NCBI GenBank assembly: GCA_025462945.1
Contig: JAOAPO010000206.1
Span: 1-32,633, forward strand
Length of the DNA: 32,633 nucleotides
Source: Bryobacterales bacterium
Lineage (GTDB): Bacteria; Acidobacteriota; Terriglobia; Bryobacterales; Bryobacteraceae
Direction of reading: 5' to 3'
In this document: piece by piece, positions 1-32,633 of the stretch
How positions within the stretch are numbered: position 1 is the first letter of the stretch
How the letters are laid out: every line of letters begins with the position of its first letter
Notes under the pieces: model-generated
Told to the model about the DNA's origin: nothing
Database searches by the model: none
The model's input: only the letters and a program-made list of their open reading frames with translations
Made by a program: the position numbers and the translations under genes

Positions 1-1
1 C

Positions 2-499
2 TGTGCGGGTGACGAGTTCCTCGCCACCCGACTCGGCAACAACAATCCGTATAATCAGGACAACGACATCAATTATCTTGACTGGGAGCTGGTCGAGAAG
101 AACGCCGATATGTTCCGGTTCTTCCAGGGCATGATCGCCTTCCGCAAGCAGCATCCGTCGATTGGCCGGAGCCACTTCTGGCGCGAGGACATCTGCTGGT
201 ATGGCACGAACGCCAAAGAACTCGACTTCTCCCGCCAGGGGCAGGCATTCTCGTACTGTCTGCACGGGACCAGCGTTCCGGACGACGACATCTACGTGCT
301 GATGAATTCGAGCCCGGAACCTGTAGACTTCGTGATTCAGGAAGGGAAGCCCGCGGACTGGCGGCTGGTTGCCGATACCGATCTGAAAGCTCCCGCGGAT
401 TTCGTGCTCCCGGAGAAGCGCGTGCCGCTCGGAAGGCTGAAGTACCGTGCTGCAGCTCGAAGTGTCGTGGTGTTCTGCAGACCTGGTTCAGGGCAATAA
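2..499 (+). CDS. glgX: Glycogen debranching enzyme GlgX/isoamylase-type, C-terminal fragment
   Basis: The open frame enters from the left edge, so the start and most of the catalytic barrel lie outside the window; about 165 residues remain. The visible part opens with GDEF, followed by a NNNPYNQDNDINYLDW stretch. This is the hallmark of the last barrel segment of GlgX/TreX/isoamylase (GH13) enzymes, which hydrolyse alpha-1,6 branches of glycogen. The remainder (MNSSPEPVDF, then a D-T-D-L-K-A-P turn and the RSVVVF end) fits the C-terminal beta-sandwich of these enzymes, which usually closes with a V-V-hydrophobic strand. The TAA stop is at 497-499. It is probably cytoplasmic and involved in glycogen or maltodextrin turnover. 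A family-level call is safe. Whether it is strictly GlgX or a TreX-like isoamylase cannot be told from this end alone. Confidence 0.88.
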   Translation, partial: CAGDEFLATRLGNNNPYNQDNDINYLDWELVEKNADMFRFFQGMIAFRKQHPSIGRSHFWREDICWYGTNAKELDFSRQGQAFSYCLHGTSVPDDDIYVLMNSSPEPVDFVIQEGKPADWRLVADTDLKAPADFVLPEKRVPLGRLKYRAAARSVVVFCRPGSGQ

Positions 500-908
500 C
501 TTACCTGACAACTCACACCGCGAAAGCCCTACCCTGCGTCCTAATCGCCCGCTTCTTCATTTCTCGCTCACCTACCATGCTTTCGCGTTCCTTTGGATGG
601 CTTCAGGGTTCATTTGGACGCCATGCGCACGGCGTTGTCGACTTGCGCTGACGAACAGCGCTCATTCTTCGCAAGCCGATCTTGTTAATGCCCACATGCT
701 ATATGAGCGGGGCGAGATCCACAAACACACCGGAGAAATCAAGCTTTTCAAAGGAGCAGCACTTCCGGGCCCAAGACAAGGAATTGATCGTCTTCTCGAA
801 ATCAAAGCGGTGAAGACCCGAACTGACATTTTAATAACCCGTGAATTTGCCCCCAGTCTCCGTTTGAAGCAGGGTGCCCGCTTCCGACGCCAGGCGGCCC
901 GCGACAGA
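500..908. other. Gene-free stretch, nothing recognised
   Basis: This 409-base interval lies between the debranching enzyme and the decayed outer-membrane protein gene. One plus-strand frame stays open through it, but its translation has no recognisable motif and continues antisense over the pseudogene, so I do not call a gene. I see no tRNA, clear hairpin terminator or insertion-sequence end. The segment around 820-850 is locally AT-rich compared with its neighbours. It may be residual, non-functional DNA belonging to the same degrading locus. Confidence 0.5.
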
Positions 909-2100
909 TCATTCAGATCGATTCAGCCTAAAGCGGAGGAAGACGATCGCGCCGTACGGGCTCGATCCGTAGTAGGGCTTGAGGGTGCTGGCTATCGAAT
1001 ACGCGGGGACATTGAAGCCCACGGCGGTCTGCACCGGACCCGCAGAGCCGAGTTCGCGCGTGTATCCAACGGTGTATGCCGCAACGTTGTGTGCGCGTTT
1101 TCCGGTCTCACCGAAGATTCGGTGCGCCAGGTCGTGATCGTATTCGAAGAGTTTATCGCGTTGGGACCATTCGAATCGCGCGGTTAGGAGGTTCTTCCGG
1201 CTGACTGGGACGACGGTCTCCGCCAGCACGGCATCGGTGGCATAGCGTCCGATGGTCTTGTAGTTTCGAGCCCAGATTAGACTGCTCGACCAGCCAGGTG
1301 TGCCGCGGACCGGCTTCGTGTAATGAACGGAGGCGATGCTGCGAACCACGTCATCCTCATGGGTCGTTTCCGGCCGGCGAATGCGGCCGGCGGATACCTG
1401 CGCCACCCAGTTGCGGCCGGGTTGCCACGTGAGAGTTCCATGGCCGAAGCGCGGTGCGGGAACGCGATCGGCCCCAGTGCGGCATCACCGACAGGCGCGT
1501 AGTAGAAGTTCAGCATCGCCTTCCCACCGATCGGCCGGGCGTAGTGGATGCTCACCTCCATCAGGAGATCGTGCGGGTGCTGTTCATCGACGATTGGTTT
1601 GCCATTCGCTGTCTCCCCGCTTTGAAACAAGAGCGGGTATTGCTTACCAGTAATGGTCATGGGATCCAGCGAGACCATGCCCCTCAACATCAGGCTCCCG
1701 CGCCCCAGATTCCGGACCGCCGCCAGGATGCCCCATTTAGCGGAGTAGATCTTGTCGCCTCCGCGAGGACCAGATTGTTGCGTTGCGACCACAAAGGCCT
1801 GCCCCATCCACATCAGATTCCAGTTCCCCTTCGTCTGCATAGCCATGGCCATGGGCCAGGATGCCGGGTTCACGCTCGTGCCAGAACCGAATCCAAACAG
1901 GAAACCGGTACTGCGGTTTGGGCCAGCCACGTTCCCTGTCTATTGCCCCTGATCGTGATGGTGGTCCTCGGGCTCTGCGATCTTTGGCTCCATAGTGACT
2001 GGCGGCTGCTCATGACGTGCTGCGCGCGTCCTGCAGGTGCAAGTGTCAGCGCAAGAAAAAGGCCAGTGGGGATGAGGCTGGCTCCAATTAGGTTGTTCAT
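909..2100 (-). pseudogene. Broken outer-membrane protein gene (metal-resistance-locus type), at least three lesions
   Basis: Reading right to left, an ATG at 2098-2100 with a good AAGGAG ribosome site (2111-2116) encodes a signal peptide (MNNLIGASLIPTG...). The protein then continues in a second frame as a His-rich linker (EPEDHHHDQGQ) that hits a TAG at 1940-1942. The same frame resumes with GSGTS, QSGPRGGDK, SLDP, YPLLFQSGET and DEQHPHDLLMEVS, motifs I associate with a roughly 400-residue outer-membrane family often found beside copper or mercury resistance genes. After FPHRASAMEL (near 1434) the frame is lost. The C-terminal part (NWVAQVSAGR onward) continues in the third frame to a TGA at 909-911. 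A block that should lie between HRASAMEL and QPGRNW appears deleted. A frameshift, a nonsense codon and a deletion that shifts frame make this a pseudogene. The family function is not established; the metal link is inference. Confidence 0.75.
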
Positions 2101-2120
2101 CGGTTCGTCGCTCCTTACAA

Positions 2121-2153
2121 AGGTGCTGACGAACGCGCGCGTGATCCTTACAC
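2121..2153 (-). promoter_or_regulatory. Promoter-like motif upstream of the outer-membrane pseudogene
   Basis: On the minus strand GTGTAAGG (2153-2146) is followed after 14 bases by CGTCAGCACCT (2131-2121). The same two blocks occur upstream of the neighbouring sigma-factor gene at 2565-2598 with a 15-base spacer. The arrangement resembles an ECF-type -35 (containing TGTAA) and -10 (CGTC). The final GTG codon and TAA stop of the sigma gene are themselves the first six bases of this -35 block. The assignment as a promoter rests on the repetition and position only. Confidence 0.55.
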
Positions 2154-2564
2154 CCAGTTCGCCGATAATCTTGCCGACAAGCCTGATTCGCCCTTAGGCT
2201 TACAGTGGCACTCGATGCAGCCGTGGGTAGCGCATATGCCGCACGCGGTCGCTACCTGCTTTCGCAAGGGCTCACGGGCCCGATGTACGCGGACGGCGGC
2301 GTTGTTCGCTGTGATGCCGGCCCGAGTAGCGAGGTCAGCCAGGCTTCCATCATCCAGATCAATGGTTTGGATCGCATCGCGGTACTCCGGCTTCACGTTC
2401 TTCAGCAACGCTGTCCCACACTGGCAGATCTCACCCTTAAACAGCTCATCGGGTTCCCGGCGGTCCTGCACATGGGCGACGAGTCGTTCGGAAACGCGCT
2501 CCGCCGACCCACGTTGGCGGTAATAATCGATGATGGCGTTGCGCGCGCTTTCTGCGCCGCTCAT
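2148..2564 (-). CDS. Truncated ECF-like sigma factor with C-terminal cysteine cluster
   Basis: This 138-residue protein begins almost directly with ARNAIIDYYRQRG (residues 7-19), which in normal ECF sigma factors is the end of region 2 (2.3/2.4). Regions 2.1-2.2, which bind core RNA polymerase, are absent. A sigma-4 helix-turn-helix follows (about residues 55-103; SLADLATRAGITANNAAVRVHRAR). The protein ends in a CGICATHGCIECHC cluster (C108, C111, H114, C116, C119, C121), plus C47 and C49 earlier. The family is known for such short cysteine-tailed sigma factors, and metal or redox sensing is an inference. The first five residues (MSGAE) abut the region-2 remnant in frame, as if an in-frame deletion removed about the first half of the gene. 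A promoter-like motif ends seven bases before the ATG, so a transcript would be nearly leaderless. It is probably not a working sigma factor. Confidence 0.65.
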   Translation of the reverse strand: MSGAESARNAIIDYYRQRGSAERVSERLVAHVQDRREPDELFKGEICQCGTALLKNVKPEYRDAIQTIDLDDGSLADLATRAGITANNAAVRVHRAREPLRKQVATACGICATHGCIECHCKPKGESGLSARLSANWV

Positions 2565-2598
2565 AGGTGCTGACGGGGGAGTCTGAGAAACCTTACAC
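2565..2598 (-). promoter_or_regulatory. Promoter-like motif immediately upstream of the truncated sigma gene
   Basis: GTGTAAGG (2598-2591 on the minus strand), a 15-base spacer, then CGTC (2575-2572) followed by AGCACCT, which runs directly into the ATG at 2564. It matches the motif at 2121-2153 base for base in both blocks. This suggests an autoregulated sigma factor that also drives the neighbouring outer-membrane gene. There is no room for a ribosome binding site between the proposed -10 and the start codon. Confidence 0.55.
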
Positions 2599-2937
2599 CC
2601 CTGGAGGATGGATTCGCGCCGCGCTGTCCACAGGCGGGAACGCAGGTTGGCTTACTCACGTGCCACTCCCCCACCGACGCTGCGTCGCAGGCCTCGGAGT
2701 GTGACGGCTCTCCTGAAGCGATGCATGTCCTGGTTGCCTTGTCGCTCGCCGCCAAATTACTCCGACAGGAGACGCGCCTGCGAAACAGCCCCAAATCGCG
2801 CTAGAGGGAACGCCGTGGTCCTCACCTATGGTGCGGGCAAGGCTGGTGCGGGCAAGGCGGTGTACTTAAGCGGATCCGAAGACGGTCGGAAGACGATGGC
2901 GAGGCCGACTCTTGCCTCAAATCAGGGGAACTTATCC
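2599..2937. other. Gene-free stretch upstream of the sigma gene
   Basis: No convincing coding region was seen on either strand. The plus-strand open frame that begins at 2608 continues antisense through the amidase gene and has no motif. A short direct repeat (GGTGCGGGCAAGGC, twice in tandem) lies near 2830-2860. I see no strong terminator hairpin downstream of the amidase stop at 2938. Confidence 0.45.
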
Positions 2938-4362
2938 CTAGTTAAGGCCGGCACCGATCGAGCGGTCGCCTTTTTCAAGCTTCTCGGTCCGGGTGGCAAC
3001 CTCAAAGTGGCTCAGCGACTGCGCATACTGCGAAAGGCCTTTATAAAGTGCTTCCGCGATCTTCTGCCGGTACTCGGGCTTGCTGAGCGAGGCCTCATCC
3101 CGAGCGTTCGTCAAGAAGCCGATTTCGGCCAGGATCGACGGCATCTGCGCCCCGATCAAAACGACGAACGGCGCGCGCTTCACACCGCGGTTGTGGGCGC
3201 TGGGGTTGCCCTTCAGCGCCTGGGCGTACAGCGCGGTCTGCACCGTCTGAGCGAAGGTCTGGGATTCGGTGATTTTGTCGTTCAGCGTGATCTCTTTGAC
3301 CAGATCGGTGAGCTCGCCAACCGCTCGATCGGCACCGGCGTTTTCGCGCGCGGCCACTTCCAGAGCACCCGGGGAATTCGTGAAGTTCAAAAAGAAGGTC
3401 TCGATGCCGCCGACAGTCGGGGCAGGGGAGGAGTTGGCGTGGATCGACAGAAACAAGTCAGCGCGCTTGCGATTCGCGATGCGGGTCCGTTCCGTGAGAG
3501 GGATGAACGTGTCATCGGAGCGTGTCAGTACAACTTCTACTCCGAGGCGCGACTGGACAAGCTGCGCGAGCCTCAGTGAGACGTCGAGGACTACCTCTTT
3601 TTCAACTACTCCTCCAGGCCCACTGGTGCCTTCATCGTGTCCGCCGTGTCCGGCGTCGATCACGATGCGGTTGACCTTCAGTCCCAGGGCTCGCGTCATC
3701 GACGACGTGGCGTCTGCCGAGATGCGCGCCGAGGCAGGCCCGGTAGCGGGCTTCGGAGGCGTTAGAACCTTCGTGCTCGCGGCGATTTGGGCAGGCGTTG
3801 GGTTGGTTGGCTTATAGCGCTTCGCGTTTACGCCGCGGGCCTTCGGTAAGGGCGTCAGGAATGTGGTCAGGACGAGCGGAGCGGACGGATCCAAAGGCGG
3901 CGGCGGTCCGGCCAGGACCACATGACGCATAACGCGGTAGGTGGGCAGAGGCGGAACGAAGAGCTTGTGCCTGCCGACCTTTGAGCGCAGTTCGATTACC
4001 ATACGGTCCGGTGCATCGAGGTGCGTGATGGTGTACGCGGAAGGTCCGTTCAACTCGAACAGGACGCGGGTCCTGCCGGGAGCGGGTTCGGTAACGCGGA
4101 TCCTGCCGACCCGGCCGTCGTTCACGACCTTCGCGGCAATGCGCTGGCGGGCGATGAAGGGTCGGGCCCCGGAAATCTCGATGGAAAGGCGATTCTGTGT
4201 GTTCTCAGCTCGATACTGGAACGGACCAGTGAGTTGCAGAACGACGCGGGTTGAACTCGGGTGAGACCAGAATCGGAGATCCGTAACCTGAATTAAGCCG
4301 GATTTGTGAGCGGCGAACGCGGGCAGCAGAGTCAATAGCGCGGCTGCAAGGGTTCGCTGCAT
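2938..4362 (-). CDS. N-acetylmuramoyl-L-alanine amidase with AMIN domain (AmiC-like)
   Basis: This is a periplasmic zinc amidase that cleaves the bond between N-acetylmuramic acid and L-alanine in peptidoglycan, typically during cell separation. From the ATG at 4362 the 474-residue product has a signal peptide (MQRTLAAALLTLLPAFA) and an AMIN domain at about 25-125 that targets the septum or cell wall. A Pro/Thr-rich linker follows, then an Amidase_3 domain from about 230 to 450. The expected zinc ligands and catalytic Glu are visible: H239 in DAGHGG, E254 in GGVVEKE, H308 in SIHAN and E413 in ILAEIGF. A GTG at 4366-4368, two codons upstream and overlapping the preceding TGA (GTGA), is an alternative start that would couple translation to the transglycosylase gene. 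Following a lytic transglycosylase gene directly, it forms a wall-remodelling pair. Confidence 0.93.
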   Translation of the reverse strand: MQRTLAAALLTLLPAFAAHKSGLIQVTDLRFWSHPSSTRVVLQLTGPFQYRAENTQNRLSIEISGARPFIARQRIAAKVVNDGRVGRIRVTEPAPGRTRVLFELNGPSAYTITHLDAPDRMVIELRSKVGRHKLFVPPLPTYRVMRHVVLAGPPPPLDPSAPLVLTTFLTPLPKARGVNAKRYKPTNPTPAQIAASTKVLTPPKPATGPASARISADATSSMTRALGLKVNRIVIDAGHGGHDEGTSGPGGVVEKEVVLDVSLRLAQLVQSRLGVEVVLTRSDDTFIPLTERTRIANRKRADLFLSIHANSSPAPTVGGIETFFLNFTNSPGALEVAARENAGADRAVGELTDLVKEITLNDKITESQTFAQTVQTALYAQALKGNPSAHNRGVKRAPFVVLIGAQMPSILAEIGFLTNARDEASLSKPEYRQKIAEALYKGLSQYAQSLSHFEVATRTEKLEKGDRSIGAGLN

Positions 4363-4364
4363 GA

Positions 4365-5015
4365 TCACTCAGTTCGGTAGTAAACCCTGCCGTCCGCACC
4401 CACCGACGCTCGAATTGCCTGATGCGTTTCGGCGGCCGGAATGCGGTTCACAGCTTCAAGTACCGGTGCTGTTTTCTTACGGCCGCGCGCAGCCTGCAGA
4501 TTGCCCGCGACGCGCGAGACGTAGTTCTGCGTTTCCGTATAGGGCGGAATGCCGTGATACCGATCGACCGCGTTCTCGCCGGCGTTGTAGGCTGCGATGG
4601 TTTTCGTGTAGTCGTCCTGATAGTAAGAGAGCAGGAACTTCAGGTATTTCACGCCGCCTTCGATGTTCTCGCGAACGTCGAATGGGTTATTCACACCAAA
4701 GCGCTTCGCGGTCGCAGGGATCAGCTGCATCATGCCGATCGCGCCCTTCGGGCTGATCGCGATGGGGTTGTAATTGCTCTCGGCGCGAATCAGCGAATGC
4801 ACCAGCGCGTCTTCCACACCATGCTGCGCGGCGATGGTGTCAATCAGCGTCAAAATCTCGGCGGTCGCCATCGGCGCTTCAACCGAAATGACAGCCATCG
4901 TCCGGACCAGCCGGCCCGAAGTTTTGTCAGCGCGAACAATGGATTTTACTCGCGGCGCGGGCGTTGCGGCCAGAAGGCCGGGCATCGCTACCGCAAGTAG
5001 AAGACATCGTCGCAT
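4365..5015 (-). CDS. Lytic transglycosylase, SLT domain
   Basis: The product is a 216-residue exported murein-cleaving enzyme that cuts the MurNAc-GlcNAc bond and leaves a 1,6-anhydro end. The ATG at 5013-5015 starts a signal peptide (MRRCLLLAVAMPGLLAATPA). The SLT (Slt70/MltC-type) domain spans about residues 55-170, with catalytic Glu79 in RAESNYNP, the GAIGMMQLIPATA motif at 91-103 and AAYNAGENAV at 141-150. All core motifs are intact. The open frame extends 5' to 5540, but that part is antisense to mobA and has no signal peptide, so 5015 is chosen. It is divergent from mobA (67-base gap) and overlaps or abuts the downstream amidase gene. The short C-terminal extension after residue 175 has no recognised domain. 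Confidence 0.92.
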   Translation of the reverse strand: MRRCLLLAVAMPGLLAATPAPRVKSIVRADKTSGRLVRTMAVISVEAPMATAEILTLIDTIAAQHGVEDALVHSLIRAESNYNPIAISPKGAIGMMQLIPATAKRFGVNNPFDVRENIEGGVKYLKFLLSYYQDDYTKTIAAYNAGENAVDRYHGIPPYTETQNYVSRVAGNLQAARGRKKTAPVLEAVNRIPAAETHQAIRASVGADGRVYYRTE

Positions 5016-5082
5016 CAAAAGTTTGCCGGTTTCGCGGCTAACAATCCAGTTCGATAGTAACATCGGTTGATCGGAGATACCC

Positions 5083-5646
5083 GTGAATTCTGATCGCGCA
5101 GGGTGGGTGCTGGTGGGCGGACGAAGCCGCCGAATGGGCAGGGATAAAGCGTGGCTGGATACCGGCGATGGACCCCTCGGCGCTATCATCGCAAACCTCG
5201 CAGCCCGCTCGTGCGGGGTTGTGACGCTCGTGGGGGACCCAATCAAGTATGCGGAACTGGGATATCCGGTGATCCCGGACCGCATTGACGGTCTGGGTCC
5301 GCTGGGGGGCATCGAAACGGCGCTGGGTGCTTCCACGGCGGAGTGGAACCTTGTTGTTGCGTGCGACATGCCGTCGCTCGATGCCGCGATTTTCGATGCG
5401 CTGTTCGCGGAAGCGGCCGGTTTTGACTGCGCGGTGCCGCGGCATCCTGATGGCAAACTGGAACCGCTCTGCGCGGTGTACAACAAGCGCTGCCACCGCG
5501 CGATCGCAGCGGCTTTGAACAGCGGGGTCCGTAAGGTCACAGACGGCCTTCAAATGGTCGCGGTACGATACGTCCAGACGGGCAATGAGGGCTCTTTCGC
5601 CAATTTGAATACGCCTGCGGACGTGCGGAAGCATCAAAATGGCTGA
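5083..5646 (+). CDS. mobA: Molybdenum cofactor guanylyltransferase MobA
   Basis: MobA transfers GMP from GTP to molybdopterin to make the guanine dinucleotide form of the cofactor, in the cytoplasm. The 187-residue product carries the nucleotide-binding signature VGGRSRRMGRDK near the N-terminus (family consensus LAGGxSxRMGxDK), a PDRIDGLGPLGGIETAL segment around 65-82 and CDMPSLD at about 94-100, all typical of the NTP-transferase fold. The usual leading Leu-Ala of the signature is Leu-Val here. The start is the GTG at 5083, six bases after a GGAG ribosome site; no better ATG exists. The 3' end overlaps the next gene by eight bases (5639-5646), so the two are likely co-translated, though no functional link to a lipid transporter is obvious. 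Confidence 0.9.
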   Translation: MNSDRAGWVLVGGRSRRMGRDKAWLDTGDGPLGAIIANLAARSCGVVTLVGDPIKYAELGYPVIPDRIDGLGPLGGIETALGASTAEWNLVVACDMPSLDAAIFDALFAEAAGFDCAVPRHPDGKLEPLCAVYNKRCHRAIAAALNSGVRKVTDGLQMVAVRYVQTGNEGSFANLNTPADVRKHQNG

Positions 5647-6448
5647 AGAGTACCCACACTACATTGAATTCCGTCACGTCTACAAGACGTTCGACCGGCC
5701 AATTTTAGTCGATACCAATTTCTACATCGATTCCGGCCAGACCGTCGCGATCATCGGGCGGTCGGGAGTGGGCAAGTCGGTCAGCCTGGGCCACATCATG
5801 GGCTTCCTGAAGCCCGACAAGGGCCGGGTGATCGTCGCACACGAGGACATTACCGACTTTGGCGAAGAGGAACTCAACCGCATTCGCCGCAAGGTGACGA
5901 TGGTTTTTCAGAACGGAGCGCTGTTCGATTCGCTGACCGTCGCTGAGAATATCCTGTTTTCACTGGAACTCCGCGACGACTACAACGCCGAGAATCGCGA
6001 CGATGTGGTGGACGGCCTGCTGAAAATGGTCGGCATCTCCGAGGCGAAAGACGAGTATCCGGCCGACCTCTCAACCGGATACCGTCGTGCAATCGCGATA
6101 GCGCGGGCGCTCGCTGCGGAACCGCAATGCATCCTCTACGACGAGCCGACGACGATGGTCGACCCCATCATGAGCGATCACTTGACGCTGCTGATGCTTC
6201 GCCTGAAGAAGCAGTTGCGGCTGACGTCCGTAGTCGTAACGCACGATCTGGATCTGATGCACCGGGTGGCCGACAGCGTGGTTTTTCTCAATAAGGGCCA
6301 GATTGCCTACTTCGGGCCGCCCGCCGGGCTTTACGAATCAGACAACCCGGATATCCAGGAATTCCTCGAACTGGATAAGGTGATTCGTGCTGTTCCCGGC
6401 GCATCCGGATTCCAGTCCGGCTTTGGCGGCAGCGTTAAAGAGCTTTAG
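5639..6448 (+). CDS. mlaF: ABC transporter ATPase, MlaF-like
   Basis: This 269-residue ATPase resembles MlaF, the cytoplasmic motor of the Mla system that moves phospholipids between the inner and outer membranes. Visible motifs are Walker A GRSGVGKS (40-47), Q-loop FQNGALFDSLTV (about 90-101), Walker B CILYDEPT (164-171, catalytic Glu169) and H-loop His202 (VVTHD). The DPIMSDHL segment after Walker B is MlaF-like. The ABC signature reads LSTGY (144-148) instead of the usual LSGGM/LSGGQ. It follows mobA with an eight-base overlap. The expected partners (MlaE permease, MlaD) are not beside it; the next gene is a convergent permease of another family. The general ABC call is certain and the MlaF assignment is likely. 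Confidence 0.83.
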   Translation: MAEEYPHYIEFRHVYKTFDRPILVDTNFYIDSGQTVAIIGRSGVGKSVSLGHIMGFLKPDKGRVIVAHEDITDFGEEELNRIRRKVTMVFQNGALFDSLTVAENILFSLELRDDYNAENRDDVVDGLLKMVGISEAKDEYPADLSTGYRRAIAIARALAAEPQCILYDEPTTMVDPIMSDHLTLLMLRLKKQLRLTSVVVTHDLDLMHRVADSVVFLNKGQIAYFGPPAGLYESDNPDIQEFLELDKVIRAVPGASGFQSGFGGSVKEL

Positions 6449-6508
6449 CAGGGGCTAAAAGTCGTCTTACTGGTCCCGCTTCCTTGGGGTGCATGGTTCT
6501 TCAGCCCG

Positions 6509-7303
6509 TCAGAGGACATCGGCGAAACCGCGCTTGAGGTGCCGGAAGAACAGGCCTCCCAGCACGAACGCACCGACTGAGAAGGCGGCCATGGGTCCAA
6601 GAAGGGCCGCGAGATCGGCCAAAGGCAGCATTTTGGTGCCCAGCAGCATCTCCCGGTACGCCTGAACGATGTAGGCGAGAGGGTTGAGGGCGAGAATGAA
6701 TTTTACGCTTTTCGGAAACTGCTCCTCGCCGATGAAAATCGGTGTCAGCCACAGCCAGAAAGTCAGGCATACGGCTACTACCTGGGCGGTGTCGCGCAGG
6801 TAAACCTGTAGTGACGCTGCAACCCAACCAATGCCTACCGCGAAGAGTCCAAGCAGGAGAGAGAACACGGGCAAGAGCACCAGCATCGGGCTCACGTGCC
6901 CCAGCACGACCGCGACGATGCCCACCACCACCGCGACCGTGAGCATGTGGCTGATGAGCGAGGAAAGGAAGATTGAAACGGGCACGATTTCCGATGGAAA
7001 CATGGTCTTCGTGATCAGGTTCGCCTGTTCGACGATGCACCCGGAGCTTCGGTGGACCGTTTCGCTGAAAAGCAGCCACGGGAGCATGCCGGTGAAAAGG
7101 AAAAGGGTGTAGTCTTTCGTCAGTGCACCGGTGCCCGGCGGTGTTTTCAAACAAACGCTGAATATGAATGTGTAGCTGGCCAGTAAGACGAGGGGGTGGA
7201 TCAGGCTCCAGAGCCAGCCCACCGCCGAGCCAACGTAACGCTGCTGAAAATCACGTTTAACTAATTGAAAGATAAGGGTTCTTCGCTTAACGAAGTGACC
7301 CAT
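6509..7303 (-). CDS. ABC-2 type permease for polysaccharide/teichoic-acid-type export (Wzm/TagG/KpsM-like)
   Basis: The 264-residue integral membrane protein has six predicted hydrophobic segments. It opens with the family's N-terminal motif, QLVKRDFQQRYVGSAVGWLWSLIHPL, in which an RD..RY.GS..G..W element precedes the first membrane span. It ends with NPLAYIVQAYREMLLG before the last spans, as in Wzm/TagG/KpsM permeases that export O-antigen, capsule or teichoic-acid chains. The ATG at 7303 is chosen. The frame could extend to a TTG at 7369, but that adds 22 residues with no family similarity. No partner ATPase (Wzt/TagH) is adjacent; the MlaF-like ATPase next door is convergent and of another class. 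It may pair with an ATPase elsewhere. Confidence 0.87.
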   Translation of the reverse strand: MGHFVKRRTLIFQLVKRDFQQRYVGSAVGWLWSLIHPLVLLASYTFIFSVCLKTPPGTGALTKDYTLFLFTGMLPWLLFSETVHRSSGCIVEQANLITKTMFPSEIVPVSIFLSSLISHMLTVAVVVGIVAVVLGHVSPMLVLLPVFSLLLGLFAVGIGWVAASLQVYLRDTAQVVAVCLTFWLWLTPIFIGEEQFPKSVKFILALNPLAYIVQAYREMLLGTKMLPLADLAALLGPMAAFSVGAFVLGGLFFRHLKRGFADVL

Positions 7304-7518
7304 GAAGTGACGGCCGGGAAGACTTTGTAACAAGCCGGGATGGTAACAATGAAATGGGTTGACTTGCAAGGTTACATTTTGGTAATCTTTCAGTTTCTCG
7401 ATTTAGGCAGGAAACACCACCGTCAGGATCCACCTCCGAAAGGGATTCCGGGTCGGTATGGACTGTTCTAAGGGGTGAACCATAACGGTTCGCCCGCACT
7501 ACGGATGAAGGGCTGGGT

Positions 7519-8406
7519 TTGAAACAAGACTATTTCATCGTCGTATTAGCTCATTCGCTGCACGGGCGCATTCAGCGCGTTCACGTCCCGCACAAGATCG
7601 TTTATTCCGTTGCAGGCGTGGTTGCAGCATTACTCCTCGTGATTTTTGGCGCGGCTGGCAGCTATGCACGAATGCTGACGAAGGTTGCAAATTACAATTC
7701 CCTCCAAAAAGAAGCGCAGGCCCTGCGGGACCGGTACGACAATCTCCAGAAGAAAGTCCGTCAGACGAATGAGCAGATGGCGAGCTTGCAGCTTCTTGCC
7801 GATGAAGTCACCACGGCATACGGCGTCCGCAAACAGCTGGCTGGCTCGCCCGATCTGATCGCGGAAGCTCCGCTGGTTCCCACTTTGGGCGAATCTCTCG
7901 CCGAATACAATTATCTCCGGACAACGAATTTGGTCAGCCGCGGCCGCAACATCTTTGCACGGCTGAACGTGAACATACTACCCTCGGCCTGGCCTGTGAT
8001 GGGTCGTTTAGGCGACGGTTTCGGAACCCGTCACGATCCGTTCAACGGCGAAGGCGCCATGCATACGGGCGTCGATATCGCGACCGCATTCGGTACGCCC
8101 GTGAAGGCAACGGGCGACGGCATCGTGCGTCACGCGAGTTGGTATTCCGGCTACGGTCGCTGTGTGATCGTCGATCACGGCAACGGTTACGAGACACTGT
8201 ACGGTCACCTCTCCAAAATCGACGTGATGGAAGGTCAGGAAATCCGTCAGGGCGAGGAAGTGGGCCGGGTCGGCAGCACGGGACGCTCGACGGGCTTCCA
8301 CCTTCATTACGAGGTCCGCATTCACTCCACTCCGGTCAACCCGTACCGATTCCTGCAGCGTTCGGCGGCCATCAAGCCCGCCACGCAGCCGGAGTTGCCT
8401 TTTTAG
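7519..8406 (+). CDS. M23 family metallopeptidase, membrane-anchored
   Basis: This is a LytM-type zinc endopeptidase expected to act on peptidoglycan cross-links or as a regulator of wall hydrolases in the periplasm. The 295-residue product has a short cytoplasmic N-terminus, one membrane span (about 29-48), a coiled coil (about 55-95) and an M23 domain (about 165-285). Zinc ligands are visible: H182 and D186 in HTGVD, and H263 in HLHYEV; H230 (LYGHLS) is also present. The domain looks catalytically intact. The start is TTG at 7519, preceded by AAGGG with a six-base spacer. The only nearby ATG, at 7505, runs into a stop. The arrangement (membrane span, coiled coil, LytM) is like the peptidases that follow polysaccharide-export or division genes. 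It is divergent from the ABC-2 permease. Confidence 0.9.
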   Translation: MKQDYFIVVLAHSLHGRIQRVHVPHKIVYSVAGVVAALLLVIFGAAGSYARMLTKVANYNSLQKEAQALRDRYDNLQKKVRQTNEQMASLQLLADEVTTAYGVRKQLAGSPDLIAEAPLVPTLGESLAEYNYLRTTNLVSRGRNIFARLNVNILPSAWPVMGRLGDGFGTRHDPFNGEGAMHTGVDIATAFGTPVKATGDGIVRHASWYSGYGRCVIVDHGNGYETLYGHLSKIDVMEGQEIRQGEEVGRVGSTGRSTGFHLHYEVRIHSTPVNPYRFLQRSAAIKPATQPELPF

Positions 8407-8474
8407 GGCGTTTCTCTCCTGTTTGCAACATCGGCAACTGGCATTCCAACCACTCCGGGTATACAATTTCAACC

Positions 8475-9503
8475 ATGAAACTTAGCTGGCTCCGCGTAGG
8501 CGCAATTCTTGGCGCAGCACTTCTTCTCACCGCAGCGTACAAGCGCGCTGAACAGGCATCCGTCATGTCCGATGCCGCTAATGCCTTCCTGAACTCGCTC
8601 TGGGCCGACCAGAAGGCGACAGCGACCTACGCGTTCGAAGACGACCAGCGGTTCGACTGGCATTTCATCCCGAAACTTCGGAAGGGCCTGTCGTTCGGCT
8701 CCATGGCTCCCCACCAGAAGCTGCTCGCGATGGCGCTGGTTTCGACCGGTCTCAGCCAGCAGGGTGTGATCAAAGCGACCACGATCATGAGCCTCGATCA
8801 GGTTCTCCTGATCCAGGAAGGCGCGGCAGGTCCGAATCGCCGCGACCCCGAAAATTACTACATTACGATCTTCGGCAAGCCGGATCCAAAGGGCGTTTGG
8901 GGCTTCCGTCTGGAAGGCCATCACGTTGCGCAGAACTGGACTATCGTGAACGGCAAGATTGCCGACTCCCCCAGCTTCTTCGGTTCAAATCCAGCAGAAA
9001 TCAAGACTGGTCCGCGCAAAGGACTTCGTGTTCTCGCCGATGAAGATGACTACGGCTACGCGATGATCGAGGCATTGACGCCGGAGCAGCAGAATACCGC
9101 TGTCGTCGACAAGACGGCCCTGAAAGATATCATCACCGGTCCCAGCCGCAAGGCTTCTTTGGCCGGCCAGCCGAACGGTCTCTCCGCTGCCAAACTGACG
9201 GCCCCGCAGTACGACAAGCTCATGTCCATCGTTGAACTCTATGCGGGCAACATGGCGTCCCCGATGGCAGAAGAGCGCATCGCTCTTGCGAAGAAGCAGC
9301 CGAAGGATCAGACCTTCTTCGCGTGGACTGGAGACGTCAAGCGCGGCGGACCGCACTACTACCGCGTGCAGACCCCGGCCTTCCTGATCGAAATGGATAT
9401 GACGCAGGACAATTCGAACCACGTCCATGCAGTCTGGCGCGACTACAACAACGATTTCGGCCTCGATACGCTGAAGGCCCATTACGAAGCCAGCCACAAG
9501 TAA
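8475..9503 (+). CDS. DUF3500 family exported protein
   Basis: The 342-residue protein starts at the ATG at 8475 with an export signal (MKLSWLRVGAILGAALLLTAA). The rest matches the DUF3500 family as I remember it: an early WADQKATATYAFEDDQRFDWHFIPKLRKGL segment, an MAPHQKLLAMALVSTGLSQQG helix, a KATTIMSLDQVL segment, a YYITIFGKPDPKGVWGFRLEGHH strand pair and a C-terminal HVHAVWRDYNNDFG motif. Conserved His and Arg/Asp residues (EGHH, HVHAVWRD) suggest a metal or substrate site. The biochemical function of DUF3500 is unknown to me. The frame extends upstream to 8139 only as a shadow of the M23 gene. It lies 68 bases after the M23 gene and just before the beta-propeller gene, so the three may be co-transcribed. 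Confidence 0.85.
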   Translation: MKLSWLRVGAILGAALLLTAAYKRAEQASVMSDAANAFLNSLWADQKATATYAFEDDQRFDWHFIPKLRKGLSFGSMAPHQKLLAMALVSTGLSQQGVIKATTIMSLDQVLLIQEGAAGPNRRDPENYYITIFGKPDPKGVWGFRLEGHHVAQNWTIVNGKIADSPSFFGSNPAEIKTGPRKGLRVLADEDDYGYAMIEALTPEQQNTAVVDKTALKDIITGPSRKASLAGQPNGLSAAKLTAPQYDKLMSIVELYAGNMASPMAEERIALAKKQPKDQTFFAWTGDVKRGGPHYYRVQTPAFLIEMDMTQDNSNHVHAVWRDYNNDFGLDTLKAHYEASHK

Positions 9504-9521
9504 GATAGAGTCATCGGGCCT

Positions 9522-10577
9522 CTGAATCTTTCTCGTCGGAATTTTCTTGCGCTGGCGGTAGCGGGTCGTCTCACGCCACCGGAATGGGTGAGGTACGCGG
9601 ATCCGGCGACCGAACTGGACGTCCTGCGGATTACCAACCCGGAGTTCGCCAGCGGTATGGCTCCCGTGCATTTGCGGCAGTTCGGCAGGCGAAGCGATTT
9701 CCTCATCTACTGGAGCGAACGGCTGGGTAGCCGCCAGGTCTGCCACCTCGACCTCAAGTCCGGCGAATCGCGGCAGCTCACCGAGGTGCCGTCGCTCGAC
9801 GTCTCCACCATCTCGCTGGCTCCGGACGAACGGACCGTGCTGTTCTTCAACGGACCGACACTGACCGAAATCACTCCCGCCACGCTGGTGTCGCGTGAGC
9901 TGTACAAAGTTCCTGAAGGCTCTACTCGAACGGGTTTCACCCAGGGGGCCGATGGCTCGGCTTACTTCGCGGTCCGGCAAGTTGCAGGAAAGTCGCAGAT
10001 CCTGCGCGCGACTCGCCAGCGGACCGCATCAGTGCTGGAAGTAGACGGCGACGTCGACCTGCTCATGATGAGACCCCGGCGCGCGCAGTTGCTGTACCGC
10101 GTAAACGGCCTTTACTGGCTCCTCACCACCGATGGCACGAATCTGAGGAAACCGCTTAAGCTGGAGCAGGGGCAAACGGGCCGGGTCTTGTGGACCCCTT
10201 CCGGACGGACTCTGGTGTATCTCCACATTCCGGACGACGCGAAAGAGCTGATCCGGATGCGCGAGAACAGCCCCGACGAGGGTTCTGACAAAGAACTTGC
10301 GAAGACGACTCAGTTCGAGGCGTTCGGGTCGAATGCAGATGCCTCCGTGTTCGCCGGCGCGAGCCGCAGCAAGGCGTCTTCGTACGTGCTGATCATGCTG
10401 CGAGTGACAAAGCGGGAGATGACTCTCTGCGAGCACCGCGCCTCGGATCCCGCGATGGTTTCACCAACGTTTGCGCCGGACAGCCAGAGCGTATACTTCG
10501 TGAGCGACCGCCACGGGAAGTCGGCGTTGTACCGAATCCGCGTGGAGAAATTCGTGGAAGCGACTCTCGAGAACTAG
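9522..10577 (+). CDS. Tat-exported beta-propeller protein (oligogalacturonate-lyase/TolB-like repeats)
   Basis: The protein is built of WD40-like/PD40 blades: repeated patterns such as SLAPDERTVLFF, WTPSGRTLVYLHI and FAPDSQSVYFVSDRHGKSALY. These resemble oligogalacturonate lyase-like and TolB-like propellers common in Acidobacteria. The first conventional start is the GTG at 9588, but the frame is open upstream to 9504 and encodes LNLSRRNFLALAVAGRL. That is a textbook twin-arginine signal (S-R-R-N-F-L) followed by a hydrophobic stretch. The likely start is therefore the CTG at 9522, eleven bases after an AGAG, giving 351 residues. No catalytic residues can be assigned, so lyase activity is not claimed. 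A hairpin terminator follows at 10583-10610. Confidence 0.75.
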   Translation: MNLSRRNFLALAVAGRLTPPEWVRYADPATELDVLRITNPEFASGMAPVHLRQFGRRSDFLIYWSERLGSRQVCHLDLKSGESRQLTEVPSLDVSTISLAPDERTVLFFNGPTLTEITPATLVSRELYKVPEGSTRTGFTQGADGSAYFAVRQVAGKSQILRATRQRTASVLEVDGDVDLLMMRPRRAQLLYRVNGLYWLLTTDGTNLRKPLKLEQGQTGRVLWTPSGRTLVYLHIPDDAKELIRMRENSPDEGSDKELAKTTQFEAFGSNADASVFAGASRSKASSYVLIMLRVTKREMTLCEHRASDPAMVSPTFAPDSQSVYFVSDRHGKSALYRIRVEKFVEATLEN

Positions 10578-10582
10578 GCAAA

Positions 10583-10610
10583 AAAGGCCAGACCCGAAGG
10601 TCTGACCTTT
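10583..10610 (-). terminator. Bidirectional hairpin terminator with UUCG loop
   Basis: A 12-position stem (10583-10594 with 10599-10610) encloses a four-base loop. On the minus strand the loop is UUCG closed by C-G and the single mismatch becomes a G-U pair. A run of six U follows, so it is a strong terminator for the T2SS operon ending at 10645. On the plus strand the loop is CGAA and only UUU follows, giving a weaker terminator for the convergent beta-propeller gene. Confidence 0.85.
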
Positions 10611-10644
10611 ACCCAACCGGATTTCATTTACCCGGCCTTAGCCG

Positions 10645-13080
10645 CTACTGCTGCTTTTCCGGCTGCGGGGGCGGCGCAGTCAAGTGGGTGGGCGCCCGCT
10701 CCGGCACTGATTTGTCGATCAGTTTGCGCATGTTGTGAAGTTTCTCCTTCAGATCCTGCGTGGCTTCAGCGACATGGTTTGTGTCGTAGATGACGTGCGG
10801 TGTGAGGAAGATGATCAGTTCGGTGCGCTTCTTCGTATTCGATTTTGTGCCGAACAGAACACCCAGGTACGGGATGCGGTCCAAAAGCGGAACACCGGCG
10901 GAAGTCTCGGTGCTCGATTCATTGATGATGCCACCAATCGCGATTGTGTCCCCGTCCTGGACCGTCACCTGGGTGCTCACGTTGCGCTGTGAGAACGAAG
11001 GTGAATTGATGGTCGTGCCGGTGGGGTTTGGCTCCGGTGCCGTTACGTTTTGGTTGATCACCATCGTGACGATTCCGCTGTTGTTGACCCGTGCCAGGAT
11101 ATTGAGTCCGATGCCGGTGCTGGTGTTCGAGATCGTTTGCGTGAACAGAGAGTTGCCGCCCGTCGTAACGCCGGGGTTCACGGCCTGCGATGTGAGCGTC
11201 GGGACCGAATCGCCCACCGTGATCGAGGCCGGGATGCTGTCCGTGGCGATGATACTGGGCGCTGACAGCACCTTGGCTTTGGTGCGGGTCTCCTGAGCCT
11301 GAAGAAGTGCCAGCAACTGTCGGCTTTGGCCGACCAGCAGTCCGGCGGAAAGCCCGATACCGGCTTGCGAGAACTGCCCGAGCAACTGCCGCCCGGAAAC
11401 GCCCGGGACCGTCCCGCCTTTTTGCTGCAGGAATGCCGTCACGCCCGCTTCGAAGCCTCCGGAAAGGTCGACCTCATAGATTTTCGCGTCGATCAGAACC
11501 TGGCGCGGCGAGACATCCAGCTGGTCGAGCAGGGTCTTGATCTGATCCCAGGTTTCAGGTGTACTTTGCACCAGCAGCGTGTTGTCGAACGGGTTGGGGA
11601 TGATGCGGGGCATCGCTGAGCCGAATTGACCCTGGCTGGAACCGCTCAAATACGAGCCGGTCTGGTCGGCAGAAGCCGCAGCGGGAGCCGCCCCCGGAGT
11701 TGCACCAGCCGCCGGCGGGGTTGAGCCTGCCGTGAATGGTCCCATTGACGGACCCGGTGTGGCCATTGGGTAACCGCCACCGCCACCACCGCCATAGCAA
11801 TTGTTCCCGCCATAGCCGCCGCCTCCGCCGTATCCTCCACCGCCGCCATATCCACCGCCGTAGCCTCCACCGCCACCATTTCCCCCACCGTAGCCGCCGC
11901 CGCCCCCATACGGAGACCCGTAGTTTTGGCCGCCACCGTACCCGCCGCCGCCCTGCTGGAAGCCACCACCGGCGGGCACGCCACCGAAGCTGCCATTGCC
12001 ACCCGCATAGCCTTGCGCCGGGTAACTGGAGTTGCCGGACATGCCGTAGCCGCCGCCAAAGCCGCTGTTGCCGCAGCCGCCATAAAGCTGCGTGACCACA
12101 TTGCCCAGAATCTCGGCCCGCCCGTACTTCAGACGATAGACGTTATTCTGCAGCGAGCCCGCGGTTACTTTGGGCGAGATGTCGAGCTTTCCGAGCCACT
12201 GTTCCACGTCCGCGAACGCCCCCGGGTTCGGAGCCACCGCGAGGATCGTGTTGATGCGGTCGATGGGCAAAAACTGAACAGCGCTGGCACCTTTGGCCCC
12301 GGAAAGCGAGTAGGCCTTGAAGACCTGATCGAGTTCTTTAGCCACATCGGTCGGTCGGCCGTTTCTAATCTCAAAGGCGCGTACGCGCTGCCCCGCGAGC
12401 GTCTCACTGTCAAACAGCGCAATCAATTCGAGCGTGCGCTTCATGTTGCGGCTGTTGTCCAGAATGATCAACAGATTTGCCGGATCATAGCTGGTCAACT
12501 GACCGCCGTCGCCGGTGAACGGCGCGAGTACTTTTGACATCTCAGCGGACGTGGCGTAGCGGAGAAAGACAAGATTCAGGATCAGGCGCTCATCGTCGTT
12601 CAGCCTGGCAGGATCGGTCTGAGTGACCGGGCTGATAGGCTGACGCGCGATGTTCCCGATCGGCACGATACGGAAGATGTTGCCGGCCTGCACCATCGCC
12701 AGATTATTCATCCGCAGAATGGTCTCGAACAGGGGGCGAAGGTCGACGTCGCGCACCGTTCCGAAGGTGTTCACCGTGACGCTCCCGCCCTTGACGGTCG
12801 CGTCGAGGACGTAGTTGATCTTTAGCTCGCGGGCGAGTGTATCGATGACTTCAAGCAGCGAAGCATTATTGAGGTTGAAACCGCCGACCGGATTGCCTGG
12901 GGCTGCGGCGGCCGTCTGCGCCGGGGCCGTTTGGGCCGGAGCCGTTTGCGCTGGAGCGGGCTGTCCCGGAGCGGGCTGTACCGGTGGTGGCGGCGTCTGT
13001 GCCCACGCCGAGCCCAGCAGCATTGCGCCGCAGAGAGCGATGGGTCGAGCGGTAAATCGTGCTTCGCTGAATCTTGTCAT
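10645..13080 (-). CDS. gspD: Type II secretion secretin GspD with Gly-rich insertion
   Basis: GspD forms the outer-membrane channel of the T2SS. The 811-residue precursor has a signal peptide (cleavage near AWA-Q at about 27), a Pro/Gln/Ala linker (29-62), then N0 (about 67-140), N1 (165-225) and N2 (232-303). An N3 domain starts at about 312 and is interrupted after residue 332 by a Gly/Tyr-rich insertion, resuming at about 490 (RIIPNPFDNTLLVQSTPETW). The secretin domain (about 530-765) carries VPLLDRIPYLGVLF at 730-743. Two cysteines, C336 and C428, bracket the glycine tract. A charged Pro-rich tail ends the protein and could be a pilotin-binding segment. It is the last gene of the operon; the start ATG at 13080 has a CGGAG site. 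No GspS pilotin gene is adjacent. Confidence 0.95.
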   Translation of the reverse strand: MTRFSEARFTARPIALCGAMLLGSAWAQTPPPPVQPAPGQPAPAQTAPAQTAPAQTAAAAPGNPVGGFNLNNASLLEVIDTLARELKINYVLDATVKGGSVTVNTFGTVRDVDLRPLFETILRMNNLAMVQAGNIFRIVPIGNIARQPISPVTQTDPARLNDDERLILNLVFLRYATSAEMSKVLAPFTGDGGQLTSYDPANLLIILDNSRNMKRTLELIALFDSETLAGQRVRAFEIRNGRPTDVAKELDQVFKAYSLSGAKGASAVQFLPIDRINTILAVAPNPGAFADVEQWLGKLDISPKVTAGSLQNNVYRLKYGRAEILGNVVTQLYGGCGNSGFGGGYGMSGNSSYPAQGYAGGNGSFGGVPAGGGFQQGGGGYGGGQNYGSPYGGGGGYGGGNGGGGGYGGGYGGGGGYGGGGGYGGNNCYGGGGGGGYPMATPGPSMGPFTAGSTPPAAGATPGAAPAAASADQTGSYLSGSSQGQFGSAMPRIIPNPFDNTLLVQSTPETWDQIKTLLDQLDVSPRQVLIDAKIYEVDLSGGFEAGVTAFLQQKGGTVPGVSGRQLLGQFSQAGIGLSAGLLVGQSRQLLALLQAQETRTKAKVLSAPSIIATDSIPASITVGDSVPTLTSQAVNPGVTTGGNSLFTQTISNTSTGIGLNILARVNNSGIVTMVINQNVTAPEPNPTGTTINSPSFSQRNVSTQVTVQDGDTIAIGGIINESSTETSAGVPLLDRIPYLGVLFGTKSNTKKRTELIIFLTPHVIYDTNHVAEATQDLKEKLHNMRKLIDKSVPERAPTHLTAPPPQPEKQQ
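11770..12084 (-). repeat. Gly/Tyr-rich low-complexity repeat inside gspD
   Basis: Degenerate tandem GGN/TAC triplets encode residues 333-437 of the secretin, mostly units like GGGGGYGGG. The tract is more than 60 percent glycine and also holds Tyr, Asn and Ser, with cysteines near each end. As simple-sequence DNA it is likely to vary in copy number between strains. Antisense frames through it give spurious His/Arg-rich open frames. Confidence 0.85.
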
Positions 13081-13089
13081 GAAACTCCG

Positions 13090-13518
13090 TTATTCCGGCT
13101 TCGCGGTCTGGGCTGCCAGAATGGCTCGCTCTTCGTCGGTCAGGTCCGCTTTGTTCTTCTCCCACTTGGTGGGGCCGAACGGAGACTGCCGCTCGAACTT
13201 CACTTTGTCGCCGACTTCAACGGCTTTCACGAACTGGCCGACGGGCGCGCTGGCGAAGGCCGATGGCTGGCCCGCGGTATCTTCTACTTTTGAAATCCCG
13301 AAAGGCGTTTTCGCGAACGTCCACTTCTTGCCCGCTTTGTCCGACCAGGCGTAGGTGCCGTCCGGGTTCGGGGTCGCGTCAGGCGGAATGACCAGCGGCT
13401 TCACGACGTTTGTCGCCGGCTTGGCCGGAGCCTTCGTGGCGGTCTTCTTTTTCGCTGACGTGCTCTGGCTGAACGCCGGGACGGCAAGGATCATCGCGAG
13501 CGTTATAAGGGTCTTCAT
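13090..13518 (-). CDS. Small exported protein of unknown function in the T2SS operon
   Basis: The 142-residue product has a signal peptide (MKTLITLAMILAVPAFSQS), a Lys/Ala/Pro-rich linker (about 20-45) and a compact region with DGTYAWSDKAGKKWTFAKTPFGISKVED. This is a short beta-rich module containing a TPFG turn. The C-terminal part (DLTDEERAILAAQTAKPE) is charged and helical. I do not recognise a named family. The start ATG at 13518 is preceded by GGAG with good spacing; the frame is open to 13545, but that overlaps gspC and adds no signal. It sits between the gspC-like gene and gspD (9-base gap), where a pilotin, assembly factor or GspN-like subunit could be expected. That role is only positional inference. 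Confidence 0.72.
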   Translation of the reverse strand: MKTLITLAMILAVPAFSQSTSAKKKTATKAPAKPATNVVKPLVIPPDATPNPDGTYAWSDKAGKKWTFAKTPFGISKVEDTAGQPSAFASAPVGQFVKAVEVGDKVKFERQSPFGPTKWEKNKADLTDEERAILAAQTAKPE

Positions 13519-13532
13519 CGTGTTTCTCCTGC

Positions 13533-14258
13533 TTACTTGACCCACCGGCAGGTGGCGCCGAAGGGGCTATAGGTGATGGTCTTGCGGAAGCCGTCGATGA
13601 CGGTTCCCGCGGGCGAGTTCTCGCCGGGACGGCAGGCGTGAACACCGGGGGTCAACTCGATCCCCACGTCTTTGCTGGTCGCCGGCCCGGACGGCTGAGG
13701 GGGCGCCGGGGCTGCTGCCGCAGCGGCGGGTGCCGCGGGTCCCTGATTATTCTGCGTCGGCGCATTTGAGCGGTCAACCAGTTCGTCGATACGTCGCTTC
13801 ACTTCCTTACCATTCCAGTCGAAGGCGACATTCTGCGTATCGAGCGCGAGCACTTTGAATTCGCCGATGGTATCGCCGGTCCGAATCGAACGGCTTTGCT
13901 GCCCGGGCTTTTCCGCCATGATGGCCCGTGCCCCGCTGGGCAGTCCCATAACACCGTAGACCACAGGCAACGGAGGCATCGGTTTCGGAGGGTCAACTTT
14001 CACCGGCTCGATGACGACGGTCGGATTCCGGTCGCTCGAAAACAGGTTCTTCTCGGCGACCTGCGCGTACTGAGCGGGCGTTGGAGCTTCAGGCTTCGGG
14101 GCCGGTGCGACGGGAGCCACGGTAACCGGCTTCACGCGCACATGCAGCGTCTTCTCGCGCTGTATAGCGGCCGCCGTCCAGCGGACGTTCAGTTGCCACA
14201 CAGTGGCGCCGATACCTGCGGCCAGCAGGACGTTCAGGGCTATCAGCTTCGTTGTCAA
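13533..14258 (-). CDS. gspC: GspC-like T2SS inner-membrane clamp protein
   Basis: GspC links the inner-membrane platform (GspL/GspM) to the secretin. The 241-residue protein has one N-terminal membrane span (about 5-22), a Pro/Ala-rich periplasmic linker and a homology-region (HR) domain at about 65-160. Cues for the HR domain are QVAEKNLFSSDRNP, a YGVMGLPSGARAIM strand pair and a GDTIGEFKVLALDTQNVAFDW segment. An Ala/Pro/Gln-rich linker follows, then a 48-residue tail with two cysteines (C209, C237) and a DGFRKTITYSPFG motif. There is no recognisable PDZ domain, although many GspC proteins have one. The start is a TTG at 14258 that overlaps the gspM stop as TTGA. The HR domain could equally be called PilP-like; operon position favours GspC. 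Confidence 0.75.
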   Translation of the reverse strand: MTTKLIALNVLLAAGIGATVWQLNVRWTAAAIQREKTLHVRVKPVTVAPVAPAPKPEAPTPAQYAQVAEKNLFSSDRNPTVVIEPVKVDPPKPMPPLPVVYGVMGLPSGARAIMAEKPGQQSRSIRTGDTIGEFKVLALDTQNVAFDWNGKEVKRRIDELVDRSNAPTQNNQGPAAPAAAAAAPAPPQPSGPATSKDVGIELTPGVHACRPGENSPAGTVIDGFRKTITYSPFGATCRWVK

Positions 14259-14842
14259 AACGCGGCAAACCCCTTTTTCTCAGGGATGAGCTTCTTCAGC
14301 GTGACACCGGCCAGCACCATTCGCACGGACATCATCTTCAGCTTCGCGTTGGTGGTGGTGATGCGCTCTTCGGAGGGCACAATCAGCTCACTCTGTTTCG
14401 AAAGGTCGGCAAGAAAGTTCACCAGTTGTTCCACCCGGCACTCGAAAGTCACAGTGGTGTAGACCAGACCGTATTCGCCCATGGGCTTGGGTGCGCCGAA
14501 GTCGCCGCCCCGAACATCGATGTCTTCACTCTTGCCCACGCGCCTCGCAATTTCCAGAAGCAGGGCTTGTGCCTGCGGGGCTGTGTCCGCCTGCAGAATC
14601 CCGCGCTCACGCTCGGCCAGGTCGAGGCGAACCTGCTTCGCTGCCGCAGTTCGTGCCGGAGTGGTAGCGATGATCTGGCGCATGCGGGCGACGCGCTGCT
14701 CCGCCAGAGCGATGTTGCCGGCTTCTGAACCGCCGGACGGAGCTGCGGACCCATCTGGCAATCCGAACCGCATAACCAACGCGATCAGCAGGGCTGGCGC
14801 AACGAGGAAGACGAGACGGCGCTCGCGGGCGGAGATGCTCAA
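14255..14842 (-). CDS. gspM: GspM/PilO-like T2SS inner-membrane protein
   Basis: GspM is a bitopic inner-membrane partner of GspL in the T2SS assembly platform. The 195-residue product has one N-terminal membrane span (about 9-26), a helical coiled segment (about 40-85) and a C-terminal ferredoxin-like domain. That domain includes VYTTVTFECRVEQLVNFLADLSKQSELIVPSEERI, the pattern of GspM and PilO. The start is a TTG at 14842 overlapping the gspL stop (TTGA), and its own stop overlaps the gspC-like start in the same way. Sequence conservation in this family is low, so the name depends on fold pattern, size and gene order L-M-C. Confidence 0.82.
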   Translation of the reverse strand: MSISARERRLVFLVAPALLIALVMRFGLPDGSAAPSGGSEAGNIALAEQRVARMRQIIATTPARTAAAKQVRLDLAERERGILQADTAPQAQALLLEIARRVGKSEDIDVRGGDFGAPKPMGEYGLVYTTVTFECRVEQLVNFLADLSKQSELIVPSEERITTTNAKLKMMSVRMVLAGVTLKKLIPEKKGFAAF

Positions 14843-16188
14843 GGCGTGGTCCTTCCCGCGCGATTGCGGCGCATGGTTTTGATCCGGAACTGCTCCATTT
14901 GAGAGTTACGCGTTACCGACAGCGCGAACTCGGAGTTCTGAAACAGGGGCGAGGAGTCGAGCAGCTTCAACAGCGGGCCCGCCTGGTCCGCCTCTCCCGC
15001 GATCACCACGGAGTCCGTGAAGATTTCAACGGAGTTCGTCCACACCTGGGCTGGCAGCAGCTTCGTCAGTTCCGCGAGCACGTCCAGATCAGCCTGCGGT
15101 CTGCGCCGAATCTGATCCAGCATGTCCACCCGGGCTCGAGTCGCTGTGATCGCCTGTTCCAGTGACTGCGCCTGCTTCGCTGACGGCTCCAGCCGCCGGA
15201 CTTCCTCATTCAGGGCGGCCAGATAGTTACGACGTTCCACTGCGGGGTAGATCACGAACGCGCCCAGCAGCCCGATGGCCAGCAGGGCACCCAGCACTGC
15301 TGTCACCGCGTACTGGCGGCGTGCATTGGTCGCCCTGCGTTCTTTCGGAAGGAAGTTGGCGACCCTGGTGGTGAAAGGCGCGGATGCTGTCAGTGCCGTG
15401 GCCCACGCCAGCGGCGAGTAGTTCATGACCGTGATTGGAGAAGGTGCCGGCAGAGCATCGTCGAGACTGAGCGGCTGTGAATCGGCAGAAAGCCGCAACT
15501 CGGCGCGGGCCGCAGCTGCAACCCGTTCCGGAGATGCCGCCAGTTCGGCCGAATAGACCGCACGGGCGTCACTCTCGCCATAGACCTCAATGCGACCGCT
15601 GCTGCTGGTGAAACAGAGAAGAAAGGAAGCGGGCGCCGCACTCCAGATGCGTATTGCCGCATAGATGGCCGCCGAGGAGAAGGTGACTGCGGCCACTGGT
15701 ACGCCCGCTTCCGCAAAAAGCGTCTCCCAATAATCGAGGGACGCTCTGCGAACTATTCCGATGAGGACAGTATCAGGACGGGCCCGCAGCCACGACCAGG
15801 CCACTTCCTCATCGCCGTAAGGATGAAGTGTTTCGAGTTGAAGCTCCATCGCCGCCGGGATTTCCTTATCGGCAACGCCGGGCAACAGCACCGTCCGGAC
15901 GATGACCTCTTCGCGCGGGAGGGTGATGGTCGCAGCCAAATGGGGTTCGCCCACTGACGCCAGGAACTGCAGGAGTTCCGCGCCCCATTCAGCGGCAGCC
16001 CGGGTGCGGAAATCCCGTATCGTGACCGCCGCTTTCAGCTGCGGACTCGCGCTGCGTGAGCGCGCGACGGCGACGTCCAGCTGATCGCCGTTGACCGCGA
16101 CGCCGAGGCCCGTACCGAAGATCAGCCAGCTGGACACGCCTCGTTGCGTCCGGCCCGGCGACGCGACCACCGTTTCAGACGCGGTCAT
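14839..16188 (-). CDS. gspL: GspL/PilM-PilN-like T2SS inner-membrane protein
   Basis: GspL couples the cytoplasmic ATPase GspE to the periplasmic platform. The 449-residue protein has an actin-like cytoplasmic domain (about 20-275; FGTGLGVAVNGDQLDVAVARS, TITLPREEVIVRTVLLP, AAMELQLETLHPYG) of the GspL/PilM type. It then has a single membrane span at about 293-314, a coiled coil (about 318-365) and a PilN/GspL-like periplasmic domain (LDVLAELTKLLPAQVWTNSVEIFTDSVVIAGEA). It therefore matches the usual fused PilM+PilN layout of GspL. The ATG at 16188 lies inside the end of gspK (14-base overlap), and its TGA overlaps the gspM TTG start. Confidence 0.88.
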   Translation of the reverse strand: MTASETVVASPGRTQRGVSSWLIFGTGLGVAVNGDQLDVAVARSRSASPQLKAAVTIRDFRTRAAAEWGAELLQFLASVGEPHLAATITLPREEVIVRTVLLPGVADKEIPAAMELQLETLHPYGDEEVAWSWLRARPDTVLIGIVRRASLDYWETLFAEAGVPVAAVTFSSAAIYAAIRIWSAAPASFLLCFTSSSGRIEVYGESDARAVYSAELAASPERVAAAARAELRLSADSQPLSLDDALPAPSPITVMNYSPLAWATALTASAPFTTRVANFLPKERRATNARRQYAVTAVLGALLAIGLLGAFVIYPAVERRNYLAALNEEVRRLEPSAKQAQSLEQAITATRARVDMLDQIRRRPQADLDVLAELTKLLPAQVWTNSVEIFTDSVVIAGEADQAGPLLKLLDSSPLFQNSEFALSVTRNSQMEQFRIKTMRRNRAGRTTP

Positions 16189-17125
16189 ACCACCTCACGA
16201 CTTCAAAGCCAGGCGCTTTGCCGAAGCGATTGCCAGGAAGCCAGTACTTCACGAGCGCTGCTACGGAACGCCGCAGATCCGACAGGCGGCCATCCGCGAG
16301 CCGCATCCGCGCGGTGGCGCGCAACGTCAGCATGCTTCCGCCGAAGATTCCAAGGCGTCCGCCGACCGGCCCCAGCGACTTCTGCAACTCGGCCAGCTCT
16401 CTGTAGTCGGTGATCTCATGCTGCGCTCGGCTGCTCACCAGCGTCGTCGCATCTTCCGGAGACATCCCGATTGCGACCAAAGTCTCGCGCTTCGCAAAGT
16501 TCACGTCGATACTGCCACCCAGGCTGTTGGCCGAGATGCAGTCACGCAGCCCCGCCTTCGAACCATCGAGCGATGTTCCGTAGTAAAGATCGGGTGTGAT
16601 TCCGTGTACCAGCAATAATTCCTCGGTCTCTCTGAATGACGTATGTGCCGGCAGGAAAGACGGGACGCGCGTTAAATAGTACCCGTCAAAAAGGCCGGGG
16701 CGCTGCGGAGATACAGGCGTGCGCCAGTCCACGATGGCTGCAGCGGTCTCGGAAGCCCGGTCTTCCGGCTCGCCGAGTGCGATCAGCAGGCGCAACAACT
16801 CTTCGGGCGGTGAGTTGTTCAGACCCAGACGCGAGGTCTCCGGAATCATCTCGACCCTGACCTGGCCCGACGGAAAGGTGAAGTCGAAGGCTGTCATGCC
16901 GGGCTTGTAGTAGTCGCCACCCCACTGTCGATACAACAGCGCGCGATCAATGCCGCCCCGCGCCAGCAACACGGCTTTCACGTCTTCAACGTTGGTTCCG
17001 GCCCGCTCGGTCTCACCCCGGACGTTGTGCGCCACCGCCACACCGATTGCCGCCAGTGCCGCCGTCAGCCACAGCACGGTCAACAGTGCCGAACCACGCT
17101 GTGCGCTCTTAGTAGCCATCGGCAT
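16175..17125 (-). CDS. gspK: T2SS minor pseudopilin GspK
   Basis: GspK is the tip minor pseudopilin that with GspI and GspJ starts pseudopilus assembly. The 316-residue protein has a type-IV-prepilin-like N-terminus (KSAQRG followed by SALLTVLWLTAALAAIGVAVA). Cleavage is expected after Gly11 if the ATG at 17125 is used, or Gly9 from the ATG at 17119. Like known GspK proteins it lacks the Glu at +5. The large globular part shows GLNNSPPEELLRLLIALG and SIDVNFAKRETLVAIGMSPEDATTLV, helix-hairpin-helix-like segments typical of GspK. Its length, about twice that of other pseudopilins, is also typical. It overlaps gspJ by 17 bases and gspL by 14. Confidence 0.9.
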   Translation of the reverse strand: MPMATKSAQRGSALLTVLWLTAALAAIGVAVAHNVRGETERAGTNVEDVKAVLLARGGIDRALLYRQWGGDYYKPGMTAFDFTFPSGQVRVEMIPETSRLGLNNSPPEELLRLLIALGEPEDRASETAAAIVDWRTPVSPQRPGLFDGYYLTRVPSFLPAHTSFRETEELLLVHGITPDLYYGTSLDGSKAGLRDCISANSLGGSIDVNFAKRETLVAIGMSPEDATTLVSSRAQHEITDYRELAELQKSLGPVGGRLGIFGGSMLTLRATARMRLADGRLSDLRRSVAALVKYWLPGNRFGKAPGFEVVRWYDRV

Positions 17126-17849
17126 AAAGCCCCACCAAATCCCGGTTGATGTGAACCGGCACCGTCACGGTCGTCACGTGCACCTCAGACAGCGTCTTCT
17201 CGAGAGGCGCCATCTCGATCCGAACACCCAGCGGCATGATGTCACTCCGGATCCAGTCAGAACGCCACACGCGGAAAGGAGGCTCAGGCCGCGGCTCCAG
17301 ATATGAAAAGCGGCAATACGCCAGCCGGTCAGCCAGCACGAACGACTGCGCACCAGGCAGCACGGGCATGAACAGCGTCGTCGCCAGCCCGCTCGCCGGA
17401 TTCCGCGCCACGCCGGTCACCATCAGCCCCGCCTGCGCGGCACCCGTGTATGGCGTCTCGTTCACGATCAGCCGGACGCCGATGTTTCGATCCCCCGGAA
17501 TGACTTGCATGGCCGCAATCTGCGCACGCCCGCGAAACGATTCCTGCAGGGAGTACGAAGTCACGAACCGCATCGTCTCGGCCTCGAACTGCAGGAAGGG
17601 TAGGGAATTCACAACATCCGGGGACGGCCGCCAGTCCGCGCGAGTGACGATCATACCCGCGAACTCGTTCTCGATCAACTTCGCCGAATTCGAGACACGG
17701 CGGTTCCGCACCAAATGCTGGTCGGTCTTGTCCATTGTGTTCAGCGCGATCCGCATGGCAACGAGCACGCCGACTGACAGCAAACTCAGCAGCGACACCG
17801 CGATCAATATCTCGATGAGCGTTACGCCGGCCTGTGGTTTCAGTCTCAT
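17109..17849 (-). CDS. gspJ: T2SS minor pseudopilin GspJ
   Basis: The 246-residue prepilin has the leader MRLKPQAG followed by VTLIEILIAVSLLSLLSVG. That is a class III prepilin signal cleaved after Gly8, with Glu at +5 of the mature protein. The globular domain (about 45-246) carries the larger beta-rich insert expected for GspJ, including FRVWRSDWIRSDIMPLGVRIEM close to the C-terminus, a segment like the P-x-x-V-x-I/L part of T2SJ proteins. It overlaps gspI by four bases (ATGA) and gspK by 17, so it is part of the coupled minor-pseudopilin cluster H-I-J-K. Confidence 0.87.
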   Translation of the reverse strand: MRLKPQAGVTLIEILIAVSLLSLLSVGVLVAMRIALNTMDKTDQHLVRNRRVSNSAKLIENEFAGMIVTRADWRPSPDVVNSLPFLQFEAETMRFVTSYSLQESFRGRAQIAAMQVIPGDRNIGVRLIVNETPYTGAAQAGLMVTGVARNPASGLATTLFMPVLPGAQSFVLADRLAYCRFSYLEPRPEPPFRVWRSDWIRSDIMPLGVRIEMAPLEKTLSEVHVTTVTVPVHINRDLVGLYADGY

Positions 17850-18262
17850 TGCTGCACGGGGATGCGCGCCTGTCGGTAGCCTTCAACGCGAAGAGTCCGG
17901 CGATTGCCACCCGCCGGCTTCCACCAAACCTCCAGCGCTACCTCCTGAAGGATTTCAGAGCCGGGGCCCGACTCCGGACGCACTTCAAACGGCTTTGTAG
18001 CCGCGCGCCAGCCAGCTACTGCACCGCCCGCCGTATCGGCATCGAAGGACCCTTCCACGGTACCCGTGAACGGAAGCGACACGTCCAGCAGCAATTCGTT
18101 CATCTTGTTCCGCGCCAGCATTGCAGCCCGGTCATGCTCGGCCAGCCTCGCGGCATTCCGCACCGACTGCGACAACCCCACCAGCAGCGTCGTCACCGCA
18201 ATGCCCATGATCAGGGTTGCGACCAGCACTTCCAGAAGGCTGAACCCGGCGCGACGGCTCAC
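17846..18262 (-). CDS. gspI: T2SS minor pseudopilin GspI
   Basis: The 138-residue prepilin has a very short leader (MSRRAG) then FSLLEVLVATLIMGIAVTTLL, cleaved after Gly6, with Glu at +5. A helix continues (NAARLAEHDRAAMLARNKMNELL), as in GspI, where an Ala-x-x-x-A-x-N-K/Q motif is common. The globular region ends with LRVEGYRQARIPVQQ, a plausible final strand. The start is a GTG at 18262 that overlaps the gspH stop (GTGA). Order and size support GspI rather than GspH or GspJ. Confidence 0.85.
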   Translation of the reverse strand: MSRRAGFSLLEVLVATLIMGIAVTTLLVGLSQSVRNAARLAEHDRAAMLARNKMNELLLDVSLPFTGTVEGSFDADTAGGAVAGWRAATKPFEVRPESGPGSEILQEVALEVWWKPAGGNRRTLRVEGYRQARIPVQQ

Positions 18263-18717
18263 GGCTTCACCTCGACACGTTCGATCTTCGGCACCGCCGT
18301 TACCGGATCAATTCGAATCCGCCGTCGCGCACCCTTCTCGTTCTTCAGCACGAGGTCGATCAAGGGGAAAGCTCCGCCCGGATACACCACATACCGCCGA
18401 GCGGTCTCGCCCTCGATGGTGATCCCCGGCGGCAGATCCAGTTCCGCAGCCGGCTTCGTTCCCGACGCCGCAGTAAAGACCGCAACGCGATTCAACGCGG
18501 GCTCCACTACAATCGCAGCCGCCTGTTCCCGACGTTCCACCCGATTCAGAGCGCTCGTGAAGAAACTTGCCGCATCGCCAGCGGAGGAACTCAGCCGCAC
18601 CCCTGCCAGTCCCGAGACCAGCGATGGAAACGACACGCTCGCAATGGCGGCGATGATCGAGACCACGATCATCATCTCGAGGAGGGTAACCCCTCGTCTA
18701 CTTCCAGCTGGCAACAT
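18259..18717 (-). CDS. gspH: T2SS minor pseudopilin GspH
   Basis: The 152-residue prepilin has leader MLPAGSRRG and hydrophobic helix VTLLEMMIVVSIIAAIASVSFP, cleaved after Gly9, with Glu at +5. A GspH/FimT-like segment follows (SSSAGDAASFFTSALNRVERREQAAAIVV), in which an A-x-x-R helix leads into the first strand. The beta-rich globular part ends with IRIDPVTAVPKIERV. It overlaps gspG by 20 bases and gspI by four. It is probably a minor pseudopilin of the tip complex. Confidence 0.85.
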   Translation of the reverse strand: MLPAGSRRGVTLLEMMIVVSIIAAIASVSFPSLVSGLAGVRLSSSAGDAASFFTSALNRVERREQAAAIVVEPALNRVAVFTAASGTKPAAELDLPPGITIEGETARRYVVYPGGAFPLIDLVLKNEKGARRRIRIDPVTAVPKIERVEVKP

Positions 18718-19135
18718 CAGCGTTCAGGTCGGTCCCGCCCGGCTGCCCATCCGCGCCGTAGCTGATGATGTCCGGCTCATCGCCGTGGTCGCCCGGATAC
18801 TTGTAGACGTAAGCATGCCCCCACGGATCGTTCCCCAGGTCCTTCACCAGATACGGACCATGCCACTGATCGACGCCGGCTGGTTGCAGCCGCAGCGCAG
18901 GCAACCCGAGTTCCTGCGTTGGAAAAATGCCGGTGTCGAGCTTGTACTGACCCAGCGCGAGCTGGATATCCGAGATCTGCTGCTTCGCCGCCACCACGCG
19001 AGCCTGATCGCCCCGATGCAGTAAACGCGGTCCCACGATCGCCGCAAACAAGGCAATGATCGTGACCACCACCAGCATCTCAATCAGCGTGACGCCCGCC
19101 CGTCGATTCCTTCTCCGGTTGTCTCTTTGTTTCAA
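18698..19135 (-). CDS. gspG: T2SS major pseudopilin GspG
   Basis: GspG builds the pseudopilus shaft. From the TTG at 19135 the product has 145 residues: leader MKQRDNRRRNRRAG, cleavage after Gly14, then VTLIEMLVVVTIIALFAAIVGP with Glu at +5. The GspG globular signature is clear: AAKQQISDIQLALGQYKLDTGIFPTQELGL, then HGPYLVKDLGNDPWGHAYVYKYPGDHG, then DIISYGADGQPGGTDLNADVASW, the calcium-binding loop region. The TTG is preferred because AGGAG (19143-19147) sits seven bases upstream. An ATG at 19159 would overlap gspF and give an unusually long leader. The single GspG gene of the operon fits the major-subunit role. Confidence 0.93.
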   Translation of the reverse strand: MKQRDNRRRNRRAGVTLIEMLVVVTIIALFAAIVGPRLLHRGDQARVVAAKQQISDIQLALGQYKLDTGIFPTQELGLPALRLQPAGVDQWHGPYLVKDLGNDPWGHAYVYKYPGDHGDEPDIISYGADGQPGGTDLNADVASWK

Positions 19136-19142
19136 GCCAGAT

Positions 19143-19147
19143 CTCCT
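19143..19147 (-). promoter_or_regulatory. Ribosome binding site deciding the gspG start
   Basis: AGGAG on the minus strand, seven bases before the TTG at 19135. It overlaps the TAG stop of gspF (19146-19148). It favours the TTG over the upstream ATG at 19159, which has no such site. Confidence 0.65.
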
Positions 19148-20357
19148 AAATTGCGACATCGTTGATACTCGTGATCGCGATCAACATACTTAACACCAGA
19201 GCGCCCACGATGATTCCCATCACGAGGATCACCAGCGGCTCGAACACTGAGGTAAAACGCCGGATCGCAACGCGCGTCTCTTCCTCGCAAATATCGGCCA
19301 GACGCGTGAACATCGCATCGAGCTTGCCGGTCTCTTCACCCACCGTCAGCAAGTGCGCCGTCAGTGGCGGGAACATTTTCGTCCGGCCTAACGGTCCGGA
19401 AATCCCTTCGCCGCGCTTGACGCCTCGCGCGACTTCCGTCAACGAGTTGGCCATACGCGAGTTTGACAAAATGCCCGCTGAAATCTGCAGCGCCTGCACC
19501 AGCGGCACCGTGCTTGCCACCAGCGTGCCCATCGCCCGAGCGAATCGCGCCGTCTCCGCCTTCCGCAGCGCATCGCCCAGAATCGGAATCTTCAGCCGCG
19601 TGCCATCCCACCACAAACGGCCCTCCGCCGTCTGCGTGTACGTCCTGAATGCCACGGCAGAACCCACGATCGCAAGCCCGACCACCCAGCCCCAGTTCTG
19701 CACGATCTTGCTGGCTTCCAGCATGATCAGCGTCGGCACCGGGATCTTCATCCGCCCGTCGTCGAAGACGCTGGCGAACCGCGGCACTACGAAATCCAGC
19801 AGAACGAAGATAGACCCGGCACCCACGAACGCCAGCAGTCCAGGGTAGATCAGCGACGAGATGATGTAGCCGCGCAGCTCGTCCCGAGACCGCTCGAACC
19901 CCGACAGTCGCTCGAAAATCTGGCCCAGGCTGCCCGAAGCCTCACCCGCCCGAACCATGTTCACGAACAGATCAGAAAAATAAGTCGGATGCCCGGCCAG
20001 CGCATCTGCCAGCGACTTGCCGCCCTTGATCGCGCGCAGTATGTCGGACACAATGGCACGGAACGAAGGCTTTGTCGTTAACTCGGTCGCGATCCCCAGG
20101 GCGCGATCCAGCGGCACTCCGGAATTCAGCAGCGTCGACAGCTCCTGCGTAAAGAACAGAACGTCCTTCCGCGACGAGTTGAACTCCGGCATCTTGAACT
20201 GAAAGCCGGACTTCTTCCCCTCACCCACATAAACCGGAGTCAGCCCCTGCCGCCGCAACTCACGCGCAGCCAGTGTCGTCGTCTCGGCTGCCAGAGTCCC
20301 CGTGCGGACCTTGCCATCGGAAGCAACCGCGCGGTAGTGGAACGTCGTGGACGCCAT
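19146..20357 (-). CDS. gspF: T2SS inner-membrane platform protein GspF
   Basis: GspF is the polytopic platform protein that contacts GspE and the pseudopilins. The 403-residue product shows the family layout: an N-terminal domain (FHYRAVASDGKVRTGTLAAET, ARELRRQGLTPVYV), then two copies of the T2SSF domain at about 70-190 and 270-395. Each has the LSTLLNSGVPLDRAL or MGTLVASTVPLVQALQ opening and a GEASGSLGQIFERL or GEETGKLDAMFTRLA motif. Membrane spans lie near 165-190, 220-240 and 370-395. Length is normal. The ATG at 20357 follows the gspE stop by four bases. Confidence 0.95.
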   Translation of the reverse strand: MASTTFHYRAVASDGKVRTGTLAAETTTLAARELRRQGLTPVYVGEGKKSGFQFKMPEFNSSRKDVLFFTQELSTLLNSGVPLDRALGIATELTTKPSFRAIVSDILRAIKGGKSLADALAGHPTYFSDLFVNMVRAGEASGSLGQIFERLSGFERSRDELRGYIISSLIYPGLLAFVGAGSIFVLLDFVVPRFASVFDDGRMKIPVPTLIMLEASKIVQNWGWVVGLAIVGSAVAFRTYTQTAEGRLWWDGTRLKIPILGDALRKAETARFARAMGTLVASTVPLVQALQISAGILSNSRMANSLTEVARGVKRGEGISGPLGRTKMFPPLTAHLLTVGEETGKLDAMFTRLADICEEETRVAIRRFTSVFEPLVILVMGIIVGALVLSMLIAITSINDVAI

Positions 20358-20361
20358 CAGC

Positions 20362-22008
20362 CTAGAATTCCTGCGTCACGCGAGTCACTTCAGAGGCCGT
20401 CGTCCCGCCGCTGCTGACCTTGGCCCAGCCGTCTTCCCGAAGATTCCGCATACCATTGCGCCGCGCTGCTTCCGTCAGACGCGAGGCATCCGCGCCCGCC
20501 ATGACCAGGTGGCGCAGTTCGTCGTTCATCTCCATCAGTTCGAAGATGCCCGCGCGCCCGCGATACCCCGACCCGCTGCATTCCTCGCAACCGCGACCCC
20601 GGTAAGTCTCGATCTCTTCGCCGAACGGAGTCAATGAGCGCCCCGCCACCTCTTTGCAATTCGCGCAGATAAGCCGCACCAGGCGCTGCGCCAGCACCGC
20701 CACCACAGACGACGAAATCAGGTAATTCTCCACGCCCATGTCTGTCAGCCGCGTCACGGCACTCGGCGCGTCATTGGTATGCAGTGTGGAGTAAACGAAG
20801 TGCCCTGTCAGCGCTGAGCGAATCGCAATATCCGCGGTTTCACGATCACGAATTTCGCCGATCATAATGACGTCCGGATCCTGCCGAACGATATGCCGGA
20901 TCCCGGCCGCGAACGTCAGCCCAATGGCCGGATTCACGTGGATTTGGTTGATCCCGTCCATCTGGTACTCCACTGGATCCTCAATCGTGATGATCTTCTT
21001 GTCCGGCAGGTTGATGAGCTTCAGCGCCGAGTACAGCGTAGTCGATTTGCCGCTGCCGGTCGGCCCGGTGACCATGAAGATCCCGTGGGGCAGGGAAGTG
21101 TAGTACTCCATCCGCCGCAGCATGAAGTCGTCGAAACCAAGCCGCTTCAGGTCGTAGAAATCGCCGGCCGAGCGATCTAAGATACGCATGACAACGCTCT
21201 CACCGAAAAGTGTCGGCAGCGTGGAAACACGAAGGTCCACCTCGCGGCCCAGAATCCTCAGCTTGATACGACCGTCCTGCGGCAGCCTGCGTTCCGCGAT
21301 GTTCAGCTTCGCCATCAGCTTGAGGCGCGAGATGATCGCCGCCTTGAATTCGCGCGGTGGCGGGTCCTGATTGAAGAGCACGCCGTCCACTCGGAAGCGA
21401 ACACGAAACTCTTTATCGAAGGGCTCAATATGGATATCCGACGCACGCTTTTCCACGGCCTGCGCGATCATCGCATTCACCAGCCGAATGACGGGCGCTT
21501 CGCTCGCCATGTCGCGAAGATGTTCCAGATCATCTTCATCGACGGCATCGAAACCAGCCGTCGCCGACCGCGCGCCGCCATCGGCATAGTAGCGGTCGAT
21601 CGCGTCCAGAATCTCTTGCTCCGTAGCCAGCTGCGGAACCACTTCCAGCTTCGAAAATGCCCGAATTGCACTGATCGTTTCGAAGTCGAGCGGATCGGCC
21701 ATCGCGACCAGCAGCGACCCGTCTTCCACGGCCAGTGGAAACACCAGCGACTGCCTCAGGAAACGCGTGGACATGCCTTCTGTCTCCGGGCCGGCATGAG
21801 GTGCCGCGATACGCGCGATGCTCAACCCGAGCTGATCAGACAGCGCGCCGATCAGATCGCGCTGGGCGAGGTACCCCATATCGACAAGGATTTTTCCGAC
21901 CTTGTCGCCGCGCTCCCGCTGCAGCTCCAGGGCACGTTCCAGATCCTCGGGCCCAATCAGCCCTCGCTCGATCAGCAGCTGTCCCAGAGGGGTTGCGGAT
22001 GCGGTCAA
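20362..22008 (-). CDS. gspE: T2SS assembly ATPase GspE
   Basis: GspE is the cytoplasmic hexameric ATPase that powers pseudopilus extension. The 548-residue protein has an N1E-type domain (about 5-75 and on to 145; GQLLIERGLIGPEDLERALELQ) and a catalytic domain from about 170. Visible motifs: Walker A GPTGSGKST with Lys321, Asp box ITIEDPVEYQ (341-350), Walker B IMIGEIRDRETAD with Glu385, and His box GHFVYSTLHTNDAP. The GspE zinc motif is complete: C448, C451, C474, C477. The start is a TTG at 22008, one base after the stop of the preceding gene. It could in principle be a PilB-type ATPase, but gene order settles GspE. Confidence 0.95.
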   Translation of the reverse strand: MTASATPLGQLLIERGLIGPEDLERALELQRERGDKVGKILVDMGYLAQRDLIGALSDQLGLSIARIAAPHAGPETEGMSTRFLRQSLVFPLAVEDGSLLVAMADPLDFETISAIRAFSKLEVVPQLATEQEILDAIDRYYADGGARSATAGFDAVDEDDLEHLRDMASEAPVIRLVNAMIAQAVEKRASDIHIEPFDKEFRVRFRVDGVLFNQDPPPREFKAAIISRLKLMAKLNIAERRLPQDGRIKLRILGREVDLRVSTLPTLFGESVVMRILDRSAGDFYDLKRLGFDDFMLRRMEYYTSLPHGIFMVTGPTGSGKSTTLYSALKLINLPDKKIITIEDPVEYQMDGINQIHVNPAIGLTFAAGIRHIVRQDPDVIMIGEIRDRETADIAIRSALTGHFVYSTLHTNDAPSAVTRLTDMGVENYLISSSVVAVLAQRLVRLICANCKEVAGRSLTPFGEEIETYRGRGCEECSGSGYRGRAGIFELMEMNDELRHLVMAGADASRLTEAARRNGMRNLREDGWAKVSSGGTTASEVTRVTQEF

Positions 22009-22009
22009 G

Positions 22010-22549
22010 CTAGAGTTCCTGCTCGTCGAAGAGCTTCGCGAACTCCGTGCCGCTGAGCTTCTTCGCTGCCGCGTCCAGCAACTGCTGCTTTGATGCGGTC
22101 ATCACGATCCGCCTGGGCAAATCCCGCGAATTTTCCCATTTGTAGTTGAACAGGAACGCTTCCATCACGATGCGCTCATTGGCCGGGAGACCGGTCAGCG
22201 TCTTGCTCGCCCCCAGCATCAGGCTGCGCATCTCGGCCTTCAGTGTCTCCACCTTACGCGTTTTGCGATCGTGCATCGCGGCGACTTCGCCGTCGGCAAG
22301 CGCCGGCTTGAACGGCGACAGGTTCAACGGAGAAACCAGCACCAGATTCATCTCCACGCTGAACACCGCGCCATAGCCGTCCAGATACGTGCCCCGCGCA
22401 GTCCCCAAAAGATCGTATGGATCGTTCACGCCCGAACGGAACTTGTCATTGATTGAGGCCTCCACGGCCCGCAGCGAAGCCAGTGAAACCGGCGACTCCA
22501 CAGCCGCAAAACAGACGCTCGCCAGTACGGCCAGCAGTACGGGCTTCAT
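22010..22549 (-). CDS. Exported protein of unknown function between anti-sigma factor and gspE
   Basis: The 179-residue product has an N-terminal signal (MKPVLLAVLASVCFAAVES), then a mixed alpha/beta region with TARGTYLDGYGAVFSVEMNLVLVSPLNLSPFKP and a long charged helix (DRKTRKVETLKAEMRSLMLGASKTL). It ends in a helical tail (KQQLLDAAAKKLSGTEFAKLFDEQEL). I recognise no named family. It overlaps the anti-sigma gene by four bases (ATGA) and precedes gspE by one base, so it is made with both. A periplasmic role linking envelope sensing to the secretion machine is a guess from position. The longer open frame up to 22927 is a shadow of the anti-sigma gene. Confidence 0.75.
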   Translation of the reverse strand: MKPVLLAVLASVCFAAVESPVSLASLRAVEASINDKFRSGVNDPYDLLGTARGTYLDGYGAVFSVEMNLVLVSPLNLSPFKPALADGEVAAMHDRKTRKVETLKAEMRSLMLGASKTLTGLPANERIVMEAFLFNYKWENSRDLPRRIVMTASKQQLLDAAAKKLSGTEFAKLFDEQEL

Positions 22550-23148
22550 TGTCCCGACCCCACTGATGGCGCTTCCAGAGACGCCAGCGATGTATAGGCG
22601 CCCATGCGCTTCTGCATCACCTCCACTGTCTCCTGCATCGTCACGAGCAAGGCCTGGTGTTCGCGCTGGTGCTTTGTCTCGGCTGCGGCCAGTGCCACGG
22701 ACGCCTGCCGCGCATCTTCCTGATGCACCTGAACCACGGCCTTCTTTACCGCGGCGTCGATCTGCTGCGAAACATCCACCGGAGCGGCGGTCGAAGAGGC
22801 TACCACGGTTCGCACTTCTACAGGGCGCTTCACCGCCGAGAACACAATCGCCCCGGCCAGCAAACAGGCCGCCGCAAAGCCAGCCTGTGTCCGCGAGGCG
22901 AAGAAGCCCCTGAAGAACCGGCCCCATGGCGACGGGTCAAACAGCTTGTCCGATACGAACGCAATACGTTGCGGAATCTCGCGATCCGGCACCGAGCGCA
23001 GCGCCGCTGTCGTCAGTTGAATGGAATGCAGTTCCGCTGCACATTCCAAACAGCTCTCCACATGCCCTTCCATCGCCACTCGATCCGCTCCCGCAAGCTC
23101 GTCGAAGGCATAATCCCGGAGCGCCTCGCTCCGCGCACAACTGTTCAT
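22546..23148 (-). CDS. Membrane anti-sigma factor with zinc-finger-type N-terminus
   Basis: The 200-residue protein has an N-terminal anti-sigma (zf-HC2/ZAS-like) domain: C4, then H29, C33 and C36 in HVESCLECAAEL, a ligand set like the H-x3-C-x2-C of zinc-binding anti-sigma factors. One membrane span follows at about 88-105. The periplasmic part is an unusually long predicted coiled coil (about 125-185) ending without a known sensor domain. It overlaps the ECF sigma gene by four bases (ATGA), the classic cognate pair arrangement, so it probably holds that sigma factor inactive at the membrane. Downstream it overlaps the unknown exported protein gene, also as ATGA. The signal sensed is unknown. 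Confidence 0.87.
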   Translation of the reverse strand: MNSCARSEALRDYAFDELAGADRVAMEGHVESCLECAAELHSIQLTTAALRSVPDREIPQRIAFVSDKLFDPSPWGRFFRGFFASRTQAGFAAACLLAGAIVFSAVKRPVEVRTVVASSTAAPVDVSQQIDAAVKKAVVQVHQEDARQASVALAAAETKHQREHQALLVTMQETVEVMQKRMGAYTSLASLEAPSVGSGQ

Positions 23149-23690
23149 CGCATCCCCCTGTTGGAAACCGGTTCCAGTTCCGCTTTCATCAAATCCAGCG
23201 CAGTATAAAGCCGCGACTTGATCGTCGAAACCGGACAGCCGAGAATCTCCGCCATCTCGTCGAACTTGAAGCCCTCATGAACCTTCAGCACAACCGCCTC
23301 CCGCTGCTCCGCCGAAAGCTTGTCCATTGCGGCATTCACCGCGATCGACACCTCCGGAGAGACACCGTGAGCCGGTTCCCGCTCCGCAGCCTCGGCATCG
23401 CCCGAGGTATCGGGCTGCCGCTTGCGGAACATGGAATAGGCCTCGTTATGCGCGATACGGAACAGCCACGGTCCAAACCGTGACGTGTCATCCAGCTTCC
23501 GTATGTTTTGATAGGCCTTCAAGAAAACGTCCTGGCTAAGATCGAGCGAATCCTCCGACCGGCCGGTCAAACGCAGAAGGTAATTAAAGACGCGCTTCTC
23601 CCAACGCGATACGAGGTGGTTGAACGCCTCTACATCGCCTTTTCTTGCGCCAGTAATCAGGTCCGCATCTTCCACGGCCCGAAGGATCAA
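23145..23690 (-). CDS. ECF RNA polymerase sigma factor heading the T2SS operon
   Basis: The 181-residue protein contains sigma region 2 (about residues 25-90; WEKRVFNYLLRLTGRSEDSLDLSQDVFLKAY, then WLFRIAHNEAYSMFRKR) and sigma region 4 (about 118-172; LSAEQREAVVLKVHEGFKFDEMAEILGCPVSTIKSRLYTALDLMK). Both are complete, as in ordinary ECF factors of the RpoE/SigW type. The TTG at 23690 is chosen because GGAG lies seven bases upstream (23698-23701). A GTG at 23675 is an alternative start. It is the first gene of the operon, followed by its likely anti-sigma factor and then the secretion genes. ECF factors usually activate their own promoter, so autoregulation of the T2SS operon is plausible but not shown. 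Confidence 0.92.
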   Translation of the reverse strand: MILRAVEDADLITGARKGDVEAFNHLVSRWEKRVFNYLLRLTGRSEDSLDLSQDVFLKAYQNIRKLDDTSRFGPWLFRIAHNEAYSMFRKRQPDTSGDAEAAEREPAHGVSPEVSIAVNAAMDKLSAEQREAVVLKVHEGFKFDEMAEILGCPVSTIKSRLYTALDLMKAELEPVSNRGMR

Positions 23691-23920
23691 ATTCAGTCTC
23701 CAGTTCTAAAGACGCCGACCTGTCCGAAAAAGTCGGATGGACCTGTAAAGCGGGGGAATGGCTGCGTCACAGGTTCCATGTTGCCATAGGGACTGCCCCG
23801 AAGTGGTGCAACAGACTCTCTGCCCGTTAGTGCTGAAATCGACACTTGCCCGTCTTTTCTCTCCTTGAAATGGAAAGAGGTTGCCTTATACTGTGGCCAT
23901 TACAGTTTGAGAGGGGCTGT
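23691..23920. other. Divergent promoter region between sigma/T2SS operon and Oar-like receptor
   Basis: This 230-base gene-free interval separates the two start points. It contains a small inverted repeat (CCGAC and GTCGG around 23715-23740) and two copies of GACCTGT about 26 bases apart. These could be operator sites for the minus-strand operon. I could not pick a convincing ECF-type promoter for the sigma gene. The plus-strand promoter is listed separately. Confidence 0.4.
23865..23892 (+). promoter_or_regulatory. Sigma-70-type promoter for the Oar-like receptor gene
   Basis: TTGAAA (23865-23870) and TATACT (23887-23892) are separated by 16 bases, each one or two mismatches from consensus. 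Transcription would start near 23899. That leaves a short leader of about 20 bases with a GAGAGGGG ribosome site just before the ATG at 23921. Confidence 0.6.
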
Positions 23921-26900
23921 ATGAATAACCGACGAATCGCCTTAGCATCTGCGTTGATTTTCGGGCTGACCAGCCTCTGTCACGCGCAAACCACCACCGC
24001 CTCTATCACCGGGACGGCCACAGACCCCAGCGGGGCCGTTGTCCCAAACGTAAAGATCACGGCAACCAGCAGCGACACCGGCATCAGCTATCCGACCACT
24101 TCGAACGACTCCGGCGTCTTCAACCTGCTCTTCCTTCCCGTTGGCAGCTACAGCATCGCGGCGGAAAGCCAGGGCTTCAAAAGAACCGTCCTTGGACCTT
24201 TTCCTCTTGAGGTCAACCAGATAGCAAAAGTTGACCTGAAGCTCGAGGTTGGCGACACCACGCAGTCGGTTGAGATTACGGACTTCGCGCCCATCCTCCA
24301 GACCGAATCCACGCACACTGGAGAGACGCTTACATCCATGCGCCTTTCCGCGCTGCCCTTAAACGGTCGGAACTTCGCCAGCCTCACGCAACTCATACCT
24401 GGTGCTATCTCCACGAGCCCGAACGCGATGAATACCTCGGGCCGCATGCAAGGCTCCGGATCGCGCCCGCAGGTAAACGGGAACCGCGAGCAGACCAACA
24501 ACTTCCTGCTCGATGGTATTGACGCCAATGACTCTATTGATAACCGCATTGGCTATCAGCCGAATGTCGACGCGCTGGAAGAAGTCAAAGTGATCACGGG
24601 GAACGGTTCCTCCGAGTTCGGCAACGTCGGAGGAGCCATCGTGAACACGACGCTAAAGAGCGGCACCAACGCGTACCACGGCAACGTCTTCGAGTTCATT
24701 CGCAACGACAAACTGGATGCCAACAGCTATTTCAATAACCGCACTGGTCCGATAGCCATCGGTAAGCGTGCGTTCCGCAGGAGTATCTTCGGCGGCACCT
24801 TCGGCGGACCGATCGTCAGGAACAAGGTGTTTTTCTTCATGGACTATGAAGGTACGCAACAACGGGATTCGGGAACATCCACAGTCAGCGTCGCTCCCGC
24901 CGCGTGGCGCACGGGCAACCTGGCAGATTTCCAAACCAAATCGGGCCTGTTCATTCGCGATCCGGGTACAAACGCTCCCTGCAGCGCCACATCGTCGGCG
25001 GGCTGTTTCGCCGGCAATGTCATCCCCCAATCGCGGGTCGTGAACCCGGTGGCTGCCAAACTCTTTTCAAGCCCGGACCTGTACCCTCTTCCAAATGTCG
25101 CCGGAGTCGGCGCACTTGGCATAACCAACAACTACGTCGGCACTGCGGCGAACACACTGAAGAACAACCAGGCTGACGTCAAGGGGGACATTCGGCCAAA
25201 CGACAAAGACAGCATCATGATGCGCTGGTCCATCAGTCGCTACGAGCAGTTCGGCAGCACCGCGGCCCTCCCGGTGATTCCTACGACCGCTAACATCGCT
25301 CCCACCATGAGCGCTGTGCTGACCTGGACGCGCGCGTTCTCTCCGACCCTGATCAACGAAGTGCGGCTCGGCTACAGTCGCGTCGGCATCGATGAGGGTA
25401 TTCCTCTCGACTGGTCAGGTTTGCTCGGTACCGACGGCAATTCCAAATTCGGCATCGGCGGTGGCCAGCCCTACGCTGGTCTCAGTTCCGTCGTACTGGG
25501 CAACGGGCTCAGCAATATCGGCCTCGCAGCTACAGCCGGCAGTACCGTCGATAACAAGCTGACCTACAGCGACAACCTGAGCTGGCAGCGCGGAAAGCAT
25601 CTGCTCAAGATGGGCGGCCAGTTCATTCGGTTCCGCCAAAACCGCTACTACGCGGGGAACAACGGTGCACTGGGTTCCTTCACATTCGACGGCACCATGG
25701 GAACCGGCAGCGCCTACAGCGATTTCCTGCTGAATCTGCTCTCCACCAAGGGACGCGGCGCCGTAGTGGGGAAATGGGGACAACGTCACTGGCTGGATGC
25801 CATTTTCTTCCAGGACGACTTCAAATTAAACTCCAGAATCACTCTAAACCTCGGCATGAGGTGGGAGTACAGCCAGCCGCTCTATGAGGTTGCCGACCGT
25901 CAGGCGAATATCGACCTAGTGAACGGCAAAGTTCTGCTCGCAGGGAAGAACGGCAACAGCCGGGCACTTTACAACCCGTATTACAAGCAGTTCGAACCAC
26001 GGATCGGCATGGCAGTGGCCACCACCAGTAGCTCCGTGTTCCGCCTGGGCTACGCCATGTCCAGCTTTATGGAAGGCACCGGCGCTAACCTTCGCTTGCC
26101 GCTGAATCCTCCATTCTTTGTTGAGACCAATGTGAACTATGACGTCCGCACCCCGGGCAACATCGGGATCGGTTTCGCCGACGCGCCGAACTCCGGCTCT
26201 CTCGAAGGTCCCCGCACAGGCGCTGCTCCGTTTTACCAGGGCCGCGCGTGGGATCCGAATCTGCGGCCGCAATTCACCCATCAATACAACGCCTCGTTCG
26301 AGTACCGCCTCTCCCCCACAACTTCCATCACCACCGCGTACGTGGGCCAGTTGGGAACGCACCTCGTGGTTCCGCACGAGGCGAACAATCCGGTCGCCGG
26401 AACCGGACCGACTTCGACGTGGATCGACGCCAACAACCGTCGACCCCTGTTCGCGACCTTGCCCAACGTGGGCAATGTGGCCTTGACTGAGGGTTCGGCC
26501 CGCATGAGTTACAACGCCCTTCAAATCAGCGGACGCAAACGTCTCTCCTCGGGCCTCGAACTCACAGGCTTTTACGTCTGGAGCAAGAGCATGATGGAAG
26601 GGCTTGGCTATTACGGTTGCGGCTCGGTCAACGCCGAAGGTGCTTACTGGCAGGACGCTTACAATCGACGTGGAAACCGTGGACCGTCCTGCTTCGATGC
26701 ACAACAAAACGGCTCTATAGGCGGACTCTACAATCTGCCGTTTGGCAAAGGGCAGGCGTTCGGCAGCGGGTGGAGCAAGCCAGTCGACCTGATCCTGGGC
26801 GGCTGGAACGTGAACTACTTCGTGAATACCCACTCCGGCTTCCCGGTCACCGTTTTCGCCTCTGCGGCCAACTCTGTCGGTCGTACTCCGCGGGGTAACC

Positions 26901-27292
26901 TCCGCGCGAATGCCTACAGGCCCTATACGAGCAGTGACGCCTCTACCATCGACGCATTCTTTGGCCCTGTGACGGCGGCTAGCTTCTGCGCAGCCGGCAT
27001 TGACAACGGTACTTGCGCCTTTGGCCGTCCCGCTGATGGCCAGTTGGGCAGCGCCGGCGTTGGCACTCTTCGCGGCCCCTCTTTCTTCAACATGGATATG
27101 TCCATCGGCAAGAAGTTCCAGGTGACCGAACGGCAGTACCTGGATTTCCGCATGGAACTGTTCAACGGACTGAATCACGTTAGTTGGGGGCCGCCCGGAC
27201 GTGACATCACCAGTCCGGGGACCTTCGGCCAGATTACCAGCCAGTTGCAGAACCCGCGTAACATCCAGTTCGGCTTAAAGTACTACTTCTGA
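23921..27292 (+). CDS. Oar-like TonB-dependent receptor with carboxypeptidase-regulatory-like domain
   Basis: The 1123-residue outer-membrane protein belongs to the large Oar-like family of Acidobacteria, which are TonB-dependent receptor-type barrels for large substrates or adhesion. In order: signal peptide (MNNRRIALASALIFGLTSLCHAQ), CarboxypepD_reg-like beta-sandwich (about 25-110; TGTATDPSGAVVPNVKITAT, GVFNLLFLPVGSYSIAAES), plug domain (about 125-260; LPLNGRNFASLTQLIPG, NGNREQTNNFLLDGIDAND, EEVKVITGNGSSEFGNVGGAIVNTTLKSGTN), and a long barrel ending in QFGLKYYF with a terminal Phe as an outer-membrane insertion signal. Start at the ATG at 23921 with GAGAGGGG upstream; the extra 25 upstream codons lack a signal. 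It is divergent from the T2SS operon. Its substrate is unknown. Confidence 0.95.
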   Translation: MNNRRIALASALIFGLTSLCHAQTTTASITGTATDPSGAVVPNVKITATSSDTGISYPTTSNDSGVFNLLFLPVGSYSIAAESQGFKRTVLGPFPLEVNQIAKVDLKLEVGDTTQSVEITDFAPILQTESTHTGETLTSMRLSALPLNGRNFASLTQLIPGAISTSPNAMNTSGRMQGSGSRPQVNGNREQTNNFLLDGIDANDSIDNRIGYQPNVDALEEVKVITGNGSSEFGNVGGAIVNTTLKSGTNAYHGNVFEFIRNDKLDANSYFNNRTGPIAIGKRAFRRSIFGGTFGGPIVRNKVFFFMDYEGTQQRDSGTSTVSVAPAAWRTGNLADFQTKSGLFIRDPGTNAPCSATSSAGCFAGNVIPQSRVVNPVAAKLFSSPDLYPLPNVAGVGALGITNNYVGTAANTLKNNQADVKGDIRPNDKDSIMMRWSISRYEQFGSTAALPVIPTTANIAPTMSAVLTWTRAFSPTLINEVRLGYSRVGIDEGIPLDWSGLLGTDGNSKFGIGGGQPYAGLSSVVLGNGLSNIGLAATAGSTVDNKLTYSDNLSWQRGKHLLKMGGQFIRFRQNRYYAGNNGALGSFTFDGTMGTGSAYSDFLLNLLSTKGRGAVVGKWGQRHWLDAIFFQDDFKLNSRITLNLGMRWEYSQPLYEVADRQANIDLVNGKVLLAGKNGNSRALYNPYYKQFEPRIGMAVATTSSSVFRLGYAMSSFMEGTGANLRLPLNPPFFVETNVNYDVRTPGNIGIGFADAPNSGSLEGPRTGAAPFYQGRAWDPNLRPQFTHQYNASFEYRLSPTTSITTAYVGQLGTHLVVPHEANNPVAGTGPTSTWIDANNRRPLFATLPNVGNVALTEGSARMSYNALQISGRKRLSSGLELTGFYVWSKSMMEGLGYYGCGSVNAEGAYWQDAYNRRGNRGPSCFDAQQNGSIGGLYNLPFGKGQAFGSGWSKPVDLILGGWNVNYFVNTHSGFPVTVFASAANSVGRTPRGNLRANAYRPYTSSDASTIDAFFGPVTAASFCAAGIDNGTCAFGRPADGQLGSAGVGTLRGPSFFNMDMSIGKKFQVTERQYLDFRMELFNGLNHVSWGPPGRDITSPGTFGQITSQLQNPRNIQFGLKYYF

Positions 27293-27316
27293 CCGCTTTT
27301 CGGCGTACAAAACGCA

Positions 27317-27343
27317 GGCCGGCATTCCCGTGGGAAGCCGGCC
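27317..27343 (+). terminator. Strong hairpin downstream of the Oar-like gene
   Basis: GGCCGGC (27317-27323) pairs with GCCGGCC (27337-27343), and an inner TTCC/GGAA stem extends it. No U-run follows, so it may act as a Rho-assisted terminator or an mRNA 3' stabiliser rather than a classic intrinsic terminator. Confidence 0.5.
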
Positions 27344-27427
27344 CTTCGCACTCCGGGACGTACATGGGGCCGCGGGACTCTAACAGCAGTACCGCCACCA
27401 GGCTAAACCCAGCTATTCTTGATACAT

Positions 27428-29161
27428 ATGACTCTTCGGATCGCCGCGTGCTTCCTCCTGACAGCCGCCGGTTGGGCGCAAACCGTTTGCCGTCCCACTC
27501 CGAAATTCTCCCCCTGCGACCTCGTCTTCGACCTCCCGGGCACCGACCCCGCCAAAACGCTCGACCTTCACGCCGAAATCCGCTCGCCCCGGCACGAGAC
27601 CGTTCGCGCCAACGGCTTCTGGGATGGCGGCACGCGATGGGTTGTTCGCTTCACGCCTGACGAAGCCGGCCCTCACACCTTTCGCCTGACCGGCCCCGGC
27701 GACCTGATGGGGAAGGAAGGCCAACTCACCGCCACCGACAACGGAAAAGCTGGCTGGCTCCGCGCCGCCAATCTGCACCACTTCGCCTTGGTGGACGGCA
27801 ACAATCTCACCCCGCACCTCTGGATGGGCACCGTGGTCCGGAACTTCAATGGAACCGATCTGGCTGCCTGGAAGACGCTGATCGACACGCGCTCGGCCCA
27901 GCACTTTAACCACGTCGCCATCACCCTCGTCGACGAAGCCACCGCCGCCACCTTCCAGTCCCCCGAGTTCTTCCGTACTGCCGAGGAGAAGATCCGCTGT
28001 GCCAATGAGCGAGGCCTGATCGTGGACATCGCCTTCTTCGGCCCCAACAATCTGATGGAGCATCTGCTGCCCACGCGGGCCGATCGGCAGAAGTGGTTTG
28101 GCTATGCGCTCTCTCGCCTCGTGCCCTTTGACGTCACCTGGCAGGGCCTCGAAGCCTGGGAATCTTACGACAACGGACGGCCGCTGCTGAAGGAAATCGG
28201 CGGCTACCTGGCTGACCTCGACCCATATAAACACACCCGGTCCAGCCGCGCCGCCACAACCTCTGCCCCCATGGCCGAAGACGGCTGGCTTCGCTATCGA
28301 TCCTATGAAACTGCGGACGACAACATCACTGTGGTTGAACAGCAGGCCTTCCAGTACCCGGCGGTCAACAACTTCGCCCACGGCGTGACCGACACCGACA
28401 CCTTCCGCCACCGTCTCTGGAACGCAACCGCGAATGGACACTATCCGGCCACTGAGGTCCCCAACGAGCAGGCCGCCGCCCAGATGAAAGTCTGGTTCGA
28501 CTTCATGTCCACCACTCGCTACTGGGAACTGGAGCCGCACTTCGATGTGGAGAACGGTCGCGCCCTGTCGCTGGACGAGGTCGAGTACATCGTGTACGTC
28601 GAAAAGCCTGGTCCCGTCACCCTGACCGTGGACAAGCACTCCTACGACGTAGAGTGGGTGAACCCTTTGACCGGTGACCGCACGAAGGTCAAAGAGAAAA
28701 CGAAGACCGAGGCACTCACTTTCTCACCGCCCGACAACACGCACGACTGGATCCTGCACGTCTCCCGCGAAGGCAAAAAAGCCGGAATGCTGAAGAGCTA
28801 TAAATTCGATTCCCGCGATCCGCCGCTTGCCTTGCAAGTGATGGAAGGGAACCCTGAGAAGGTGCCGTTTGACATCGTCGCGCCGGAAGGCGATACGCTC
28901 CAGCTCGGCCAGCCCGTCCGGTTCGCCATCAAGCTCAAGCGCCAAACCAAAGCGCTCCAGAACGTTCGCTATGAGTGGACCGGCGAAGTTAACGTCTCCG
29001 AACGCGGCTATCGCGTCATCGGCACCGGACCCGAAGGCACCTTCACCATCCCCGCCAACATCGCCACCGACTACCCCGCTAACCTGCACATCCGCCTCAC
29101 TGCTGTAAACGCCCTTGGTAAGGTCTATTTCATCGACCGGAACTACCAGTTGAAGAAGTAG
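27428..29161 (+). CDS. Secreted DUF5060 / apiosidase-like glycoside hydrolase candidate
   Basis: The 577-residue protein has a signal peptide (MTLRIAACFLLTAAGWAQ) and an N-terminal DUF5060 beta-sandwich at about 30-100, with the typical ANGFWDGGTRWVVRFTPDEAGPHTFRL. A TIM-barrel-like region follows (about 110-370; HHFALVDGNNLTPHLWMGTVV, FNHVAITLVDE, IRCANERGLIVDIAFFGPNN) like DUF4038/GH140-type enzymes, then beta-rich C-terminal domains (about 400-577) ending VYFIDRNYQLKK. Some barrel features are weak, and I cannot place a confident catalytic Asp/Glu pair, so activity is uncertain. The start ATG at 27428 is preferred over the TTG at 27419. It lies just after the Oar-like receptor gene and directly abuts tsaB (stop, then ATG with no gap). 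Confidence 0.75.
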   Translation: MTLRIAACFLLTAAGWAQTVCRPTPKFSPCDLVFDLPGTDPAKTLDLHAEIRSPRHETVRANGFWDGGTRWVVRFTPDEAGPHTFRLTGPGDLMGKEGQLTATDNGKAGWLRAANLHHFALVDGNNLTPHLWMGTVVRNFNGTDLAAWKTLIDTRSAQHFNHVAITLVDEATAATFQSPEFFRTAEEKIRCANERGLIVDIAFFGPNNLMEHLLPTRADRQKWFGYALSRLVPFDVTWQGLEAWESYDNGRPLLKEIGGYLADLDPYKHTRSSRAATTSAPMAEDGWLRYRSYETADDNITVVEQQAFQYPAVNNFAHGVTDTDTFRHRLWNATANGHYPATEVPNEQAAAQMKVWFDFMSTTRYWELEPHFDVENGRALSLDEVEYIVYVEKPGPVTLTVDKHSYDVEWVNPLTGDRTKVKEKTKTEALTFSPPDNTHDWILHVSREGKKAGMLKSYKFDSRDPPLALQVMEGNPEKVPFDIVAPEGDTLQLGQPVRFAIKLKRQTKALQNVRYEWTGEVNVSERGYRVIGTGPEGTFTIPANIATDYPANLHIRLTAVNALGKVYFIDRNYQLKK

Positions 29162-29833
29162 ATGCTGACTCTCGCCCTCGATACCACCGCTGAATTCGGC
29201 AGCATCGCGTTGTTGTGCGATCGCGAAGTGCTGTCCGAAGTCGTGCTGCATGCGCCCGATGGCTTCAGCGGCATCCTCTTCGCCGAGATCGACAGCATCC
29301 TCGCGAAGCACGATACGAAACTGGCCGGCGTCGATCTTTTCGCGGCCGCCTCCGGACCCGGTTCCTTCACCGGCGTACGCATCGGACTTGCCGCGATCAA
29401 GGGCCTCGCCGAGGTTATGGGCAAGCCCGCAGTCCCGGTCTCGAACCTCGAAGCCCTCAGCCGTTTCGGCCACCGTCCCCTCCGCGCGACGTTGATCGAT
29501 GCTCGCCGCGGCGAGGTGTTCGGCGCCCTCTACTCGGAAGCCGGTGCCGTCATCGATGAACAGGTAATCACCTTCCCGCGCTTCCTCGAACTTCTGGCAG
29601 ATCGCGATTTCGAGTGGGTCTGCAGCGATTTCGAAGCCTTCCTGCCCACGCTGGCCGGCACCCGCTTCGAAGCACTCCCCCGCACCATAGCGCCACCAGC
29701 CATCGCCGCCATGGTCGGGCAGATTGCAATAGAGCGACTATCGGCCGGTGCCTCGGGCGAACCAGCCACCATCGAAGCGAACTATGTGCGGCGCTCCGAC
29801 GCTGAACTGCTCTGGCGGGAACCGGCTCGCTGA
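29162..29833 (+). CDS. tsaB: tRNA threonylcarbamoyladenosine biosynthesis protein TsaB
   Basis: TsaB pairs with TsaD to transfer the threonylcarbamoyl group to A37 of ANN-decoding tRNAs. The 223-residue protein has the ASKHA-fold N-terminus MLTLALDTTAEFGSIALL, the signature ASGPGSFTGVRIGLAAIKGLAE at about residues 63-84, and the DARRGEVFGALY segment at about 117-128. The C-terminal part ends with EANYVRRSDAELLWRE; the IEANYVRRSDAE stretch is typical of TsaB. Length is normal for the family. It starts immediately after the stop of the glycosidase-like gene, and its own TGA shares a base with the next ATG (TGATG). It is therefore translationally coupled to neighbours unrelated to tRNA modification. 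Confidence 0.93.
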   Translation: MLTLALDTTAEFGSIALLCDREVLSEVVLHAPDGFSGILFAEIDSILAKHDTKLAGVDLFAAASGPGSFTGVRIGLAAIKGLAEVMGKPAVPVSNLEALSRFGHRPLRATLIDARRGEVFGALYSEAGAVIDEQVITFPRFLELLADRDFEWVCSDFEAFLPTLAGTRFEALPRTIAPPAIAAMVGQIAIERLSAGASGEPATIEANYVRRSDAELLWREPAR

Positions 29834-30744
29834 TGAAGAAAGGCCGCGATCCGATCAGGCTTTCGGGTGTCGTTGCAGCCATCGCGACGCCAAATCTGCC
29901 CGGCACCCTGGAACCCGACTATTCCGGTCTGCTTGAGCTTCTCGACTTTGTAGCTGACGGCGGCGTGGACAGCATCTGCCTCATGGGCTCCACGGGCGAG
30001 TTCCTGAACTACACCATCGGCGACCGGCAGCGCGCCTTGTACCTCGCGGCAAAAAGGTCTCGCCTCCCGCTGATTGTGGGCGTGGGGCACTCCACGTTTC
30101 GCGGCGCACTGGAACTCGCGGAAGACGCCATCGGCAATGGTGCAAGCGCCATTCTGTTGATGCCGCCCTACTTCTATCCTTACCAGCAGTCTGAGGTGGA
30201 GGCCTTCTGTCGCTTGTTCGCGGAAGAGGTCGGCAGCGACCTTCCCATCCTGCTGTACAACATTCCGCAGTTCACCTCGCCCATCGCCTTCGAAACCGCG
30301 CGCCGCCTGCTCGACACCGGTCGCTTCGCCGGTATCAAAGACTCCAGCGGCGACTGGGACAACTTCGCGCAACTGCTCTCCTTGAAAGCCGACCGCTCCT
30401 TCGCGCTTTTCGCCGGCAATGATGCGATTGCCTTGCGAGCTGTACAGGCCGGTGCAGATGGAGTTCTGTCCGGCTGCGCCGCCGCCATACCCGAGGTGCT
30501 CTCAGGCCTGTACAATGCTGCCAGATCCGGCGACGCGGGTGCCGCGGAGCGCTGGCAGGCCAGACTGAATGAATTCATCGCCTGGATCGAGCGCTTTCCC
30601 GCACCGGTCGGCATCAAGCGGGCCTTGCAGGTCCGCAAACAAAAGGGCGGGGAACCAGCGGTCCCGCTGTCGCCCCAGAACGCTTTGCTGCTCGAAGAGT
30701 TCGCCGCCTGGTTCGCCGGCTGGATCAAAACAGCGCTGCGTTAG
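29833..30744 (+). CDS. Dihydrodipicolinate synthase (DapA)-family aldolase/lyase
   Basis: The 303-residue cytoplasmic TIM-barrel enzyme belongs to the class I Schiff-base DapA/NAL superfamily. Visible hallmarks: GSTGE at 52-56 for carboxylate binding, Tyr142 in LLYNIP and the Schiff-base lysine Lys169 in GIKDSSGD, plus AGNDAIALRAVQAGADGVLSG near residues 195-215. The first strand GVVAAIATPN and PPYFYPY are also family-typical. It could be true 4-hydroxy-tetrahydrodipicolinate synthase (lysine pathway), or a sugar-acid aldolase such as 2-keto-3-deoxygluconate or N-acetylneuraminate lyase. The presence of a glycosidase-like gene upstream makes the sugar option credible, and I do not assign dapA. 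It overlaps tsaB by one base and the convergent M23 gene by four. Confidence 0.85.
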   Translation: MKKGRDPIRLSGVVAAIATPNLPGTLEPDYSGLLELLDFVADGGVDSICLMGSTGEFLNYTIGDRQRALYLAAKRSRLPLIVGVGHSTFRGALELAEDAIGNGASAILLMPPYFYPYQQSEVEAFCRLFAEEVGSDLPILLYNIPQFTSPIAFETARRLLDTGRFAGIKDSSGDWDNFAQLLSLKADRSFALFAGNDAIALRAVQAGADGVLSGCAAAIPEVLSGLYNAARSGDAGAAERWQARLNEFIAWIERFPAPVGIKRALQVRKQKGGEPAVPLSPQNALLLEEFAAWFAGWIKTALR

Positions 30745-32132
30745 CGCCGCCGCTTCTTACCCGCAGCCTTCTTGTGCGCAGCACTGGCGCGCGCCACAGG
30801 AGCCTCGTCGGCGGGAGCGTCCACACCCATCCGGCTCAGAATGCGATCCTTCAGCCAATGCGGATCCCACCACTCCACCGGATTAATCTGCACGCCATCG
30901 ATCAGCATCGTAAAGTGCAGGTGATCGCCGCCCGCGAGGCCGGTTGCCCCGGTCTTGCCCAGGGTCTGACCCTTCTTGACCACGTCGCCCTTCTTGACCG
31001 CGAACTCGCTCATGTGGCCATAGACAGTCTGCAGCCCGAAGCCGTGATCCACTACCACGCAGTTGCCATAGATCCCCAGATTGTCTGCAAACAGAACCTT
31101 GCCGTCGTTTGAAGCCGGAATCGGCGAATGCGCCACCTTCGCAAGATCGAACCCAAGATGCGTTTGCTGGTCCACCTTCTTGCCCTGCCACGTGTACGTC
31201 CGGTCATCGGCGAAGCGGGACTCCACCGTGGAATCCACCATCGGGAGAAATGCGCCCGTCCACAGGAACCTGGGCTCGGATTGCAGGCGAAGATCAGCGA
31301 GGAACTTGTTGTTCACCTTCCGCATCTCGCTGTTGATGATCACAAATCGCTGCACCAGGTCACCCTTGATCTTCCCGTTGGGATCGATCTGATTGACCAC
31401 ACGTTCCAGGTTCATCGTCTCCAGCGGGATCGTGCTGGCACGGAACTTTTTCGGGAAAAACTTATGCCAGAAGTCGCCGCGCGCGATCGCCCCTGAAGGA
31501 TTCGTCGCGTACACATAAACCGGCGTATCGCCAGACAACTGCCACGAGAAGGCGAACAGGCTGAAGTACTGTCCCGGATGATTCGGCAGCGGGAAACTCC
31601 GGAACGTCTGATCCCCAACCTTAACGCCGGCTTCGGTCCAGGCGCCGCCGGGGGTGAATGTCACCATCTCCGAACCGCCCTGGTTGATGTAGTGCTGCGC
31701 CCCGTCCGCGGAAACTCGCGGAGCTTCCGTCATCACGTCTACATCGAAGGAAGCAGTGCCCGTTTTCCCCCGGAAATCGTTCGCTACTGCGCTGACAGTG
31801 ACCCTCGCTTTGCCGTCATGCAGCGTGGGTGTGGTGTTCTTGCCTACCTTCACGGTCAGATCCATCGGCGGCACGTTCCGCGCCGGGAAAATGGTCTGTT
31901 CTTTCGCCTGAGCAACCCGGGTCTCGGTCGTTTTCCCGTCCTGAGTCACCGCGAGCGTGACCCAGCGAGTCCCGTGCGAGTTCTCAATCCGGATCTTCAC
32001 AGGCGTCTCAAATCCGATCACTTTCGGAGCAGCGGGTACGCTCACCACGGGCTCGTCAGACACCACCAGGTAAATCAGCGGTGCGACACACAACACCAAC
32101 ACGATAGAGGCAACGGTTACGATAGCTTTCAA
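30741..32132 (-). CDS. M23 family metallopeptidase, long form with N-terminal membrane anchor
   Basis: The 463-residue protein has an N-terminal membrane anchor or uncleaved signal (about 1-25). A long beta-rich periplasmic region without a recognised domain follows (about 30-290), then a LytM/M23 zinc peptidase domain (about 315-430). The ligands are present: H325 and D329 in THLGFD, and H406 in DHLHF. YGHMS and VKKGDVVKKGQTLGKTGATG are typical of the fold, so it should be active on peptidoglycan or a similar substrate. The tail is Lys/Arg/Ala-rich (AHKKAAGKKRRR). The start is a TTG at 32132, 12 bases after the S9 peptidase stop, suggesting co-transcription. The 3' end overlaps the convergent DapA-family gene by four bases. 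Confidence 0.9.
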   Translation of the reverse strand: MKAIVTVASIVLVLCVAPLIYLVVSDEPVVSVPAAPKVIGFETPVKIRIENSHGTRWVTLAVTQDGKTTETRVAQAKEQTIFPARNVPPMDLTVKVGKNTTPTLHDGKARVTVSAVANDFRGKTGTASFDVDVMTEAPRVSADGAQHYINQGGSEMVTFTPGGAWTEAGVKVGDQTFRSFPLPNHPGQYFSLFAFSWQLSGDTPVYVYATNPSGAIARGDFWHKFFPKKFRASTIPLETMNLERVVNQIDPNGKIKGDLVQRFVIINSEMRKVNNKFLADLRLQSEPRFLWTGAFLPMVDSTVESRFADDRTYTWQGKKVDQQTHLGFDLAKVAHSPIPASNDGKVLFADNLGIYGNCVVVDHGFGLQTVYGHMSEFAVKKGDVVKKGQTLGKTGATGLAGGDHLHFTMLIDGVQINPVEWWDPHWLKDRILSRMGVDAPADEAPVARASAAHKKAAGKKRRR

Positions 32133-32144
32133 GTTTTTTGTCCG

Positions 32145-32633
32145 TTAAGGCTTATTTGTATAGCGGTCGATCCAGTCGATGAAGGTCTTGTACCAAAACT
32201 GGCTGTTCTGTGGCTTCAGAACCCAGTGGCCTTCATCGGGGAACAACAAGAGTTGCGAGGGCACTTTGTGCATCTGCAGAGCTGTGAACAACTGCAGCGC
32301 CTGACTGTACACGATTCGGTAATCCAGTTCGCCGTGAATGACCAGCGTGGGCGTCCTGAACTGAGTCGTGAACTTGCTCGGTGACCAGCGCTCGTAGACT
32401 TCCGGGTTCTCCCACGGCATACCGCCGAACTCCCAAATGGGGAACCAGAGTTCTTCGGTCGCTTCCGCCTTGGCGCGAAGGTCGAACACGCCGGCATGAG
32501 AAACCAACGCTTTAAATCGGTCCGTATGGCCCAGCATCCAGTTCACCATGTAGCCGCCATAGGAACCACCTGCAGCCGCCATCCGGTCCGGATCGACGTA
32601 CGGCAGTTTCGCCACGTAGTCTGTCACGGCCAT
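32145..32633 (-). CDS. S9 prolyl-oligopeptidase-family peptidase, C-terminal part
   Basis: The frame is open to the right edge, so the N-terminal beta-propeller and the true start are missing; the visible 162 residues are the alpha/beta-hydrolase domain. The triad is intact: nucleophile in GGSYGGYM (Ser24 of the fragment), Asp104 in HGELDYRI and His136 in FPDEGHW. The VSHAGVFDLRAKAEATEELWFPIWEFGG segment is typical of bacterial S9C acylaminoacyl/dipeptidyl peptidases. It probably degrades short peptides in the periplasm or cytoplasm; location cannot be told without the N-terminus. The M23 peptidase gene follows 12 bases downstream on the same strand. Confidence 0.92.
   Translation of the reverse strand: MAVTDYVAKLPYVDPDRMAAAGGSYGGYMVNWMLGHTDRFKALVSHAGVFDLRAKAEATEELWFPIWEFGGMPWENPEVYERWSPSKFTTQFRTPTLVIHGELDYRIVYSQALQLFTALQMHKVPSQLLLFPDEGHWVLKPQNSQFWYKTFIDWIDRYTNKP

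Follow-up and report, generated by a model that had tools for sequence, protein, structure and literature searches.

An ECF sigma/anti-sigma pair linked to a type II secretion operon in Acidobacteriota, and its candidate promoters

Gene content of the locus

The window, a stretch of 32,633 nucleotides from a Bryobacterales bacterium (Acidobacteriota, contig JAOAPO010000206.1), holds a run of 15 open reading frames (ORFs) arranged head to tail on the minus strand from 23690 to 10645 (Table 1). These encode an ECF sigma factor (sig), a membrane anti-sigma factor (asf), an exported protein (X), eleven proteins of a type II secretion system (T2SS) and a further exported protein (Y), and the gaps between them are, in order, -4, -4, +1, +4, -14, -20, -4, -4, -17, -14, -4, -4, -13 and +9 nucleotides. 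The original prediction of an ECF sigma factor, a membrane anti-sigma factor and an exported protein ahead of gspE was confirmed from the ORFs and Pfam. Its description of the junctions as four-base overlaps or gaps of less than about 15 bases holds for most of them, five overlaps being of 13-20 bases with the ORF starts adopted here. GspE (just below its curated cut-off), F, G, K, L, M and C occur together with the secretin D, as expected of a T2SS. The assignments of gspE, gspF, gspG, gspK and gspD are solid, gspC and gspM are family matches below curated cut-offs, and gspH, gspI and gspJ were recognised solely by prepilin motif and position. The gspE-F-G-H-I-J-K-L-M-C-D content is that of ordinary T2SS (Gsp) operons, from which the locus differs by its sig-asf-X head and by the presence of Y between gspC and gspD. 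Neither a sigma-70-type promoter nor a terminator was found in a scan of the operon's 3' end (10450-10750). Beside sig, a divergent gene (23846-27292) encodes a protein with OMP_b-brl_4 and Plug domains.

Table 1. Position of genes and candidate promoters in the window.
Feature	Coordinates	Strand	Description
P1	23708..23738	-	sigma-type promoter; -35 CGACTTTTT (23735-23727), -10 GCGTCTT (23715-23709)
sig	23145..23690	-	ECF sigma factor of 181 aa starting with TTG; Pfam PF04542/PF08281
asf	22546..23148	-	200-aa membrane anti-sigma factor; HxxxCxxC in its N-terminal anti-sigma domain
X	22010..22549	-	exported alpha/beta protein, 179 aa; between asf and gspE in relatives too
gspE	20362..22008	-	ATPase, MshEN N-terminal domain; T2SSE E 4e-141; TIGR02533 620 bits, cut-off 630
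gspF	19146..20357	-	T2SSF E 4e-54
gspG	18698..19159	-	major pseudopilin; TIGR01710 133 bits, above cut-off
gspH position	18259..18717	-	minor pseudopilin; prepilin motif and position
gspI position	17846..18262	-	minor pseudopilin; prepilin motif and position
gspJ position	17109..17849	-	minor pseudopilin; prepilin motif and position
gspK	16175..17125	-	T2SSK_1st E 2e-10
P2	16635..16665	-	candidate intragenic sigma promoter in gspK; GTCTTT 16661-16656, ACGTCA 16642-16637
gspL	14839..16188	-	PilN domain E 9e-9
gspM	14255..14842	-	NF040576 51 bits, cut-off 60
gspC	13533..14258	-	NF041515 30.7 bits, cut-off 150; position
Y	13090..13545	-	exported protein between gspC and gspD; no family match
gspD	10645..13080	-	secretin; TIGR02517 381 bits, above cut-off

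As expected of an ECF factor, sig has sigma regions 2 (residues 26-92, E = 5e-18) and 4 (r4_2, residues 118-165, E = 1e-12) only, and it matches TIGR02937 with 90.6 bits (cut-off 42.9); 132 of 150 family genomes have one match to it at E ≤ 1e-40. The zf-HC2 match of asf, at 19.5 bits, misses the cut-off of 22.2, yet the HxxxCxxC motif is present, and is kept in 71 of 77 homologues. The protein has one transmembrane helix (about residues 87-107) and a predicted periplasmic helix (124-192), and Pfam detected no sensor domain of known family in its periplasmic part. In the AlphaFold model (pLDDT 83.5, pTM 0.37), helices 7-14, 20-32, 34-51 and 74-84 make up the four-helix N-terminal domain of class I anti-sigma factors, and the top Foldseek matches were RslA and RsiW (probability 0.89-0.98) and ChrR (0.25-0.84), every one at E of 0.36 or above. 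In its cytoplasmic helical domain with Hx3Cx2C, asf resembles these proteins; its periplasmic part, for which a single long helix is predicted, sets it apart. The best reading of the model is that asf is a class I anti-sigma factor, whose fold suggests that it holds sig.

X has no sequence relative in Pfam, NCBIfam or the PDB, the PDB profile search giving ribosomal-protein matches alone (E 0.25 and worse). Its AlphaFold model (pLDDT 92, pTM 0.85) had no Foldseek match at E ≤ 0.001, and the best match by VIA, to a sex-pheromone precursor (Z 7.4, 100 aligned residues, rmsd 3.2), indicated no clear family; ring-building motifs (FliF/EscJ) scored Z 5.0-5.9, and we do not claim kinship. In a contig of Cyclobacteriaceae (Bacteroidota), with no T2SS genes within the stretch examined, a tandem protein resembling X follows a sig-asf pair (L310; hhalign probability 96.8, E = 2e-10). 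Since such a pair has an X-like protein behind it there as well, X is probably a periplasmic partner of asf. A putative asf-X fusion in a Pseudomonadales contig (L315) was set aside as weak (17.6 bits, hhalign probability 20; 0.3 for an unrelated anti-sigma control). Y shares 45% identity over 131 aa with an ORF of locus L251.

Linkage of the sigma system with gspE

Gene order in other Acidobacteria, compared as a check on chance adjacency, revealed conservation of the trio before gspE: the order sig-asf-X-gspE was found in all 40 family loci fetched, and also in many families across the phylum. In a phylum sample with 47 T2SS genomes (defined by a gspE match at E ≤ 1e-150), asf-X lies ahead of gspE in 34, with sig seen in 33 and one locus cut by a contig end; the expectation that T2SS operons usually lack their own ECF head thus fails within this phylum. 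The other 13 loci lack the full trio: 12 have none beside gspE and one has a divergent sig-asf pair without X (in G113, the trio is on a separate contig). Therefore, a T2SS can do without it.

Close relatives of sig show the linkage as well. Among 45 sigma factors of at least 44% identity, asf-X follows in 43 and gspE in 42, vs no downstream gspE for 35 more distant ECFs. Together with the 40 family loci, this led us to reject a chance neighbourhood. Upstream of the ECF gene, five of these 35 distant loci carry genes for a secretin or pilin-like proteins, two of the five with a GspE-family ATPase, and an ECF factor beside such machines is therefore not unique to sig. Divergence of the three proteins, judged by distance correlations in place of trees, tracks that of GspE (Mantel rho 0.59 for sig, 0.72 for asf and 0.84 for X; permutation maxima 0.36-0.37). 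Overall, these sequence comparisons support the assignment of the sigma system to the T2SS.

Candidate promoters at sig, within gspK and at other genes

P1 (CGACTTTTT-N11-GCGTCTT, 23735-23709) lies 18 nt ahead of the TTG start of sig. Of 43 family loci, 42 have its boxes before sig, with a box distance of 13 (41 loci) or 14 (one locus), and other classes carry a variant of the motif at the same place. P1 is the top-scoring site in the window by position weight matrix (PWM; 34.7, the next being 11.3) and the top among 30 candidates scored from its own genome, which has no other strong site and where relaxed motif matches numbered 31 vs 36 for a reversed control. A class-wide PWM, built from 16 of the sites later scored with it, gave nine further matches above 12 near sig, including two at doubtful distances (L052, L061) and three from congeners (L056, L060, L063), and left 8 of 33 loci without any. 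The original prediction had proposed autoregulation with no clear promoter seen by eye; such a candidate does exist before sig and recurs at T2SS genes, which at the sequence level is in favour of autoregulation. A CGTC-type -10 is common to many ECF promoters, and another ECF could therefore use a site of this type.

A second site, P2, falls within gspK and has PWM scores of 16.8-31.8 in relatives. In all 22 gspK genes examined, this place outscores all background windows from the gene concerned, and its score averages 24.8 vs 1.2 (sd 1.5) for synonymous recodings; two of its codon columns take the first two ranks among 317. As judged from these comparisons, codon choice at P2 is under the kind of constraint expected of a DNA signal. 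To our knowledge, it is unusual for an operon to keep an ECF promoter inside one of its own coding genes.

The same type of site recurs at other genes. It is found ahead of gspF in three genomes of two genera with a split operon (in G431 and G463, gspE is not followed by gspF), and before an exported protein, V, in eight genomes of six genera, both recurrences including congeners. Five of 27 further V loci (three genera) score above all 672 background windows; V itself was not found in the genome of the window at E ≤ 1e-6. In G417, a site of this type separates gspC from the Y homologue; gspM, gspC, the site, Y and gspD stand in one row, and a reading of this Y as a displaced gene was rejected. 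In other classes, sites precede lytic transglycosylase (SLT) genes in three trio genomes; no good site accompanies the SLT gene of the window (best 4.3). Single exact matches were also found before a PpiC-type isomerase and a possible outer-membrane barrel. Sites with one mismatch in the genus were checked for adjoining homologues of window genes, and one in gspK (L156) was classified. Raw counts of sites away from sig do not exceed reversed-pattern controls (37 vs 52 in the family, 23 vs 26 in the phylum) and were rejected as evidence; the claim therefore depends on repeated occurrence at the same genes.

A proposed circuit and its alternatives

The nearest precedent is VreI/Hxc of Pseudomonas. 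As far as described in PMC2729926 and PMC7035377, VreI overproduction and vreR deletion both raise hxc transcripts in P. aeruginosa; vreAIR is a separate operon that includes a CSS-like receptor (VreA) and is activated by PhoB when phosphate is low, and VreI requires PhoB at its targets. On this description, the VreA-VreI-VreR (PUMA3)/Hxc system and the window have in common an ECF sigma factor and a membrane anti-sigma factor beside T2SS genes. In contrast, the unit of the window has no receptor gene, its third gene is X, with no Pfam relative, P1 is conserved before sig itself, and the T2SS continues in the same run.

Our comparisons make it probable that the locus is a self-contained unit in which a dedicated, self-amplifying ECF sigma factor transcribes the T2SS, with asf as its brake and X as a likely partner. 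At rest, the sigma factor would be held by the cytoplasmic helical domain of asf. A periplasmic cue, presumably read by the long periplasmic helix with the likely help of X, would free it, and we infer that the sigma-RNA polymerase would then recognise P1 and start transcription of sig, asf, X and the whole T2SS as one unit, amplifying sigma factor, brake and machine together. The original suggestion that asf reads an envelope or secretion-stress signal is neither favoured nor contradicted by these comparisons. A second start inside gspK would, in most relatives, add gspL-M-C-Y-D transcripts; where gspF and the genes after it have moved away, the displaced block carries the same promoter motif, and some lineages may have brought V or a lytic transglycosylase into the regulon.

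More tentatively, the circuit might monitor the machine, the asf helix and X sensing T2SS assembly or traffic across the periplasm so that the state of the machine sets its own transcription through P1 and P2. It is conceivable, by analogy, that such a homeostatic loop operates across much of Acidobacteriota with a logic comparable to flagellar checkpoint control. X could also be an adaptor tying an older sigma/anti-sigma/X module, T2SS-free in the Bacteroidota contig, to the machine, a suggestion that we regard as speculative.

A broad, RpoE-like envelope-stress sigma factor, located by chance before the T2SS and controlling many genes with the T2SS as one client, would account for the sites before the PpiC-type isomerase, the possible barrel and the SLT genes of other classes, for the common type of asf, and for the T2SS-free pair of L310. 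However, P1 alone stands out in its own genome, the recurring family targets are T2SS genes and V, and gspE is behind nearly all near relatives of sig and none of the distant ECFs, making this scenario quite unlikely. That the trio is passive cargo, a stable neighbourhood without regulatory meaning next to a T2SS driven from elsewhere, would fit the 12 of 47 T2SS loci that lack it, but appears highly improbable: from sig to gspE, the head-to-tail overlaps in the window afford no room for a further promoter, the sig-type site precedes gspF where this gene has moved, and the site inside gspK is kept against codon preference.

This last element might instead reflect conservation of a protein motif, or be a different signal at the RNA or DNA level, given that it falls in a conserved peptide (P-S/T-F-x4-A-S) and that its score in the window is a weak 11.3. 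Nevertheless, the constraint reaches beyond the peptide to codon choice in the 22 genes, and the element fits the sig matrix in both boxes and in their distance, so that we consider such an origin unlikely.

Little work has been done on secretion in Acidobacteriota, which are widespread in soils. If the proposed dedicated, self-amplifying T2SS sigma factor is true, it would provide a handle on the timing of enzyme export by these bacteria and a promoter motif with which uncultured genomes could be searched for co-regulated genes, and would tie two uncharacterised protein families, X and Y, to the secretion machine.

Association of the sigma factor genes with type II secretion genes

In the window, the gene for an ECF sigma factor (sig), that for its membrane anti-sigma factor (asf) and that for an exported 179-residue protein (X) run into the T2SS genes with intergenic distances of -20 to +9 bases. 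The window corresponds to contig C29 in a genome of 6.54 Mb and 640 contigs, and the near relatives of sig in public records come from MAGs of Bryobacteraceae, Solibacteraceae, Candidatus Solibacter and Candidatus Sulfopaludibacter, among others. GspE has an N-terminal MshEN-type domain above the cut-off (c-di-GMP binding in relatives, according to the family name), a long glycine-rich insertion separates the N domains of GspD, and the divergent gene of a TonB-type outer-membrane protein (OMP_b-brl_4, Plug) shares a 155-bp intergenic region with sig.

Coordinates of features in the window and in related loci
Feature	Location	Strand	Remark
sig, asf, X, gspE-F-G-H-I-J-K-L-M-C, Y, gspD	23690 to 10645	minus	gene order of 15 ORFs; Y, exported protein without family
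P1 boxes	23735-23709	minus	18 nt ahead of the sig start codon
P2	16665-16635		candidate site within gspK
gspE	20362-22008		
gspD	10645-13080		
TonB-type outer-membrane protein	23846-27292		divergent from sig
V	L173:2494-2988		exported protein family, with homologs
sig, asf, 427-residue tandem protein	L310:5923-8700		Cyclobacteriaceae

The original prediction had placed the sig-asf-X trio at the head of the secretion operon, and this order is kept in other Acidobacteriota. Taking as denominator the 47 of 396 genomes of the phylum with gspE at E<=1e-150 (23 already among the matches of a search with X, 24 retrieved separately), profiles placed asf-X ahead of gspE in 34, with sig visible in 33 and, in G282, cut off by the end of the contig. 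One genome (G013) has a divergent sig-asf and lacks X. The trio is missing next to gspE in 12: six of one genus (G037, G085, G113, G122, G180 and G306, the last with just 0.9 kb upstream), four of family f15 and two of f68. An X profile at E<=0.01 had no match anywhere in these 12 genomes, G113 excepted, where sig, asf and X are present on another contig (L357) than gspE. The search with X itself gave matches in 26 of the 396 genomes, three of which (G298, G242 and G211) are below the gspE threshold and hence outside the 47; gspE follows X in all 26 and sig lies ahead in 24, the contig ending before its position could be reached in the other two (G282 and G211).

Within the family of the window, 132 of 150 genomes have one match to sig at E<=1e-40, and all 40 loci retrieved from these show the order sig-asf-X-gspE. 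A second collection, which shares some genomes with the first, comprises 45 loci of sigma relatives with at least 44% identity: asf-X is found in 43 and gspE in 42, the remainder being at contig ends, and gspE lies downstream in none of 35 loci of more distant ECFs. Divergence also tracks that of GspE over 32 loci (Mantel rho 0.59 for sig, 0.72 for asf and 0.84 for X; maxima of 999 permutations, 0.36-0.37). Six loci of other families (L049, L051, L056, L060, L062 and L063) have a further ECF gene past gspD.

A shared motif ahead of sig and within gspK

An autoregulatory promoter had been suspected in the original prediction but not spotted; the motif CGACTTTTT-N11-GCGTCTT, common to the stretches just upstream of sig genes, is a strong candidate for it. 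The distance between its GACTTT and GCGTCT-like boxes is 13 or 14 in 42 of 43 family loci (13 in 41, 14 in one), and only L127 has no match to the two boxes. With a matrix built from 41 sig-upstream sites, P1 scores 34.7 and the runner-up in 32.6 kb 11.3. Among the public sigma loci, 41 of 45 score >17 (box distance is 14 in L265, and L272 lacks upstream DNA), whereas the 35 distant ECFs peak at 8.6. In other classes the motif reads TTAGACTTTY + GCRTC at unchanged distance, with strict matches in 16 of 33 loci; a matrix trained on those 16, and thus on part of the loci it scores, gave a near-sig score >12 in nine others (two at doubtful distances) and none in eight. An exact search for TAGACTTTY-N12-GCRTCH in the 396 genomes returned 35 sites in 32 genomes, of which 12 precede a T2SS-linked sig and one a second trio of G242; the 23 outside those 12 do not exceed the reversed-pattern control (26, summed by hand). 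No variant motif was found ahead of gspE in the 12 trio-less T2SS loci. Linkage and recurrence lead us to infer that the motif would be read by the sigma factor encoded by sig rather than by another ECF.

The second trio of G242 (L240, contig C285) has its own promoter, and its retrieved stretch stops within X. In G227, where no gspE match reaches E<=1e-150, an ECF and anti-sigma pair (L215) has the same upstream motif; it is a related system without a T2SS of this kind.

Exact family sites were verified within gspK in three genomes (G535, G425 and G500); four others are located on the sig strand, 6.8-7.3 kb downstream of sig, and a further site, in G526, is identical over its 25 bases to one of these. 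In 22 of 22 gspK genes (18 from 20 retrieved regions, two of which lack gspK; the other four from the window, L040, L041 and L156), the score at this place, 11.3 to 31.8, exceeds that of all background windows of the gene concerned. The peptide there is P-S/T-F-x4-A-S, with the Ser/Thr codon TCT or ACT (one Ala, GCT), although TCT accounts for 5% of Ser codons in the rest of these genes; in a codon-bias ranking of 317 columns, this column took rank 1 and that of the second Ser rank 2. The mean score is 24.8 versus 1.2 in synonymous recodings (sd of the mean 1.5, highest 5.8), the weakest copy being that of the window (11.3; recoding p 0.03). A site 11 nt ahead of gspC in L079, together with sites about as deep in L057 and L062, may point to further internal starts in other classes.

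Other genes preceded by the motif

The exact family motif has 87 sites in the 150 genomes, 50 at <=150 bp from sig and 37 elsewhere. Since the reversed pattern gives 52 matches (hand sum) against those 37, site counts alone prove nothing, and the evidence lies in which genes the sites precede. Context was read for 30 of the 37. The motif precedes gspF-G-H by 24-43 nt from the ATG in three genomes (G431, and G502 and G525 of one genus); gspE has no gspF after it in G431, nor in G463, which belongs to the genus of the latter two. Eight sites, in six genera, precede the exported protein family V, one (G417) lies in the gspC-Y interval 22 nt before Y, and one (G439) is a sig promoter on a broken contig. 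With the gspK group described above also set aside, the remaining 16 of the 37 have mixed contexts. Two of them fall within the same coding gene in congeners, and there is one site each ahead of a PpiC isomerase, ahead of a possible outer-membrane barrel and, at 208 nt, ahead of another ECF gene. Among the 8 of 23 leftover phylum sites (other classes) read for context, three precede SLT lytic transglycosylases, all in trio genomes (G226, G282 and G242), one belongs to the second trio of G242 and one precedes the G227 pair.

V occurs in 132 of 150 family genomes and was not found in that of the window at E<=1e-6; it has no significant Pfam match, one member being weakly DUF4136-like (E 0.21). 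Eight of 30 V loci outscore all 672 background windows; as three of these had pointed to V in the first place, 5 of 27 are left, and a single genus supplies three of them.

The anti-sigma factor, X and relation to known systems

In the asf model (37 sequences), a helical anti-sigma domain is followed by a TM helix (about 87-107) and a single helix spanning 124-192; with a pTM of 0.37, the placement of these parts relative to one another is undefined. The best matches in Foldseek, RslA and RsiW, are anti-sigma domains (probability 0.89-0.98, E 0.36 or higher). Of 77 homologs, 71 keep HxxxCxxC, and a cut sequence accounts for one of the six that do not; zinc and non-zinc forms are both reported among class I anti-sigma domains (PMC7406223).

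X is modelled (pLDDT 92, 43 sequences) as a hydrophobic N-terminus followed by an alpha/beta domain; it has no Pfam or PDB sequence relative, and fold searches gave common-arrangement matches only. Its profile matched two of 927 ORFs from the 35 distant ECF loci and no shuffled ORF. In L310, sig and asf are followed by a 427-residue tandem protein with X-like stretches in either half (60.6 bits; hhalign 96.8, E 2e-10), and the retrieved stretch holds no T2SS homolog; the second, weak match is a possible X-like part fused to an anti-sigma factor in L315 (Pseudomonadales). This makes a role of X with the sigma/anti-sigma pair likelier than one in the pilus-like machine. We infer its part in the sigma circuit, along with the inducing signal and the sign of the feedback.

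In five of the 35 distant loci, from Acidobacteria, Blastocatellia or Pyrinomonadaceae (L313, L321, L325 and L335) and Pyrinomonadaceae (L330), secretin or pilin-like genes lie upstream of the ECF, and two of the five also have a GspE-family ATPase. Their arrangement differs from sig-asf-X-gspE in that the ECF-anti-sigma pair comes after the machine genes, perhaps representing another ECF linked to pilus-like machinery. The 2021 ECF reclassification may already include the group of the sigma factor encoded by sig.

The case for a dedicated, self-amplifying sigma factor that would transcribe the T2SS is comparative throughout. In a secretion-system survey, very few T2SS are reported outside Proteobacteria (PMC4793230). 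An ECF sigma acting on a T2SS is known from Pseudomonas, where VreI acts on Hxc; there, vreAIR forms an operon of its own, the receptor is CSS-like and the system is under PhoB control (PMC2729926, PMC7035377). No description of the acidobacterial arrangement was found in open PMC full text, nor in what the Solibacter genome paper says about secretion and about sigma factors.
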